Positions 1 to 61,183 of a stretch of DNA of 61,183 nucleotides are shown in pieces. Source of the DNA: Bacteroidota bacterium. Lineage in GTDB: Bacteria > Bacteroidota > Rhodothermia > JANXDC01. The notes below the pieces were generated by a model. It saw only the letters and a program-made list of their open reading frames with translations. It ran no database searches and was not told the DNA's origin. Numbering within the stretch: the stretch's first letter is position 1; the number at the start of each line of letters is the position of its first letter. A program made the position numbers and the translations under genes. Location: NCBI GenBank assembly GCA_025059945.1, contig JANXDC010000011.1:80673-141855 (forward strand), in the 5' to 3' direction.

Positions 1-1830
1 TGGGAGCGGGATACGCTGCGGTTTCGGCTTCCGGAGCTCACGGTCCTCGCCACCCGCACGCCCGTAGAGCCCCAGACGGCGCCAGGTCGGCTGGAGCGGC
101 TGCGGCGGGATTCACTCTGGGCTCCTACGGGCTCTGTCGGGGAGCTTCTGCGGGCCTATACGACGCTTCATGTGCGCACCTATGGGCCGGGCGCCTTGGC
201 TACGTTGGGTTGGCGCGGCACCGACGGGGCGCATACGCTCGTCTTGTTAGACGGGCTGCCGCTCGGAAACGGCCAGAATGCGACCGTGGATTTGGAGCTG
301 CTCCCGGCTTTTCTGTGGCAGGCCGTCGAGCTAGCCGCCGGTCCCGGCTCGGCCGTATACGGTTCTGCTGCTCTGGGAGGCGTCTTGCGCCTGCAGCCGC
401 CTATGCCGCCAGAGGGCTCCGGTGAAGTGCATCTGCAGAGCCGCCTCAATAGTTATGGGCTTCGCGAGGGGGCGCTGCGCCTGGGCGGTCGCTACAGGGG
501 CCTTTGGGGGGAGTTGGCCGGCTATGGGGTGCAGAATCCGAATCGCTTTCCCTATCAAGATAACACCGTCTATCCCCCTGTCTGGCGCCGTCGGCAAAAC
601 GCCGATTACGAGCGCGCCGGTCTGTGGATGCGCGCCGGATACGGCCGGGGCCGCTGGCGGCTGCAGCTAGCCCATTGGTCCGCCGGAAGCGATCGGGGCG
701 TTCCGGGTCCTATTGTGGCCGGAACGGGGCGCGCTCGTCAGAGGGACCACCTCGCCTACGGCTGGGGGGAGCTGCTTTACGAACACCCTGGCCTGCAGCA
801 TCGGCTGCTTCTGGCGCATCAGGAGGATGTGCTCCGGTACACGGATCCGGATGTCGGCATCACCTCCCGGCATCGCAACACGGGATGGACGGCCTGGTAT
901 GAGGGAGCCCGCCTGCTGGGAGCGGGGGCTCATTTTGCTTGGGGGCTTTTGTACCGGCAGCAAGGGGTGCGGAGCGCCAACCTGCAGACGTCCGGCGACC
1001 GACGCGCGGGTTCCCTGTACGTTTCCGGCGCGATCCGCCCGCGCCCCGGATGGCTGGTGTATCCCGCCCTGCGAGCCGATCTCTACAGCGACGCGCAGGA
1101 CGTCGTAAGCCCCCGTCTGGGTTTAAACGTAGCCTTAGCTCCCGGTTGGGCTCTAAAGGCCCAGTTGGGCCACAGCTATCGCGTGCCCACGTTCAACGAC
1201 CTGTACTGGATCGGCGGGGGCAATCCGGAGCTTAAGCCGGAGCGCAGCTGGGGCTTGGATTGGGGGGTCCGCTATGAGGGGCAGACCCTGCAGGCCGAGC
1301 TTACGCTTTCGGGCTACGACATCCGGCAGCGCATCACCTGGCTTCCGGACCCAGATGGCCGCTGGCGGGCGCAGAACCAGGGACACGTAAGGATCGGCGG
1401 CCTTGAGGTATCGGCCCACTGGCATCCTTCGACCTCCTTGCTATTTTGGGCCGCCTATACGGGCCTGGAGGCGCGCAAGCTGGATCGCAGCGGTCCAGCC
1501 GATCAAACGTATCGGAAGTTCCTCATCTACCTTCCGCCGCATCTGGCCCGCGTCGGGGGGCGCCTGCGCAGGGGCGCGCTGGAAGCGGAGCTACGCGGGC
1601 TGTATTCGAGCTGGCGGTATACGAGCGCCGATAACTCCAGCTGGCTGCCCAGTTACGGCCAACTGGATCTGACTCTGGGCTACCGAGCCCGATGGCGCGC
1701 CGCGGCCCTGCACGCTCGGCTCGCTATAGAAAACTTGCTCAATGCGGGCTATCAGGTGATCCCCTACTACCCGATGCCGGGCCGAAGCTTGACCTTCGGG
1801 CTCACCTTGAGCTGGTTCCTAAAACCCTAA
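1..1830 (+). CDS. TonB-dependent outer-membrane receptor, BtuB-like (5' end outside window)
   Basis: The frame is open from base 1, so the signal peptide and first residues lie outside the window; a GTG at 172 is not the true start, because plug-domain sequence precedes it (TVLATRTP near residue 14, TonB-box-like). About 609 residues are visible: a plug (DGLPLGNGQN, GPGSAVYGSAALGG) and then a beta-barrel with the usual late motif YRVPTFNDLYW...GNPELKPE and a C-terminal strand ending LTFGLTLSWF. Receptors of this family bind a scarce nutrient at the outer membrane and import it using TonB energy. The next gene, 18 bases downstream, resembles BtuG, which points to vitamin B12 or another corrinoid. 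That substrate is inferred from context; haem or a siderophore remain possible. Confidence 0.93.
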   Translation, partial: WERDTLRFRLPELTVLATRTPVEPQTAPGRLERLRRDSLWAPTGSVGELLRAYTTLHVRTYGPGALATLGWRGTDGAHTLVLLDGLPLGNGQNATVDLELLPAFLWQAVELAAGPGSAVYGSAALGGVLRLQPPMPPEGSGEVHLQSRLNSYGLREGALRLGGRYRGLWGELAGYGVQNPNRFPYQDNTVYPPVWRRRQNADYERAGLWMRAGYGRGRWRLQLAHWSAGSDRGVPGPIVAGTGRARQRDHLAYGWGELLYEHPGLQHRLLLAHQEDVLRYTDPDVGITSRHRNTGWTAWYEGARLLGAGAHFAWGLLYRQQGVRSANLQTSGDRRAGSLYVSGAIRPRPGWLVYPALRADLYSDAQDVVSPRLGLNVALAPGWALKAQLGHSYRVPTFNDLYWIGGGNPELKPERSWGLDWGVRYEGQTLQAELTLSGYDIRQRITWLPDPDGRWRAQNQGHVRIGGLEVSAHWHPSTSLLFWAAYTGLEARKLDRSGPADQTYRKFLIYLPPHLARVGGRLRRGALEAELRGLYSSWRYTSADNSSWLPSYGQLDLTLGYRARWRAAALHARLAIENLLNAGYQVIPYYPMPGRSLTFGLTLSWFLKP

Positions 1831-1848
1831 AGCAGGAGGATCCGCGGT

Positions 1849-2922
1849 ATGATGCGGGATCGCATCCGTTATCTCGCCCTCTGGGCGGCGCTTCTGTTTC
1901 TTGGGCTTGCATGCGCGCCCAAAGAGCAAGAGGCGACCCTGGTTACGCGCGGCGTATACGTGCTCAATCAGGGCAACTTTCAGCGCGGCAACGCCGAGAT
2001 CACCGTCTACGATCCGAAAACCGGTTCCGTTCAGCAGAACGTCTTTCAGGTCCGAAACGGCCGACCCCTAGGCGACATCGCCCAAAGCATGAGCATCATC
2101 GAGGACAAGGGCTATATCGTCGTCAACAACTCGCACAAGATCGAGGTAGTCGACCTGCGGGATGGGCTGCGCGCCCTGGCTACGATCGCGATCGCCAACA
2201 ACGCTAGCCCCCGCTATCTGGTCCAGGTTGGTCCTACGCGAGCCTACGTCACGAACATGTTCGGCAACAGCGTCTCCGTGATCGACCTGAACCAAAACCG
2301 CGAGATCAAGACCATCCCCGTGGGCCGCAACCCAAACGGGATCGCCGTGGCCCGCAACAAGGCCTACGTGGCCAACTCGGGCTTCGGAGCAAGTCGCACG
2401 GTCAGCGTCATCGACGTGAGCACAGACCAGGTCGTGCGCACTCTGGAGATGCCCTTTGACGGACCTAGCCACGTCTTTGTCGACGACGACGGTCAGGTCT
2501 GGGTCGTTTGCTCCGGCCGCACCGATTATCAAAACCCGGCCAACAGCACCAATGGGGGCTTTGTCGTGATTGATCCGCAGACCGACGCGATCCTAGAGCG
2601 CATTCCGGCCAACACCCGGCTGGGTGGGGCGGCCTTTGGAGGGGACGTGGCCGTGGGCCGCGGAGTGGCCTTCGTGTTGCACGGGGCTGGGCTGATGCGC
2701 CTAAATACGCGCACGAACACCCTGGAGAACGCATCCCTCATCCAGGGCCGCTTCGGGGCTGTGGGATACGATCCGGTCCGGGACGAGCTCTATCTTACGG
2801 ACGTAAAAGACTTTGTGCAGGCCGGTGAGGTGGCCGTCTACACCTCCGCCGGGGTGCGTCGCACAAGCTTTCAAGCCGGTATCATCCCGGGAGCTGTGGT
2901 GGTGGACGTGGTGCGGGAGTAA
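1849..2922 (+). CDS. BtuG-like surface lipoprotein, YncE/DUF5074 beta-propeller
   Basis: A lipoprotein signal ends in the lipobox LGLA-C22. The rest is a repeated propeller pattern: AYVTNMFGNSVSVIDLNQN, AYVANSGFGASRTVSVIDV and similar blades. The N-terminal part (GVYVLNQGNF, YDPKTGSV, NGRPLGDIAQSM, VVNNSHKIEVVD) matches the DUF5074/YncE-like family to which Bacteroides BtuG belongs. BtuG sits on the cell surface, binds cobalamin very tightly and passes it to BtuB. The gene follows the receptor directly, the same order as many btuB-btuG pairs. An AGGAGGA at 1834 places the start at the ATG at 1849 (or 1852). Family assignment is good; the ligand is inferred. Confidence 0.85.
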   Translation: MMRDRIRYLALWAALLFLGLACAPKEQEATLVTRGVYVLNQGNFQRGNAEITVYDPKTGSVQQNVFQVRNGRPLGDIAQSMSIIEDKGYIVVNNSHKIEVVDLRDGLRALATIAIANNASPRYLVQVGPTRAYVTNMFGNSVSVIDLNQNREIKTIPVGRNPNGIAVARNKAYVANSGFGASRTVSVIDVSTDQVVRTLEMPFDGPSHVFVDDDGQVWVVCSGRTDYQNPANSTNGGFVVIDPQTDAILERIPANTRLGGAAFGGDVAVGRGVAFVLHGAGLMRLNTRTNTLENASLIQGRFGAVGYDPVRDELYLTDVKDFVQAGEVAVYTSAGVRRTSFQAGIIPGAVVVDVVRE

Positions 2923-2927
2923 CATCC

Positions 2928-3149
2928 ATGCCGGCACCGGAAGTCGACCGTTGCGTCTGCCATGATCGCACGTTTGCCGAGCTCTGGCAGATCGTCCAAA
3001 CTTATGGGGCCCGATCGATTGCGGAGCTGCAGCGGCATGTGGCTTTTGGCTACCGGTGCCGGCTCTGCCATCCGTATGTGGTGCGGATGCTACAGACCGG
3101 CCAAACCCGTTTTCCGGTTATGGATCCTAGCCAGGAGGAGAGATCATGA
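2928..3149 (+). CDS. BFD-like [2Fe-2S]-binding protein
   Basis: A 73-residue protein with four cysteines spaced C9-x-C11-x32-C44-x2-C47, the pattern of the bacterioferritin-associated ferredoxin (BFD) [2Fe-2S] domain. Between the pairs is the helix-rich stretch typical of the family (FAELWQIVQTYGARSIAELQ). BFD proteins pass electrons to partner proteins, classically to release iron from bacterioferritin; here the partner is unknown. It starts 5 bases after the BtuG-like gene, and its stop overlaps the start of the DUF6580 gene as ATGA, so it is part of the uptake operon. A redox role in releasing or reducing the imported metal or corrinoid is speculation. Confidence 0.8.
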   Translation: MPAPEVDRCVCHDRTFAELWQIVQTYGARSIAELQRHVAFGYRCRLCHPYVVRMLQTGQTRFPVMDPSQEERS

Positions 3150-3757
3150 AGCCCAACGGGACTCGCTGGGCGGCTTGGGCGTTGCTCGTCGTGCTGGCGG
3201 CCTTTAGCCGCCTTCTTCCCCATCCGCCGAATTTCACCCCCATAGGCGCTATGGCCCTCTTTACGGGCGCGCACATGGGGCTGCGGCCCGCGGCCTTCGC
3301 CGTTCCCTTGTTGGCTATGTTGGTAAGCGACCTCTTGATAGGCCTGCATATGCTTATGCCCGTCGTCTACGGGAGCTTCGCCCTGATCACCGTGCTGGGT
3401 TGGGCCGTGCTGCGCACGCGGCGCAGTCCTTGGCGCCTGGGTGGGGCGGCCCTGTTGGCTTCGACGCTTTTTTACCTGATTACGAACTTCGGCGTCTGGG
3501 CCCTGGGCTCTTGGTATCCGAAGACGCTTGAAGGGCTTCTGGCCTGCTACGTAGCGGCTATTCCGTTTTTCGGCAACACAATAGCGGGGGATCTGTTTTT
3601 CGTCGCCTTGCTCTTCGGCGGATGGGCCTGGCTGGAGCGTCGGGTTCCAGCCCTGCAGGCGAGCCCCTTACATGCGGTTTCGCTCATCCCAAATCGGGAT
3701 CAGGAGCCTATAGTCTCCAAAGCCGCTCTGATCGACGAAGATAAATCGGCGTCCTAG
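3146..3757 (+). CDS. DUF6580-family integral membrane protein, probable transporter component
   Basis: A 203-residue hydrophobic protein with about five membrane spans. The N-terminal signature SRLLPHPPNFTPIGAMALFTGAHMG is characteristic of the DUF6580 family of putative transport proteins, which resembles substrate-binding (S) components of ECF transporters. With the receptor, surface binder and [2Fe-2S] protein it would complete an uptake route through the inner membrane; no ATPase is present in the window. Start ATG overlaps the previous stop. The last roughly 28 residues, from about HAVSLIPNRDQ on, look unlike a membrane-protein tail and overlap the convergent GWxTD gene by 90 bases, so they may be a read-on extension. 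Confidence 0.8.
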   Translation: MKPNGTRWAAWALLVVLAAFSRLLPHPPNFTPIGAMALFTGAHMGLRPAAFAVPLLAMLVSDLLIGLHMLMPVVYGSFALITVLGWAVLRTRRSPWRLGGAALLASTLFYLITNFGVWALGSWYPKTLEGLLACYVAAIPFFGNTIAGDLFFVALLFGGWAWLERRVPALQASPLHAVSLIPNRDQEPIVSKAALIDEDKSAS

Positions 3758-4993
3758 GCTGTAGTAGTACCAAATCTGATAGGGCTTGGCGTTGTAGGCG
3801 AAGGGGTGATGATCGATCGCGTCCGGCTCTCCGAAGAGGATGAAGACCATGCCGCGGTCGGTCTTCCAGCCTGGCTCCAGGCCCGAGAACTGCCGGTTGG
3901 CATACCAGACGCGCTGGTAGTATTCCTCCATGAGCTCGTTGCGCTCCGTGCCCGGCGTGGGGTCGCGCTTTTTCCAGAAGGCGCGAAAGCGCTCGTAGCG
4001 CTCAGCGCGCGTGGGCGCTTCTTGAATAGCCCGGATCTCAGCCGGTTTGGCCAGATAAACCAACTGCGCGATGGCCTGGTCCAGGTCGGCGATGAAGGCC
4101 TCAAGACCGGTCCAGCGCACCCGAAGCGTCTTTTCCGCCCGGCCCAGCTCCCGGCCCTCTTCATCCCGCACGAGCAGGCGAACCGTGTAGCGCTCCGGCT
4201 TCAGGGCGTCCAGGGGAATGCGCACCACGAACTGGTTGCGGATCGGGCCAAGAAGGCGGCTCTCCGAGCTCTGAAAGACCACTTCGGGGCCGGTCGAAGG
4301 GGAGCGGCCCAGAAAGCTGCGCACCGTGGGTCGAAGGAGCGGCCGAGGCCGATGGACCTCGTAGGAGACCTGCACCCGCCGGGGCCAGCGCGTGTAGAGT
4401 TCAAAGAAAAGCAGGCATTCGCTCTGGTCCTGGCCGACCTCATTGGCTACGTTGGGATACAGCACCTGTCGGGCTTCGTCGAAGCGATCCAGGATTAGCA
4501 GATCGCTCATCGCGAAAGCCTCGGCGCCGAAGTCCCGCACCAAGACCTCGACGCGCCGGGCATACTGTCGACCTGTATGGCGGTCCTCTACACGCGCTTG
4601 CACCAGGTACCGGCCGGGGGCCGGAAAGAGCACAAGCTGCAGGTAATCGTAGGCGTTTTCTTGTTGGGTTTGCGCATACGAGAAGGCCGAAACCAGCCGC
4701 TCCTGGGTGCGGCTCTCGGCAAGCCCTTGCGGTTGGCCGCGCCCGTTAAGCCGGTATAGCTCCACTGTGGCCTCGTAACGGGCCTGAAAGCCCGTTCCCT
4801 GCCGGAAGAAGGTTAGTTTGGAGTACGACAGACGCAAAAAAACGTCCAGCCGGGGGCGGCCGTCCGTGTGTCGCACCACGAGGGTCTCTGCCTCCAGCTC
4901 TCCGTCTTGTGCGCGAGCCGGCAGATCAAGACCGATACATGCCAGAGCCCACAGCAATAGGCAACTCCGGAAGGGTGCGCTCCTGCAGCCCAT
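3668..4993 (-). CDS. GWxTD domain-containing secreted protein
   Basis: 441 residues with a signal peptide (cleavage probable after ARAQ). The first three quarters are beta-rich domains. The C-terminus carries the defining motif GWKTDRG at residue 375, followed by MVFILFGEPD, IWYYYSLGRRFIFVDQSGFGDYRL. GWxTD proteins are widespread in Bacteroidota, Ignavibacteria and relatives; their function is unknown, though an envelope role is likely. It is the last gene of the purF-pgsA-ftsY-rimO run and starts 8 bases after rimO. Its conserved C-terminal end overlaps the 3' end of the DUF6580 gene on the other strand. Confidence 0.88.
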   Translation of the reverse strand: MGCRSAPFRSCLLLWALACIGLDLPARAQDGELEAETLVVRHTDGRPRLDVFLRLSYSKLTFFRQGTGFQARYEATVELYRLNGRGQPQGLAESRTQERLVSAFSYAQTQQENAYDYLQLVLFPAPGRYLVQARVEDRHTGRQYARRVEVLVRDFGAEAFAMSDLLILDRFDEARQVLYPNVANEVGQDQSECLLFFELYTRWPRRVQVSYEVHRPRPLLRPTVRSFLGRSPSTGPEVVFQSSESRLLGPIRNQFVVRIPLDALKPERYTVRLLVRDEEGRELGRAEKTLRVRWTGLEAFIADLDQAIAQLVYLAKPAEIRAIQEAPTRAERYERFRAFWKKRDPTPGTERNELMEEYYQRVWYANRQFSGLEPGWKTDRGMVFILFGEPDAIDHHPFAYNAKPYQIWYYYSLGRRFIFVDQSGFGDYRLLIPIWDERNRM

Positions 4994-5001
4994 GCCTCAC
5001 C

Positions 5002-6309
5002 TTAAGCGGGGGCTTCTGCGTCTCCAAAAAGATCATACGCCTCGGCGTCGCGAATGTCAACCCAGTAAAAATGCCCTACGCGCAGGTTGGGGTCGGACAC
5101 GTAGACCTCGTTATCCACCTCAGGCGCGTCGTACTCCGTTCGGCCGACCGCAAAGCGTCCCTCGATGCGGTCGATGAGCACCTTAAGCCGCTTGCCTACG
5201 AGAGCCTGGTTGCGCTCTAGGCTGATCCTCTGTTGCAGGTTCATGACCGCAAGGGCGCGCGCCTCTTTCTCTTCTGGCGCTATGGGGTCGCCCAGCGCGT
5301 AGGCGGCTGTGTTTTCCTCCTGGGAGTACGTGAAGACGCCGAGTCGATCGAAGCGAATCCGCGCCATTCCCTCTAGCAGACGGGCAAAGTCGTCCTCCGT
5401 TTCTGTGGGATAACCCACGATAAGCGTGGTGCGCAGGGCTACGCCGGGCACGCGGTCCCGAATGCTTTGCACAAGCTCCTCGATCTCGGCCCCCGTGATG
5501 CCGCGTCGCATGGAGGCCAGCACGGGATCGGATAGGTGTTGGACGGGGATGTCCAGGTATTTGCAGATATTAGGCCGCTCGGCCATGACGTCGAGCACTT
5601 CATACGGGAACTTGGCCGGATAGGCGTACATGAGCCGGATCCACTGCAGGTCATCGATCTCGGAGAGGCGGCGCAGAAGCGGGGCCAGTTGCCGTCTGCC
5701 GTACAGGTCCAGTCCGTAGTACGTAAGATCCTGGGCGATCAAAATAAGCTCCCGCACGCCCCGCTGCGTCAGTCGCTGGGCCTCGTGGATGATCTCCTCC
5801 ATAGGTCGGGACCGATGCCGACCCCGCATAAGGGGGATGGCGCAAAAAGAACAGGGGTGATTGCAGCCCTCGGAGATCTTGAGGTAGGCGTAGTGGGGAG
5901 GGCTTAGCAGCAGGCGTTCCCCGAGCAGGTTCGCTTTGTAGTCGGCCCCCAGGGCGGCCAGAAGTTCCCGTAATTCCGAGGTGCCGAAAAAGCCGTCCAC
6001 CTCGGGCAGCTCCTGATGCAGCTCCTGCCGGTAGCGCTCCGTTAGGCATCCGGCCACATAGACGCGCTGCACCCGTCCGGCTGCTTTGAGCTCCAGCGCC
6101 TCCAGGATGGCCTGAATGGACTCGGTCTTGGCCGCCTCGATAAAGCCGCAGGTGTTGATGATTAAGACGTCGGCCCGCTCCGGATCAGAGCTGATGCGGT
6201 ATTGGTTTCCGGCCAGCTGGCCGAGCAACACCTCCGAGTCCACAAGGTTTTTGGCGCATCCTAAGCTGACGACGCTCACCGTGGGAGGGCGGAAGCGTTT
6301 CGTGTGCAT
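5002..6309 (-). CDS. rimO: Ribosomal protein S12 methylthiotransferase RimO
   Basis: A radical-SAM enzyme that adds a methylthio group to an aspartate of ribosomal protein S12. 435 residues: the N-terminal UPF0004 domain has cysteines C18, C54 and C88 for one cluster (SLGCAKNLVDSEVLLG, INTCGF, VAGC), the radical-SAM motif CNHPCSFC spans 149-156, and a C-terminal TRAM domain (LKVLIDRIEGRFAVGRTEYDAPEVDN) follows. SLGCAKNLVDSE and the EYDAPEVDN type of ending separate RimO from MiaB, which methylthiolates tRNA. It lies 4 bases after ftsY in the operon. Confidence 0.96.
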   Translation of the reverse strand: MHTKRFRPPTVSVVSLGCAKNLVDSEVLLGQLAGNQYRISSDPERADVLIINTCGFIEAAKTESIQAILEALELKAAGRVQRVYVAGCLTERYRQELHQELPEVDGFFGTSELRELLAALGADYKANLLGERLLLSPPHYAYLKISEGCNHPCSFCAIPLMRGRHRSRPMEEIIHEAQRLTQRGVRELILIAQDLTYYGLDLYGRRQLAPLLRRLSEIDDLQWIRLMYAYPAKFPYEVLDVMAERPNICKYLDIPVQHLSDPVLASMRRGITGAEIEELVQSIRDRVPGVALRTTLIVGYPTETEDDFARLLEGMARIRFDRLGVFTYSQEENTAAYALGDPIAPEEKEARALAVMNLQQRISLERNQALVGKRLKVLIDRIEGRFAVGRTEYDAPEVDNEVYVSDPNLRVGHFYWVDIRDAEAYDLFGDAEAPA

Positions 6310-6313
6310 TTTC

Positions 6314-7297
6314 TTACTGAGCGCTTCTTAGGGATAGGTCTGCGAACAGCGCCTCCACAAAGGCCTGGGGATCGAAGACCAGCAGGTCATCGAGTCGCTC
6401 CCCTACGCCTAGGTACCGGACCGGTATGCCGAAGCTGTGTGCGATGCCCAGCACCACGCCGCCCTTAGCGGTGCCGTCAAGTTTGGTCAATACCAGTCCT
6501 GTGACCTGTACGGCGCGCGCGAACTCCTCGGCCTGCCGGAGCCCGTTCTGCCCCGTGGTGGCGTCCAATACGAGCAGCACCTCATTGGGGGCCGTGGGAA
6601 GGGCCTTGGCCATGGCGCGCCGGACCTTGGCCAGCTCCTCCATGAGTCCACCTTTTGTGTGCAGGCGGCCGGCCGTATCGATGATGGCCACCTCCGCGCC
6701 GCGGGCCCGAGCGGCGGAGACCGCATCAAAGGCCACAGCACCGGGATCGGCGCCGGGATGGTGTTTGATGACCGGCACGCCGGCCCGTTGGGCCCAAACC
6801 TCCAACTGCTCTATGGCGGCCGCTCGGAATGTATCGGCCGCCCCCAAGAGCACGGACCGTCCGGCCTTGCGATACGCCCAGGCCAGCTTGCCGATGGTGG
6901 TCGTCTTGCCCACGCCGTTGACCCCAACGACCATGATCACGTACGGCCGGTGAGGAAGCGGTTCCTCGAAGCGCCGAGGCGCCGCTTGCTGTCCCTCGGC
7001 CCCGAGCAGGGCCAGGGTCTCCTCGCGCAGAAGGCGCCAGAGCTCCTCTGGGCTTGCGTAGCGGTCACGCCGCGCACGCGCCTGCAGTCGATCGATAAGC
7101 GCAAGCGTGGTCGCAACGCCCACGTCGCTTTCGATGAGCGTCTCCTCCAGCTCATCGAGCACCGCCTCATCGACGCGGTCCCGGCTGCGCAGCAGCCGCT
7201 CGACGCGGGCCCAGAGGTTAAGCCGCGTTTTCTCCAGCCCGCTATGAAGCTCTGAGGGCGAGGTGCTCTCAGGTAGATGACGACGAAACCACTTCAT
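6314..7297 (-). CDS. ftsY: Signal recognition particle receptor FtsY
   Basis: SRP-family GTPase that docks ribosome-SRP complexes at the inner membrane. 327 residues: helical N domain (LDELEETLIESDVGV), P-loop GVNGVGKTTT from residue 125, then DTFRAAA, IIDTAGRLHTKGGLMEEL and the TKLDGTAKGG motif, all standard for FtsY. The acidic A domain is very short, as in many bacteria outside the Enterobacteria. Its start overlaps the pgsA stop by four bases (ATGA), showing translational coupling in the purF operon. Confidence 0.97.
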   Translation of the reverse strand: MKWFRRHLPESTSPSELHSGLEKTRLNLWARVERLLRSRDRVDEAVLDELEETLIESDVGVATTLALIDRLQARARRDRYASPEELWRLLREETLALLGAEGQQAAPRRFEEPLPHRPYVIMVVGVNGVGKTTTIGKLAWAYRKAGRSVLLGAADTFRAAAIEQLEVWAQRAGVPVIKHHPGADPGAVAFDAVSAARARGAEVAIIDTAGRLHTKGGLMEELAKVRRAMAKALPTAPNEVLLVLDATTGQNGLRQAEEFARAVQVTGLVLTKLDGTAKGGVVLGIAHSFGIPVRYLGVGERLDDLLVFDPQAFVEALFADLSLRSAQ

Positions 7298-7857
7298 CCT
7301 GCCGTAATGCCGTGTTTCAGGAGGGTCCAGGCTCGACGCAAATAGTCCAGAAACGCTGCCCCGAGTAGGAGGGCCACGAAGGGAAGGAGGGTCTTGCTAA
7401 GGTGCAAGTGGGCCCAGGAGGGTTCCGTTTCTAGGGTGGCTAAGATGAGCACGCCGGCTGCGGCCGCAGCCGCGATTTTGCCCGGCAGTTCGGAACTCGG
7501 TATGCGCCCCAGGCGGCCCCGTAGGCCCAATGCCCCCAGCACAATAAGCACATCCCGGCCCAAGATCACGGTCGCAAACCAGATGGGTAGATGCCCCTGC
7601 CAGGTTAAGATCACGGCCGCAACCCCTATGCAGACCTTGTCGGCCAAGGGATCTAAGATCTTGCCCCATTCTGTGGTCTCCCCCCGGCGCCGCGCCAGAT
7701 GCCCGTCGAAGGCGTCTGTTACGGCCGCGGCCAGCATGAGGGTAACCGTTCCGATCACGGGCGCCCGATGCCAGAGCGCGATCCCGATCGGGAGGGCCAA
7801 GATGAGCCGAAGCAGGCTGAGCGCGTTCGAAGGGGTCCAAAACCGGCCCAAGGGCAT
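7294..7857 (-). CDS. pgsA: CDP-diacylglycerol--glycerol-3-phosphate 3-phosphatidyltransferase
   Basis: Inner-membrane enzyme that makes phosphatidylglycerol phosphate from CDP-diacylglycerol and glycerol-3-phosphate. The CDP-alcohol phosphotransferase motif DG-x2-AR-x8-G-x3-D-x3-D is intact (DGHLARRRGETTEWGKILDPLAD). 187 residues with about five hydrophobic segments and the usual N-terminus (TPSNALSLLRLILALP, normally TxPNxLTxxR). It starts 2 bases after the purF stop. A related CDP-alcohol transferase for another head group cannot be fully excluded, but length and motif context favour PgsA. Confidence 0.9.
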   Translation of the reverse strand: MPLGRFWTPSNALSLLRLILALPIGIALWHRAPVIGTVTLMLAAAVTDAFDGHLARRRGETTEWGKILDPLADKVCIGVAAVILTWQGHLPIWFATVILGRDVLIVLGALGLRGRLGRIPSSELPGKIAAAAAAGVLILATLETEPSWAHLHLSKTLLPFVALLLGAAFLDYLRRAWTLLKHGITAG

Positions 7858-7859
7858 GG

Positions 7860-9344
7860 CTAGTCGTTTTCCTCTTTCAGGACGCCCAGCTCGATCGGAA
7901 CCGGATAGCGCTCCGTAAAGCAGGCGTTGCAGAAGCCATCTGGGCCGTTCGTGGCCGAGCGCACGGCGCGCATCAAGCCCTCCACAGACAGGTATCCGAG
8001 GCTATCGACCTCCAAAAACTCCCGGATGCGCTCCACGTCCCGGTCGCAGCGGTTGGCCACGAGCTCTTGCCAGCTCGGAAAATCCATACCGTAAAAGCAA
8101 GGGGCGATGATCGGAGGGGAACTTACGCGAAAGTGCACCTCTCGGGCCCCGGCCTCGCGGATCATCTGCACCAGATAGCGCGACGTGGTACCCCGCACGA
8201 TGGAGTCGTCCACCAGGACCACGATGCGGTCTTTGAGCAAGCCGCGGACCGGGTTGAACTTGAGCTTCACCTTAAGCTCTCGCGCCCCCTGACCCGGCTG
8301 GATGAAGGTGCGCCCCACGTAATGGTTGCGGATGAGCCCGATGTCGAGCTTACAGGGATAGCCCAGCTTGTTGCATTCGGAGGCGTAGCCGATCGTGGCC
8401 GTGTTTGAGGAGTCCGGCACGCTGATCACGAGCGGCACCCGTTCGCCGGGGGGTACGCGGGGCACAGGGTGTTCGTGCGCCAGGGCCTTGCCCAGGCGCC
8501 GACGCACCTTGTCGACCTGTTCGCCGAAGATCCGACTGTCGGGGCGCGCGAAGTAGATGAACTCAAAGATACACTGCGCGATCGGCTCATCCGGTTCGGT
8601 CCGCAGGCTGTAGCTTCGAAGTTTGCCCGTGCGACAGGCCTCTCGATCGATCACAAGCACTTCGCCCGGCTCGATGTCCCGAATGAACTCGGCCCCGATC
8701 AGATCAAAGGCGCACGTTTCGCTTGCCACGCAGTAGCCTTCTCCGATGCGGCCCAAGACCAAGGGTCGGAACCCATGCGGATCGCGCACGGCCAGCAGGG
8801 CTTCGTCCGTCAGGATGAGCAAAGAGTAGGCGCCTTGCACCCGCCGCAGCGCATCCAGGACCTGCTCAAGCGTGCTCGCTTGAGGGCTGCGGGCGATCAG
8901 ATGCAGGATGAGCTCGGAGTCTGAGGTGCTCATGAAAAGCACCCCCTCTTGGGTGAGCCGTTGGCGCAGCTGCCGGGCGTTCGAGAGGTTGCCGTTGTGC
9001 GCCAAAGCCAGGTTGCCGTTTCGATAGTGCACGGCGAAAGGTTGTACGTTGGCCGGATTGGCCGAAGCCCCCGCAGTGGAGTAACGGTTATGGCCGATAG
9101 CCACATCGCCGTGCAGGACGGTCTCGAAAAGCTCCGGGCTTGGGAAGACGTCCGTAACCAGGCCTAGGCCCTTGTGCTGGAGCAGGACCTTACGGCCTTT
9201 TCGTTCGTCGTAGGCCAGCGTTACGATGCCGGCTGACTCCTGACCCCGGTGCTGCAGAGCGTGCAGCCCGTAGTAAGTCAAGCGGGCCGCGTCGGGATGG
9301 TGAAAAACACCAAAGATGCCGCAGTGTTCTTGGGGGCGGTCCAT
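7860..9344 (-). CDS. purF: Amidophosphoribosyltransferase (purine biosynthesis)
   Basis: Catalyses the first committed step of purine synthesis, PRPP plus glutamine to phosphoribosylamine. The start at 9344 gives MDRPQEHCGIFGVF: the nucleophile is Cys8, exposed after removal of a short propeptide, as in Bacillus PurF. An upstream ATG at 9374 is unlikely because the promoter -7 box lies at 9372-9379. The glutaminase domain (HNGNLSNARQLR, GHNRYSTAG) is followed by the phosphoribosyltransferase domain with the PRPP loop VVLVDDSIVRGTTS. Four cysteines, including the terminal pair FCNACFTERYP, match the [4Fe-4S] form of the enzyme. First gene of a five-gene operon. Confidence 0.97.
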   Translation of the reverse strand: MDRPQEHCGIFGVFHHPDAARLTYYGLHALQHRGQESAGIVTLAYDERKGRKVLLQHKGLGLVTDVFPSPELFETVLHGDVAIGHNRYSTAGASANPANVQPFAVHYRNGNLALAHNGNLSNARQLRQRLTQEGVLFMSTSDSELILHLIARSPQASTLEQVLDALRRVQGAYSLLILTDEALLAVRDPHGFRPLVLGRIGEGYCVASETCAFDLIGAEFIRDIEPGEVLVIDREACRTGKLRSYSLRTEPDEPIAQCIFEFIYFARPDSRIFGEQVDKVRRRLGKALAHEHPVPRVPPGERVPLVISVPDSSNTATIGYASECNKLGYPCKLDIGLIRNHYVGRTFIQPGQGARELKVKLKFNPVRGLLKDRIVVLVDDSIVRGTTSRYLVQMIREAGAREVHFRVSSPPIIAPCFYGMDFPSWQELVANRCDRDVERIREFLEVDSLGYLSVEGLMRAVRSATNGPDGFCNACFTERYPVPIELGVLKEEND

Positions 9345-9371
9345 GCGCTTTGCGCCCAAAGCCGGTCTAAA

Positions 9372-9379
9372 CAAAGATA
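9372..9379 (-). promoter_or_regulatory. Bacteroidota-type -7 box for the purF operon
   Basis: On the minus strand the sequence reads TATCTTTG, an exact TAnnTTTG -7 element. Transcription would begin near 9369, about 25 bases before the purF ATG at 9344. No clear -33 TTTG is visible, so the site is called on the -7 box and its position alone. Confidence 0.7.
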
Positions 9380-9398
9380 CAGGGTGTGAAGGGAAAGT

Positions 9399-10502
9399 TT
9401 AAAAGCGCTGCCCTTTCCAGTGCACCCGTTTGGAGATGAGCCAACTGAAGGGCAACAGGAGTAGGGTGGGAAGCATAAAGAGCTCTAGCAGGGGCAAATA
9501 GCGCATCACCCTCCGCAGCCGCAGCCGTCGCCGCAGCTGCCAGAGCAGCTGCGCGTCGGCCCCAAGTTTCAGGCCCCAGGCCACGGTGGTCGCCGAGGGG
9601 CTCCAAAACCAACCCACAACCAGCCCCAGATGCAACATCCAGCCCAAGGCCAGCACCAGCAACAAGCGCATGCGCTCCGGCCGGGGGGCCTCTAGGCCTC
9701 CTTTTTGCCAGCGTCGGAGCTGATCGAGCAGGGCTCGCAGGGACTCAACGGGACGGGCCGATACGGTGGTCTCCGGATCCACGAACCAGGCGATCTCCCA
9801 GCCCCGGTCGCGCACCGCGCGCAAAAGCGCATAATCCTCGGTCACGCTAAACGGGATGCGTTCATACCCGCCCGTTTCCCAGTAGGCCGTGCGTCGCACA
9901 GCCAGGTTGTTGCCGAGGGCGGTGAAGCGAAACCCCCAGCCTGCTAGGCCGGCCGTGAAGGGAGCCAGGAAGGCCCAGACGACGCGTTCCAAGCGTCCTA
10001 CCGCAGTTTCCGGGGCGATCACGGTTAGGCCACATAACAAGCCCGTTCTTTCTCGGACGTGGCTGAGCGCCCCCCGAATCCAGTTAGGAGGCACTTCGCA
10101 GTCGGCGTCCGTAAAGAACAGCCATTCGCCTCGGGCCCGATGAGCGGCCTGGGCCAAGGCGTTGACCTTCCCCTTTAGTCCGGCCCAGATCTCGGTGATC
10201 CGAAGATAATGCACATGCCCATGACGGCGAGCTAATTCCTGGCATAGCTCTGGGGTTCGATCCGTGGAGCGGTCGTCAATCAGCCATATGTCCAAGCGCT
10301 CCGTAGGGTAATCCAGCCGCACGATAGAGCGCAGCAAGGGGCCAAGGCGCCGTTCCTCGTTGCGCGCCGCCACAAGCACCGACACGGTGGGCAGCTCTGC
10401 TCCATTGCAGCGGCCGGATCGGGGTATGCGGTGCAGCCCTATGCCCAGCACGGCCAGGGCAAAAGCGTACAGGAGGGCCATCGCGATCAGGCCCGCCTCC
10501 AT
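9399..10502 (-). CDS. Membrane-associated family 2 glycosyltransferase
   Basis: 367 residues from the ATG at 10502. Longer starts up to 10628 would add a non-hydrophobic, atypical N-terminus and pass through the likely promoter. The order is an N-terminal membrane helix, a GT2 catalytic domain (VSVLVAARNEE, LIDDRSTDRT, FFTDADCEVPPNW as the DxD region, and a QLRRWQKGG motif of the Q/RxxRW type), then two or three C-terminal membrane helices. Enzymes of this shape transfer sugars to lipid carriers or lipids; the product is not predictable. It stands alone between purF and the divergent rpsF operon. Confidence 0.88.
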   Translation of the reverse strand: MEAGLIAMALLYAFALAVLGIGLHRIPRSGRCNGAELPTVSVLVAARNEERRLGPLLRSIVRLDYPTERLDIWLIDDRSTDRTPELCQELARRHGHVHYLRITEIWAGLKGKVNALAQAAHRARGEWLFFTDADCEVPPNWIRGALSHVRERTGLLCGLTVIAPETAVGRLERVVWAFLAPFTAGLAGWGFRFTALGNNLAVRRTAYWETGGYERIPFSVTEDYALLRAVRDRGWEIAWFVDPETTVSARPVESLRALLDQLRRWQKGGLEAPRPERMRLLLVLALGWMLHLGLVVGWFWSPSATTVAWGLKLGADAQLLWQLRRRLRLRRVMRYLPLLELFMLPTLLLLPFSWLISKRVHWKGQRF

Positions 10503-10534
10503 AGGCGCTCCTTCCTCGGTGCGACAGACGGCTT

Positions 10535-10542
10535 CGCAAACT
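10535..10542 (-). promoter_or_regulatory. Possible -7 box for the glycosyltransferase gene
   Basis: Minus-strand TTAGTTTG, one base off TAnnTTTG, lying 33 bases before the ATG at 10502. The match is imperfect and no -33 element is obvious, so this is a weak call. Confidence 0.35.
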
Positions 10543-10585
10543 AAACTAAAACGCTCCCCCGCACCGTGCAAGTATGTGCGCCCCG

Positions 10586-10616
10586 TTGTGCTTCGGGCGC
10601 TTGAGCCGTATCTTTG
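10586..10616 (+). promoter_or_regulatory. Promoter of the rpsF-ssb-rpsR-rplI operon
   Basis: A TTG at 10586-10588 is followed after 20 bases by TATCTTTG at 10609-10616. This is the Bacteroidota -33/-7 arrangement with normal spacing. Transcription would start near 10619, leaving a leader of about 84 bases before the rpsF ATG. The leader holds a small hairpin (TTGGG 10666-10670 with CCCAA 10677-10681). I do not see a convincing S6:S18 autoregulatory motif in it. Confidence 0.82.
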
Positions 10617-10702
10617 CGCGCACTGCATACCTACGCCCTGCTCTTCCTGGACTGGGAAGGGCTGTTTGGGATCTCGCCCAACACAACCAAAGGGGATTTA
10701 CC

Positions 10703-11068
10703 ATGACAGCGCGCGTCTTCACTTACGAAGGTCTTTTCATTCTCAATCCCATGCTTGAGGAGAAGCCTCTTCGGGAGGAAATCGACAGAATCCGGGTTTT
10801 TCTTCTGGAAAACGGCGCCGAGATCGAGGAATGGGATGAATGGGGGGTTCGGCGGCTGGCTTATCCGATTCAGAAGAAACGCAGCGGATTTTACGTGAAC
10901 TTCTTCTTCAAGGCCCCCAGCACGCTGGTGCCCAAACTAGAGCGGCAGTTCCTGCTGACCGACAACGTCATGCGGTTTCTGCTCATGAAGCTGGACGCCA
11001 AGGCCTTGCGGCACCGAGAAAAAGCCAAGGCCCAGAAGCAGGCCGAGTCCGGCAGCACCGCGGCTTAA
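10703..11068 (+). CDS. rpsF: 30S ribosomal protein S6
   Basis: 121 residues beginning MTARVFTYEGLFIL, the normal start of S6; an in-frame upstream ATG at 10574 lies before the predicted transcription start and is rejected. Core motifs WDEWGVRRLAYPIQKKRSGFYV and LLTDNVMRFLLMKLD are standard. S6 binds 16S rRNA with S18 at the 30S platform. The C-terminal tail is Lys/Gln/Ala rich. First gene of the operon, 20 bases before ssb. Confidence 0.97.
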   Translation: MTARVFTYEGLFILNPMLEEKPLREEIDRIRVFLLENGAEIEEWDEWGVRRLAYPIQKKRSGFYVNFFFKAPSTLVPKLERQFLLTDNVMRFLLMKLDAKALRHREKAKAQKQAESGSTAA

Positions 11069-11088
11069 ATCGTTTAGGAGGATAGGGT

Positions 11089-11577
11089 ATGGCCGACCTG
11101 AAGATGCCCGAAATCAACACGGTCTTGATTGCGGGCAACCTAACCAAGGATCCTATTTATCGGACCACGAGCAATGGGACGCCCGTGGTGAACTTTTATA
11201 TCGCCTCCAACCGCCGCTATCGGGACGCCCAGGGTCAATGGCAGGAGGATGTCTGCTATGTCGGCGTGGTGGCCTGGAATCGGTTAGCCGACGATTGTCG
11301 CAACAACCTGCGCAAGGGCAGCGCGGTACTGGTCGATGGAGAGCTGCAGAGCCGCACATTGCGCATGGAGGATGGTTCCCTGCGCACGATCGTGGAGATC
11401 AAGGCGCATCGCATTCAGTTCTTGAATAAACTTCGCTCCCCAAACGGGCGCGCAGCCGCTCCCGCGCTCAGCCTCGATGAGGCGCACGAGGAGGCCTCCT
11501 TCGAGGAGCGGTTTTTGTCCGAGGAGGAAGCTCGCTTGCTCCGCGGTGAGGAAAACCTGGACAACGGCAACGCATAG
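11089..11577 (+). CDS. ssb: Single-stranded DNA-binding protein lacking the acidic tip
   Basis: 162 residues with an OB fold typical of bacterial SSB ([65 protein letters not shown]). SSB coats single-stranded DNA, and its usual DDDIPF-like C-terminus recruits repair and replication partners. Here the protein ends [11 protein letters not shown], with no Pro-Phe tip. This suggests either a secondary SSB or a lineage-specific end. It sits between rpsF and rpsR, as in Firmicutes and several other groups. Confidence 0.93.
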
Positions 11578-11594
11578 GGGAAGGGGAAGGGGTG

Positions 11595-11828
11595 ATGGCA
11601 ACCCGCAAACCTAAGCGCATTCGCACCTGCAAGTTCTGTGAGACGGGACTGGAATACATCGACTACCGCGATGTGCGGCTATTGCAGCGCTTTATCAACG
11701 AGCAGGGTAAGATCATCCCACGTCGGATCACAGGCACTTGCGCCCTGCATCAGCGCCAGCTGACGCGCGCGATCAAGCGCGCCCGGCACGTGGCGCTCCT
11801 GCCCTTCGTAGCAGAGGTGATCAAATAA
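11595..11828 (+). CDS. rpsR: 30S ribosomal protein S18, zinc-binding form
   Basis: 77 residues from the ATG at 11595 (a GTG lies just before, at 11592). It has the conserved S18 core [49 protein letters not shown] in its normal order. Two cysteine pairs, TCKFC and TCALH, give the C-x2-C...C-x2-H set of the zinc-binding (C+) S18 type, so the cell carries the metal-loaded version. SD-like GGGGAAGGGG precedes it. Confidence 0.96.
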
Positions 11829-11845
11829 GGGGGAGGCCGAAGCAC

Positions 11846-12313
11846 ATGGGCATGATGCGTGTGATCCTAACGCAGGACGTCGAGAAGCTGGGTCGGGCCG
11901 GGGACGTCGTGGAGGTTCGAGGTGGCTACGGGCGCAATTACCTCATTCCGCGAGGCTTAGCGCTAGTGGCTACGCCGGGCAACCTGAGGCGGGCCGAACA
12001 GATTCGGCAGCGGCAGCTCCGGCGCGAGGCGCGTAGCCGCCAGGAGGCTTTGGAGCTAGCCGCTCGGCTGGCCGAAGTGGCCGTCACGATCCCGGCCAAG
12101 GTGGGGGAGGAGAATCGCATCTTCGGCACCGTTACCAATCAACAAGTGGCCGAAGCTTTGGCCGAAAGGGGCTTTCAAATCGATCGGCGCAAGATCGAGC
12201 TGCCGGACGACATTCGCGCTCTGGGGCAGTATCAGGCCGTCATTCGGCTTTATCAGGATATCACGGCCACGGTCACCGTGTGGGTGGTGCGGGCTGAGGA
12301 GGAGGCCTCCTAG
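11846..12313 (+). CDS. rplI: 50S ribosomal protein L9
   Basis: 155 residues with the L9 N-terminal RNA-binding domain (MRVILTQDVEKLGRAGDVVEVRGGYGRNYLIPRGLA), a long connecting helix and the C-terminal domain (GTVTNQQVAEALAERGFQIDRRKI). The start at 11846 is set by GGGGAGG at 11829-11835; ATGs at 11852 and 11855 are alternatives, and MRVIL at 11855 is closest to the usual L9 N-terminus. Last gene of the ribosomal operon. Confidence 0.95.
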   Translation: MGMMRVILTQDVEKLGRAGDVVEVRGGYGRNYLIPRGLALVATPGNLRRAEQIRQRQLRREARSRQEALELAARLAEVAVTIPAKVGEENRIFGTVTNQQVAEALAERGFQIDRRKIELPDDIRALGQYQAVIRLYQDITATVTVWVVRAEEEAS

Positions 12314-12377
12314 TCTCTGAAACCAAACCCCCTGCCCGGCGTTTACCTGTCGACAAAAGCGGCAGGATGGGGGCGCC

Positions 12378-14861
12378 ATGAATCGCGCGGGCACGCGATA
12401 CCGCATGGGGGTGCGCGCATGGAGCGCGGCATCCCTGTTTTGTATGGGGTTGCTCCCCACGCTCTGGGCTCAGTCCCGCCCTGGTTTTACGAGCCCGGTG
12501 CAGTGGAGTCTGCGCTTGGAGCCTGCGCAGGCCCAACCGGGCCAAGCGCTGCAGGCCATAGCCACGGCTCGTGTCTCGGCGCCCTGGCATCTGTACAGCA
12601 CTCAGCTACCCCCTGGGGGGCCAGTGCCCACTAGCTTTACTGTGGAAGGGGGAGGCCTGGAGCCCGCCGGACCTGTAGAGGAACCGCCTCCGAAACGGGT
12701 CTACGATCCGAATTTCAAGATGGAGGTGGGCTGGCATACCGGCACGGTCGCCTTTCGCATTCCGCTTCGGGTGCGCGCGGACCTGAAGGCGGGAGTCTAC
12801 ACGCTGCGCGTGCGCGTGCGCTACATGGTCTGTAGCGATCGGCAGTGCTTGCCGCCTACCACCGAGACGCTAGAGGCCCCACTTGCGGTGCGGCCGGTGC
12901 AAAAGGAACCGGTCCTGGATGCGCGCACTTTAGCCGGTACGCAGGTTACGGCGCCGATTGCAGAGGAGGAGGCCCAACCCCTCTACGGATCCCTGGCCAA
13001 GGTGCGCTGGAGCGCTCAGTTGGAGTCTGACTCGGTCCTTCCGGGACAAGAGGTCCGGTTGCGCTTGCGGGCCACCATCGAACCGGGCTGGCGCCTGTAC
13101 GCGGCAAGTAGCCCCCGGGGGGCGGGGCTTCCGCTTGAAATTACCCTGCCCGCCTCTTACGCGCTCCTGGGAACTTGGCAGGAGCAGGGGGCTGTGGAGG
13201 CATACGATTCTAACTTCCAGGCGCGCGTTCGTCTTTTTTCGGATCGCGCCGAACTGTGGGGGCGTGTGCGGATTCCAAACGATCTCACGGCCGGGGAGCA
13301 GACGCTCACCCTGGGGCTGCGCTTTATGGTCTGCAACGACCGGATGTGCCTGCCTCCGGCGCAGACAACCGTGCCCGTTGTGTTTCGCGTGGTGCCACCG
13401 CTTAAGCAGGTCGTTTCCGCCGGCGCCTCCGTTGCGTCCCCCCAGATCGTCCCGGATGGCCCGCTGGGAGCGGGCTTTTGGGCTTTCCTATGGCTAGCTG
13501 TTCTAGCCGGGCTGGCCGCGCTGCTTACGCCCTGCGTGTTCCCCATGATCCCGCTTACGGTGAGCTTCTTCTCCAAGCAGAGTGGGGGTCATCGCAGCCG
13601 GTCTGTGGCCATGGCCTTGCATTATGGGCTTGCGATCGTGGCCACCTTTACGGGGCTGGGGGTGCTCATGGCTCTTTTGCTCGGGGCGGCCGGTGCGGCG
13701 CGCGTGGCCGCAAACCCGTGGGTGAACCTGTTCATCGGGCTTGTCTTCGTCGCCTTTGGGCTGAGCCTGCTAGGCCTGTATGAGTTCCGCGTTCCGGTCC
13801 GACTGCTAAACGCTGTCAACCGCCTGGGCTCGACGCGCACGGACTGGATCGGCATCTGGTTTATGGGCCTTACGCTTACGCTGGTCTCCTTTAGCTGCAC
13901 GGTGCCTTTTGTGGGGGCGCTACTGGCCGCCACGGCTCTTGGGCAGTGGTTCTGGCCTATTCTGGGCATGCTCGCCTTTAGCGCCACCTTTGCGGCCCCC
14001 TTTGTGCTTTTCGCCCTCTTTCCGCACGCCCTGCAGCGCCTACCCCGCAGCGGGCAGTGGATGAACACGCTCAAGGTGGTGCTGGGATTTGTGGAGTTGG
14101 CCGCGGCCATCAAGTTTCTCTCCAACGCGGATCTCGTCTGGGGATGGGGTTTGATCTCCCGGCCGCTAGCCATTGCCCTGTGGATCGCTCTTTTTGCGGT
14201 CACGGGTTTGTACTTGCTGGGCAAGATCCGCCTGCCGCAGGAGGAGCCGTTGGCGCATGTGGGGCCGCTGCGCTTGCTCTTCGGGGTAGGCGCCATCGCC
14301 TTCTCCCTGTACCTGATCCCCGGGCTGCTGGGCGCCCCCTTGGGCAGGCTGGACGCCTGGCTACCCCCGCGGCAGGGCACGGACGTGGGCCTACTAGCCG
14401 CCTCGTCTCCGGCTGGTAGCTCAGGCCAACGGACAAACTTGGATCCCTTCGAGTGGCATCATGAGCCCGAATCGGCCATAGCCGAGGCTCGGCGCACGGG
14501 CAAGCCTATCTTTATTGACTTCACGGGTTATACGTGCACCAACTGCCGGGACATGGAGGCCAACGTGTTCCCCAAAGCGCCGGTGGCCGAGCGCATGGGG
14601 CGCGATTTCGTGTTGTTGCGCCTCTACACCGATGAGGTCACGCGCGGCCCGGAATGGCAGCGCCTGCAATTTGAGCTTACCGGCACCGTGGCCTTGCCCA
14701 CATACGTGGTGATGACCGCGGACCGGCGCGTGCTAGCCGTGCACAGCGGGATGGCCTCCGTGGAGGAGTTCGTCGCCTTCTTGGATCGCGGCTTGAACTT
14801 GGCCCGTCAGCTCTCCGAGGGGGGCAGATCCGATAACGGCGGGATCGCCCGCGTAGAATAG
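12378..14861 (+). CDS. dsbD: DsbD-type thiol:disulfide reductase with two tandem nDsbD domains
   Basis: 827 residues. DsbD carries electrons from cytoplasmic thioredoxin through the membrane to periplasmic thiol proteins. After a signal peptide there are two similar N-terminal nDsbD-type domains, each with a CxxxxC active site (MVCSDRQCLPP, C152/C157; MVCNDRMCLPP, C319/C324). Then come eight or so membrane spans with the redox pair C386 (LTPCVFPMIP) and C507 (FSCTVPF), and a C-terminal thioredoxin-like domain with CTNC at 720-723. Most DsbD proteins have a single N-terminal domain. It starts 64 bases after rplI, in a stretch with no promoter I can identify. Confidence 0.93.
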   Translation: MNRAGTRYRMGVRAWSAASLFCMGLLPTLWAQSRPGFTSPVQWSLRLEPAQAQPGQALQAIATARVSAPWHLYSTQLPPGGPVPTSFTVEGGGLEPAGPVEEPPPKRVYDPNFKMEVGWHTGTVAFRIPLRVRADLKAGVYTLRVRVRYMVCSDRQCLPPTTETLEAPLAVRPVQKEPVLDARTLAGTQVTAPIAEEEAQPLYGSLAKVRWSAQLESDSVLPGQEVRLRLRATIEPGWRLYAASSPRGAGLPLEITLPASYALLGTWQEQGAVEAYDSNFQARVRLFSDRAELWGRVRIPNDLTAGEQTLTLGLRFMVCNDRMCLPPAQTTVPVVFRVVPPLKQVVSAGASVASPQIVPDGPLGAGFWAFLWLAVLAGLAALLTPCVFPMIPLTVSFFSKQSGGHRSRSVAMALHYGLAIVATFTGLGVLMALLLGAAGAARVAANPWVNLFIGLVFVAFGLSLLGLYEFRVPVRLLNAVNRLGSTRTDWIGIWFMGLTLTLVSFSCTVPFVGALLAATALGQWFWPILGMLAFSATFAAPFVLFALFPHALQRLPRSGQWMNTLKVVLGFVELAAAIKFLSNADLVWGWGLISRPLAIALWIALFAVTGLYLLGKIRLPQEEPLAHVGPLRLLFGVGAIAFSLYLIPGLLGAPLGRLDAWLPPRQGTDVGLLAASSPAGSSGQRTNLDPFEWHHEPESAIAEARRTGKPIFIDFTGYTCTNCRDMEANVFPKAPVAERMGRDFVLLRLYTDEVTRGPEWQRLQFELTGTVALPTYVVMTADRRVLAVHSGMASVEEFVAFLDRGLNLARQLSEGGRSDNGGIARVE

Positions 14862-14875
14862 CTCGCCGTTGTGTT

Positions 14876-14883
14876 TATCTTTG
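14876..14883 (+). promoter_or_regulatory. -7 box for korAB
   Basis: TATCTTTG matches the Bacteroidota -7 consensus TAnnTTTG exactly and lies in the short gap after dsbD. Transcription would begin near 14886, 21 bases before the korA ATG. No good -33 TTG is present at the right distance. Confidence 0.65.
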
Positions 14884-14906
14884 GGTAAAACGCGGAACCG
14901 ACAACC

Positions 14907-16793
14907 ATGAGCAAACGCGACATTCGCATCGTAGAGCTGCCCGAGGTCACGGTGCGTATCGCCGGGGATTCTGGAGACGGCATGCAGCTGACGGGCAGCC
15001 AATTTACCTCTACCACCGCTCTGGTGGGCAACGATCTTTCGACGCTGCCGGACTTCCCAGCCGAGATCCGCGCCCCAGCCGGCACGACCTACGGCGTATC
15101 GGCCTTCCAGATTCGGTTTGCCAGCTCCGATATCCTGACGCCCGGAGACGAAAGCGACGCTCTCGTCGCCATGAACCCCGCCGCGCTGAAGACGAATCTA
15201 GCTCGGTTGCGCAAGGGCGGGATTCTGATCGTAAACGAGGATGCCTTCTCCGAGCGCGATCTGCAGCTGGCCGGCTACCGGTCCAACCCCCTGGAGGACG
15301 GTAGCCTAGCGGAGTACGAGCTCTACCGCGTGCCCGTGACCCGGCTCACGGAGGAGGCCCTAAAGGAGCTCAACCTGCCCTTTAAGATCGTAGAGCGCTC
15401 TAAGAACATGTTCGCCCTCGGGCTGCTGCTGTGGCTTTATGATCGGCCTATGGACCACACGGTGCGCTGGCTGGAGCAGCGCTTCGCCAAGCAGCCCGAC
15501 GTGCTGGAGGCCAATCTCCGGGCTTTGCGCGCCGGCTATCACTATGGGGATACGGTGGAGGCCTTCACCACGCGCTTTCGCATAGGCCCCGCCAAACTTC
15601 CTCCGGGTACATACCGGAACATCACGGGCAATCAGGCCACAGCCCTCGGGTTGGTAGCCGCCTCCTACCGGGCGGGATTGGAGCTCTTTTACGGCAGCTA
15701 TCCCATCACACCGGCCTCGGACATTCTGCACGAGCTGGCCCGATACAAAAACTTCCGAATCTTCACCTTCCAAGCCGAAGACGAAATCGCGGCGGTTACG
15801 GCCGTAATCGGTGCCGCTTACGGGGGTAAGCTAGCCGTTACGGGCACCTCGGGTCCGGGCTTAGCGCTCAAAACCGAGGCCATTGGGCTAGGTGTAATGC
15901 TGGAGCTGCCCTTTGTGGTCTTGGATATCCAGCGAGCCGGGCCCTCAACGGGCATGCCCACCAAGACCGAACAGGCCGACCTGCTGCAAGCCATGTTCGG
16001 CCGCAACGGTGAGGCGCCAGTCCCCATCGTGGCTCCCGCCACGCCGGGGGAGTGCTTCTGGATGGTCCTAGAGGCCTGCCGGATCGCGCTCACGTACATG
16101 ACGCCGGTGTTGTATCTCTCCGACGGTTACCTGGCCAATGGGTCCGAGCCATGGCGCATACCTGAGCCGGAGGAGCTGCCGGATCTGCGCCCGCGCTTCG
16201 CCCAGGAGCCCAACCGAGACGGCCGCTTTTTGCCGTATGTGCGAGATCCGAAGACCCTGGCCCGTCCCTGGGCGCTTCCTGGCACGCCGGGCCTGATGCA
16301 CCGGATTGGCGGGCTGGAGAAGCAACACGAGACGGGCAATGTCTCCTACGACCCGGACAACCATGACTTCATGGTCCGGTTGCGGGCCGAGAAGATCGAA
16401 CGCATCGCCGAGAGCATTCCGCCCGCGGAGCTGGAGGGAGATCCCGATGCGTCGCTCCTCGTACTGGGATGGGGCTCCACATATGGGGCCATCAAAACGG
16501 CTGTGGAGCGGTTGCGCCAGCGGGGCTATAAGCTCGCCCAGGTGCATCTGCGCTACCTCAACCCCTTCCCTCAAAACCTCGGGGAGATTCTGCAGCGCTT
16601 CGGGCGCATCATCGTGCCCGAAATCAACCTAGGGCAGCTTGTGCGCTTGATCCGGGATCGTTATCTAGTGCCCGCTGAGGGCTACAACCGGGTGCGCGGG
16701 CTGCCCTTTACGGCCTCTGAGCTGGAGGCGAAATTGCTAGAGGCGCTCACACAGGGCAACGGAAGCCCAGGAGGAAGGAACATCCATGGCTGA
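14907..16793 (+). CDS. korA: 2-oxoacid:ferredoxin oxidoreductase, fused gamma-alpha subunit
   Basis: 628 residues. The N-terminal part is the gamma domain (VRIAGDSGDGMQLTGSQF). The central and C-terminal parts are the pyrimidine-binding alpha domain (YGSYPITPASDILHELA, FQAEDEIAAVTAVIGAAYGGKLAVTGTSGPGLALKTEAIGLG) plus domain II. With KorB it forms the enzyme that oxidises 2-oxoglutarate (or another 2-oxoacid) with CoA and reduces ferredoxin. The fused architecture and YPITPxS motif are typical of two-subunit KorAB. The exact substrate cannot be fixed from sequence; 2-oxoglutarate is most common for this layout. Confidence 0.93.
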   Translation: MSKRDIRIVELPEVTVRIAGDSGDGMQLTGSQFTSTTALVGNDLSTLPDFPAEIRAPAGTTYGVSAFQIRFASSDILTPGDESDALVAMNPAALKTNLARLRKGGILIVNEDAFSERDLQLAGYRSNPLEDGSLAEYELYRVPVTRLTEEALKELNLPFKIVERSKNMFALGLLLWLYDRPMDHTVRWLEQRFAKQPDVLEANLRALRAGYHYGDTVEAFTTRFRIGPAKLPPGTYRNITGNQATALGLVAASYRAGLELFYGSYPITPASDILHELARYKNFRIFTFQAEDEIAAVTAVIGAAYGGKLAVTGTSGPGLALKTEAIGLGVMLELPFVVLDIQRAGPSTGMPTKTEQADLLQAMFGRNGEAPVPIVAPATPGECFWMVLEACRIALTYMTPVLYLSDGYLANGSEPWRIPEPEELPDLRPRFAQEPNRDGRFLPYVRDPKTLARPWALPGTPGLMHRIGGLEKQHETGNVSYDPDNHDFMVRLRAEKIERIAESIPPAELEGDPDASLLVLGWGSTYGAIKTAVERLRQRGYKLAQVHLRYLNPFPQNLGEILQRFGRIIVPEINLGQLVRLIRDRYLVPAEGYNRVRGLPFTASELEAKLLEALTQGNGSPGGRNIHG

Positions 16794-17889
16794 GGAACTA
16801 AAGGCCACACGGCCCTCCTTTAAGCCGGCTTTATCTAAGGCCGTCACCCCGCCGACTGCTAAACCGGAGCAGGCGAGCCCGAGCTATACGTGGAAGGACT
16901 TCCAAAGCGACCAAGACGTGCGCTGGTGCCCCGGTTGCGGGGATTACGCCATTCTGAAGGCCGTGCAGCGCGCGCTGGCTGAGATCGGCCGCCCGCCACA
17001 TGAGCACGTTTTCGTATCCGGCATCGGATGCTCAAGCCGTTTTCCCTATTACGTGAGCACCTACGGCCTGCACACCATCCACGGCCGGGCCACGGCCGTG
17101 GCCACGGGGCTAAAGGTGATGCGGCCTGAGCTGGCCGTCTGGGTCATCACGGGCGATGGCGATGGGCTTTCGATTGGCGGCAACCACATGCTGCACATCC
17201 TGCGCCGCAACGTAGACGTGCAGATTCTGCTTTTCAACAATCAGATCTACGGGCTCACCAAAGGGCAGTTTTCCCCGACCTCGGAGTTCGGCAAGATCAC
17301 CAAATCAAGCCCCTATGGTTCGGCCGACTGGCCCGTGAATCCGGCTGCTTTCGCCCTGGGCGCCGGGGCGAGCTTTATCGCGCGGGGCATGGATCGGGAT
17401 CCCAATCATCTGGTGGGCGTCATCCGACGGGCCTACGAACATCGGGGTGCGGCTTTTGTAGAGATCTACCAGAACTGCAACGTCTTCAACGACGGGGCCT
17501 TTTTCGTGTTTACGGAAAAGGACACCAAGCCCCAGGCCGCCCTGTTCGTGGAGCACGGTAAGCCGATGGTTTTCGGCGCCAACCGAGATAAGGGGATCCG
17601 GCTCGACGGCCTTAAGCCTGTGGTGGTCGATCTGAGCACCGGCCAATGGTCCGTCGATGATCTGTTGGTGCATGATGAGACGGATGAGACGATCGCGTTT
17701 ATTCTGACGCGCATGTTCGACGACCCCAAGCATTTGGAGCTGCCGCGGCCTTTCGGGGTTCTCTACGCCGTGCGTCGGCCTACCTTCGAGGAGGTCCTCC
17801 GCGAACAGGTGGAGCGCACCATCGAAGCCAAGGGTCCGGGCGATCTGCGCGCGCTCCTGTTTTCCGGCGAAACCTGGACGGTCGTTTGA
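16786..17889 (+). CDS. korB: 2-oxoacid:ferredoxin oxidoreductase, beta subunit
   Basis: 367 residues; overlaps korA by 8 bases, so the two are translated together. Carries the thiamine-diphosphate and [4Fe-4S] binding region: WCPGCGDY (C48, C51), GIGCSSRFPYY, and GDGDGLSIGGNH followed by LFNNQIYGLTKGQFSPTS. An N-terminal extension of about 35 residues rich in Pro, Lys and Ala precedes the domain. The neighbouring icd-type gene at 38823 would supply 2-oxoglutarate, which fits a citric-acid-cycle role. Confidence 0.94.
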   Translation: MAEELKATRPSFKPALSKAVTPPTAKPEQASPSYTWKDFQSDQDVRWCPGCGDYAILKAVQRALAEIGRPPHEHVFVSGIGCSSRFPYYVSTYGLHTIHGRATAVATGLKVMRPELAVWVITGDGDGLSIGGNHMLHILRRNVDVQILLFNNQIYGLTKGQFSPTSEFGKITKSSPYGSADWPVNPAAFALGAGASFIARGMDRDPNHLVGVIRRAYEHRGAAFVEIYQNCNVFNDGAFFVFTEKDTKPQAALFVEHGKPMVFGANRDKGIRLDGLKPVVVDLSTGQWSVDDLLVHDETDETIAFILTRMFDDPKHLELPRPFGVLYAVRRPTFEEVLREQVERTIEAKGPGDLRALLFSGETWTVV

Positions 17890-17914
17890 AGACGGGTCCA
17901 CAAGGTGTTGCCAG

Positions 17915-18508
17915 ATGGCCATCCTGCCGATTTATCTGTATGGACATCCGGTGCTGCGAGCGCCCGCACGGCCCGTAGAAGAGGATAGCCCCGAGCTACA
18001 GCGGCTCATCGACGATATGCTGGAGACCATGTACCAGGCCTCCGGCATCGGGCTTGCTGCGCCCCAGGTGGGCCACAGCTTACGGCTCTTCGTAATGGAT
18101 CTGGCGCAACCCCAGGAGGAAGAAGAAGAAGGTGGCCGGATCCGCCGTCCCGGCAGGCCCGAAGTGCTGCTCAACCCGCAGCTTATCGCCAGTTCCGAAG
18201 TAGAGGTTGAATATGAGGAGGGGTGTCTGAGCATACCAGAGGTCCGGGAGCCGATTTGGCGGCCGGAGACCATCCGGGTGCGCTATCAAGACCGTTATTT
18301 TCGCTGGCACGAGGAGGAGATCACGGGGCTTCGGGCGCGCGTCTTTCAGCACGAGCACGACCATCTGGAGGGCATTCTGCTCATCGACCGCATCAGCGCC
18401 TTTCGACGCCGCCTGTTGCGCCGGCGTCTAAACGAGATCGCCCAGGGTCAGGTGCAGGTCGATTACCTGTTAGCTCCCCCTTTTTTGCCTCGTGAGGCGG
18501 TCCGCTGA
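17915..18508 (+). CDS. def: Peptide deformylase
   Basis: Removes the formyl group from the N-terminal methionine of new proteins. 197 residues with the three family motifs: GIGLAAPQVG, EEGCLSIP and QHEHDHLEG. The Cys and both His ligate the catalytic metal and the Glu is catalytic. A Glu-rich insertion (PQEEEEEGG) sits between motif 1 and 2. It starts 25 bases after korB and is coupled to fmt. Confidence 0.97.
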   Translation: MAILPIYLYGHPVLRAPARPVEEDSPELQRLIDDMLETMYQASGIGLAAPQVGHSLRLFVMDLAQPQEEEEEGGRIRRPGRPEVLLNPQLIASSEVEVEYEEGCLSIPEVREPIWRPETIRVRYQDRYFRWHEEEITGLRARVFQHEHDHLEGILLIDRISAFRRRLLRRRLNEIAQGQVQVDYLLAPPFLPREAVR

Positions 18509-19476
18509 TGGCCTTGCGCATCGTATTTCTGGGGACGCCGGAGTTCGCCGTTCCCACGCTGGAAGTCTTACTCGCCTCAGCCCATGAGCTCGTAGGCGTG
18601 GTCACAAGCCCAGATAAGCCTCGAGGCCGGGGCCAGAGGCCGCTGCCTACGCCCGTAAAGCAGGTTGCTCTGCAGGCCGGAATAGCCGTGCTGGAGCCCG
18701 AATCTCTGAAAGACCCGGTCTTCTTGGCCACCCTACGGGCCTGGCGTCCTGATCTGGCCGTGGTCGTGGGTTTTCGCATCCTGCCCCCCGAGGTGTTTCG
18801 CCTTCCCCGTTATGGCAGCATTAACCTGCACGCCTCCCTACTGCCTCGCTACCGGGGTCCAGCTCCGGTTCACTGGGCCATTCTGCGCGGGGAGGTCGAG
18901 ACAGGGGTGACGACGTTTCTGCTTGAAGAGGGCGTTGATACGGGGCCGATTCTGCTGCAGAGGCGCTGTCCGATTGGCCCAGAGGAGACGGCCGGTGAGC
19001 TGCAGGAGCGGCTCATGCACCTGGGGGCTCGGCTCGTTTTGGAGACGATCGAGGGCCTGGAGGCCGGCACCCTGCGTCCCCGGCCGCAGCCCCAGGAGGA
19101 GGCGAGCTACGCACCGAAAGTGAACCGTCAGATGGCGCAGGTCCCCTGGCATGAGCCGGCCCAGGTTGTGCACAACTGGATCCGGGGGCTTTCTCCTCAC
19201 CCCGGGGCCTGGACGCGCCATGGCGCAGTGGAGCTGACCTTGTATCGCTCTCGGCTTGCGCAAGGAAGTGGCCGGCCAGGAGAGGTGATCGCGGCCGATC
19301 GAAGGCTCATCATCGCCTGCGGGGAGGGGGCTGTGGAGATTTTGGAACTGCAACGTCCCAATCGGAAACGCCTTTCGGCGGAGGCTTTCCTGCGCGGCTA
19401 TCGGATTAAGCCGGGTTCCATTCTGGATAAGGCGGTACAAGAGTTGCCCGCACCATGGGGAAAGACGGGTCTTTGA
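18508..19476 (+). CDS. fmt: Methionyl-tRNA formyltransferase
   Basis: Formylates initiator Met-tRNA using 10-formyl-tetrahydrofolate. 322 residues beginning MALRIVFLGTPEFAVPTLE. It has the folate/formyl transfer region (GSINLHASLLPRYRGPAPVHWAILRGE, TGVTTFLLEEGVDTGPIL) and the C-terminal OB-like domain ending with ...GYRIKPGSIL. Its ATG overlaps the def stop by one base (TGATG), so the formylation and deformylation genes are coupled, a common pairing. Confidence 0.97.
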   Translation: MALRIVFLGTPEFAVPTLEVLLASAHELVGVVTSPDKPRGRGQRPLPTPVKQVALQAGIAVLEPESLKDPVFLATLRAWRPDLAVVVGFRILPPEVFRLPRYGSINLHASLLPRYRGPAPVHWAILRGEVETGVTTFLLEEGVDTGPILLQRRCPIGPEETAGELQERLMHLGARLVLETIEGLEAGTLRPRPQPQEEASYAPKVNRQMAQVPWHEPAQVVHNWIRGLSPHPGAWTRHGAVELTLYRSRLAQGSGRPGEVIAADRRLIIACGEGAVEILELQRPNRKRLSAEAFLRGYRIKPGSILDKAVQELPAPWGKTGL

Positions 19477-19534
19477 GCCCGTCCCGCTGTGGTGAAGCGG
19501 CAAGCGGTCCACACTGGGGATAGCGAGGCCTGGC

Positions 19535-21619
19535 ATGAGCTGGACGGTAGAGCAAACGCGCGCCCGGTTGCGCGAGCTAGCCTACAACCTCTGGTGGAGT
19601 TGGCATCCAGAGGCCCAGGCCCTCTTTGAAGCCCTGCATCCTGTCCTGTGGGAGTCCAGCGGCCACAACCCGGTGGCCGTATGGCGGGCCTTAGATGAGT
19701 CGCTCCTGCGAGAACGCTTGGCAAGCGAGGCCTTTCGGGAGCATTTGCGGACCGTCTACGAGCGCTTTCGTTCCTACATGGAGGAGCCGTCCCGTAACGG
19801 TCACAATCAGGGTCTTGTAGCCTACTTCTGCATGGAATTCGCCCTGCATGAGAGTTTGCCACAATACGCGGGCGGTCTGGGGGTGTTGGCCGGAGATCAC
19901 CTAAAGTCAGCTAGCGACCTAGGCCTTCCCCTGGTGGGGGTGGGGATCTTCTGGCGGGAGGGGTATTTTACGCAGCGCTTCTCCCCTGACGGATGGCAGC
20001 AGGAGTTCTACGAGCGGATCGACCCCTATCGGGGGCCTCTTGTGCCGCTTACGCATCCCGATGGCCCCCCCGTAATCGTTTCGGTGCCGCTTGACGGCCG
20101 CCGGGTGTGGCTGAGGGCCTGGAAGGTGCAAGTGGGGCGGGTGCCTTTGTACTTGCTCGATGCGGATTTCGACAGCAACGCAGAATCCGACCGAGCCCTC
20201 ACGCGCCGGCTGTACGCCGACGGACCGGAGCTGCGCATCCGCCAGGAGGCCCTGCTAGGGATTGGCGGGGTGCGGCTGCTGCGGGCGCTGGGCCTAAAGC
20301 CTGAGGTGTTTCATCTCAACGAGGGGCACTGCGCTTTCCTCACGTTGGAGCTTTTGCGTGAAGCTCGGGCCCAGGGGCTGGAGCTGGAGGAAGCCTGGGA
20401 CCAGGTGCGAGCCCGATGCGTCTTCACTACCCACACGCCTGTGGACGCCGGTCATGACCGGTTCCCGGCAGAACTGGTGGAACGCGTACTGGGTGGGTAT
20501 CGCATCGAACTGGGCCTGAGCCAAGATCAGCTTCTGGCGCTGGGCCGCGTCAACACCGGGGATTCGCACGAGCCCCTCTGCATGACCGTGCTTGCTCTTA
20601 AGGGCTCTCGATGGGCCAACGGCGTAAGCCGTCTGCATGGGGAGGTTTCGCGCCACATGTGGCAATCGCTCTATCCTGGGCGTCCGGTGCAGGAGGTGCC
20701 CATCGGATACATCACCAACGGCGTGCACTTGGCCACATGGGCTGCGTCGGAGGCGCAGGCGTTTCTATCTCGGCACTTGGGCCCCGACTGGGAGGCCCAT
20801 CAGGTTGATCCGGCCTTCTGGTCTCGGATCGACGAGATCTCCGATGAGGCCCTTTGGGCGTATCGCAACCGGTTGCGTTTGCGGCTTCTGGCCTTCGTGC
20901 GCGAATACGTGCGGGCGCAGTCTTTGCCGTTTCCGCCGCTCCTGCTCAATGCTGAGGCGCTCACGATCGGCTTTGCCCGTCGGTTTGCTCCGTATAAACG
21001 CGCCACGCTTTTGTTCCGTTATCCGGATCGTCTGGCCCGTCTGCTGGGCGATCCGGATCGGCCCGTTCAGATTCTGTTTGCCGGAAAAGCGCATCCCCGG
21101 GACGATTGGGGCAAGCGGCTCCTGCAGGAGATCTACCACATGGCCCAGCGCCCGGAGTTTGCGGGCAAAATCGTGCTCCTGGAGAACTACGACCTGTATG
21201 TGGCGCGCATGCTCGTTTCAGGCTGCGATCTGTGGCTGAACACCCCGCGCCGCCCTTTTGAGGCCAGCGGCACCAGCGGCATGAAGGTCGTTCTGCATGC
21301 CGGTCTTCAAGCCAGCGTGCTGGATGGTTGGTGGTGCGAGGGTTTCAACGGCCGAAACGGATGGGCGATCGGAGACGGGCCCGAGGAGCGGGATCCGCAG
21401 CAGCAGGACGAGCGCGACGCCGAGGCGCTCTATGAGCTTCTGGAAACCGAGATCATTCCCGCTTTCTTTGAACGCGACGCCCTGGGTTTGCCTCGTCGGT
21501 GGCTGGCCCGGATTCGGGAGGCCTGGAAGAGCCTGCTTCCGGTTTTTAACACACACCGGATGCTTCTGGCCTATCAAGAACAAGCCTATAGCGCACTGCC
21601 GAGTTCGGTGCGAACTTAG
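19535..21619 (+). CDS. glgP: Glycogen/alpha-glucan phosphorylase (GT35, DUF3417 type)
   Basis: 694 residues. Releases glucose-1-phosphate from alpha-1,4-glucans. It begins with a DUF3417 domain (LRELAYNLWWSWHPEAQALF) and continues into the phosphorylase fold: GLGVLAGDHLKSASDLGLPLVGVG, HLNEGHCAF, TTHTPVDAGHDRF, GFARRFAPYKRA. The pyridoxal-phosphate lysine lies in RRPFEASGTSGMK. This is the shorter, non-allosteric class found in many thermophiles and Bacteroidota. The preceding 58-base gap shows no promoter I can identify. It ends two bases before the convergent Sua5 gene. Confidence 0.93.
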   Translation: MSWTVEQTRARLRELAYNLWWSWHPEAQALFEALHPVLWESSGHNPVAVWRALDESLLRERLASEAFREHLRTVYERFRSYMEEPSRNGHNQGLVAYFCMEFALHESLPQYAGGLGVLAGDHLKSASDLGLPLVGVGIFWREGYFTQRFSPDGWQQEFYERIDPYRGPLVPLTHPDGPPVIVSVPLDGRRVWLRAWKVQVGRVPLYLLDADFDSNAESDRALTRRLYADGPELRIRQEALLGIGGVRLLRALGLKPEVFHLNEGHCAFLTLELLREARAQGLELEEAWDQVRARCVFTTHTPVDAGHDRFPAELVERVLGGYRIELGLSQDQLLALGRVNTGDSHEPLCMTVLALKGSRWANGVSRLHGEVSRHMWQSLYPGRPVQEVPIGYITNGVHLATWAASEAQAFLSRHLGPDWEAHQVDPAFWSRIDEISDEALWAYRNRLRLRLLAFVREYVRAQSLPFPPLLLNAEALTIGFARRFAPYKRATLLFRYPDRLARLLGDPDRPVQILFAGKAHPRDDWGKRLLQEIYHMAQRPEFAGKIVLLENYDLYVARMLVSGCDLWLNTPRRPFEASGTSGMKVVLHAGLQASVLDGWWCEGFNGRNGWAIGDGPEERDPQQQDERDAEALYELLETEIIPAFFERDALGLPRRWLARIREAWKSLLPVFNTHRMLLAYQEQAYSALPSSVRT

Positions 21620-21621
21620 GC

Positions 21622-22659
21622 TCAGTCAAGCCGGATCACCCGATCGGCCGCTCGACGCAGCCGATCTCGGATAGCCAAACCAAGCCCCTTGCATCCGAAA
21701 TCCCGCGCAATGAGGCGCTCCGCCGGAGATCGATCCAGGCGTCGCAGAGCGGCATACAGGTTGCGCGCCACCTCGGACAGATCGCTCACAGATCCCACCA
21801 CCTCTACAACATGTGGCTCCCATTGGGGCAAGTGGGCTACGTCCTCGGAGGCCAATAGCAGACCCAGTCGAAGAGGGCTGGTGCGAAGCTGCTGCCTTAA
21901 GTGTTCAAGGATGCGCTCCTGGGATCCGATGAGCAGCTCCAGGGGTTTGCGGGGGGCGTAGTGGCGCTCCAGCAAGCCCGGAGAGCGCAGGGGCCCTTTG
22001 GGCGATCGCTCCAGCAGCTCCACCGTTCCCAGGACGGCCTGAAGCGCCTCGGGCGTGATCCCGCCGGGTCGCAAAATGACGGGCGGTGTGCGGGTTAAGT
22101 CCAGTACCGTGGATTCGACTCCGATCGGCGTGGGGCCCGCATCCAAGATCATCTCGATGCGTCCCTCCAGATCCGCCAGCACGTGCTCTGCCGTCGTGGG
22201 GCTGGTGTGGCCAAACAGGTTCGCGCTGGGGGCCACCAGGGGGGTATCAGCGGCCCGCAGCAGGCCCAATGCCACCGGATGAGCGGGGATCCGCACCGCC
22301 ACCGTATCTCCACCGCCCGTCACCAGGGGGGAGAGCAAATGCAGACGTGGCAGCACTACCGTCAAGGGGCCGGGCCAAAAGCGCTGGGCTAGCTGATAGA
22401 CGGCATCTGGCACGTAGGCGGCTACGTAGGAGACCATGGCCAGATTGGGAACATGCACGATGAGGGGATCCTCAGGAGGGCGACCTTTGACTTCGAAGAC
22501 GCGCCGCACCGCCGCCTCGTCAAGCGCGTTGGCCCCTAATCCGTAGACGGTCTCCGTGGGAAACGCCACCAACCCCCCGCGTCGAATCACCTGAGCGGCC
22601 TCGGCGATAATGCGCCGCTCGGGTTTTTCGGGATGGACTTTGCGCAGAACCGTTTTCAC
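21622..22659 (-). CDS. Threonylcarbamoyl-AMP synthase, Sua5 type
   Basis: 345 residues: an N-terminal YrdC/Sua5 domain (GGLVAFPTETVYGLGANA, VKGRPPEDPLIVH, VRIPAHPVALGLL, SANLFGHTSPTTAEHV, ESTVLDLT, LRPGG) and the extra C-terminal Sua5 domain found in the long form. It makes threonylcarbamoyl-AMP from threonine, bicarbonate and ATP for the t6A modification of ANN-decoding tRNAs. The start is a GTG at 22659. The -7 promoter box at 22664-22671 would begin the transcript within about two bases of this codon, so the mRNA looks leaderless. Confidence 0.92.
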   Translation of the reverse strand: MKTVLRKVHPEKPERRIIAEAAQVIRRGGLVAFPTETVYGLGANALDEAAVRRVFEVKGRPPEDPLIVHVPNLAMVSYVAAYVPDAVYQLAQRFWPGPLTVVLPRLHLLSPLVTGGGDTVAVRIPAHPVALGLLRAADTPLVAPSANLFGHTSPTTAEHVLADLEGRIEMILDAGPTPIGVESTVLDLTRTPPVILRPGGITPEALQAVLGTVELLERSPKGPLRSPGLLERHYAPRKPLELLIGSQERILEHLRQQLRTSPLRLGLLLASEDVAHLPQWEPHVVEVVGSVSDLSEVARNLYAALRRLDRSPAERLIARDFGCKGLGLAIRDRLRRAADRVIRLD

Positions 22660-22663
22660 GGCG

Positions 22664-22671
22664 CAAAGTTA
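22664..22671 (-). promoter_or_regulatory. -7 box directly abutting the Sua5 start codon
   Basis: Minus-strand TAACTTTG fits TAnnTTTG. A TTG 23 bases upstream (near 22695) could serve as the -33 element, at the long end of the accepted spacing. Because the start codon lies only five bases downstream of the box, any transcript from it would have essentially no 5' leader. Confidence 0.6.
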
Positions 22672-22717
22672 CGGCACCGGCCCGTAATCCGCTTCAAGGG
22701 GGCATAGAGGGCGTCAT

Positions 22718-24022
22718 TTAAGAGGGGACGGTCTCCGGGATCGCGCTCAGGGCCGCTTCCAGATCACGAATCAAATCCTCGGGCTCCTCCAGTCCGATGG
22801 AAAGCCGAATGCCGCCAGCGGGAATGCCGATCGATTCCTGCACCTCAGGGGGGATTGCGGCGTGCGTCATCGAGCTGGGGTGCTCGATGAGCGTGCGCAC
22901 GTTGCCCAGGCTCACGGCTAGCGTGATCGTGTAGGCGTGCTTGGCGATGTAGTTCATGAAGGCGCTCGCCAACAGCTGCCGTTCCGCCGCCGTGGCCCCG
23001 GCCAGTTCGAAAAACAAGATCGTGCCGGGCGCAAAACGGCCCCGGTAATCGCGCATTTGCCGCTGGGCCAACTCGTACTGGGGAAAAGAGGGCAGGCCGG
23101 GATAGACGACCCGCGCCACCCGGGGATGTTGGCTCAGGTATTCGGCCACGATCTGGGCCGTCTGCTGTTCCCGCTCCACGCGCACGGCCAGGCTCGGCAG
23201 CCCGTAGGCCAGGATGCTCCAGGCTGAGCGTGGCGAGAGCGCGCCGCCGAAATCCTTGCGGTACAAGAGCAAATCGTCCCGAAACGACCACGGACATATC
23301 ACAGCCCCGCCCATGTCCGTGCCGAAGCCCCCGATGTTTTTCGTCAGGCTGTGCACGACGAAGTCGGCTCCCAGCTCCAAGGGCCGCTGACAATAAGGAG
23401 TGGCGAAGGTATTGTCTACCACGACGTAGATGCGCTCTTGGGGGCTCCGGTGGGCGTTCGAGTGGCTTACGATCTTGGCCACAGCCTGGATGTCGATAAG
23501 CTCCAGCGTGGGGTTTACGGGGGTTTCGAAGTACACCACGCGCGTCTCCGGGCGCAGATTCGGCTCCAAGGCCTCCGGGTGGGTAAGATCTACGGGCGTC
23601 GTATGGATCCCGTAGCGGGGCAGCCAGTTGTAAAGCAGGCTGTGCGTGCAGCCGTAGAGCGTCTTGTGGGCTACGATGTGTTGGCCCTGGCGCAAAAGCA
23701 CGCCCAGGATGGCCGATATGGCCGCCATACCCGTAGCAAAGGTGATGGCCGTCTCGCCGCCCTCGGCGATGGCCAGGTGTTCTTCCAGCAGCTCCTTGTT
23801 GGGTTCGCCGAGCCGATCGTAGATGTAGATGGGCTTTTCCCTTAAGTATTCCTCTCGGGCGAAGTGCTGGAAGCCCTCGGCCCCCCGATAAGTGGAGTCG
23901 AGCCGAAAAGTAGTGGAGGTCGATATCGGGGGCACGACGTGGTGACTATAGTCCCAGGCCTTCGAATGGAACTTGCCGTGAATAAGCTGGCTGGGCACCT
24001 GATAGCGTCTCCTCCCTGGCAT
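22718..24022 (-). CDS. Cys/Met-metabolism PLP-dependent enzyme (methionine gamma-lyase or related)
   Basis: 434 residues of the trans-sulfuration family: PISTSTTFRLDSTY, YIYDRLGEPN, ATGMAAISAILG, TLYGCTHSLL, VVDNTFATPYCQRPLELGAD, and the PLP lysine in VVHSLTKNIGGFG near residue 230. The family includes methionine gamma-lyase, cystathionine gamma-synthase/lyase and O-acetylhomoserine sulfhydrylase, which cannot be told apart reliably by eye; the Cys of TLYGCTHSLL fits the gamma-lyase active-site cysteine. It is last in the hppD-fah-hmgA run, 12 bases after the flavin reductase-like gene, which suggests amino-acid catabolism. Confidence 0.85.
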   Translation of the reverse strand: MPGRRRYQVPSQLIHGKFHSKAWDYSHHVVPPISTSTTFRLDSTYRGAEGFQHFAREEYLREKPIYIYDRLGEPNKELLEEHLAIAEGGETAITFATGMAAISAILGVLLRQGQHIVAHKTLYGCTHSLLYNWLPRYGIHTTPVDLTHPEALEPNLRPETRVVYFETPVNPTLELIDIQAVAKIVSHSNAHRSPQERIYVVVDNTFATPYCQRPLELGADFVVHSLTKNIGGFGTDMGGAVICPWSFRDDLLLYRKDFGGALSPRSAWSILAYGLPSLAVRVEREQQTAQIVAEYLSQHPRVARVVYPGLPSFPQYELAQRQMRDYRGRFAPGTILFFELAGATAAERQLLASAFMNYIAKHAYTITLAVSLGNVRTLIEHPSSMTHAAIPPEVQESIGIPAGGIRLSIGLEEPEDLIRDLEAALSAIPETVPS

Positions 24023-24034
24023 AGGGCCTCCTTG

Positions 24035-24697
24035 CTAGCGATTCCTCTGCAAATAGGTCGCGATCGCCTCCGGATCCGGTCGCGGCAGTTCGAAGACGTC
24101 CGTTCGGACCCGCACATAGGCCGATCCGCCTAGACGTCCAATCGGGTCGTAGGCCTCTAGACGAATTCGACCTTCTTCGTAGAGGGCCGGATGCACGTGG
24201 GCCGCAAGCACCTCGCCGACTACGAGCGTGCCGCTTAGCGGGCCCTTGCCGATGGGCAGGATGTGCAGGACGCGGCATTCAAAGTGCAGGGGGGATTCGG
24301 CCACACGAGGCGGCCGCACGCGCACACTCGGCAGGGGGGTAAGGCCCGAGACGGCGAATTCGTCCACGTCCGGAGGCCAATCGGCCGAAGCCCAGTTCAT
24401 GGCCTCTCGCAGCGCGTAAGAAACGAAGTTCACCACGAACTCCCCCGTCTCCTCCAGGTTGCGCAGGGTGTCTTTGGGGGAGCCATCCCCCCGCCGCATC
24501 GGAGAGATGGCCAGGGCGGGGGGATCGGCTCCGACGCCCATAAAGAAGCTAAAGGGGGCCAGGTTGGCCTGGCCCTTGGCGTTTACGCTCGAAACAAAAG
24601 CGATCGGCCGAGGCACAATGGCGCCGATGAGCAGCTTATAACGCTCTTGGGGCCCCAGCACGGCCAGATCTAGATACCGGTATGCAGTTTCGCGCAT
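24035..24697 (-). CDS. Flavin reductase-like domain protein (DIM6/NTAB family)
   Basis: 220 residues with the FMN-binding split-barrel pattern: GAIVPRPIAFVSSVNAKGQANLAPFSFFMGVGADPPALAI, DTLRNLEETGEFVVNFV, HFECRVLHI. Members reduce flavin with NAD(P)H or act as flavoproteins of unknown substrate. It begins three bases after hmgA and is transcribed with the homogentisate genes. A helper or side-activity role in aromatic breakdown is possible, but the family does not define one. Confidence 0.85.
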   Translation of the reverse strand: MRETAYRYLDLAVLGPQERYKLLIGAIVPRPIAFVSSVNAKGQANLAPFSFFMGVGADPPALAISPMRRGDGSPKDTLRNLEETGEFVVNFVSYALREAMNWASADWPPDVDEFAVSGLTPLPSVRVRPPRVAESPLHFECRVLHILPIGKGPLSGTLVVGEVLAAHVHPALYEEGRIRLEAYDPIGRLGGSAYVRVRTDVFELPRPDPEAIATYLQRNR

Positions 24698-24700
24698 AGC

Positions 24701-25870
24701 TTATGCCGTTACGGGTTTCTCTAACCAGGAGTAGGCGTACTGCGGATCTTCAAGCGCCAACGCTTGACGGGTGAGCGAAAGGGGACGGAACGTATCGAGC
24801 ATCACGGCCAGCTCGCGGGTCTCCTTGGCCCCGATGCTCGCCTCTACGGTTCCGGGATGCGGCCCATGGGGGATGCCGCCTGGATGTAACGTAAGGGAGC
24901 CCACCTCGATTCCCCTTCGGCTCATGAAGTTGCCGTCTACGTAGTAGAGGACCTCATCGGAGTCGATGTTGGAGTGGTTGTAGGGGGCCGGGATGGCCAA
25001 GGGGTGATAGTCGAAGAGCCGCGGCACAAAGGAGCATACGACCAAGTTGGGCCCAGCGAACATCTGATGCACCGGCGGAGGCTGATGTATGCGGCCCGTG
25101 ATGGGCTCAAAATCGTGTATAGAAATAGCCCAAGGGTAGTTGTAGCCGTCCCAGCCTACCACGTCAAACGGGTGATGCGGATATATAAAGCGGTACAGAA
25201 AACCTTGCTTTTTGACCCGCACCTCAAAGTCGCCCGTCTCGTCGTAGGTGCGCAGCTCCACAGGCGGGCGCATGTCGCGTTCACAATACGGGGCGTGTTC
25301 CTCCATCTGCCCATAAGCGTTGCGGTATTTTTTGGGGATCTGGATGGCCCCGCGCATGTCGGCGATGAACAGGCGCACCGGGAAATCCTCGAAACGATAC
25401 CGATGTATTGTGCCGCGCGGGATAATGAGGTAATCTCCGGGGCCGAAGGGCACATCGCCGAAGATCGTCTCCAGCACACCTTGGCCTTGATGGACGAAGA
25501 TGAGCTCATCGCCCTCGGCGTTTTTGTAGAAAAACCCCGTGTGGGCCTCCGTGGGCCGGGCGATCGAAATCGTGACGTCGGGGTTGGTCAGAAGCGGTAT
25601 GCGCGCAGACAAAAAGTCTCCGCCTTCGGGCGCAGGCCAGGTGCGCAGATGGCGGGGACGCAGATCCGTGGGCACCACCTCCGGCTGCCAGGGAATGGGC
25701 TCAAGGATGCGCGCAATGCGTGTGGGCGGATAGAGATGGTACAAGATGGCCGAGACGCCCGAAAAGCCCTCCGTGCCGAAGACCTCCTCAGCGTACAGGG
25801 ATCCGTCCGGCTTGCGAAATTGCGTATGCCGCTTGTGCGGCAGCTGGCCCAAACGTACGTAGTACGGCAT
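24701..25870 (-). CDS. hmgA: Homogentisate 1,2-dioxygenase
   Basis: Opens the aromatic ring of homogentisate to maleylacetoacetate with a non-haem Fe(II). 389 residues of the cupin-fold homogentisate dioxygenase family: N-terminus MPYYVRLGQLPHKRHTQFR, the region GYNYPWAISIHDFEPITGRIHQPPPVHQMF, and the metal-binding stretch with YNHSNIDSDEVLYY and HPGGIPHGPHPG, which supply the His and Glu ligands. It sits between fah and the flavin reductase-like gene in a pathway operon. Confidence 0.93.
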   Translation of the reverse strand: MPYYVRLGQLPHKRHTQFRKPDGSLYAEEVFGTEGFSGVSAILYHLYPPTRIARILEPIPWQPEVVPTDLRPRHLRTWPAPEGGDFLSARIPLLTNPDVTISIARPTEAHTGFFYKNAEGDELIFVHQGQGVLETIFGDVPFGPGDYLIIPRGTIHRYRFEDFPVRLFIADMRGAIQIPKKYRNAYGQMEEHAPYCERDMRPPVELRTYDETGDFEVRVKKQGFLYRFIYPHHPFDVVGWDGYNYPWAISIHDFEPITGRIHQPPPVHQMFAGPNLVVCSFVPRLFDYHPLAIPAPYNHSNIDSDEVLYYVDGNFMSRRGIEVGSLTLHPGGIPHGPHPGTVEASIGAKETRELAVMLDTFRPLSLTRQALALEDPQYAYSWLEKPVTA

Positions 25871-25882
25871 GACCGGTTCTCC

Positions 25883-26884
25883 TTATACGGGGGTCGTACT
25901 GTCGACGATTCGATTGCGCAGGCGGCCGATACGCTCGATTTCTAGCACCACTTCGTCTCCGGGCTCAAGCCAGGGCACCGCCTCGGGCGCGCCCAGCTCC
26001 AGCAGACAGCCCGAGCCCACGGTTCCGGAGCCGATGAGCGTTCCGGGGCTGAGGCGCACGGCCTGACTGGCCCAGGCTAGCAGGGCGCCAAAGCCATAGT
26101 GCATGTCGCGCGCGTTGCCCTGGCTCATCAGACGGCCGTTGACGTAAGCCCGCATGGTCAGCTCGTAGCGGCCCCCGTCCAAGCGGCGATCCCGAACTTC
26201 GTCCGCGGTGAGCAGGCAAGGCCCTATGCTCGTGGCGAAGTCCTTGCTTTTGGCCGGCCCCAAGCCCACAGCCATCTCCCGGCGTTGTAGGTCGCGCGCG
26301 CTCCAGTCGTTCAGGATCACAAAGCCCAAGATGGCCTGTTCGGCCTCCTCAGGCGAGGCATCCTCAACGGGCCAGCCCAACACGGCCCCGAGCTCCAGCT
26401 CGTAGTCCAGGGCCCGCGTGTAGGGAGGCCGCCGAATGGGCTCATCCGGGCCTTTGATGGTTTCGGGGTTGGAAAAATAGAACACGGGCATCTCATACCA
26501 CTCCGGCGGCACCTCCAGCCCTCTGCGGGCCCGGCTTCGCCGAACGTGTTCGGGGAAGGCGTAGAAGTCCCGAAACGCGCTCGGCCTCGGAACCGGGGCG
26601 AGCATCCGGATGGCGCTCATGGGAAAAAGGAACGGAGCCACAAGCTCCGGGTCAACCCCCCACAGCGCTAGGCTCTGATGGGCGGCCTCCAGAAGCCGAT
26701 CCGCATCCTGCAGCCAACAGCTCATACGGTTTCGCCTAAGCTGAGCGTGCCAGCGGCTGCGGCTGATCTGGCCGTTTCGATACGCGGCCCAAGCCGGGAC
26801 GCAGAGGCTCAGCACGTGCTCCTCCGAAACCCAAAGCCCGGCCTGTTCCCCGTATCGGGGATGCAGGAAGCTGACCAAGCGCAT
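25883..26884 (-). CDS. Fumarylacetoacetate hydrolase-family protein, probable fumarylacetoacetase
   Basis: 333 residues. The FAH fold is shown by FYFSNPETIKGPDEPI, YELELGAVLG, AILGFVILNDWSARDLQRREM, KSKDFATSIGP and GTLIGSGTVGSG, with acidic metal ligands in the LELG and NDWSARD segments. Family members cleave C-C bonds of acylpyruvates; the position between hppD and hmgA makes fumarylacetoacetase, the last step of tyrosine breakdown to fumarate and acetoacetate, the best reading. The protein matches the shorter bacterial form in length. Confidence 0.88.
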   Translation of the reverse strand: MRLVSFLHPRYGEQAGLWVSEEHVLSLCVPAWAAYRNGQISRSRWHAQLRRNRMSCWLQDADRLLEAAHQSLALWGVDPELVAPFLFPMSAIRMLAPVPRPSAFRDFYAFPEHVRRSRARRGLEVPPEWYEMPVFYFSNPETIKGPDEPIRRPPYTRALDYELELGAVLGWPVEDASPEEAEQAILGFVILNDWSARDLQRREMAVGLGPAKSKDFATSIGPCLLTADEVRDRRLDGGRYELTMRAYVNGRLMSQGNARDMHYGFGALLAWASQAVRLSPGTLIGSGTVGSGCLLELGAPEAVPWLEPGDEVVLEIERIGRLRNRIVDSTTPV

Positions 26885-26888
26885 CCGG

Positions 26889-28022
26889 CTATAGGTTGCC
26901 CCGCAGGGCCTGCTCGCGTTCTATGGCCTCAAAGAGCGCCTTAAAGTTGCCCTTGCCGAAGGATTTAGCTCCCTTGCGCTGGATGATCTCGTAAAAGAGG
27001 GTCGGCCGATCTTGTACGGGCTTGGTGAAGATCTGCAGCAGGTAGCCCTCGTCGTCTCGGTCGACCAGAATGCCCAGCTCGCGCAACTCCTCTAGGGGTT
27101 CGTCGATCTTGCCCACCCGCGCCTGCAAATCGTCGTAGTATGTCGTAGGGACGTATAGGAATGCGACGCCGCGCTCTCGCAGCGCGCGCACGGTCTCCAA
27201 AATGTTTGAGGTGTGTAGCGCCACATGCTGCACGCCCGGACCGTGATAGTACTCCAAGTACTCCTCGATCTGGGATTTGCGCTTGCCTGAGGCCGGCTCG
27301 TTGATGGGGAACTTGATGCGGCCGTTGCCGTTTGCCATAACCTTGGACATGAGGGCGGAGTACTCGGTGGAGATGTCCTTGTCGTCAAAGGAAATCAGCT
27401 GCCGGAAGCCCATTACGTCTCGGTAAAAGGCCACCCAGTGCAGCATCTTGCCCAGCTCCACGTTGCCCACGCAGTGATCGACATATTCGATTCCCACCGG
27501 CGCCGGACGGTAGGATGTCGATACGGGCTTGTAGCCGGGCAGAAAGGGGCCGTGATAGGCTTTGCGCTCCACGAAGGTGTGGATCGTGTCTCCGTAGGTG
27601 CGAATCGAGGCAAGCCGCACCTGGCCGAATTCATCCTCCAGCACCTCGGGCGGGCGCACGGGCTCGGCTCCGCGCCGCACAGTCTCCTCGAAAGCGCTTG
27701 CGGCGTCGTCAACCCACAAGGCGATATCCCGAACCCCATCACCGTGCTTGCGCACATGATCCCAGATGGGGTGATCCGGATGGTAAGCCGAGCTGAGCAC
27801 CAGGCGCACCTTGCCCTGCTGCAGGCAGTAAGAGGTGATCTCGCGAGAGCCCGTCTCTAGACCCCGGTACGCGATGAGCTCAAAGCCGAAGGCGGTCTGA
27901 TAAAAGTAAGCCGCCTGCTTGGCGTTGCCCACATAGAATTCGATGTAGTCTGTGCCGTTAATGGGGAGAAAGTCCACCTCAGGGGCCTGCTGGCTGGGCG
28001 TGGAGAGGATCTCGTGCGACAT
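26889..28022 (-). CDS. hppD: 4-hydroxyphenylpyruvate dioxygenase
   Basis: Converts 4-hydroxyphenylpyruvate to homogentisate, using Fe(II) and oxygen. 377 residues with two vicinal-oxygen-chelate modules. The Fe ligands are visible: His in [10 protein letters not shown], His in [13 protein letters not shown], Glu in [27 protein letters not shown], which is the highly conserved C-terminal signature. First enzyme gene of the operon, directly after the Lrp-type regulator. Confidence 0.95.
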
Positions 28023-28036
28023 GGTCCGTCCTCCTC

Positions 28037-28534
28037 TTATCTTTTCGACTTAAGCGGGGGGTCCTCCGAGAGCGGCAGCTTGGTCTCCTGCTTGAGCGCG
28101 CGCAGGACAAAGCGGGTTTCGATTTGCCGGATCGGGGCGGCCGGAGTGAGCTTGTGCAGCACGAAGTCTTCGTATTCCGCTATATCCCGCACGGCGACCT
28201 TGAGCAGGAAATCCGTCTGTCCGGCGATATGGTAGCACTCCAGGACTTCGGGCATATGCTCTACGGCCTGGCGCAGCTGCGCAATGGCCTCCAGCGTGTG
28301 CTCGCGCAGCGACACGAAGACGAAGGCCAGCGTGCCCCGACCGATTTTATATGGATCTAGCAGCGCTACATACTTGCGGATATAGCCCTCTTGTTCGAGC
28401 TTGCGCACGCGCCGAAGCGTAGGAGGCGGACTGAGGCCCACGCGTTCGGCCAGATCGGCGTTCGTAAGCCGACCGTTTTCCTGAAGCAGGTTTAGAATGC
28501 GGCGATCGATCGCATCCAAGGGCAGCTGGTCCAT
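28037..28534 (-). CDS. Lrp/AsnC-family transcriptional regulator
   Basis: 165 residues from the ATG at 28534; a longer start at 28612 would translate an unrelated 26-residue leader that covers the putative operator. N-terminal helix-turn-helix ([47 protein letters not shown]) and C-terminal RAM ligand-binding domain ([39 protein letters not shown]). Such regulators sense amino acids or their keto acids. Position at the head of the hppD-fah-hmgA genes suggests control by tyrosine or a pathway intermediate, probably with autoregulation. Ligand unknown. Confidence 0.92.
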
Positions 28535-28541
28535 ATCCGCT

Positions 28542-28607
28542 CGGAATATTTCCGGTTTGGGGGCAACTTCGACGGAATATAACATGAATCGTCTAAATCC
28601 GGAAATC
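28542..28607. promoter_or_regulatory. Cluster of repeated half-sites, putative operator for the Lrp-type regulator
   Basis: CGGAATAT occurs at 28542 and again at 28573, 31 bases apart, close to three helical turns. ATTTCCGG at 28548 and its inverse complement CCGGAAAT at 28599 form an inverted pair. The block lies just upstream of the regulator start and in the divergent gap towards folC. Phased half-sites suit Lrp-family binding; binding itself is inferred. Confidence 0.45.
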
Positions 28608-28684
28608 CTCACGTAAGACCCCTGAACCTGGGGGTGTTTTGGGGCTGGCGGGGTTCGATAGCTCGCCTGATCCGGAGAAAGGTC

Positions 28685-30004
28685 ATGACTTACGAAGCGG
28701 CGTTGGCTGAGCTGGCGCGCCTGCCGAGCTTTGAGCGGCAGGCCGCGCGGGGGCTAAAACGGGGGCTAGAGCGCATCGCGGCGCTTCTGGAGGCTTTAGG
28801 GCATCCGGAGCGGGCCTACCCCGTCATACACGTGGGGGGTACAAACGGGAAGGGCTCCACCTGCGCTTTCCTGGCCGCCATCTGGCAGGCGGCCGGCTAT
28901 CGGGTTGGTCTGCACACTTCGCCGCACCTGCTTGAGCTCGGAGAGCGCATGCGCGTAAACGGGAAGCCCGCTTCGCGGGAATGGATCGCGGACTTCGTCG
29001 GCCGCGCACGCCCCTGGATCGCCCGTATTGAGCCCAGCTACTTCGAGTTCACCGTGGCCATGAGTCTGGCCTATTTCGCCCACCAGGAGGTGGACCTAGC
29101 CGTAGTTGAAGTGGGGCTCGGAGGCCGATGGGATGCGACGAACGTTTTGCTGCCTGAGCTCGCCATAGTCACCAACGTGGGCACAGACCATGCGGAGATC
29201 CTGGGGCCGACTCCGGTGGAGATCGCGCGCGAGAAGGCTGGCATTTTCAAACCCGGACGGCCCGCCCTTACGGCGGCTCGTCATAAAGAGGCCCGTTGTG
29301 TGCTGGAGCAAGTGGCGCGCGAGGTGGGATGCTCGCTGGAGTACGTTCCGGGGCGCGTGCGCTGGGAGCGGCTGCGCCTGAGCTGGGAGGCGCTCTCAGG
29401 GGACCTCTACACGCCCGCGGGCTCGTATCCGGAGTTGGAGCTGGGTCTGCTCGGCCTGCATCAACTGGAGAACGCCGCCTTGGCCGTGCGGGCGGCGGAG
29501 CGGCTTTCTGAGCGCTTCAGCCGCCTCAATCCGGAGGCTATACGAACGGGTTTAGCGCGCGTGCGGCAGCTCAGCGGCCTTCGGGCTCGCATGGAGCGCT
29601 TGCTTGAGCGCCCCCGTCTGATCTTGGACGTGGCGCACAACCCGGAGGGGGTGAGGGCACTACTGCAGACAATCCGGCGGCTTCCGGTCGTCGGGCGCCG
29701 CTGGCTGCTATTTGGCGTGCTGGCCGACAAGGATTACGCCCGCATGGTTCCGGCCCTGGCCGCCTGGGCCGATGCCGTGATCGTGACCGAACCGCCAAGC
29801 AAGCGGGCCCTTGCTGCGGAGCGCTTAAGGGAGGCTTTCGAGGCTCTGGGAAGACCTACGGCATGCCATAAGACGGTCCAGGAAGCCTGGGCGGCCCTTC
29901 GGGATCAAGCGGAAAGCGAAGACCTTATCCTGGCGTGTGGTTCCACGTACCTTGTGGCCGAGCTGCTCTGCCTATTCGGGGAGCGCGCCGATCCGCGCCT
30001 GTAA
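28685..30004 (+). CDS. folC: Bifunctional folylpolyglutamate/dihydrofolate synthase
   Basis: Adds glutamate to dihydropteroate and to folates. 439 residues from the ATG at 28685, preceded by GGAGAAAGG. Mur-ligase-type fold: P-loop HVGGTNGKGSTCAFLA, GLHTSPHLLELGERMRVNG, VEVGLGGRWDATNVL, TNVGTDHAEILG, ILDVAHNPEG. The earlier ATG at 28634 lacks an SD and adds unrelated residues. Divergent from the tyrosine operon, with the operator-like repeats between them. Confidence 0.94.
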   Translation: MTYEAALAELARLPSFERQAARGLKRGLERIAALLEALGHPERAYPVIHVGGTNGKGSTCAFLAAIWQAAGYRVGLHTSPHLLELGERMRVNGKPASREWIADFVGRARPWIARIEPSYFEFTVAMSLAYFAHQEVDLAVVEVGLGGRWDATNVLLPELAIVTNVGTDHAEILGPTPVEIAREKAGIFKPGRPALTAARHKEARCVLEQVAREVGCSLEYVPGRVRWERLRLSWEALSGDLYTPAGSYPELELGLLGLHQLENAALAVRAAERLSERFSRLNPEAIRTGLARVRQLSGLRARMERLLERPRLILDVAHNPEGVRALLQTIRRLPVVGRRWLLFGVLADKDYARMVPALAAWADAVIVTEPPSKRALAAERLREAFEALGRPTACHKTVQEAWAALRDQAESEDLILACGSTYLVAELLCLFGERADPRL

Positions 30005-30070
30005 CAGCCGGATGCCGGCTTGCTCGGGAGCGCTGAGGGACCCTACTTTCATCGAAAAGCAAAAGGGTCT

Positions 30071-31000
30071 ATGGCGGTCGCCTTCAAGCAAGTCGACGCC
30101 TTTACGCGCATGCCCTTTGCCGGAAATCCGGCCGGCGTCGTATTGGACGCAGACGGGCTACCGGATCGGGCTTTGCAACTTATCGCGCGCGAGGTAAACG
30201 CCTCAGAGACCGTTTTCGTGCTATCGCCTACGGAGCCCGGAGCGGATCTTCGGCTGCGTTGGTTTACCCCCACCACCGAGGTCCCTCTGTGCGGACATGC
30301 CACCATTGCGGCCTTTCACGCCATGGCCGAGGAAGGCCGCATGGATCTGAAGCGGGGTTCAACAGCCCGGTTCCGGGTGCAGACGCTAGTGGGTCAGCTG
30401 GAGGTGGAGGTCCAGTGGGTCGAAGATCAGCCTCTGGTATGGATGGAGCTGCCGCTGCCGAGTTTCTTTCCGTATCCGGGGGACTATGAAGATCTGTGTG
30501 GGGCCCTGGGCCTGGCTGAGGTGGAGGTTGACTGGCAGCGGCCGATCTGGATCACCCAGCATGGATACGTTTACGTGCCGGTTGTGCGCCTGGAGAGCCT
30601 GCGCACCATGCAGCCGAATGCCCTGCTTCTGGAGAGGCTGGGGCGGCGTTTTGACGTGCATGGCTTCGCCGTGTTCACCCAGGAGGTCTTTCACGAAGAA
30701 GACGACTGGTTCTTGCGCTTTTTCGCTCCCGGTTGGGGGGTCCTAGAGGACCCCGTAACGGGCACCGCGCAGGGCCCTTTGGGCGCGTATTGGTACCGAG
30801 TGGCCCAGGAGCAAGGGCAAAGACCTAAACTTTTCTACAGGGGCGAGCAGGGTGATCTGATGGCCCGGAGGGGGCGCGTAGCCGTGCGCCTAGAGTCCTA
30901 TCCAAACGGTGAGTTGGCTCGCCTTTGGATCGGCGGACAGGCCGTCACCGTCTTTGAAGGCCGCTTCATGGTGCGCGCTGAGATCGGGACGCGTCCCTGA
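30071..31000 (+). CDS. PhzF-family isomerase/epimerase
   Basis: 309 residues from the ATG at 30071. PhzF family signatures: QVDAFTRMPFAGNPAGVVL, the catalytic glutamate E46 in REVNASETVFV, LRWFTPTTEVPLCGHATIAAFHA, and VEDPVTGTAQGPLGAYW. Members are cofactor-free enzymes that move double bonds or epimerise; PhzF itself acts in phenazine synthesis, but most homologues have unknown substrates. No phenazine genes are nearby. It is followed after 13 bases by an unknown gene. Confidence 0.88.
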   Translation: MAVAFKQVDAFTRMPFAGNPAGVVLDADGLPDRALQLIAREVNASETVFVLSPTEPGADLRLRWFTPTTEVPLCGHATIAAFHAMAEEGRMDLKRGSTARFRVQTLVGQLEVEVQWVEDQPLVWMELPLPSFFPYPGDYEDLCGALGLAEVEVDWQRPIWITQHGYVYVPVVRLESLRTMQPNALLLERLGRRFDVHGFAVFTQEVFHEEDDWFLRFFAPGWGVLEDPVTGTAQGPLGAYWYRVAQEQGQRPKLFYRGEQGDLMARRGRVAVRLESYPNGELARLWIGGQAVTVFEGRFMVRAEIGTRP

Positions 31001-31013
31001 AGGAGGCTACCTC

Positions 31014-31802
31014 ATGGTGCCGTTCGAAGCCCTGGGGTTTCACTTCACTGGCGAGGACGACTTCGTCGACACCCTAGGGGAACTCTTGGAGGGGGGCCGG
31101 CGCGTGCCATGCCAGAAAGGATTTTACGTCCGCTGGTCGGAGGCGGGCATAGAACTTTGGTATGGGTTCTTACATGATCACACCTTTACTGGCGCTGTGA
31201 TCCCGTTTTTCCGATCCCCGGGGGCGTCGCTACGGGTACGCGTTACGCAGGTCGTCGAAGACCCCGAATACCCCTTGTGTGGCTTTTTGATCGGAGATGC
31301 GAACGCCCTTCTTGACGTAGAAGGGGTGCACACCGGTGATTACCCCATCTGCGTGCAGGCGGTGGATTTCCAGTGCGCTCTGGAGGCTTTGGAGCGCTCT
31401 AGACTCTTGCGGCTTCAGGTCGTCGGCTTCTGCGGAGATCTGGCGTTCTTTGATCGGCTTGAGGATCTGCGTAGCTACACCCAAGGGCTCGGAGCGGCCC
31501 TCTTAGACATAGCCCCTAAAAGCTTTCTCCCCGTGGGGCTGTTTCCGGAAGTAGAGGGAGAAGCCACCCCGCAGCCCATCGCCCTGGTGGGGGGATACCT
31601 GCGCAGCCTCCGCCTGTTGCACAACCCCGTCACCGGACATCCGTTTTATCACCTAATCGTGGACACCCAGGGGCAGCGGCTCAGCCTGCTTAGCGCCGAT
31701 CCAGCGCTGGAGCGGGCCAAGCCTCCTCGACTTCTGCTCAGCACCGTATGGCTTGCCGCCTGTACGGCGGAGGAGGATTTTCCGAATGCGTTTTCGGCCT
31801 GA
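31014..31802 (+). CDS. Conserved-looking protein of unknown function
   Basis: 262 residues from an ATG at 31014 preceded by AAGGAGG (about 31000-31006). I do not recognise a family. The protein is soluble, with no signal peptide or membrane span, acidic near the N-terminus (FTGEDDFVDTLGELLEGG) and contains short beta-rich stretches (GFYVRWSEAGIELWYGFLHDHT, ALVGGYLRSLRLLHNPVTGHPFYHLIVDT). The composition and codon use match the neighbours, so it is a real gene. It is sandwiched between phzF and a PH/SHOCT membrane protein and overlaps the latter by 17 bases. Confidence 0.8.
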   Translation: MVPFEALGFHFTGEDDFVDTLGELLEGGRRVPCQKGFYVRWSEAGIELWYGFLHDHTFTGAVIPFFRSPGASLRVRVTQVVEDPEYPLCGFLIGDANALLDVEGVHTGDYPICVQAVDFQCALEALERSRLLRLQVVGFCGDLAFFDRLEDLRSYTQGLGAALLDIAPKSFLPVGLFPEVEGEATPQPIALVGGYLRSLRLLHNPVTGHPFYHLIVDTQGQRLSLLSADPALERAKPPRLLLSTVWLAACTAEEDFPNAFSA

Positions 31803-32355
31803 TCCTCTGGGGCAACTGTGGCTGTGGACGGCCGTGGGAGCTTGCGTCATCCTGGCTGTGCTCGCACCGCCCCTGTTCGGGTTCTTCAGCTTGCTAGGCC
31901 TTCTGCTGGGGCTTGGCGGGTGGGTGGCCCGCTGGGGAGCGCTCTATGAACTGGAAAAAGATCGGCTGCGTGTGCGTCCGAGTTGGCTGTGGGCTGCTTC
32001 CGTAGAGGTACGGCGCGGCGAGTTGGCGCACCTGCGTCTGGAGCGCACCTCAGGGCAGCGCCGGCTGGGCTTAGCGGATCTGGTCTTGGAATTGCGCGAC
32101 GGCCGAAGCCTGCGGCTGCGGGATCTGCGCGATCCGGAGCGGTGGGCCGAGCGCCTGCGCCAGGTGCTGCTTCCGGAGCCCGAGTCGGCCGCCCCCCTAG
32201 AATCCGAGCAGGCGTTATACCCCTACCGCGGCACCGACGTGGGCGACCGACTGCAGACCCTGGTCGGGCTTTGGGCTCAGGGGCTGCTTTCGGAGGAGGA
32301 ATTTCAGCGCCAGAAAGCGGAGCTAGAGTCCAGGCCCAAAAGGGAAGGTTCATGA
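31786..32355 (+). CDS. Membrane-anchored PH-like/SHOCT protein
   Basis: 189 residues from an ATG at 31786 preceded by GGAGGA. Two hydrophobic spans near the N-terminus (LWLWTAVGACVILAVLAPPLFGFFSLL and following) lead into a bacterial-PH-type beta domain (LYELEKDRLRVRPSWLW...VRRGELAHLRLERTSGQ...LELRDGRSLRLRDLRDPE). The C-terminus is a SHOCT-like motif (LQTLVGLWAQGLLSEEEFQRQKAELE). SHOCT helices are found at the ends of many bacterial proteins and are thought to aid oligomerisation. Coupled by ATGA to the LolC/E-like permease, so probably an envelope accessory. Confidence 0.75.
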   Translation: MRFRPDPLGQLWLWTAVGACVILAVLAPPLFGFFSLLGLLLGLGGWVARWGALYELEKDRLRVRPSWLWAASVEVRRGELAHLRLERTSGQRRLGLADLVLELRDGRSLRLRDLRDPERWAERLRQVLLPEPESAAPLESEQALYPYRGTDVGDRLQTLVGLWAQGLLSEEEFQRQKAELESRPKREGS

Positions 32356-33575
32356 GGCGACTTTGGGAACGCTGGCTGGCCTGGGCCCTTTTGCGCAGAC
32401 AAGGCGGACGCACCTTTTTGCGCTTTATCACCCTTCTCGCCATAGCGGGGGTGGCTGTGGGCGTGGCCGCCCTGGAACTGGCGCTTTTCCTGTCTCGAGG
32501 GTTTAGTCGAGAGATCACAACCAAAATCATGGGTTTCGGTGCGCACGTGCAGGTGATGCGCTACACCGAGGGACCCCTGTATGGGGCCGATAGCCTCCTG
32601 CATGTACTAGAACAGCTGGACCCGCAGATCCTACGCGCCGCCCCCGTTGTATACGGACAAGTCATCGCCCAGGGGCCTCGGGACGTGGACGGGGTGATCG
32701 TGCAGGGGGTGGACCCCGAGCGGGACGTTTCCTTTATCCGCACCCGTCTTGTGGAGGGCCGCTACGGGCTAGAGGCCTCCGAGAGGCCCACGGCGATGCT
32801 TTCTCGGACCTTGGCCCGCCGTCTGGGGGTCGGGCTAGGGGGGGAATTTTGGCTCTACTGGGCGAACGGGGACCCCTCCTCCCTTATCCTACCGCGCGCA
32901 ACTAGGCTGCGCGTGGCCGGTCTGTACGAGACGGGGTTAGTCGACTTCGACGAGGCTTTCGTGTTCGTGCACATCGACCAGGCCCGTAGCCTGCTGGGCT
33001 ACGCCCCAGATGCGGTGAGCCGCATCGACGTACAACTGAGCGACCCCCATCAGGCCGAACGCGTGGCGGACGAAATCGAAGCCCGGCTCGGGTTTCCCGT
33101 GATGGCCCGCTCGATTTTCCGCCTTTATCGAAACCTCTTCGCCTGGATCGAACTTCAGCAGAGCACGATCCCGCTTGTGTTGGGCATCCTGGTCATCGTG
33201 GCGGCCTTTAACCTGGTGGGCACCCTGCTTATGATGGTGCTAGAGAAAACCGCGCACATCGGGATCCTCAAGACGCTTGGGGCCACGGATCGATCCATCG
33301 CCCGGTTGTTTGTATGCGAAGGGCTGTTGCTGGGGACGATCGGGGTGGGGCTCGGAAATGCGCTGGCCCTGCTGTTGGGCTTCTTGCAGCTGCGTTATGG
33401 GATTTTACCGCTTCCGGTAGAGGTGTACTACGTAGAGCGGGCGCCTGTGTACATGGCCGCTACGGACTTGGTGCTCGTTTCCGCTGTAGCCTTGCTGCTC
33501 TGCTGGGCCAGCACGTGGTTTCCGGCCCGCATAGCGGCCCGGCTGCACCCTGTTGAGGCGCTGCGCTTCGGCTAA
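32352..33575 (+). CDS. LolC/LolE-type ABC transporter permease (MacB-FtsX fold)
   Basis: 407 residues. An N-terminal membrane helix (FITLLAIAGVAVGVAALELALFL) is followed by a large periplasmic domain (VQGVDPERDVSFIRTRLVEG, MLSRTLARRLGVGLGGEFWLY) and three C-terminal helices with the FtsX-like segment LVGTLLMMVLEKTAHIGILKTLGATDRSIARLFVCEG. These permeases pull lipoproteins from the inner membrane for delivery to LolA, powered by an ATPase (LolD). No ATPase is present here; it must be encoded elsewhere. The start ATG overlaps the upstream stop; the stop overlaps the convergent lipoprotein gene by four bases. Confidence 0.9.
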   Translation: MRRLWERWLAWALLRRQGGRTFLRFITLLAIAGVAVGVAALELALFLSRGFSREITTKIMGFGAHVQVMRYTEGPLYGADSLLHVLEQLDPQILRAAPVVYGQVIAQGPRDVDGVIVQGVDPERDVSFIRTRLVEGRYGLEASERPTAMLSRTLARRLGVGLGGEFWLYWANGDPSSLILPRATRLRVAGLYETGLVDFDEAFVFVHIDQARSLLGYAPDAVSRIDVQLSDPHQAERVADEIEARLGFPVMARSIFRLYRNLFAWIELQQSTIPLVLGILVIVAAFNLVGTLLMMVLEKTAHIGILKTLGATDRSIARLFVCEGLLLGTIGVGLGNALALLLGFLQLRYGILPLPVEVYYVERAPVYMAATDLVLVSAVALLLCWASTWFPARIAARLHPVEALRFG

Positions 33576-35191
33576 CGCAGCTCTACGCGTATCCCGGCGA
33601 CCTCCCAGCGGGGGCGCAGCCGAATGGGTTCGCTCCACCAGGCGGGCTCAGGGAGGTTATCCCACGGTTGGCCCCCGTCCCAGCGCCCGTTGCCGTTTCG
33701 GTCCGCAAAGGCGAAGATCCGGTATCGGTCCGGCCGCAAACCCGCAAAATGGAACACGGCCGAGCCCACCAAGCGTATTCGCCGAACGGGCTCCGGAATC
33801 CCGGCCGCAAAGAGCCAAAGCTCCACGGGTTGTTCCGGGGCCGCTAGCACCGTTCCGGAGAGCACGGCCTCGTCGTCCGAACGTAGGACCCGATAGGCGC
33901 GCTCGGGCGCTTGCAGGGTATCCTCAAAGCGAACGCGCAGTAAAGCGCCGGCGGGCCAGCCGGCCTGCGGCCGCACCCACCAGATGAGCGCCGGCTGACC
34001 GCAGGTTACGGCCTCGGCCGAGGAGAGCATATACGGGATCGCCTCGGCCTCCGCGTAAAGCCGCAGGGCCCTCCGGAGCGCCTCCGCTTCAAGGGGAAGG
34101 GAGAGCTCTAAGCGCAGGGAATCTGAGGGCAATAGCGCAAGCGTATCAGGGGGCGCTAGCCGCGCCCGGTCTTCTCGGGGGGGAGGAGGGGACCTTAAGT
34201 TGGGGGTGCGAAGAACGCGAAAGCGAACCGAAAGCGACCCCGTTTGGCGTTCGAGGCTATCGCGCATGCCCTCGGCAATGAGCCGGTACGCACCAGGCCG
34301 AAGGGGCTCGGCCAAAAGAAGCCGCGCCGAACGAGGGCCAGCCCGATACCAGCCCGCGATCGACCATCTGGCCTCCGCGCTGTCTAGAAGCGTCCACTCT
34401 GGACAGTTCCCCCGCCAGGGCCCAGAGAAGCGGGCCTCCAGCAGGTGCGTTCCCAAGACCCGGACCTCAGCGAGCCGCAGCGGTCCTGGGTCCGGAGGAT
34501 GTCCCAGCAGGGGTCGCCTTAAGGTATCTGCGGGGAGTCTGATCGGCCCCTGATCTGCCAGGGCGCGCGGCTCTTGTCCATCCGGGCGTCGGTTTCCGTT
34601 GTAGTCCGCATAGGCCAGCACCCAGTAGGAGCCGGGGCTAAGGGAGCGAAACCGAAAGCGCCCATCCGGCCCGGTTTGCGTTATGTAATCGGCTCGAGCG
34701 GGTTCCCTTTGATCGGATTCGATTCGATATAGCCCCACCGTCCACGGTGAAGACGGGGGCTGGCCTGTAGAGGCCAGAAGCACAAGCCCCGACAGCCCGA
34801 GCGTATCCAGTCGGGCACCCGTAGAGAAGGCAAGCTCTATGGGGCGCTCCAGGCGGTTGCCCCTTAGATCCCGCAGTTCTGTGGTCAGGATGAGCACGTA
34901 GGTGCGTTCGGCCTCTAGCCGAGGCAGACGGATGCGCACGCTGCGGCCCGAGATCGCCACCCGAGGCGGCGCAGCCGGGTAGGGCGTAAGCTCCAGGGCG
35001 CGCTCCAGGCTCGCCGGATCGATCCACTCGTCGAACCAAAGCCGAATTTCGGGCCTTAGGACTTTCGTGGCGCCGTTGGCCGGATCGGAGCGCACCAGGC
35101 GGGGGGGCTTTCGGTCCTCCGGCCCGCCCGTAGGGGGGCTTGGAGTAGCGCAGGCGCAGAGAAGAAGAAGTAGCAGCGGCCAACGGCTCAT
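33572..35191 (-). CDS. Large envelope lipoprotein with Ig-like domain
   Basis: 539 residues from the ATG at 35191: lipoprotein signal [14 protein letters not shown] with Cys in the lipobox position, then a proline-rich linker and an SbsA Ig-like domain (PPRLVRSDPANGATKVLRPEIRLWFDEWIDP, then LRDLRGNRLERPIELAFSTGA), as in Bacteroidota Ig-like lipoproteins. Later repeated carboxypeptidase-like blocks (GPDGRFRFRSLSPGSYWVLAYADYNGNRRPDGQEP; RPDRYRIFAFADRNGNGRWDGGQP) contain DxNGNGxxD Ca-binding-like loops. Function unknown; outer-membrane lipoprotein likely. Overlaps the preceding gene by ATGA. Confidence 0.82.
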   Translation of the reverse strand: MSRWPLLLLLLCACATPSPPTGGPEDRKPPRLVRSDPANGATKVLRPEIRLWFDEWIDPASLERALELTPYPAAPPRVAISGRSVRIRLPRLEAERTYVLILTTELRDLRGNRLERPIELAFSTGARLDTLGLSGLVLLASTGQPPSSPWTVGLYRIESDQREPARADYITQTGPDGRFRFRSLSPGSYWVLAYADYNGNRRPDGQEPRALADQGPIRLPADTLRRPLLGHPPDPGPLRLAEVRVLGTHLLEARFSGPWRGNCPEWTLLDSAEARWSIAGWYRAGPRSARLLLAEPLRPGAYRLIAEGMRDSLERQTGSLSVRFRVLRTPNLRSPPPPREDRARLAPPDTLALLPSDSLRLELSLPLEAEALRRALRLYAEAEAIPYMLSSAEAVTCGQPALIWWVRPQAGWPAGALLRVRFEDTLQAPERAYRVLRSDDEAVLSGTVLAAPEQPVELWLFAAGIPEPVRRIRLVGSAVFHFAGLRPDRYRIFAFADRNGNGRWDGGQPWDNLPEPAWWSEPIRLRPRWEVAGIRVELR

Positions 35192-35793
35192 GAACCGGGG
35201 CTGCGCACGGTAAAAAGCAGATACAGCAGCGCCGCGGTGGAGGCGGCCAAAAACAGGGGCTGCGCGTAGCGCTCCCACCAAGCCGCGCTGGCCTGCTGCT
35301 CTACGCGTCCCGGCCAGCCCTCCGGCAGGGGCTCTGGGCGCGCGCTGCGGGGCAAGGTATCGAGCGAAGTCGCGGCACACCGACCGGCCCGCAACACAAG
35401 GGCTTCAGGTCCCAAGATACGATATGTGAGCTCCATAGCGGCGCTGCGCTCCAGACCGCGGCGCAAGCGGCGATAGCGCACTCGCACCTCTACGTTGATC
35501 ACCTCCAGCAGCGGCGGATCTGTGGAGGCCCGCACCCGCCATCCGGCTTGCGTTAGTCCATGGATCCAGCCGGGATAGGCGCTCAACGGCAGCAGGCGGT
35601 CCTGCAGGCTCACGGCGAAAAGCGAGTCGGGGCGCCTGATCTGGGCCGCGCACTCCGCCAGAAGCTCCAATAACCGCGTCTCAAGAGCCGGTTGCGCCCA
35701 CGCTCCGCCGAGGGCCACCGCGCTAAGCGCCAGGCCGGCCAGACTGCGCCGCATGAGCCTCCGAAGCGGTCCAGCCGGCCTCGGATCACGCAT
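35188..35793 (-). CDS. Secreted/membrane protein of unknown function
   Basis: 201 residues with an N-terminal signal ([20 protein letters not shown]) and one C-terminal membrane span ([18 protein letters not shown]). The middle part is rich in Arg and Leu with a beta pattern ([31 protein letters not shown]). I do not recognise it. It overlaps gdh by eight bases upstream and the Ig-like lipoprotein downstream by four (ATGA), so the three are one unit. A periplasmic domain anchored at its C-terminus is the simplest reading. Confidence 0.75.
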
Positions 35794-37126
35794 AAATGCC
35801 GCGTAACTTCAAGGTGGTGGCGACCTTGTCCACGGCCAGCACGTAGGCGCCGATGCGAAGGGATACGTTGTACCGCTGGGCGGTATCGAAGACCTTCTCG
35901 AAGGCGTTCCGCATGGCGCGGTTAAGGCGCCTGTTTACGCGCTCCTCGGACCAGAAGTACCCCTGCCGGTCTTGGACCCATTCGAAATAAGAGACCGTCA
36001 CGCCGCCGGCGTTGGCCAGGATGTCGGGCACGACCATAGTGCCCTTTTCGTTCAAGATGGGGTCGGCGCTGGCCGTGGTGGGGCCGTTGGCCCCCTCGAC
36101 GATAAGCTTAGCCCGAACCCGCTGAGCAATGGAGGCCGTGATCTGATCCTCACGCGCGGCCGGAATGAGCACCTCCACATCGAGCGTGAGCAGCTCTTCG
36201 TTTGTAATCCGCTCCCCGCCCGAAAAGCCCTCAAGGGTGCGGTTGCGCTGCACGTATTCGATGGCGGCCGGAATGTCGATGCCGTGTTCGTTGTAGTAGC
36301 CGCCCGTGATGTCGCTAATGGCCACAACGCGGCAACCCTGCTGGTGCAACAGCAGAGCCGACACGGAGCCCACGTTGCCGAATCCCTGCACGGCGACCCG
36401 ACTCTGATGGGGCCGCAGGCCGAGCTTTTCCATCGCCGCCAGCGTCACGGTCATGACCCCGCGTCCTGTGGCTTCCCGACGCCCACGGGACCCGCCCAGC
36501 ACAAGGGGTTTGCCCGTGACCACGGCCGTCACCGTGCGCCGCGCGTGCATGGAGTACGTGTCCATGATCCAGGCCATGATCTGCTCGTTGGTGTTCAGAT
36601 CCGGCGCCGGGATGTCCGTATCGGGACCGAACACGTCGATTAGGTTGGCCGTGTAGCGGCGCGTAAGCCGTTCGATTTCGCCCGGGCTCATTTGAGCGGG
36701 ATCGCACTTAACCGCGCCCTTGGCCCCCCCGAACGGGATATCCATGACGGCGCATTTCCAGGTCATCCAGGCGGCCAAGGCCTTGACTTCGTCCAGCGTC
36801 ACATCCGGCGCGTAGCGGATTCCGCCCTTTGAGGGACCCAGGATTTCGCTGTGGATGACCCGGTAGCCTTCGAAAACCTGGATGGAGCCGTCGTCCATGA
36901 TGACGGGCACGGCCGTGATGACGATCTTGGTGGGTGTTTTGAGGAACTCGTAGATGCCGGGGTCCAAGTTCAGGATCTGGGCCGCGATGTCGAAACGGCG
37001 CATCATGGACTCAAACGGATTTTCGCGATCCAGGGGCGGCCCCGGTTCCTGATAGATCGCGGGTTTGTAGACGTCGTGTGCGGCCATAGGCTGCTGTGAT
37101 GCTCCGTGGTGGCTCGAAGCGGCCAT
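35786..37126 (-). CDS. gdh: Glutamate dehydrogenase (Glu/Leu/Phe/Val family)
   Basis: 446 residues (or 433 from a second Met at 37087). Interconverts glutamate and 2-oxoglutarate with ammonia. Motifs: [41 protein letters not shown] with the catalytic lysines, [19 protein letters not shown], the Rossmann motif [11 protein letters not shown], and [19 protein letters not shown] or NADP preference cannot be read reliably. It heads a unit with two envelope protein genes, an unusual partnership with no obvious functional logic. Confidence 0.95.
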
Positions 37127-37223
37127 CTTTCCCCCTATACTGGCACGCTCGCCCTTGTAGCTTGCGATCGCCTGATTTGCGCGCTACTGTCGGGCCTCCC
37201 AAGAGGCATGCTAAAAGCGCCGG
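37127..37223. other. Intergenic gap without a gene
   Basis: 97 bases between gdh and the 29-residue basic protein gene. It contains a short GCCTC/GAGGC hairpin near 37193-37206 on either strand but no T-run, so it is not a convincing terminator. No TAnnTTTG box is visible. Confidence 0.5.
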
Positions 37224-37313
37224 CTACTTCTTTTTGTGGCGCATCTTGCGGAGGCGCTTTTTGCGTTTGTGGGTGTTGATCTTCTTGCGTTTGCGTTTGC
37301 GTCCACAGGGCAT
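37224..37313 (-). CDS. 29-residue AURKAIP1/COX24-type basic protein
   Basis: Too short for normal gene calling. The frame from ATG at 37313 reads MPCGRKRKRKKINTHKRKKR followed by nine more residues ending in KKK and TAG. This is the compact, Lys/Arg-rich pattern of the AURKAIP1/COX24 domain, related to mitochondrial ribosomal protein mS38 and bacterial bS22, present in many Bacteroidota. AGGAG lies upstream at normal distance (near 37322-37326). Ribosome association is inferred from the family. It starts 11 bases after the TPR gene. Confidence 0.82.
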   Translation of the reverse strand: MPCGRKRKRKKINTHKRKKRLRKMRHKKK

Positions 37314-37324
37314 CTGCGGTTCTC

Positions 37325-38314
37325 CTATTCCTCGGTGCGGGTTTGCTGGCGGGCGAGGGCCTGGCGGCGCAGCAGCTGGGCTTGTTCATGCAGCGGCGAA
37401 CCGCTCGCAACGCGGGCAAGGACCTTGTCGAAGGCCTCGATAGCCTGGGCGAAGCGGCCGATTTGCATGCGCAGCAGGCCCAGCAGGAGGTTGGCCCGTG
37501 GATGTAGGGAGTCGCTGCGCAGCACGGCGTTGAGCTCCTCTACAGCCCGCATAGGCTCTTGGGAGCTCTGCGCGTAGCAAAAAGCCATATCTACTCGGAT
37601 GTCCAGGTTGTCGGGGTCCAGTTTTAGCGCTTCCCGATAGGCGCCCACAGCGCGTTCCAGTATCGCTTCCCGGATCCCCGGTTCGGATTGTCGCAGCATC
37701 CAATCCGTGTACAGATCCCCGATCTGTCGCCAGAGGTCCACCGATGGCTGCTCCTGGGCCAGACGAGTCAGGATGGTCGCGGCGCGGTCCGGTTGTCCGG
37801 CCTCCTGATAGGCATGGGCCAGCTCATGAGCCAGGCGTCGACGCTCCTGCGGATCCCGGGCCCGGCTGAGGGCCTCTTGTAGCTCCGCCAGCCGTGCTTG
37901 TTGGGATGCGCTCATCTTCGGGACCTGGGAGGGAATCGTGGTGCTATCGAGGAGGGATGCGTTTGGGCCGGATGGGGGCCGGATCCCCGCAGGACCGCTC
38001 GCCACAAGCAGGCCGAACAGGGCGCCGGCCGCTATCACCGTACCCCACTGGGTGCGCCGCAGGCGCTGCGGATCGGGCTTGGCCTCTCGGTCATGGCCGT
38101 TGAAGGGATTGCCGCAGTGCATGCAGTAACGGGCCCCAGCTGGGGACAGAGCCCGGCATCGTGGGCATGCGACCGCTTCTGCGGATGCGGCCCCGCCCTG
38201 CTGGCCCACCCGGTCGGGTTCTTCGTCTCGGTAGCCGCAACTTGGACAATCAAGCGAGGGGATGTAGAGAGCCCCGCAGGAAGGACACGGCGTATGGACA
38301 TGCGATGCGGCCAT
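37325..38314 (-). CDS. Zinc-ribbon and TPR-repeat membrane protein
   Basis: 329 residues from the Met at 38314 (38326 is an alternative; a start at 38353 would lie upstream of the predicted transcription start). Two N-terminal zinc ribbons: CPSCGALYIPSLDCPSCG, then CPRCRALSPAGARYCMHCG. One membrane helix (VIAAGALFGLLVASGPAG) and a C-terminal set of TPR-like helices (PDNLDIRVDMAFCYAQ, HPRANLLLGLLRMQIGRFAQAIEAF). Such proteins are thought to scaffold envelope or quality-control complexes. It is followed by the AURKAIP1-type gene. Confidence 0.85.
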   Translation of the reverse strand: MAASHVHTPCPSCGALYIPSLDCPSCGYRDEEPDRVGQQGGAASAEAVACPRCRALSPAGARYCMHCGNPFNGHDREAKPDPQRLRRTQWGTVIAAGALFGLLVASGPAGIRPPSGPNASLLDSTTIPSQVPKMSASQQARLAELQEALSRARDPQERRRLAHELAHAYQEAGQPDRAATILTRLAQEQPSVDLWRQIGDLYTDWMLRQSEPGIREAILERAVGAYREALKLDPDNLDIRVDMAFCYAQSSQEPMRAVEELNAVLRSDSLHPRANLLLGLLRMQIGRFAQAIEAFDKVLARVASGSPLHEQAQLLRRQALARQQTRTEE

Positions 38315-38350
38315 GCAGAAAAACATCCTGCCTTGAGAGGCAGGAGCATA

Positions 38351-38382
38351 CAAAGGTATGCCCTAAGCGAACTGGAAGGCAA
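38351..38382 (-). promoter_or_regulatory. Promoter of the zinc-ribbon/TPR gene
   Basis: Minus-strand TTG (plus-strand 38380-38382), 21 bases, then TACCTTTG (38351-38358): a full -33/-7 Bacteroidota promoter in the gap after the DUF4293 gene. Transcription would begin near 38348, leaving 22 or 34 bases before the two candidate start codons and excluding the longest open frame. Confidence 0.78.
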
Positions 38383-38395
38383 CGGAAGAAGGCCT

Positions 38396-38803
38396 TTAGC
38401 GCAGCCGATGCGTGCGCTGTAGGGCCTGCTCGTCTCGCCAGATAGCCCGCCGCGCCGCGCTCAGGAGCAGATAGCCCATGATGGGCAGTATCCCCACTCC
38501 GAACGCGGCCAGGGGCCGTAGGCGATACAGCTCAAGGTTGAAGATGAGCGCAAGCGAAAGCCCGGCGGCCCCAGCAGTCAGAATAGCGGCCAAGCGCACG
38601 AGCGCCATCTGCAGGCGACGGTTTCGAAACACGCCGATCGCCGCGGAAGCTAGCAGCAAGGCCCCCGTAGGAAGCCCCCACCAGAGCCACCCTATCCAGG
38701 GAAGCGCCCGCAGCGCAGGGGCTAGGACGGGCGCAAAAGACAGTAAAGTGAGCAGGCATAGGTTCGCCACCAGCAGATATAGGGTTTGCACGCGCTGCCA
38801 CAT
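38396..38803 (-). CDS. DUF4293-family small membrane protein
   Basis: 135 residues with four membrane spans. The N-terminus MWQRVQTLYLLVANLCLLTLLSF is the family signature (usually MIQRVQTLYLLLA) and the C-terminal arm is short and basic (RAIWRDEQALQRTHRLR). DUF4293 is common in Bacteroidota, of unknown function. It starts 19 bases after the isocitrate dehydrogenase gene and is probably cotranscribed with it. Confidence 0.82.
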   Translation of the reverse strand: MWQRVQTLYLLVANLCLLTLLSFAPVLAPALRALPWIGWLWWGLPTGALLLASAAIGVFRNRRLQMALVRLAAILTAGAAGLSLALIFNLELYRLRPLAAFGVGILPIMGYLLLSAARRAIWRDEQALQRTHRLR

Positions 38804-38822
38804 CGCATGACCCTCTTAGCGC

Positions 38823-39833
38823 CTACTCCTGTACGCGTTGGGCGATGGCCTCGGCAAATTCGCTTGTGCTGGCCGTTCCCCCCAGATCAGGGGTGCGCAC
38901 CCGGCCTTCCTGCAGGACGGCGTACAGGGCGTTTCGGATGCGTTCGGCCACCTCCGTCTGGTTCAGGTGCTCAAGCATCATCACGGCCGAAAGCAGAAGC
39001 GCCGTGGGGTTGGCCCGATTCTGTCCGGCGATGTCCGGAGCGGATCCATGCACGGCCTCGAAAATGGCCACCTCATCCCCGATGTTCGCTCCGGGCACCA
39101 CACCCAGACCCCCCACCAGACCGGCGCAGAGGTCCGAAAGAATATCGCCGAAAAGATTCGTGGTCACGATGCAATCGAAGGCCTCTGGCCGCCGGACCAG
39201 CTCCATGCACAAGCTGTCGATGATCTTCTCCTCAAAGGCGATGTCCGGATAGTCGGCTGCGATCTGACGGCCGACCTCCAGGAAAAGACCCGAGGTTTTT
39301 TTCAAGATGTTCGCCTTGTGGGCCAAGGTGACTTTGCGCCGACCATGGCGGCGCGCGTATTCGAAGGCGAAGCGTAGGATCCGCTCCGACCCGCGCCGGG
39401 AGATGCGGGCTATAGCGTCAGCCAGCTCAAGACGCTCATCGTAATATTCGATCCCTGCGTACAGCCCCTCAGTGTTTTCGCGGAAAATCAGGATATCGAC
39501 TTCGGGAAACGGTGTCGGTACGCCCGGTAGCGTCCGATTCGGCCGTACGTTCGCATACAAGTCGAAGGTCTGCCGCAGGGTCACGTTGACACTGCGAAAA
39601 CCCGTTCCGATGGGCGTCGTAACCGGCCCCTTTAGCGCGATCCGGTTGCGCCGGATCGACTCCAGAACCGACTCCGGAAGCGGACTGCCGTGCGTCTCTA
39701 AGCAGGAGGCGCCGGCCTGCTGCCATTCCCATTCAACGTCCGCACGGGCCGCCTCCAGCACCCGCAGGACGGCCTGTGTGATCTCGGGGCCGATACCGTC
39801 GCCCGGAATGAGGGTGACACGGTGAAGCGCCAT
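38823..39833 (-). CDS. icd: NAD-type isocitrate dehydrogenase
   Basis: 336 residues from the ATG at 39833; the open frame runs further upstream, but the promoter box at 39855 fixes this start. It belongs to the isocitrate/isopropylmalate dehydrogenase family: VTLIPGDGIGPEITQAVL, SVNVTLRQTFDLYANVRPNRTLPG, DILIFRENTEGLYAGIEY, LAHKANILKKTSGLFLE, NLFGDILSDLCAGLVGGLGVVPGANIG, FEAVHGSAPDIAGQNRANP. SVNVTLRQTFDLYANVRP, with the Ser/Asn substrate loop, favours isocitrate over isopropylmalate, and the short length matches the NAD-dependent group. Supplies 2-oxoglutarate for gdh and KorAB. Confidence 0.88.
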   Translation of the reverse strand: MALHRVTLIPGDGIGPEITQAVLRVLEAARADVEWEWQQAGASCLETHGSPLPESVLESIRRNRIALKGPVTTPIGTGFRSVNVTLRQTFDLYANVRPNRTLPGVPTPFPEVDILIFRENTEGLYAGIEYYDERLELADAIARISRRGSERILRFAFEYARRHGRRKVTLAHKANILKKTSGLFLEVGRQIAADYPDIAFEEKIIDSLCMELVRRPEAFDCIVTTNLFGDILSDLCAGLVGGLGVVPGANIGDEVAIFEAVHGSAPDIAGQNRANPTALLLSAVMMLEHLNQTEVAERIRNALYAVLQEGRVRTPDLGGTASTSEFAEAIAQRVQE

Positions 39834-39854
39834 GGCCGAGAACCGCAAACGGCG

Positions 39855-39862
39855 CAAAGATA
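39855..39862 (-). promoter_or_regulatory. -7 box for icd-DUF4293
   Basis: Minus-strand TATCTTTG exactly fits TAnnTTTG. Transcription would start near 39852, 19 bases before the icd ATG. No good -33 element is visible. Confidence 0.62.
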
Positions 39863-39886
39863 CACCAAGCCGGGTGGGCTTGGGAA

Positions 39887-40960
39887 CTACCCCTGGTGCG
39901 GCAACCAGCGGTCTATCGGGTGCTGACTCCGGAAAATCCGATACCAAGCCTGGACTTGCTCTGGGGAGGCCTGTTCGACCAGCGTAGCCCAAGAGCGCTC
40001 TAGGTAAAAGCGCAGCACATAGTGTGCAATCTGCGCCCGGTCCCAGAGTGCAACCCAAGCCCTCCACCAAGATCGACCGTCTGGACAGAACAGGAGCGCG
40101 GTCGTTTGCTCAATTAGGGCCAGGAGTACCTCCTCGATCCGTCGCTCATGGCCTTCGAGCAGGGCTCTCCCGTTTCGAAAGCCCCTCAGGGCGTCGTAGC
40201 CGGACTCCCAGGCGGTGTGGTTGGCCAAGAAGACCCAACGTAGGGCTTCTCGTAGCGCCCGCAACTCCTGCTGCGCGTAGGATATGTCCCGATACAAGAG
40301 ACCTACTTGGAAGCGGAAGAAGCTTTCCAGAGCCTCCCGACGGATCCAACGCTGCAACTCTGTGCTGTCCGTGGGAGGAGGCCGCCACCAGGGGACTTCG
40401 CTCGGGCGGAGTGTCTTCGGTATGGGGGCGGCGGGGGGCCGCTCAGGCGTCCAGGTGAGGGCAGGAAGCGCAAGCTCGGCTAAATCGGCCTCCATCTGGG
40501 CGCTGATGAAATCCCGCTCTGTCTCGTGTAGGTGCGCCTCTAACGCAGGGAGGACGTGGTGGTTGAGGCGCAGGAAATGATGCTCCAAGTAGTCCCGGAA
40601 GGCCGACAGATCGGCAAAATAGGCGCACAGGAAACGGCTCCGGTGGGGTTCCTCTTGGGGTAGGAGCTCCAATTTGCGGTCGAAAACGGCCAGATTGGCC
40701 GTGCTCACCTGTACTTCGTTCTGGAAGTAGGCAAGCTGGCCGCCCGCTCGGGGCCGCGTTCGTTCGGCGTACGGGGGAAGCAGCCAATTAGCTTCTACGT
40801 AGAACCAGCGCACCAGATAGGCGCGGAAGCTCTCGTAGCTCAGGCGCGCCCATTCGGGTTCACCCAAGGCCAGCAGAGCTTGATGTGCGGCTAGTCCATC
40901 CCATAGGCGCTCTTGGTGAACCTCCGTAAGGGCTTTTATCCGGTCGCCGTCCGGTCCCAT
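39887..40960 (-). CDS. Protein of unknown function, hemerythrin-like helical pattern
   Basis: 357 residues, almost entirely helical, without signal or membrane span. I do not recognise a family with confidence. Two segments share a His/Glu spacing like that of hemerythrin-type metal sites: one near residue 50 (RWFYVEANWLLPPYAER) and one near 130 (LEHHFLRLNHHVLPALEAHLHETE). A Pro-rich linker (TPERPPAAPIPKTLRPSEVP) divides it into two halves. It overlaps the GT4 gene by 25 bases and is the last gene of the exopolysaccharide run. A metal-binding or regulatory role is speculative. Confidence 0.75.
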   Translation of the reverse strand: MGPDGDRIKALTEVHQERLWDGLAAHQALLALGEPEWARLSYESFRAYLVRWFYVEANWLLPPYAERTRPRAGGQLAYFQNEVQVSTANLAVFDRKLELLPQEEPHRSRFLCAYFADLSAFRDYLEHHFLRLNHHVLPALEAHLHETERDFISAQMEADLAELALPALTWTPERPPAAPIPKTLRPSEVPWWRPPPTDSTELQRWIRREALESFFRFQVGLLYRDISYAQQELRALREALRWVFLANHTAWESGYDALRGFRNGRALLEGHERRIEEVLLALIEQTTALLFCPDGRSWWRAWVALWDRAQIAHYVLRFYLERSWATLVEQASPEQVQAWYRIFRSQHPIDRWLPHQG

Positions 40961-42159
40961 CTTTGCGACGTCTGTATCGTGACGGCCGTCGATGGGGGAA
41001 ACTCTGCGGAAGAGGGGGGCTCCCAGCGACGGCTCACCTCCCGGTAGAGCAGCATCATTAGCCCAGCGAAGAGCAGCTCATCTTGGGCCTGCACGAGCCT
41101 CAAGTTGTGTTGTCCGTATTGCTCCAGGAGCTCTGGATGACGCAGAAGCTCCAGGAGCGCCTCCGCTAAGGCTTGGGGGTCGTCCACGGGCACGAGGATT
41201 CCGTTGTAGTTCGGATGCAGGATGTCCGGCACCCCGCCTACGGGTGTGGCCACGATGGCCATGCCTGCGGCCATGGCCTCCAGAAGCACCACAGGCAAGC
41301 CCTCGGCGCGGGAGGGCAAAATGAGTACGTGATGAGATCGAAACGCGGCTCGTTTGCGTTCCCCTGTAATCCAACCCAGATCCGCGCACCAATCGGCCAA
41401 CCCCATGTCTCGAATTCTTTGTCTGTACTCATTCGATAAGGCTGCTAGGCTAAATCGAATCGGCGCATTCTGGTTTTTAAGCAGCTTGATCGCGCGCAGC
41501 AGCGCGTCGATGCCCTTGCGGGGCAGCTCATGGCCGCCGACGAACAGGACGCGCAGGGGGGGCACGGGGGGACGCTCTTCAGGCACGGGTGCGAAGGCCC
41601 CCACGGAGATGCACGGAGGGGCAAGCAACACGTGCCGGTACCCTCGACGCTGCAGGTTTTCGTAGTCTCGCTCCAAGAGCACCGCAAAGCGGTCCACGCT
41701 CTCAATGACGCGCCAGACCAAGGGTTTTAGCAGGCGCAGTTCCGCCCGGTAGTAGGCTTCGAAGTCGTAGTGGAAGTGGAAGATGACGGGAAAGCCCTCC
41801 CGTTTGGCCATCCAAGCATAGAGCGCCGACTCCCAGAAGGGGGCAAACGGGGGCGCATGGATGTGCACCACGTCCGGTCTCACCTGCCGAAGCACTCCCG
41901 GGAAGGCCACCAGATGCTGCAGCGTAACCCAGGCTCCCTGTACAAACCGGCCCAGCCCGTCGCTAAAGAGCGCTCGGTAGCTTGGATCCCCTGTTCCGCG
42001 TTTTTTAGGCGGGCGACTGGTGTTGAAGGGCACAAGATCGACCCACTCGGCCAGCGGCCCCTGAGTCATGCGCAGCAGTATAGAGGTGATACCCCCTACG
42101 GTGGGAGGGAAAAGGCCCACTAGGAGCACACGGAGGCGATCGCGCTGGGGTTGTACCAT
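40936..42159 (-). CDS. Family 4 glycosyltransferase (exopolysaccharide)
   Basis: 407 residues of GT4/GT-B fold: LFPPTVGGITSILLR, DVVHIHAPPFAPFWES, HFHYDFEAYYRAEL, VLFVGGHELPRKGIDALL, and the catalytic C-terminal motif EGLPVVLLEAMAAGMAIVATPVGGVPDIL. The enzyme retains the anomeric configuration of the donor sugar. It overlaps the upstream GT4 gene by 40 bases and the downstream unknown gene by 25. The donor and acceptor sugars cannot be predicted. Confidence 0.9.
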   Translation of the reverse strand: MVQPQRDRLRVLLVGLFPPTVGGITSILLRMTQGPLAEWVDLVPFNTSRPPKKRGTGDPSYRALFSDGLGRFVQGAWVTLQHLVAFPGVLRQVRPDVVHIHAPPFAPFWESALYAWMAKREGFPVIFHFHYDFEAYYRAELRLLKPLVWRVIESVDRFAVLLERDYENLQRRGYRHVLLAPPCISVGAFAPVPEERPPVPPLRVLFVGGHELPRKGIDALLRAIKLLKNQNAPIRFSLAALSNEYRQRIRDMGLADWCADLGWITGERKRAAFRSHHVLILPSRAEGLPVVLLEAMAAGMAIVATPVGGVPDILHPNYNGILVPVDDPQALAEALLELLRHPELLEQYGQHNLRLVQAQDELLFAGLMMLLYREVSRRWEPPSSAEFPPSTAVTIQTSQRWDRTATG

Positions 42160-43256
42160 AAGCTTTCGTACAATTTTAAGGTCTCACGGGCGATCTGATC
42201 CCAATTTAAGGGGCCGGATGCGTAGGCCGCTATCGCGGTGCGCATGCGGGCTTGCATGAGGGGGTTCATAAGCAGCTCAGCCAGGGCGCTAGCCAAGGTG
42301 TGCGCATCGGCCGGGGGAACGATAAGGCCGGTTTGTCCATGCTGTACGAGCTCCGGAAGGCCCCCAACGTCCGTGCACACCACGGGCTTGCCAAAGGCGT
42401 AGGCCAGGGCTGCGACGCCACTTTGGGAGGCCTCCAGATACGGAAGGGCCACAACGTCGGCGGCCTCGAAGTAGGCCCCTACCTGTTCCAGGGGAATGTA
42501 CCGGTTATGGATCACATAGTTGTGTCCCTCCGGATCATAGCGTCTGGCGAGGCTTTGGGCGTCCATGCCCGCCCCTGCGATGAGCAGGCGGACGTTGGGT
42601 ATCCGGGTGCGGAGCAAACGGTTAGCTTCTAGGAGCACAGGCAGCCCTTTGTAGCGCATAATGCGACCGAAAAAGAGCACCGTGGGGCCATCATGCGGGG
42701 GGAGTTGAAACGTCCTGTCGTAGGCTCGAAGGTACAGTTCATGGATTCCATGGGGACGTACGTGCACACGATTGGGGTTCAAGCCGTATTTACGGATCGC
42801 CAGGTCTCGCAGGCATTCCGCGTGCACGATCACCAGATCTGAGCGCCGTACTTGGTACCACCGCGCAATGGGAAGGGTTTTGCGGGACTGCCAGTCGCCT
42901 GGATGGTAATCTACGTCGTGCAGTGTGGTCACAACAGGTAAGCGGCCGATCCAGCGTAGCAAAAGCGGCACCCACAGGTCGACGTGCTGGATGTGAAGCA
43001 CATCGGGCCGCTGCTTGAGGATCCAGCGGGCTAGATGCCGCATAAAGAAAAAATTGCGCGGACTACGGAAACGGGGCCAGTTGGCCATCACATGCAACCC
43101 AACCTCAGGCGCCACCCAGCGCGCAAGCCCTCCGAATTTGTTTTCGGGGACAGCCAAGATAACTTCGAGGTCGAGTCGGGCCAGGGCGTTCGACAGGGAT
43201 ATGGTATAGTCAAACGTTCCGGTCGCGAGCAAGAGCACACGGCGCACAGGACTCAT
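42120..43256 (-). CDS. Family 4 glycosyltransferase (exopolysaccharide)
   Basis: 378 residues from the ATG at 43256 that overlaps the flippase stop as ATGA. GT-B fold: LEVILAVPENKFGGLARWV, DVLHIQHVDLWVPLLLRW, TLHDVDYHPGD, VLFFGRIMRYKGLPVLLEANRLL, LPYLEASQSGVAALAYAFGKPVVCTDVGGLPELVQHGQTG. The last segment is the nucleotide-sugar binding region with the E-x7-E-type motif partly altered (LEASQSGVAALAYA). It works in assembly of the repeat unit on the cytoplasmic face of the membrane. Confidence 0.9.
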   Translation of the reverse strand: MSPVRRVLLLATGTFDYTISLSNALARLDLEVILAVPENKFGGLARWVAPEVGLHVMANWPRFRSPRNFFFMRHLARWILKQRPDVLHIQHVDLWVPLLLRWIGRLPVVTTLHDVDYHPGDWQSRKTLPIARWYQVRRSDLVIVHAECLRDLAIRKYGLNPNRVHVRPHGIHELYLRAYDRTFQLPPHDGPTVLFFGRIMRYKGLPVLLEANRLLRTRIPNVRLLIAGAGMDAQSLARRYDPEGHNYVIHNRYIPLEQVGAYFEAADVVALPYLEASQSGVAALAYAFGKPVVCTDVGGLPELVQHGQTGLIVPPADAHTLASALAELLMNPLMQARMRTAIAAYASGPLNWDQIARETLKLYESLWYNPSAIASVCS

Positions 43257-44674
43257 GGAGACGGCCACCGGATGTAGCGTCCTAAGGTGAGCAATAGCGA
43301 CCACAACAAAAGCGACATCCCGTAACTCATCATCCCCACCATGGCAAGCCAGCTAATGGAAACAAAACCTTTCCAGAGGGCTGTCCACAAGTTGAGCGCT
43401 AGCACCCCATTAGCCACCACAATGGGGATGGGTAGGAGGTATCGGATTTTCCAGTTAAACAGATGTCGCCTAAGAAAGCCATACTCAACAAAGAAGAAGA
43501 ACGTAATGCCGATAAATACGGAAACTGCTGCCCCCGTAGGACCGTATAGGGGTGTGAGAGTTATGCCCAATGCCGTCAATAGACCCAAAGATAACAGATT
43601 GGAGATCATGTCCAGTTTCTCCAGTCCTGCGGCCACTAGCGCATTGGCTTGTATAAGGTTCCAGCTATTAAAAAAGAGTACTCCCAGCCATAATCTGAGC
43701 AGGGGAATGGTGTCGGAGAATTTAGGTCCATATAGTGTTAAGACGATAATTTCAGCTCCCAATATCCCCGTAATGACAATGGGGAGTAGAAGGAATACCA
43801 ACATGCGAGTGGTTTTGTGACATAACGAAATGAACTCCGATAGTTGATCGGGATATAATTTGCTCAGGGCGGGCTGAAGCGAGGTAGTATAGCTTAGCGC
43901 AATAAGAATCAAAGCGTCAAAAAAGCGCTGTGCGGCGTAGAAGTGTCCGGCTTGTGTAGGGGAGGCGAAAACCCCCAGCAACAAAATAGGTAGCTGCCAA
44001 AACAGAATAGAAGCCGTAGAGATCGCGGCGAATACCCAGTAGGTGCGGGCGATCTGAAGCAGCAGCGGGCGCTCTAGGGGTCTCCAGGTGATGCCAAATT
44101 GCCGATAAAGCCCGTATAGCAACAGCGCCGTGCTCGCTATACGCGCCAGGATCACCGTCATCACGGCTTCTTCTAGGGGCTGGCGGCTTGCGATCGCCCA
44201 TCCCACGCCGATTAACTTTAGCGCCGCGTCGAGCAAGGAGCCCAGCGCGGGCACAAGCTGTCGCTCGTGGGCCGTAAAGACCCCCTCCGCGATATGAGCC
44301 GTGACTCCAGCGCCGACCCATAGGAGCAGCAAGGGAAGCCCATTGCGCAGGTGCAGAATGCCTAGTGCTATGGCCCCCAAGGCGAGTATAACGGCTAGAA
44401 TCAAGGACAGGAATAGGCCAAGAGCCAGGCTGTGCGTTAAGTAGGCGCCGGTCTGCTCGGGTTTGCGCGCCACGTCTCGGGAGATAAGGGGCTTAAGTCC
44501 CGAGCCCGCCCCCGTGAAGGCGATAAGGTAGAGGGCCCAAAACAGGCCGAACGTCCCCAGCCCCTCCGCCCCGTAGAAGCGGCCCAAAAGAACGGCCACG
44601 GCGAATCCCGAGGCCACCCGAATGCCGCCGGCCAGGAGGAGCAGAAACGCGTTCTGATGTAGTCTCCACATCAT
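43253..44674 (-). CDS. Polysaccharide repeat-unit flippase, Wzx-like (MATE/MOP family)
   Basis: 473 residues, about 12-14 membrane spans, starting MMWRLHQNAFLLLLAGGIRVASGFAVAVLLGRFYGAEGLGTFGLF, the normal N-terminus of Wzx-like proteins. The ATG at 44674 gives an ATGA overlap with the upstream gene; an ATG at 44686 is an alternative. The flippase moves lipid-linked repeat units to the periplasmic face. The stretch from about 43380 to 43920 is visibly richer in A and T than its neighbours, as is common for horizontally acquired flippases. Confidence 0.9.
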   Translation of the reverse strand: MMWRLHQNAFLLLLAGGIRVASGFAVAVLLGRFYGAEGLGTFGLFWALYLIAFTGAGSGLKPLISRDVARKPEQTGAYLTHSLALGLFLSLILAVILALGAIALGILHLRNGLPLLLLWVGAGVTAHIAEGVFTAHERQLVPALGSLLDAALKLIGVGWAIASRQPLEEAVMTVILARIASTALLLYGLYRQFGITWRPLERPLLLQIARTYWVFAAISTASILFWQLPILLLGVFASPTQAGHFYAAQRFFDALILIALSYTTSLQPALSKLYPDQLSEFISLCHKTTRMLVFLLLPIVITGILGAEIIVLTLYGPKFSDTIPLLRLWLGVLFFNSWNLIQANALVAAGLEKLDMISNLLSLGLLTALGITLTPLYGPTGAAVSVFIGITFFFFVEYGFLRRHLFNWKIRYLLPIPIVVANGVLALNLWTALWKGFVSISWLAMVGMMSYGMSLLLWSLLLTLGRYIRWPSP

Positions 44675-46161
44675 TGAGCTTCCCATTTCAGCCGGCGCAA
44701 GGCCAACAACACCCCCAAAGCGAACCAAAGGTATACCATGTAGGGCACACCCAGAGTGCCGGGCTCTTTAACGCCTACGATTAGGTTGGCCACCACGCCG
44801 CTGAGCAAGCCCAGTGCCAAGGCGGCAAATTTAGGTTCCGGCTCGAGGGCGACCTGCAGCCCGATCAGGATGGCGTAAAAGATGAGACTCAACCATAGAA
44901 AGAGACCCGGAATCCCGATCTCTGAGGCTAGGTGCAAATAGACGTTATGCACCGGGTAGCGAAATCGCCGGGTCACGCGCTCCGAGGTGTCATCGTAGCT
45001 GTCCATGAGGTAGATGTAATTGCCTAGCCCGATGCCCAGCCAAGGATGATCCCGGATGATGTTCTGCGAGATCTGAATAAGGGGTATGCGGGTCTGGGCC
45101 GCCCCCAGATCGTCGCCCGTAATGCGGCCATAGATATAATTCCAGGCGGGGATCACCAGAAACAGCGAGGCGATCAGCAAGGGGACGAAGCGCCGAAGTA
45201 GGTTAAGTGGGTACCTGGGCTGCGCAAGTCCCCGCAGCCCCAACAGGAACAAAAAGGCGATCAGGCCCACCAGTAGCGCCAGCCAGGCGCCACGCGAGAA
45301 CGTGGCGATTAGAGCGCCCATAGCTAGACTAAGCGTTAGGTACTGCACGGGTCTCTCCCAACGCCGCTCCCGGTACGGCCAAGCCAGGATCAGGGGTATA
45401 AAGGTGACAAGATACCAGGAGTAGTTATTCGGAGAGCTCAGCAGGCCGACCACGCGCGCGATGCGCGGATCCGTGGGCAGCGGAGAAAGCAGCCAGGGCG
45501 GCACGCCCCCCAGTTGCGGAATCAAGAGCAGCCGGGGGACGAAAAACTGCAAGACCCCGAAGGCGCTCATCAGCAGCATCCAGATCATGAGCGCCCGCAG
45601 CAGGAACTTGAGGTGCGCGACGTCTTCAAGACCTGCGATGAGGTAAAAGAACATGAGCATTTGCAGGAAAAACCCAAAGAGGGCGTAAAAACTGTACTGG
45701 GGCTGCGGGGCCACTGTGGCGCTCGCCAGGCCTATAAGCATGAGCGAAACGACCAAAAGAAGCGGAAACAGCACTTGAGTGAGCGGAAACGGGCCTCGCC
45801 CCCGGCGCAGCCCGTATGTCACCCACAACAGGATCGCGGTGAAACCCGTAAGCGTTAGGGGTAGTCCTGGCGGGCTGCCCACGTGACCGGGCTGGAATTG
45901 GGGGTGAATATCGATCTCTGCTGAAACGCTCAAGGCCAAAAGCGCCAGCAGCGCCCGATCCAGATACTGCGAAGCCACTAACAGTCCGCTCAGCACGAGC
46001 GGCAAGACGGCCGCAACTACAAGCCATCGCGGGTGCACCGGCAGAGCCGGCAGGGCCGTGACAAGGAGCCCTACCAGAAGGGCAAGCAGCCCCACCGCAA
46101 ACAGAAGGGCCATTCCGCCAGGGGGGCCACCTGCGAGGCTGCGTTCACGCGGGCCGTTCAT
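44671..46161 (-). CDS. O-antigen ligase/polymerase family protein (Wzy/WaaL-like)
   Basis: 496 residues, about 11-12 membrane spans. The conserved Wzy_C region is seen in LLVGLIAFLFLLGL, TRIPLIQISQNIIRDHPWLGIGLGNYIYLMDSYDD and RYPVHNVYLHLASEIGIPGLFLWL; the His in HNVYLHLASEIGIPG is characteristic. It either polymerises repeat units or joins sugar chains. The start at 46161 follows AGGAG at a proper distance, giving a 17-base overlap with the previous gene; the longer frame from 46182 is less likely. Confidence 0.88.
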   Translation of the reverse strand: MNGPRERSLAGGPPGGMALLFAVGLLALLVGLLVTALPALPVHPRWLVVAAVLPLVLSGLLVASQYLDRALLALLALSVSAEIDIHPQFQPGHVGSPPGLPLTLTGFTAILLWVTYGLRRGRGPFPLTQVLFPLLLVVSLMLIGLASATVAPQPQYSFYALFGFFLQMLMFFYLIAGLEDVAHLKFLLRALMIWMLLMSAFGVLQFFVPRLLLIPQLGGVPPWLLSPLPTDPRIARVVGLLSSPNNYSWYLVTFIPLILAWPYRERRWERPVQYLTLSLAMGALIATFSRGAWLALLVGLIAFLFLLGLRGLAQPRYPLNLLRRFVPLLIASLFLVIPAWNYIYGRITGDDLGAAQTRIPLIQISQNIIRDHPWLGIGLGNYIYLMDSYDDTSERVTRRFRYPVHNVYLHLASEIGIPGLFLWLSLIFYAILIGLQVALEPEPKFAALALGLLSGVVANLIVGVKEPGTLGVPYMVYLWFALGVLLALRRLKWEAQ

Positions 46162-46978
46162 AGGGGGCTTCTCCTTTCGCAAACCGCGCGCCCAGCGCGT
46201 CCCGCAGCACGAGTGGAATAAAAAGCGGGGCCTCTAGCAGATAGCGTCGGGACAAGCGTCGCGGCTCTTGTACAAGGCGGGCAAGCCATTCGAGGCCGGC
46301 TCGCTGCATCCAGCGAGGAGCGCGGCGCCACCGGCCCGCCTCGGCATCTAAGGCGGCCCCTATGCCGATGGCGATGAGATTCGGCAGGCGCTCCAGGTTT
46401 TCTGCGATCCAGAGGTCTTGTTTGGGGGCGCCTAGGCTCACCCACAGCACCTCGGGCTGTGCCTGCGCAATACGTTCCATGATGAGCGCGTTGTCCGCTT
46501 CGCGCAAGCGGGGGCGAAACGGGGGGCTGTAGTAGCCCACAAGCCGTAAGCCGGGGTAGCGGCGGGGTAGCAGCTGGACGAGTTTCCGAAGCACCTCGGG
46601 ATGAGAGCCGAGCAAAAACATCCGGAAGCCCTCTTGAGCCGCCCGCGCGCAGAAAGCCGGAAACAGGTCCAGCCCCGTTACGCGCTCCGGAAGGGGTGGG
46701 CCGTAGAGGCGGCTTGCCCACACCACGGGCATGCCATCCGGCAGAACCAGATCGGCCGTGTTGTAAACGGTCCGCAACCGCGGATCTCGGTAAGCGGCCA
46801 GGATGCTGTTAGTGGGGACCACACAGATGCGACGCCGCTCCCGACGGCGGATCCAGGCGCTCATAAGCTCCAGCGTCTGCTGAAGCGTTATGCGCGAGAT
46901 CCCCACACCCAGGATCGATACGCGCGCGATGGCCTCAGGGCCATGAAAAGCCTCTACGTAGTCTTGGGCAGTTGCCAT
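46145..46978 (-). CDS. WecG/TagA/CpsF-family glycosyltransferase (GT26)
   Basis: 277 residues with the family core: ILGVGISRITLQQTLELM, CVVPTNSILAAYRDPRLRTVYNTADLVLPDGMPVVWASR, RVTGLDLFPAFCARA, FLLGSHPEVLRKLV, LWVSLGAPKQDLWI. Members add N-acetylmannosamine(uronate) or a related sugar onto a lipid-linked first sugar. It overlaps the GT39-like gene by 25 bases. The sugar cannot be fixed from sequence. Confidence 0.92.
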   Translation of the reverse strand: MATAQDYVEAFHGPEAIARVSILGVGISRITLQQTLELMSAWIRRRERRRICVVPTNSILAAYRDPRLRTVYNTADLVLPDGMPVVWASRLYGPPLPERVTGLDLFPAFCARAAQEGFRMFLLGSHPEVLRKLVQLLPRRYPGLRLVGYYSPPFRPRLREADNALIMERIAQAQPEVLWVSLGAPKQDLWIAENLERLPNLIAIGIGAALDAEAGRWRRAPRWMQRAGLEWLARLVQEPRRLSRRYLLEAPLFIPLVLRDALGARFAKGEAPYERPA

Positions 46979-48930
46979 AACTCCAGCACAAATCGAGGAT
47001 AGCCAGGTAGCCCGTAGACGTATAAGGGGAAGCTCCGCAGTAGTCGGCTACCTTTGGGCAGAAATACCAAATATTGGCCAACTTCGGGCGCGATGATAGC
47101 GGGCTCCACTTGATTCCAGTCCGGTTGCCGGCCGTATGGCACCACCGTGGGGGCGCGTCCGGCTAGGGTCGGATCCCGCCGGTTCACGGGGGGCCAGGAG
47201 CGAATCTGCGACCAGCGGGGTACCGAAAAATCCCTATCGTAACGCAGTACGAGCGCATATCCCCGATGAAAGATCGCGGGGGCGTAGTTATACCGGATCG
47301 AGGGCCGGATAACGGGGGCCCGGGTTTCGGCTAGCGGCAAGTTGTAGTGGGCCACCACGGGCTGGTCACCCACGAGCGCACGAATTTGTCGGCCGGCATC
47401 CCGAAACGCGTACGAAGGCGGTAGCCAACTGCTCAGGTAAGGCAGCTCCACAAGCACCAGAAGCAAAAGCGCGGCCGCGCCCATGCGCAGGCGCTCCAGG
47501 CCGCGTTCGAATCGGGCCTCTTGACGCCGCAGCGCCCAGGCCAAGCCCAGGCCCAGGCCGCCTACGAGGGCCGAGGCGATCCATGAGGGTCCGTGTGCAA
47601 AGCGCACCGCGTAAACCGCAAGGGGCATCCCCACTAAGACGAGCGCGCTCAGACGGGCCCATTGCCAATCGGGCAGATCCGGTTCTCGAGAGCGGATAAA
47701 ACTCATCCAGCCCGCGTGCGCCAGATAGCCCGCAAAGCTAAGCATCGAGATCCCGATTACGTTTAAACCGTGCTCCTGTCCCACGTGAATCGGCAACCGT
47801 TCACCGATCGCCAGCCCCACGCCGTGCAACGCGCTCCACGGCAGCCACAGAGCTCCGAGCCAACGCAGAAGACGGCCCCAAGGGGATGCGGCTTGCGGCG
47901 ACGGCTCTGGCCACCTCCAGCGCCATCCGGCCAGCCACAGAGCGGCCAGATACGCCAGGGCCGGAAAAACAGGTAGAAACCGCCGCTCAGGCTGATACGA
48001 AGAGGTGGCCAGCAGAACGATGTTGCCCGCTAGCAGAATAAGGGCTAACGCGTCTGGCTCATCCAGCTGCGCTAAGGTGCTGCGGAAGCGCTCCAGAAGC
48101 CGCCGCAATAGGGGCACCAGGTGCCACAGCGCAACGAAGGCCACAGCCGGGATGAGCCCAATAAAGGAATTGATCCAGAGGTTCAGCCAGAAATAGGGCC
48201 GAATGTAGATCGGGGCGCTTGAGCGGTTCTTGGCGATCCAGCCGCTGTAGTCCGGATGGACCAGGAAGGCCACATACGGGATCGCGACTAGGGCCCCGCC
48301 TGCGACGAAGCGCAAGACCGAGCCCCAGGACCAACGGCCGCGATAGGCCTCCCAGGCCAAAAGCAGCGCGTAGATGGGGAAGAAATAGAAGGCGGAGGTC
48401 TTAATAAGAGCCGTTATACCAAGAAAAAAACCGGAAAGGAAGAACCAGCGGTACCTCCAGGCCAGCAGGCTCAGCAAGAGGCTCAAGACCAGCGTGGATT
48501 CTACGAAGCCCACGCGGCTGTAAAGCAAGGGGCCGGCCGAGATGGCGTACAGGGCCACGGTGTACAAGGCGACCTCGGGCCGTTTGCGATCGTAGAAGAG
48601 CGCGTACACAACCGGCAGGGTGAGCGTTCCGGACAGCGCCGAAAGCAGGCGCATGGTCTCGATGCTCACGCCAAGCCAGCAGAAGATAAAGCCTTGCAAG
48701 ACCGTAAAGAGCCAGGCGCTGACCCAGGCCTGATAGAAGCCGTCAACGTGCCAGCGGCCGAATAGGGCGTAATTGCGCCCCTGATGGGCCCACCAGAGCT
48801 CATCCGTGATAAAGCCGCGGTCTAGCAGCCAGGGCGGATCGGCATCCAAAAACACCCATCGGAGCGCCACGCCACCGGCTATGAGCGCCCCAAGGCCAAG
48901 GCCCAATCCCAATCCCATGCGGCTTCGCAT
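46954..48930 (-). CDS. Large membrane glycosyltransferase (GT39/ArnT-like)
   Basis: 658 residues with about 12 membrane helices. The N-terminal periplasmic loop contains the acidic pair pattern of the family (FLDADPPWLLDRGFITDELWWAHQGRNYALFG) and the loop then continues as in PMT/ArnT proteins. Such enzymes transfer a sugar from a lipid-linked donor on the periplasmic side. The C-terminal quarter is a soluble domain (VVAHYNLPLAETRAPVIRPS). The start overlaps the stop of the next upstream gene by one base (TGATG). Confidence 0.85.
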   Translation of the reverse strand: MRSRMGLGLGLGLGALIAGGVALRWVFLDADPPWLLDRGFITDELWWAHQGRNYALFGRWHVDGFYQAWVSAWLFTVLQGFIFCWLGVSIETMRLLSALSGTLTLPVVYALFYDRKRPEVALYTVALYAISAGPLLYSRVGFVESTLVLSLLLSLLAWRYRWFFLSGFFLGITALIKTSAFYFFPIYALLLAWEAYRGRWSWGSVLRFVAGGALVAIPYVAFLVHPDYSGWIAKNRSSAPIYIRPYFWLNLWINSFIGLIPAVAFVALWHLVPLLRRLLERFRSTLAQLDEPDALALILLAGNIVLLATSSYQPERRFLPVFPALAYLAALWLAGWRWRWPEPSPQAASPWGRLLRWLGALWLPWSALHGVGLAIGERLPIHVGQEHGLNVIGISMLSFAGYLAHAGWMSFIRSREPDLPDWQWARLSALVLVGMPLAVYAVRFAHGPSWIASALVGGLGLGLAWALRRQEARFERGLERLRMGAAALLLLVLVELPYLSSWLPPSYAFRDAGRQIRALVGDQPVVAHYNLPLAETRAPVIRPSIRYNYAPAIFHRGYALVLRYDRDFSVPRWSQIRSWPPVNRRDPTLAGRAPTVVPYGRQPDWNQVEPAIIAPEVGQYLVFLPKGSRLLRSFPLYVYGLPGYPRFVLELWQLPKTT

Positions 48931-50354
48931 CAGTAGGCCCCCTTTCCCAGGAGCACCACCGGTATGGTTTTGAGCAGGATCCGTAAGTCCAGCGCCAAGG
49001 ACCAGTTATCGACGTAGGCCAGGTCAAGCCGAATCCACTCTTCGAAGCGTAGGTCGCTGCGCCCGGAGATCTGCCACAGGCATGTGAGGCCGGGTTTGAC
49101 GGCGAACCGGCGCTTGTAACGCGGGTCCGTAAACCGCTGATAGTCCCGCAAAGGCAAAGGGCGTGGGCCCACCAAACTCATGTCGCCCAATAGGACGTTG
49201 ATGAGCTGGGGTAGTTCATCTAGGCTATGCTTGCGCAAAAAGCGGCCGATCGGGGTGATGCGCGGATCGTTTCGGATCTTAAACACCGGCCCGTCGGCCT
49301 CGTTGAGCTCCTCTAGCTCTTGTTGCAGTTGTTCGGCGTTGGGGACCATGGTCCGGAACTTGTACATCCGGAAGATCCGCTTGTGATAGCCTACCCGATC
49401 CTGCACATACAGGGCTGGCGCACCCGGAGAGGTAAGCCGGATCAGAAGCGCGATCAGCAGCATCAGGGGAAGCAACAGGATCAGGCCCACAAAGGCCCCG
49501 AGCAGGTCGATGCCGCGCTTCAGCGCGGCCTGCCAACCCCGGATCGGCTCCGCGATCAGGGTAAAATCCTCCTCCGTCTGCAAAAGCCGAGAGGGGATGC
49601 GCAAAGGGATCCCGTATTGGTGACATAGGCGCGTAAGCCGCTCGATCGCCTCGTAATGTTCGAGCGAAAAGCCCACGAGCACCTCGTCGATGACGAGGGT
49701 ATCGAGCAGACGAGGCAGATCGGAGAACGCGCCCACAACGGGAGCCACAGGCGCGGACCGGACCGCAGCGGCTTGCGTTGCCGTCTTTACGGTGGCGGAG
49801 CCCACCAGCAGCTCCTCCTCTTGAAGGGGCTCCTCAAACGGCATGCGCACCAGACCCAGTAGCTCCAGGCCCCACTCGCCGTGCTTGCGAATGCTTTGCG
49901 CCATCCATTGCGCAGGCGGGCCCGTTCCCACGATCAAGACGCGCCAGCGGCGGCGTGTTCGACCGTAGTAGTATTGCAAAAGCAAGCGCAGCAAGGCGCG
50001 TTCGCCGATGCTGCCCAGCAGCAGCAGCGATCCGAAAAAGATCCACCGGGGCAAGTAGAAGTCCCATAAGGGCGCTAGAAGGGCCAGCAGGCCGCTAAAA
50101 GAGAGCAAGGAGACGACAGCCCCGATCAGCCGGACCCATTCTCGCTTAAGGGGGCCCTCGGAGAAGGGGCTGCGGTAGCTGTCCCACCATCGCAGGAACA
50201 CACCCCAGCCCGCAAGCAAAAGCAGGAGGAAGATGAGCTCTGAGGGGTCATCAAGGGGCTCACCGAAAAGGTTTCCGCTCACCCACCAGGCGACGAGGGC
50301 GACACAAAGATCACACAGGACCGTCAGGCCGTAAATCGGGCGCCTAGGGTGCAT
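48930..50354 (-). CDS. Polyprenyl glycosylphosphotransferase (initiating enzyme)
   Basis: 474 residues: four to five N-terminal membrane helices, a cytoplasmic nucleotide-binding-like domain (VLIVGTGPPAQWMAQSIRKHGEWGLELLG), then the bacterial sugar transferase domain: LKRGIDLLGAFVGLILLLPLM, YVQDRVGYHKRIFRMYKFRTMVPNAEQ, NDPRITPIGRFLRKHSLDELPQLINVLLGDMSLVGPRPLP and VKPGLTCLWQISGRS. It attaches the first sugar phosphate to undecaprenyl phosphate, starting the repeat unit. The sugar (glucose or galactose) is not fixed by sequence. Confidence 0.95.
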   Translation of the reverse strand: MHPRRPIYGLTVLCDLCVALVAWWVSGNLFGEPLDDPSELIFLLLLLAGWGVFLRWWDSYRSPFSEGPLKREWVRLIGAVVSLLSFSGLLALLAPLWDFYLPRWIFFGSLLLLGSIGERALLRLLLQYYYGRTRRRWRVLIVGTGPPAQWMAQSIRKHGEWGLELLGLVRMPFEEPLQEEELLVGSATVKTATQAAAVRSAPVAPVVGAFSDLPRLLDTLVIDEVLVGFSLEHYEAIERLTRLCHQYGIPLRIPSRLLQTEEDFTLIAEPIRGWQAALKRGIDLLGAFVGLILLLPLMLLIALLIRLTSPGAPALYVQDRVGYHKRIFRMYKFRTMVPNAEQLQQELEELNEADGPVFKIRNDPRITPIGRFLRKHSLDELPQLINVLLGDMSLVGPRPLPLRDYQRFTDPRYKRRFAVKPGLTCLWQISGRSDLRFEEWIRLDLAYVDNWSLALDLRILLKTIPVVLLGKGAY

Positions 50355-50360
50355 ACAGCA

Positions 50361-51278
50361 TTATGCCGCTCTGCGCGGGACACGGTTTAGCACTACCCCC
50401 ATAAATTCCAGCTTGTTTGCCTGGGCAAACCGCTGTACGGCCAACAGCTCGGAGCGTCGGGTCCTGCCACGCTGGGCTACGCAAAGCATAGCAGGGCGCG
50501 CCGTCTCAAGCCAATGTGTCCCCGTGGGACTGGAGCCCACATCGAGCACCACCCAGCGGAAACGTTGTCGCATTTCGCCCAGAAAGAGCCGCAACCGGTC
50601 CACGGCTTGAGCGTTGAAAAGCGTCTCCTGTAGCCTGTGGCCTGCGGGGAGCACCCAAAGCGGATAAGGACCCAGCCGATGAAAATAGTCGGCGGCAAGC
50701 TCCCCGCCGGCGAGGTAGTCTGTTAGCCCTTTTGCCGTTCGGATTCCGAAGAGCCTGCCCAGCATCGGATCTTCGAAGTGAAAGTCGACAAGCAGAACAG
50801 GGGCGGGATCGACTCGGTCTGCGATGCCTGAGGCTAGCGTCACGGCCAAGCCGGAGGCGATCGTAGTGGCTCCTGCCGATCGGTGGGGGGAGACTACCGC
50901 CAGGGTGTTGCGCAGCTGCAGCTCAGGTCTCAGTAGCAGCCGCTGAGCGATCGCCTCGAAGGACGCCTCGTGTTCGGCAAAGCGGGCCAGGACCGCGTAC
51001 TGGGCAAGCACGATTCCTGGCGCGGCGTTGCTTTGCGTCAAATCCACTCGACACGTGCTTGGGATTGGGGGCGCGACGGGCTCCTTTGGGATCGCGGGGC
51101 GCGGAGCGGTTGTTTTGTCCGCGGCCGCCACCGTGGGGCCTAGCGAGGCGATGCGTTGCGAGATGGCACCTTCAGCTGGTCGTGCGCCGTGTTGGCTATG
51201 GTGGTAGATCCAGCCCAAAAGGGCGCCGATCAGGAAAGCTATCCCGACAAACAACGCCACCAAGATGCCCAAGCTCAT
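50361..51278 (-). CDS. Degenerate BY-kinase/CpsD-like ATPase
   Basis: 305 residues with one N-terminal membrane helix (SLGILVALFVGIAFLIGALLGWIYHH), a Pro/Ala-rich linker and a MinD/CpsD-type domain. The Walker A position reads SPHRSAGATTIASGLA, in which the expected GK(S/T) lysine is replaced by Ala. Walker A' is LLVDFHFEDPMLGRLFG and the Walker B position is WVVLDVGSSP. No tyrosine cluster is present at the C-terminus. Full BY-kinases autophosphorylate and control Wzz; this one looks unable to bind or hydrolyse ATP normally. It follows Wzz, overlapping it by ATGA, the usual place for a partner kinase. Confidence 0.85.
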   Translation of the reverse strand: MSLGILVALFVGIAFLIGALLGWIYHHSQHGARPAEGAISQRIASLGPTVAAADKTTAPRPAIPKEPVAPPIPSTCRVDLTQSNAAPGIVLAQYAVLARFAEHEASFEAIAQRLLLRPELQLRNTLAVVSPHRSAGATTIASGLAVTLASGIADRVDPAPVLLVDFHFEDPMLGRLFGIRTAKGLTDYLAGGELAADYFHRLGPYPLWVLPAGHRLQETLFNAQAVDRLRLFLGEMRQRFRWVVLDVGSSPTGTHWLETARPAMLCVAQRGRTRRSELLAVQRFAQANKLEFMGVVLNRVPRRAA

Positions 51279-52666
51279 CCTGTGGTCTCCCGTATTTCAC
51301 CGATTACCGGAATGCCGGCCCGAGAGACGTCCGCCGGCGATAGGATCATCTCGTCTCGATACGCGCGCGCCAAGGCGACAGCGATACCGCCGCTCAGTCC
51401 GAAGAGAAAAGCCAAGCCCAGGTTGAGGGTCCAGTTGGGACTGGAGGGGATTCCGGGCACATTAGGGGGGCTGATGACGGTGACGATGACCTCTTGCTGC
51501 AGACGCAGCATGGCGATGCGCGCTTCTTCGCGCTGCCGCAGCAGGGCGTTATAAACCTGATCGTTTTCGTCGATCGCCCGCCGCAGTCGTTCGTAGGTGG
51601 TCTCTTGGTCGATCAAGCTCGCAATCTGGGCCCTTAGCCGGTCCAGCTCCACCTGTAGCTGCCTTTCGGCGGCTAAGAGGCTGGCGATACCGACGCGCTC
51701 TTGTTCTATAGACTGGTTGATTTCGCTCACCAGCTGTTGGCGCGTTTCCCGGATTTGCTGTTCAACTTGCCGCATCTCCGGATACTGCGGCGTATAGGTT
51801 TCAGCCAGCTTGGCGCGTTGGATTAGAAGCTCGGCTAGTCGGTTGCGTAGGCTCACCAGCGTGCCCGTTTGGCTTAAGCTGTTGCTTACGTCGGTAGAGG
51901 GGATGCTCGTCAACTGGTTGGTTTGAATGGCTCGCTCCAGCTCACGCAGGCGCGTTTCGCGCTCTATGCGCTGGGAGCGGATTTGCGTTAAGCGTTGCGC
52001 CAAGGTCAGAATCTGATCCGCCAGCAGTCGCCGCTGCACTTCCGGGGATATGAAGCTGCGAGATCGTTGAAATTCCATCTGTTGGGCCTCTAAGTCGCGG
52101 AGCCGCTGTTCAGCCTCCCGCACCCGGGCTTCAAAGAACTGGTATGTTTGCGTTCGGTTGTATAGGCGAGACGGGAATTCCCGATAGGCCTCGATGAGGC
52201 TTTGCAACACGGAAGCGGCGCGTTCTGGGTTGGTGTCCGAGTATTGGAGGCGGATCACACCGGCGTCCCGCAACGGCTCGGTTTTGAGTCGGGACCAAAA
52301 TTGTCGGATGACGCGGTCCAAATGCTCGCGCTCGTTTGCCGCCCCTGTCCGGATAACCCGATCCAAGCCCGTCTTGCGCACCACCTCTTCGGCGATAGGT
52401 CGGCTGCGCATGATCTCGATGTCGGCCATGACGATCTGCTCGATGTTGCGGGGTTGAATCGTTGCACCGAGCAAGGTCGCGATTTCGGTTTGGGGATCGC
52501 GCTCCAGGAGGATGCGGGCCTCAGAGGTGTATAGCTTGGGCAGGAGCGCCGTCACCAGGGCCACGGTGCCGACCACGGCCGCAAGAAAGAACGCGATGAG
52601 ATACCAATACCGCCGGAAAGCGGTCTGCACCGTGTAGCCGAGGGCCTGATAAGGCGTCGTTTCCAT
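51275..52666 (-). CDS. Chain-length determinant protein, Wzz/GumC type
   Basis: 463 residues: N-terminal membrane helix (YWYLIAFFLAAVVGTVALVTALL), Wzz domain (LYTSEARILLERDPQTEIATLLG), a long coiled-coil (about residues 150-390, such as ERETRLRELERAIQT and LAAERQLQVELDRLRAQI), and a C-terminal helix (LNLGLAFLFGLSGGIAVALA). Wzz-type proteins sit in the inner membrane, set the polymer length and contact the outer-membrane exporter. The C-terminus has no kinase domain; the neighbouring gene would take that part. Confidence 0.93.
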   Translation of the reverse strand: METTPYQALGYTVQTAFRRYWYLIAFFLAAVVGTVALVTALLPKLYTSEARILLERDPQTEIATLLGATIQPRNIEQIVMADIEIMRSRPIAEEVVRKTGLDRVIRTGAANEREHLDRVIRQFWSRLKTEPLRDAGVIRLQYSDTNPERAASVLQSLIEAYREFPSRLYNRTQTYQFFEARVREAEQRLRDLEAQQMEFQRSRSFISPEVQRRLLADQILTLAQRLTQIRSQRIERETRLRELERAIQTNQLTSIPSTDVSNSLSQTGTLVSLRNRLAELLIQRAKLAETYTPQYPEMRQVEQQIRETRQQLVSEINQSIEQERVGIASLLAAERQLQVELDRLRAQIASLIDQETTYERLRRAIDENDQVYNALLRQREEARIAMLRLQQEVIVTVISPPNVPGIPSSPNWTLNLGLAFLFGLSGGIAVALARAYRDEMILSPADVSRAGIPVIGEIRETTG

Positions 52667-52671
52667 GGCGT

Positions 52672-53397
52672 TTACCTCGTTGTGACTTGATAGAGGATCA
52701 GGGCTTGGATGGCCGCGTTGATCGGCGGGATCAAGCTGTTGTAAACGCGCGTCATAAAGTTTTCAATGTCGTAGATGACCGTTGTGGGCACGTAGATGAT
52801 GTCCCCCGCCTCCAGGGGCACGTTTAGTTCTGGCCTACGGCCTACCGAGGCGGCCCGCAGATCCAGCCTATAAGCGCGATATTGTCCGTTCTGCTGGCGG
52901 CGCAGCAACATTACGCTCTGGCGCTTGGCCGAGGGGCGGAAGCTACCGGCCATGGCGATCGCCTTAAGTACGGTCATATTCGGTTGCATGATCTGCAAAC
53001 CGGGCTCGTTGACCTCGCCCACCACAAAAACGGCCTGATTCGATGCAATGTGCACGATCACCGTTACCTCCGGATTCCGGAGAATAACGCTGTAGGCCTC
53101 CTCCACCCGGCGTTTGAGGTCGTTCGGGGTTAACCCAGCGGCCACCACGTCTCCCAGGTAGGGAAGCGATATGCGTCCGTCGGGCCGCACCGTGACGGTC
53201 TGGTTGAATTGGTCGGTCTCTTCAAACTTGAATTCCAACACATCGCCGATGTTGATTCGGTAATCGCCCGGAGACAAGATGGGCAGCTCTTGCTCAGGCT
53301 CGGGCTGGGCTGGCTGGACAAGCCGGCGCACAGGACCACACCCTGTCAGGGAGCCCACTAGAAGCAGAAGCCCAAGCGCCGCGCAGATGGATCTCAT
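52672..53397 (-). CDS. Polysaccharide export lipoprotein, Wza-like
   Basis: 241 residues from the Met at 53397, or six more from 53415. The lipobox is GSLTGC. Polysaccharide export domain (SPGDYRINIGDVLEFKFEE, VRPDGRISLPYLGDVVAAGLTPNDLKRRVEEAYS, PEVTVIVHIASNQAVFVVGEVNEPG) then an SLBB domain (VLKAIAMAGSFRPSAKRQSVMLLRR). It forms the outer-membrane channel for the polymer. First gene of the exopolysaccharide operon; a leader of about 370 bases separates it from tmRNA. SD is weak at both candidate starts. Confidence 0.92.
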   Translation of the reverse strand: MRSICAALGLLLLVGSLTGCGPVRRLVQPAQPEPEQELPILSPGDYRINIGDVLEFKFEETDQFNQTVTVRPDGRISLPYLGDVVAAGLTPNDLKRRVEEAYSVILRNPEVTVIVHIASNQAVFVVGEVNEPGLQIMQPNMTVLKAIAMAGSFRPSAKRQSVMLLRRQQNGQYRAYRLDLRAASVGRRPELNVPLEAGDIIYVPTTVIYDIENFMTRVYNSLIPPINAAIQALILYQVTTR

Positions 53398-53524
53398 AAT
53401 GATACAGCCCTTCATCTTCTAGCTCTTATGGGGCCATCTTGATTCGCCAGATCGCTCAATCAAATCATGTGCCCTGATCGCAAAGTTCCCCGGCCTTTGG
53501 GCTTATAGGGGGAGCGCATCACAA

Positions 53525-53562
53525 AGATGCGGACAAAAAGGCAGAGATGCGGATAAAAAAGC
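53525..53562. repeat. Tandem 18-base repeat upstream of the Wza-like gene
   Basis: AGATGCGGACAAAAAGGC at 53525-53542 is repeated as AGATGCGGATAAAAAAGC at 53545-53562, with two mismatches and a 20-base period, close to two helical turns. The second copy includes the A-run that is the T-tract of the minus-strand hairpin. Possible operator or RNA element; function unknown. Confidence 0.6.
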
Positions 53563-53587
53563 CGGGCCCGGGTTCACCCGGTGCCCG
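53555..53587 (-). terminator. Intrinsic terminator-like hairpin in the exopolysaccharide leader
   Basis: On the minus strand, a 10-bp GC-rich stem with one bulged base (53563-53572 paired with 53577-53587, loop 53573-53576) is followed by six T. This is a strong factor-independent terminator pattern. It is upstream of, and in the same direction as, the Wza-like gene, so it could be an attenuator or end a small RNA that starts after tmRNA. Confidence 0.7.
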
Positions 53588-53772
53588 ACCATCCGCCTAA
53601 TCATGATGGGAGAAGGGTGTGGGGTGCCTGAGCTGATCATAGGACCGTTGCCGCATCGTAGACGTTACAGACAGCGGCAACTCCCGCAACATGTCGGAGG
53701 CGATTGCAAGGGCTAAGGTGTGGAGTACGGCCTTCAAGGTCGCCTCAGATCTCCGTCGCCAGAGCGAATAAT

Positions 53773-53796
53773 AAAAAAGCCGCCTTATGGCGGCTT
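53773..53796 (-). terminator. Terminator of tmRNA
   Basis: Minus-strand hairpin AAGCCGCC-ATAA-GGCGGCTT (stem 53777-53784 with 53789-53796) followed by a run of T (53773-53778 on the plus strand is A). Located 9 bases after the tmRNA 3' end. Confidence 0.85.
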
Positions 53797-53804
53797 ACCA
53801 CTTG

Positions 53805-54164
53805 TGGAGATGGCGGGAGTCGAACCCGCGTCCGAACCGGCCCGCACTCAGACATCTACGGGCGTAGTCGGTTTATCTGTTTTCCTCCTGCGCGTAGCCA
53901 ACCGACAGGCGGCGCAAGAGTAGCCCCCTTAGGTCTTTACCCGTTGACCCCGGGCCAGAGTCTTCGGGCTAGCCTGTCTTGTCGATGCCCGTCGCTCAGG
54001 GGACAGGCGCCCTGAGCACGGACAGATGGCGGGTGTATTAAGCCGCCATCGCGTAGCTGTAAGAGTTCGCACTTCTTTTTCCCGGCGTGTTTTAGCGGGC
54101 TTACGCCGGCAGCCCGACCCGCCGCCTGAGCCCACGCTCGGTCCGTCGAGACCCGTTCATCCCC
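53805..54164 (-). ncRNA. ssrA: Transfer-messenger RNA (tmRNA)
   Basis: About 360 nucleotides. The 5' end reads GGGGATGAACGGGTCTCGAC, which pairs GGGGATG with the 3' CATCTCC to form the acceptor stem (one G-U). The 3' half has the T-arm (CGCGGGTTCGACTCCCG). The gene-encoded end is discriminator A followed by CAA, so CCA must be added by enzyme. The reading frame for the tag is clear: resume codon GCG at 54068-54070 through stop TAA at 54038-54040, giving ANSYSYAMAA. From memory this resembles the tag of Salinibacter (ADDYSYAMAA). tmRNA frees stalled ribosomes and tags the incomplete protein. Confidence 0.96.
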
Positions 54165-54226
54165 AGCTTTGTAAAGGAGCGCTCTTCCGAAAGCACTCTT
54201 GTAAACGCCGATAGCGTGTTTAGGTT

Positions 54227-54652
54227 TCACTCAATGGTGATCGGTTTGAGCTCATAAGGCGTGAGCACAAAGCCTCTGCGCCGCAGCGCCCGCTCTATAG
54301 GCTCGGCTACGTTGCGGCTGAGGGCCGCGCTCAGGTATCCGATGCGGGATCGACCCCAAAGGTGGTAACGATAGGCGTGCACATACAGACGCACGCGCTG
54401 CGAGTCGATCGCCACCAGCTCCACGTATCCCTCTACCCGGTATAGCAGGGCACCAGCGATTCGCCGAGGATGCGTGCTCAAGCTGTGCACAACGGGTCCA
54501 GGCCGAGGTTCCCAGCCGGCCTCCCGCAGGGCCTCCTGAAGGACCGCAAGCTGCTCCGGCCGCCAGGAGGCGGGGGCCTGAAAATCCCGAAACGGCGGTG
54601 GCAGAGGGGCGACGCAGCCGGCAAGGCACAGGCTTGCAAGCAGCCAGCGCAC
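54227..54652 (-). CDS. Small lipoprotein of unknown function
   Basis: 141 residues if the GTG at 54652 is used. That start gives a lipobox VRWLLASLCLAGC and lies 8 bases after the stop of the Wzi-like gene, with GGAG 14 bases upstream. An ATG-initiated frame from 54799 overlaps the upstream gene and lacks a signal. The mature part contains a mixed alpha/beta region (RPEQLAVLQEALREAGWEPRPGPVVHS, ALLYRVEGYVELVAIDSQRVRLYVHAYRYH). No recognised family. Cotranscription with the Wzi-like gene suggests an outer-membrane role. Confidence 0.68.
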   Translation of the reverse strand: MRWLLASLCLAGCVAPLPPPFRDFQAPASWRPEQLAVLQEALREAGWEPRPGPVVHSLSTHPRRIAGALLYRVEGYVELVAIDSQRVRLYVHAYRYHLWGRSRIGYLSAALSRNVAEPIERALRRRGFVLTPYELKPITIE

Positions 54653-54660
54653 GTGGCGCC

Positions 54661-56352
54661 CTATAGCTCCATCCAGAAGCCTACTTTGGCGCGCACAAGC
54701 CTGGAGATCGGCCCCCGTTGCGGAAGACGTACAAAGAATTCCCCCGTGTACCACAGCCCACGCCGCACCTCCCAGCTTAGGGCTAACTCCGTCTCCCACC
54801 AGGTTTGTCGCACGCCATCTAGGAAAGGTTTCCGTTTGTGCGGGGGATAGTCCCCTCGCAGCACATCGCCGCCCACGTTGCGAACCAGCTTTCCGGCCCC
54901 ATCGAGCAGATTGGCCCCATGCCGGCGATAACGCGCCGCGGCCCGCACGCGCAGAAGGCCGGCTAGCCAGCCCTCAGCGCCCGCATAGAGCTGATCGCTA
55001 TTCGGCCCTAGCGGATGTCCCAGGCAGACCGCGTTGTGTGTATAACTGTTGTAGGGGATCCAATGGGAGTACACGTAAGGCTCCACCCGGGTGTATTCGA
55101 AGCGAAGCGCCATCTCGGGTCGCACGGACCAGCCCAGGCCGAGCTGCCAGGCGAGTTTGACGGACATATGATCCGTGCCCAGCTTCAGGAGATCCAGATC
55201 GTCGACCAGGATCGCGGCCGTGAGCTCCCAACCACGCGATGGCAGCCAGACCGATTCCAGGCTGAAGAGCACGTTGTCGCGGTCCCAGAGCTCGTGTTCG
55301 GCGATCACAAACGGATAGAAGGGCAGCCAGTACGTGGGCTCTAGGTCTCGGTTGCCGTAGACGACCAGGTCCGTATAGGCGAGCCGCCAGCGTGGATGCG
55401 GGATCAGCTCGATGCGATGTAGCTGCAGGTATCGGGGAAGGCTCATATACGCGAAGCGGCTCGTATCGAGGGGAAACACCTGCCGTCGGGGTGGGTCAAG
55501 CAGCCAGGCCAGGGCGCCTTGGTAGCGCAGGCGCGAAAAGCCCACCTGGGCGCGGAACGCCGTATAATAGCCCGGTTGGGAGGTGAGCACGAGGCCGGCA
55601 TCTTGTCCGGCCCCGTAAAGCAGGTGTCCGTGCAAGAGATCAAGCGCCCACCGGCTGCGTCGCCAGCTTACGGCGGCCACGGCCGCATCCCCGGAGCGGT
55701 CCTGCTCCTGTCGGACTTTGTACAGGTTGCGCCAAAACGGATCGTAGCCCAGCACCTGGGCTTTGCCGGCGAGCAGGTAGCCCGCGCGGACGTCGGCCGT
55801 AGCGGCCCAACCCCCCGAGAGCGCGGCGCGCACGCGCACTCCGCCCGTCCAGACTTGTCCCCACAGGGGGCCGCTTTGCGCGCGCACCCAGCGTCCATCG
55901 GCTCCCCCCAGCAGGTTGACGTACAAAGCGTAATCCGGGCTTCGCTCGCGGTATAGGTAGCGCGTCGAATCCCGGTCAAAGCCCTCCCAGGGCCTTCGCA
56001 GGCTGGTCTGTTCCGAAAGCCCCGACTCGGGGGCGAACTCCAGGGCGAATCGGCGCCACCAGGTCCGTTCCACAGGGTCCAGGGGCCGATCTCGAAGCGC
56101 GGCCAGCTGACGGCCGATCTCGGTTCGGCTCAAGGGGCGGCTTTCAAAGGGGAAATCCGCAAGCCATCCCCGTAGCCGCATGTAACGCAGCCACTCGTAT
56201 ACCGCATGATCGGCGGGCACGAGCGAGGGGTCTAGAATCTGCGCCTTGGCTGCAGCCCCAAGCCCGTGCACCAGAAGCAAGGCGCCCAGGATCCGCGGAA
56301 CCGGCGGAAGCCCATGCCTTAGCTTCGACAAAGAGATCGCATCAAGCTTCAT
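54661..56352 (-). CDS. Wzi-like capsule-assembly outer-membrane beta-barrel protein
   Basis: 563 residues from the Met at 56352 (56382 gives ten more). After a signal peptide (ILGALLLVHGLGAAAKAQ) it has an N-terminal helical bundle (YEWLRYMRLRGWLADFPFESRPLSRTEIGRQLAAL) and then many amphipathic strands with aromatic pairs, as in the capsule assembly Wzi family. Wzi binds the polymer at the cell surface. It lies upstream of the tmRNA gene in the same direction as the exopolysaccharide operon. Confidence 0.83.
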   Translation of the reverse strand: MKLDAISLSKLRHGLPPVPRILGALLLVHGLGAAAKAQILDPSLVPADHAVYEWLRYMRLRGWLADFPFESRPLSRTEIGRQLAALRDRPLDPVERTWWRRFALEFAPESGLSEQTSLRRPWEGFDRDSTRYLYRERSPDYALYVNLLGGADGRWVRAQSGPLWGQVWTGGVRVRAALSGGWAATADVRAGYLLAGKAQVLGYDPFWRNLYKVRQEQDRSGDAAVAAVSWRRSRWALDLLHGHLLYGAGQDAGLVLTSQPGYYTAFRAQVGFSRLRYQGALAWLLDPPRRQVFPLDTSRFAYMSLPRYLQLHRIELIPHPRWRLAYTDLVVYGNRDLEPTYWLPFYPFVIAEHELWDRDNVLFSLESVWLPSRGWELTAAILVDDLDLLKLGTDHMSVKLAWQLGLGWSVRPEMALRFEYTRVEPYVYSHWIPYNSYTHNAVCLGHPLGPNSDQLYAGAEGWLAGLLRVRAAARYRRHGANLLDGAGKLVRNVGGDVLRGDYPPHKRKPFLDGVRQTWWETELALSWEVRRGLWYTGEFFVRLPQRGPISRLVRAKVGFWMEL

Positions 56353-56477
56353 GTAGAGGCTCTTGCGAGAGCGGGCCTTCAAAAATTCGGCTATGTTCTA
56401 AGGCTATGCAACCGAAACCGGCTTGCGCCCCAGGAGGGCCGTTGCGTAAATACAGGGGCCACCTGCGGGAAGGGCCT

Positions 56478-56885
56478 ATGCGCTTTGAAATCGATCATCG
56501 GGATCAGTTTTCGATCCTGACCCCTCTGGAAGAGCGGCTAGACTCGAGCGTCGCGCCCACGCTCAAGGCGGAGTTTGTGGTGCTCTTAACGGAGGGCGTG
56601 GAGAACCTTATTGTGGACCTATCGCATGTGCGCTATGTGGACAGCTCGGGGCTAAGCGCGCTATTGCTCGCCCATCGGCATTTCGCCGGACAGGGGGGGT
56701 TCTTCGCGCTGGCCGGGGCCCAAGAGCCGGTGTTGCGGCTCATCCAAGTCTCGCTTCTGGATACCGTGTTTCTTTTGTACCCCACCCTTGAGGAGGCCAT
56801 AGAAGCCTGCTACGTGGCTCTGCTGGATCGCGGTGAGGAGGCCGATCAGGAAAACGGCGACTCAGGCATCGCCGAGGGGTTGTAG
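56478..56885 (+). CDS. STAS-domain anti-sigma-factor antagonist-like protein
   Basis: 135 residues from the Met at 56478, which gives the usual N-terminus MRFEIDHRDQFSILTPLEERLDSS. The core is the STAS fold, with VRYVDSSGLSALLLAHRHFAGQGG holding the Ser phosphorylation site (VDSSG). Anti-anti-sigma factors act with serine kinases and phosphatases in partner switching. No kinase or sigma factor is in the window. An acidic 15-residue tail follows. Divergent from the Wzi-like gene. Confidence 0.88.
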   Translation: MRFEIDHRDQFSILTPLEERLDSSVAPTLKAEFVVLLTEGVENLIVDLSHVRYVDSSGLSALLLAHRHFAGQGGFFALAGAQEPVLRLIQVSLLDTVFLLYPTLEEAIEACYVALLDRGEEADQENGDSGIAEGL

Positions 56886-56906
56886 ATGCCCAAGCGGGGC
56901 TGAGGC

Positions 56907-58415
56907 ATGCTGACCGCCTGGGATGCCGCAGTGATCGTCCTCTACTTTGCGGCCTCGGCCGCGCTGGGGATCCGCCTGGCGGGTCGGCAGCGCTCTGTAG
57001 AGGATTACTTTCTGGGCGGCCGTTCTGTGCCGTGGTGGGCCGTGCTGCTGTCCGTGGTAGCCACCGAAACGAGCGCGCTTACCGTGATCAGCGTGCCTGC
57101 AGTGGCCTTTATGGGGGACCTTACGTTCCTGCAGCTGGCCTTTGGCTATGTGCTGGGGCGGATCGTGGTGAGCGCGCTGTTTCTGCCGGCCTACTATCGG
57201 GGCGGGCTAGAGACCGCTTACGCCTTTTTGGGACACCGGTTCGGGGATCGTTTGCGGGGCGCAACTTCCCTCGTGTTTTTGGCCACGCGCTTGCTGGCCG
57301 ACGGGGTGCGGCTGTTCGCTGCGGCCATTCCGATCAAGGTCGTCTGCGATCAGCTGGGCCTTTCGCTCTCGTATGCGCATCTGATCGCCGCCATCGGGCT
57401 CGTTACGGTGTTGTACACGTACGTGGGCGGATTGCGGGCCGTGATTTGGGTCGATGTGCTGCAGCTAGCCGTCTATCTGGTGGGTGCTCTCTGGGCTTTG
57501 GGGCTGCTCCTGGAAAAAGCGCCGGCGGATTGGGTCCACAAGGCGGCCAAAATGGGCAAGCTTCGGCTTTTCCACTGGGGCGCCGAGCTATCGCTCCTGG
57601 ACTGGCTGCGGCAGAACTACACCCTGATCACCGGCCTAGTGGGCGGGGCGGTCTTTACCATGGCCTCGCACGGGACCGATCAGCTCATAGTGCAACGCCT
57701 GCTAGCCTGTCGTTCGCTTCGGGCTAGCCAGCGCGCGCTCGTTGGAAGCGGGCTTTTCGTGCTGGCCCAATTTGGCCTGTTTCTGAGCGTCGGGCTTCTG
57801 CTTTGGGCCTACTACGGGGCGCGGAGCGGAACGTATGAACCGCGGGCGATCTTGGTTCAACTGGGTCTGAGCCGAGCCGATGAGATCTTCCCCCGGTTTC
57901 TGCTTGAAGGTCTGCCACCGGGTCTGTCAGGGCTTGTTCTGGCCGGCATCATGGCCGCGGCCATGAGCACGCTCTCCAGCTCGCTAAGCGCGCTCTCTTC
58001 GTCTACCGTCTTGGATCTGTATCAGCGCTGGTTTCCAGCCAGGTGGGTTCGACGGAGCATGCTTCCTCTTGCGCGTCTGGTAACGCTCTTTTGGGGAGCG
58101 GTTTTCATCGGCTTCGCCCTGCTGTTTCGCAGCACCGAAAACCCCGTTGTGGAGCTCGGCCTGAGCATCGCTAGCTTCACCTACGGGGGGCTCCTGGGGG
58201 TTTTTCTGCTTGGCCTATTGTTTCGTCGCCCAGCAGAGCAAGAGGCGCTTATAGCCTTCGGGTGCGCAATCGCGGGCATGATCTTGTTTATCGCGCTAGT
58301 GCGCATCGGATGGCCTTGGTATACGCTTATCGGAGCGATCCTAACGATCGGAGTGGCTCATGCGCTGGTGGCGGTGCGCCGTCTTCGGCCGGAGCGCGCT
58401 TCTGGTCGCGCTTAG
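56907..58415 (+). CDS. Sodium:solute symporter (SSS family)
   Basis: 502 residues with about 13 membrane spans. Family features: LGIRLAGRQRSVEDYFLGGRSVPWWAVLLSVVATETSALTVISVPAVAF, the SSS signature-like region around LYTYVGGLRAVIWVDVLQ, and LAGIMAAAMSTLSSSLSALSSSTVLDLY. It moves a solute together with Na+; the substrate (sugar, amino acid, nucleoside, carboxylate) is not predictable. It overlaps the next gene by 56 bases. Confidence 0.93.
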   Translation: MLTAWDAAVIVLYFAASAALGIRLAGRQRSVEDYFLGGRSVPWWAVLLSVVATETSALTVISVPAVAFMGDLTFLQLAFGYVLGRIVVSALFLPAYYRGGLETAYAFLGHRFGDRLRGATSLVFLATRLLADGVRLFAAAIPIKVVCDQLGLSLSYAHLIAAIGLVTVLYTYVGGLRAVIWVDVLQLAVYLVGALWALGLLLEKAPADWVHKAAKMGKLRLFHWGAELSLLDWLRQNYTLITGLVGGAVFTMASHGTDQLIVQRLLACRSLRASQRALVGSGLFVLAQFGLFLSVGLLLWAYYGARSGTYEPRAILVQLGLSRADEIFPRFLLEGLPPGLSGLVLAGIMAAAMSTLSSSLSALSSSTVLDLYQRWFPARWVRRSMLPLARLVTLFWGAVFIGFALLFRSTENPVVELGLSIASFTYGGLLGVFLLGLLFRRPAEQEALIAFGCAIAGMILFIALVRIGWPWYTLIGAILTIGVAHALVAVRRLRPERASGRA

Positions 58416-60138
58416 CGTCTTCGGTCTGGGGCCTGTGATCACGGCCGGATCCGGGCCTCCGCAGGGCTCTCGCCGGGGTGGCGTGCTCACGAAACACGAG
58501 CTCAACGACCCCGACGGGCTTCATCCGTACTTGACCACGGACGCCTCCACGCGCTATATACAGCAGCTCATCTTCGATCGGCTCTGTAAGCTCAATCTCC
58601 GAACCCTTGAGCTTATGCCCGAGCTGGCGGAGCTGCCCGTCGCGGAGAACGGGCATCGGAGTTACCGGTTTCGGTTGCGCCCGGAGGCCCGCTGGGCCGA
58701 CGGCCGGCCCGTGACGGCTGAGGACGTGGTCTTCTCTTGGAAGGCGCTCATGAACCCCTTCGTAGACAGCGCCCCGCTTCGGGCCGAATGCGTCGACATC
58801 CTCAAGCCCGAGATCCTGGGGCCGCGCGAGGTGCGCTTCTACGTGCGCCGGCCCCGTTTTGATAACGTATACAAGCTCACCTATGCCCTCTACATCCTGC
58901 CTAAGCATCACTACGATCCAGATGGGCTTACCGATCGCTACACGGTCGAGGATCTGGCCCTGTATCACAGCGCCGGCAAGCTGGAGGAGCTTCCGCAGCA
59001 GGCCCGGGCCGCGATGGAGGCTTTTGCGCGGCGCTTTCAAGATCCCACGTTTCGCTTTGATCCCGCGCGCGTGCTGGGAAGCGGCCCCTATAGGCCCGTT
59101 CAGTGGCGACGCGGTCAGTGGCTCGTGCTGGCCCGTAACGAACGCTACTGGCAGGCCGGCAGCCGCGAACCCTTCTCCCAGGCCTACCCAGATACGATCC
59201 GTTTTCGCGTGCTCCAAGACCTAGAGGCCGCCTACGGCGCCCTTCGAGCCGGCCAGATACACTTCAGCGAATCCTTCCGGCCCGTACAGCTGGTGCGCCA
59301 AATGCAAGGGCCGGACTTTGAACGCCGTTTCGCTAAGCATGTGCAGATTCAGCCCAGCTTCTACTATATCGCCTGGAACCTGGATCGTGTGTATTTTCGC
59401 GACCCCCGCGTGCGTCAGGCCCTATCTCTTTTGGCCGATCGCCATCAGATGCTCAGGACGGTTTTTTTCGGACAGGGACGGCCCACTGCGACCTTCTACT
59501 TCGATCAGCGTCCGGAGCACCACCCCGGCATTCGTCCCGACCCCTACGATCCAGCCCGCGCCCGTCGGCTTCTGGCCGAGGCCGGATGGAGCGATACGAA
59601 CGGAGACGGGGTTCTGGACAAGGACGGGGTGCCGTTTCGCTTTACGCTCTACTTCAACCAAGGCAACGAAAACCGTCGGCAGGTGGCACTCATCTGGGCT
59701 CAGGCCCTGGCCCAGGTCGGCATCCAGGCCGTGGTGCAGCCCATAGAGTGGGGGGCGCTGCTCGGCCGCCTGCGCAGCCGGGACTACGATGCGGCTGTGG
59801 TGGGGATCGTCTTCGACGCCAACGAACAAGACTTCTACCCGTACTTTCACAGTACGCAAGCAGAGCAGAGGGGGTTTAATTACGCCGGCTACCGCAACCC
59901 CGAGGCGGATCAGCTCTTGGAGCGGATTCCCACGGAGCTGGAGCCTCAGCGCCGCATCCCCCTGCACAGGGCTCTGCAAGCACGCCTGGCCGCAGACCGT
60001 CCCTACCTGTTTCTGTTTGTGGTCGCGCAACGTTTCGTCTACGACCGTCGATGGTCCGGGGTGCTTTTCTACCCCCAAAGGCCGGGCTACTATCTGGGGG
60101 AGTGGTATCTGACGCCGGGCGTGCGCGCTGACCTATAA
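58360..60138 (+). CDS. Extracellular solute-binding protein, family 5 (peptide/oligosaccharide type)
   Basis: 592 residues with an N-terminal signal (SALLVALSVFGLGPVITAG). SBP_bac_5 fold: RGGVLTKHELNDPDGLHPYLTTDASTRYI, RPEARWADGRPVTAEDVVFSWKALMNPF, LGSGPYRPVQWRRGQWLVLARNERYWQ, FSPYYIAWNL-type segment (QPSFYYIAWNLDRVYFRDPRVRQALSL), and ARRLLAEAGWSDTNGDGVLDKDGVPFRFTL, whose DTNGDGVLD looks like a calcium loop. No permease or ATPase gene is next to it, so either the transporter is elsewhere or the protein feeds another system. It overlaps the symporter gene. Confidence 0.9.
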   Translation: MRWWRCAVFGRSALLVALSVFGLGPVITAGSGPPQGSRRGGVLTKHELNDPDGLHPYLTTDASTRYIQQLIFDRLCKLNLRTLELMPELAELPVAENGHRSYRFRLRPEARWADGRPVTAEDVVFSWKALMNPFVDSAPLRAECVDILKPEILGPREVRFYVRRPRFDNVYKLTYALYILPKHHYDPDGLTDRYTVEDLALYHSAGKLEELPQQARAAMEAFARRFQDPTFRFDPARVLGSGPYRPVQWRRGQWLVLARNERYWQAGSREPFSQAYPDTIRFRVLQDLEAAYGALRAGQIHFSESFRPVQLVRQMQGPDFERRFAKHVQIQPSFYYIAWNLDRVYFRDPRVRQALSLLADRHQMLRTVFFGQGRPTATFYFDQRPEHHPGIRPDPYDPARARRLLAEAGWSDTNGDGVLDKDGVPFRFTLYFNQGNENRRQVALIWAQALAQVGIQAVVQPIEWGALLGRLRSRDYDAAVVGIVFDANEQDFYPYFHSTQAEQRGFNYAGYRNPEADQLLERIPTELEPQRRIPLHRALQARLAADRPYLFLFVVAQRFVYDRRWSGVLFYPQRPGYYLGEWYLTPGVRADL

Positions 60139-60170
60139 AAAACAAACAGGGAAGCACGGCTTCCCTGTTC
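60139..60170 (-). terminator. Terminator-like hairpin after the solute-binding protein gene
   Basis: A perfect 10-bp stem AACAGGGAAG/CTTCCCTGTT (60145-60154 with 60160-60169, loop CACGG). The T-run is on the minus strand, where the 3' side reads TGTTTTTTA. On the plus strand it lies right after the stop of the solute-binding protein but has no T-run. It may end transcription in either direction, or a minus-strand RNA. Confidence 0.6.
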
Positions 60171-60382
60171 GGTGGAGGGTGATGACGGGATTTTAGGGCT
60201 CCGCATCGGCGGGCACGGACCGATGCGGAAGCGATCCGACGTAGAAACTGCGAATCCAATACTATGCCAAGCGTTTTTTACTTTTCGGGGCCGCCTTCGC
60301 CTGCCTCCGGAGTGGTCGTTTTTATCCCTCCTGCTACGGAAGGAAACCATAGGATCACCGCTATACGCTGAAGCACACCCTC
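60171..60382. other. Gap before nadK with a strong hairpin
   Basis: 212 bases with no convincing gene. A 10-bp perfect stem (TCCGCATCGG 60200-60209 with CCGATGCGGA 60220-60229, loop of 10) has no adjoining T-run. The open frames on the minus strand here (60090-60350, 60278-60610) have no supporting codon or family features. No perfect TAnnTTTG box is visible for nadK. Confidence 0.5.
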
Positions 60383-61183
60383 ATGGTCCTCGGCCTCGTA
60401 GGGAACCCACACAGTCAAAGTTTGCCCGCCGTATTGGATAGGGTGCGGGTGTGGGCCGCCTCTCGGGGAGTGGTCTTGTTGGTGCATCGGGATCTTGAGC
60501 CGTGCTGTCAAGGCATCCGATGGGACCTCGTGGAGGCCTCTGTGCTGCGTCGCGAGGCGACCGTTGTGCTCTCCTTGGGGGGAGATGGCACGCTGCTGCG
60601 CACCGCGCACCTGATCGCGCCCGAGGAGGTACCGATTCTAGGGGTAAACGTGGGGCGCCTGGGTTTTTTGGCCGACACGCAGGCTGAAGAGCTGGAGGGC
60701 GCGCTTGAGGACCTCTGGGAGGGTCGCTACGGGATCGAAGCCCGCCTGACCCTGGCGCTTCGGGTCTGCTCCGAGCAGAACGAGCCAGAACGCTGGGCCC
60801 TCAACGACGTCGTAGTGGGCAAGGCCGGGGCCTCGAGCATGATCGCCGTCGAGGCCGAGGTCGACGGCCGGTACCTCAACACATACTGGGGCGATGGCCT
60901 GATCGTGGCCACGCCGACCGGCTCTACGGCCTACTCCCTGGCGGCTGGCGGGCCGATCCTGGCTCCGGAGCTAGAAGCCATTCTGGTCACTCCGATCTGC
61001 CCGCATACGCTTACGACCCGATCCGTGGTGTTGCCGGCCTCGGTGCGGATTCGGCTGCGCGTGGCCGCCTGGGAGCGGCCCGTGGTGGTGGCCTGGGACT
61101 CTTGGAGCGCCCAGTACAGGGGGCAGACGCTAGAGCTCGAGCTGGGATGCGCCGCACATCGGGTGCGGCTCGTAAAGCGGCCC
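60383..61183 (+). CDS. nadK: NAD kinase (3' end outside window)
   Basis: Phosphorylates NAD to NADP. 267 residues are visible, open at the window end. Motifs: VVLSLGGDGTLLRTAHLI (the GGDGT nucleotide site), ILGVNVGRLGFLADT, ALNDVVVGKAG and WGDGLIVATPTGSTAYSLAAGGPIL. The N-terminus MVLGLVGNPHSQSL starts at the ATG at 60383; SD is weak. Confidence 0.95.
   Translation, partial: MVLGLVGNPHSQSLPAVLDRVRVWAASRGVVLLVHRDLEPCCQGIRWDLVEASVLRREATVVLSLGGDGTLLRTAHLIAPEEVPILGVNVGRLGFLADTQAEELEGALEDLWEGRYGIEARLTLALRVCSEQNEPERWALNDVVVGKAGASSMIAVEAEVDGRYLNTYWGDGLIVATPTGSTAYSLAAGGPILAPELEAILVTPICPHTLTTRSVVLPASVRIRLRVAAWERPVVVAWDSWSAQYRGQTLELELGCAAHRVRLVKRP

Follow-up and report, generated by a model that had tools for sequence, protein, structure and literature searches.

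The 357-nt region between the tmRNA gene and a wza-like gene at the head of an exopolysaccharide (EPS) operon raises the question of whether it acts as an attenuated leader of this operon or releases a small RNA (sRNA), the two functions proposed in an initial annotation. We addressed this question in the window, that is, the whole 61,183-nt stretch of DNA analyzed from a 2.14-Mb Bacteroidota genome, by comparison with the MAG Bacteroidetes bacterium KatS3mg041. The comparison rests on these two genomes, KatS3mg041 being the sole same-genus/family genome compared. A 16S search of the window's genome returned no rRNA, and the organism was placed solely through KatS3mg041. The terminator in the region proved to be real and is kept together with ~70 nt upstream of it, as either function predicts, and no conserved RNA-only antiterminator accompanies it. 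We give roughly even odds (a probability of about 0.5) that the conserved element is an attenuated 5' leader of the EPS operon, which would need protein-assisted read-through.

The locus ahead of the EPS operon

The region is flanked by the following features:

53804-54164, minus strand: tmRNA gene (ssrA) with the tag ANSYSYAMAA, identified by ARAGORN and Rfam RF00023 (186 bits)
53770-53796, minus strand: intrinsic terminator of the tmRNA, AAGCCGCC ATAA GGCGGCTT followed by a T-tract (fold z = -5.0)
52672-53397, minus strand: wza-like gene (Pfam Poly_export, SLBB), with start and Shine-Dalgarno (SD) sequence kept in KatS3mg041
39887-53397, minus strand: EPS operon, ~11 genes and ~13.5 kb, with the same gene order in KatS3mg041

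The window and KatS3mg041 are largely syntenic, and the EPS operon is identical gene for gene. Its genes encode Wza, a Wzz/Wzc-like protein, a protein without Pfam match that is BY-kinase-like by position, and a WcaJ-like protein (Bac_transf); the further genes comprise PMT, WecG, Wzy_C, Wzx, two GT4-type glycosyltransferases and one unassigned open reading frame (ORF). Because KatS3mg041 keeps the SD-like sequence GAAGGG (53413-53408) and the ATG at 53397 but does not keep the upstream ATG, the wza-like gene probably starts at 53397 and not at the first in-frame ATG (53415); the spacing between the SD sequence and ATG 53397 is kept in both genomes. The tmRNA-wza region as a whole folded mildly above chance (z = -1.9).

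Near a second polysaccharide-export locus, both genomes carry a terminator-like hairpin with a T-tract (L127 2160-2193, plus strand; L129 1040-1005, minus strand), and the former sits just before a divergent NIF3-like gene.

A conserved core ending in an intrinsic terminator

Within the region, a 76-nt core (53630-53555, minus strand) is 87% identical to KatS3mg041, against 39-49% identity at 4-fold sites (0.39-0.49), synonymous sites being near saturation between both genomes. Genome-wide BLAST of the leader against KatS3mg041 gave E = 3e-14; the next genomes of the class yielded merely short hairpin-like matches. The core consists, in order, of box 1, a spacer that differs in length between the genomes (8 nt in the window, longer in KatS3mg041), box 2 and the terminator. 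The elements in and around it are:

53631-53669, minus strand: weakly conserved block TGTAAYG ... GGTCYTATGRKCAG in the KatS3mg041 alignment (score reached by 0.5% of shuffles)
53607-53630, minus strand: box 1, CAGGCACCCCACACCCTTCTCCCA, 24 nt, C-rich, 24/24 identical in KatS3mg041, without a stable predicted fold
53589-53598, minus strand: box 2, AGGCGGATGG, 10/10 identical in KatS3mg041, adjoining the terminator
53555-53590, minus strand: intrinsic terminator, a GC hairpin (GGTCGGGCACCGGGTGAACCCGGGCCCGGCT) plus six T, recognized by fold and conservation
53542-53561 and 53522-53541, minus strand: two tandem 20-nt direct repeats, 85% identical to each other, not kept in KatS3mg041

Every feature of the initial annotation was found at its position on the minus strand; box 1, the most conserved part of the region, and the UpxY-family antiterminator described below were missing from it.

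The terminator had been described as a 10-bp hairpin with six T; its hairpin is in fact slightly larger, with 12-13 bp and a single bulged A. Folding of the segment yields -30.2 kcal/mol, compared with -18.3 on average for shuffles (z = -4.0), and at 65 C the hairpin still has about -15 kcal/mol. A stable GC-rich hairpin with the T-tract TTTTTT (53560-53555, minus strand) directly after it, kept in KatS3mg041, identifies an intrinsic (Rho-independent) terminator. Two of its pairs differ in KatS3mg041 by single-sided, pair-preserving changes (U.G to C-G and C-G to U.G); the covariation is weak because just these two pairs changed, each on one side. Both the identity of the core and a terminator above chance speak for an attenuator.

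No upstream gene appears to own this terminator. In the window the tmRNA has its own terminator; in KatS3mg041 the tmRNA lies >3 kb from the element, with unrelated DNA between them, and the closest gene on the upstream side, galE-like, is divergent. Judged from this unrelated upstream DNA and divergent gene, the terminator must end a short transcript that starts just ahead of wza and cannot serve an upstream protein gene. The same arrangement bears on simple insulation, in which the terminator would be a back-up against tmRNA read-through and box 1 a DNA site unrelated to it, serving as operator or promoter. The tmRNA does lie upstream on the same strand in the window, as insulation would have it, but its own terminator is already strong, and KatS3mg041 still keeps the element with the tmRNA far off behind opposite-strand genes; we regard this explanation as improbable.

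The three opposite-strand genes between tmRNA and leader in KatS3mg041 (L006 1960-4756) are, by inspection, SIS-type, GHMP-kinase-type and galE-like, and this sugar-metabolism-like trio is absent from the corresponding place in the window.

Box 1 and the ends of the predicted transcript

Very few exact matches of at least 20 nt occur in the window's intergenic sequence, and box 1 is one of them; the others lie in short ORFs off the gene list and in a second RNA-like element. Neither genome contains further copies of box 1. Box 1, spacer and box 2 together fold no better than shuffles. A box 1/box 2 hairpin returned by RNAalifold was rejected, 94% of shuffled pairs forming an equal or stronger duplex; pairing this weak suggests that box 1 works unpaired.

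The transcript probably has its 5' end close to box 1. The weakly conserved block ahead of it, with TATGAT at 53641-53636, is a candidate promoter at the right distance; consensus scans returned no promoter, nor a -35 match beside TATGAT. On the other side of the terminator, the 83-130 nt leading to wza are 35% identical overall and not conserved as a whole. They include a marginally conserved block, TTTGC.ATC.GGGCA....ATTTGA (score reached by 1.5% of shuffles), which could be a separate wza promoter.

The second element is a conserved short RNA on the minus strand at about 60232-60135, comprising a 5' hairpin (GCTTCCGCATCGG...CCGATGCGGAGC) in which KatS3mg041 differs by several compensatory changes, a linker, and a terminator with a T-tract. 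Its C-rich linker ATCCCGTCATCACCCTCCACCG is invariant between both genomes and resembles the anti-Shine-Dalgarno tail. The RNA converges on a plus-strand gene ending at 60138 and has no match in Rfam. It looks like a stand-alone sRNA, and such RNAs therefore probably exist in the window.

These observations bear on the main rival explanation, a stand-alone ~75-nt trans-acting sRNA with its own promoter and intrinsic terminator, whose single-stranded C-rich seed (CACCCCACACCCUUCUCCC) could pair with Shine-Dalgarno regions, wza having a separate downstream promoter. The architecture fits, as box 1 lacks a stable predicted fold and pairs poorly with box 2. The marginal block after the terminator and the second RNA, which likewise has a C-rich linker and a terminator and no same-strand gene downstream, both count against an attenuator and for this rival. 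The likeness between the two C-rich linkers is nevertheless that of chance, and the place directly before wza is kept in synteny despite the replaced upstream DNA. Among the 42 genes tested for pairing with box 1, the wza start region comes 28th, which speaks against the sRNA; the idea that box 1 sequesters the wza SD was rejected on the same rank. Overall, we hold the sRNA to be rather unlikely. Were it correct, the window would contain two or more conserved C-rich RNAs, the element among them.

Possible leader peptide and RNA switches

The 8-bp stem of the initial annotation (GTTGCCGC/GCGGCAAC, 53681-53674 with 53654-53647) is present in the window and not kept in KatS3mg041. A 31-residue ORF without SD (53692-53597, minus strand; MLRELPLSVTSTMRQRSYDQLRHPTPFSHHD) was likewise recovered; its stop is not conserved, the frame continuing through the terminator in KatS3mg041. 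The reported 18-base repeat does overlap the T-tract and measures 20 nt, but neither copy is kept in KatS3mg041.

Leader-peptide attenuation, in which a ribosome on a frame across box 1 (RHPTPFS) would mask the 5' arm of the terminator, could draw on a frame that stays open across the two boxes in the window and in KatS3mg041, with a frame-preserving length difference. The frame has no SD, however, and neither its start nor its stop is conserved; its eight codons carry zero synonymous changes, against the 4-fold identity given above, and the ATG of the 31-residue ORF lies upstream of the likely transcription start. We assign this explanation a low probability.

GCGGAT (53596-53591) had been proposed to pair with ATCCGC (53554-53549) of the repeats as an alternative fold. 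The two can pair, but their helix encloses the terminator and both occur together in the MFE structure, so that it is not an alternative to the terminator; as the repeat partner is also absent from KatS3mg041, the proposed switch was rejected. Folding of the nascent transcripts gave no antiterminator common to both species, and none mutually exclusive with the terminator is conserved between the two genomes. What survives of the proposed folding in KatS3mg041 is the terminator hairpin, and not the stem, the repeats or an antiterminator. A ligand-sensing riboswitch or other RNA-only switch with a conserved antiterminator is, in our view, very improbable: the leader is conserved and has a terminator, and CACCC in the window could pair with GGGUG of the terminator loop, but this pairing is lost in KatS3mg041, box 1, spacer and box 2 show no folding beyond shuffles, and Rfam was negative even at a relaxed threshold.

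Search for the element in other genomes

Apart from the two genomes compared, the element was missing from the class (245 genomes searched by BLAST and a covariance model), from a 394-genome sample of the phylum and from viral contigs. One extra covariance-model match (L133) was rejected, since it comprised the hairpin alone and lay where an ABC-transporter gene begins. Covariance models of Rfam families (eps leader, riboswitches and sRNAs) did not match the element, the relaxed threshold giving chance matches only, and a search for wza orthologues elsewhere in the class yielded nothing beyond weak matches in one further genome.

A stand-alone UpxY-family protein and a proposed model for read-through

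Besides the housekeeping NusG, each of the two genomes encodes one stand-alone UpxY-family protein, scoring 148 and 151 bits with NF033644 (NCBIfam cut-off, 100 bits) and under the cut-offs for RfaH, LoaP and NusG:

L069 4428-4991, minus strand: stand-alone UpxY-family NusG paralog
L070 about 5448-6008, plus strand: stand-alone UpxY-family NusG paralog

The gene is unlinked to the EPS operon, lying on a different contig among neighbours that do not resemble polysaccharide genes, and so does not head the polysaccharide operon that it would control. UpxY-family homologues (E <= 1e-20) occur in 62 of 240 class genomes, about a quarter, and no terminator or GGCGG motif is common to the leaders that precede upxY homologues in this class.

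In Bacteroides capsule operons, UpxY proteins keep transcription from ending prematurely in the leader (PMC7819879, PMC7315117), and LoaP allows a leader terminator to be read through (PMC12691694). Given these precedents, we favour protein-assisted read-through of the attenuated leader. Transcription would start at or just upstream of about 53630 and pass through a weakly structured C-rich segment and then box 2; by default it would stop at 53555, releasing a ~75-nt RNA, and the ~13.5-kb EPS operon would be expressed only upon read-through of the terminator. As no conserved RNA-only switch was found, we infer that a protein supplies this read-through. The UpxY-family paralog is the best candidate because UpxY proteins relieve premature termination in capsule leaders; that this single paralog performs the step is a tentative proposal, the link being circumstantial. 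According to PMC7593976, how NusG paralogs encoded inside their operons are recruited is unknown, and UpxYs without UpxZ may act like RfaH. That box 1 and box 2 form the signal recruiting the stand-alone paralog, which would act in trans, RfaH-style, and bring RNA polymerase through the terminator into the unlinked EPS operon, seems unlikely to us.

If the attenuator reading is true, exopolysaccharide production in this little-studied lineage of Bacteroidota is controlled by a terminator in the leader, and the conserved segment of ~100 nt is short enough for a direct test as a UpxY-type recruitment site, a recognition signal for which the cited literature gives no definition.

Comparison with known systems

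C-rich small RNAs with intrinsic terminators form a general class. Like them, the element combines a C-rich segment of weak structure with a terminator behind it; it differs in its fixed place ahead of wza.

As with RfaH/ops leaders, the element lies ahead of a polysaccharide operon, and the genome encodes an unlinked NusG paralog with the potential to act in trans. The paralog here, however, scores under the RfaH cut-off, and RfaH is reported to have low efficiency at intrinsic terminators (PMC7819879). Box 2 also resembles the ops element of E. coli no more than expected by chance: it matches at 7 of 12 positions, a score reached by 66% of shuffles, and was rejected as such an element; GGCGGATGGYCGGG showed no enrichment over the reversed control in either genome.

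The LoaP/dfn leader of Bacillus velezensis likewise uses an intrinsic terminator in the leader to gate a long biosynthetic operon (PMC12691694). Recruitment of LoaP depends on an RNA hairpin that precedes the terminator, whereas the present leader has no supported hairpin except the terminator and the paralog of the window's genome falls under the LoaP cut-off.

From the UpxY-controlled capsule leaders of Bacteroides, the locus differs in that upxY is stand-alone and unlinked and that the operon opens with wza. It resembles them in that a leader with a terminator precedes a polysaccharide operon and that the genome, also of Bacteroidota, codes for a UpxY-family antiterminator.
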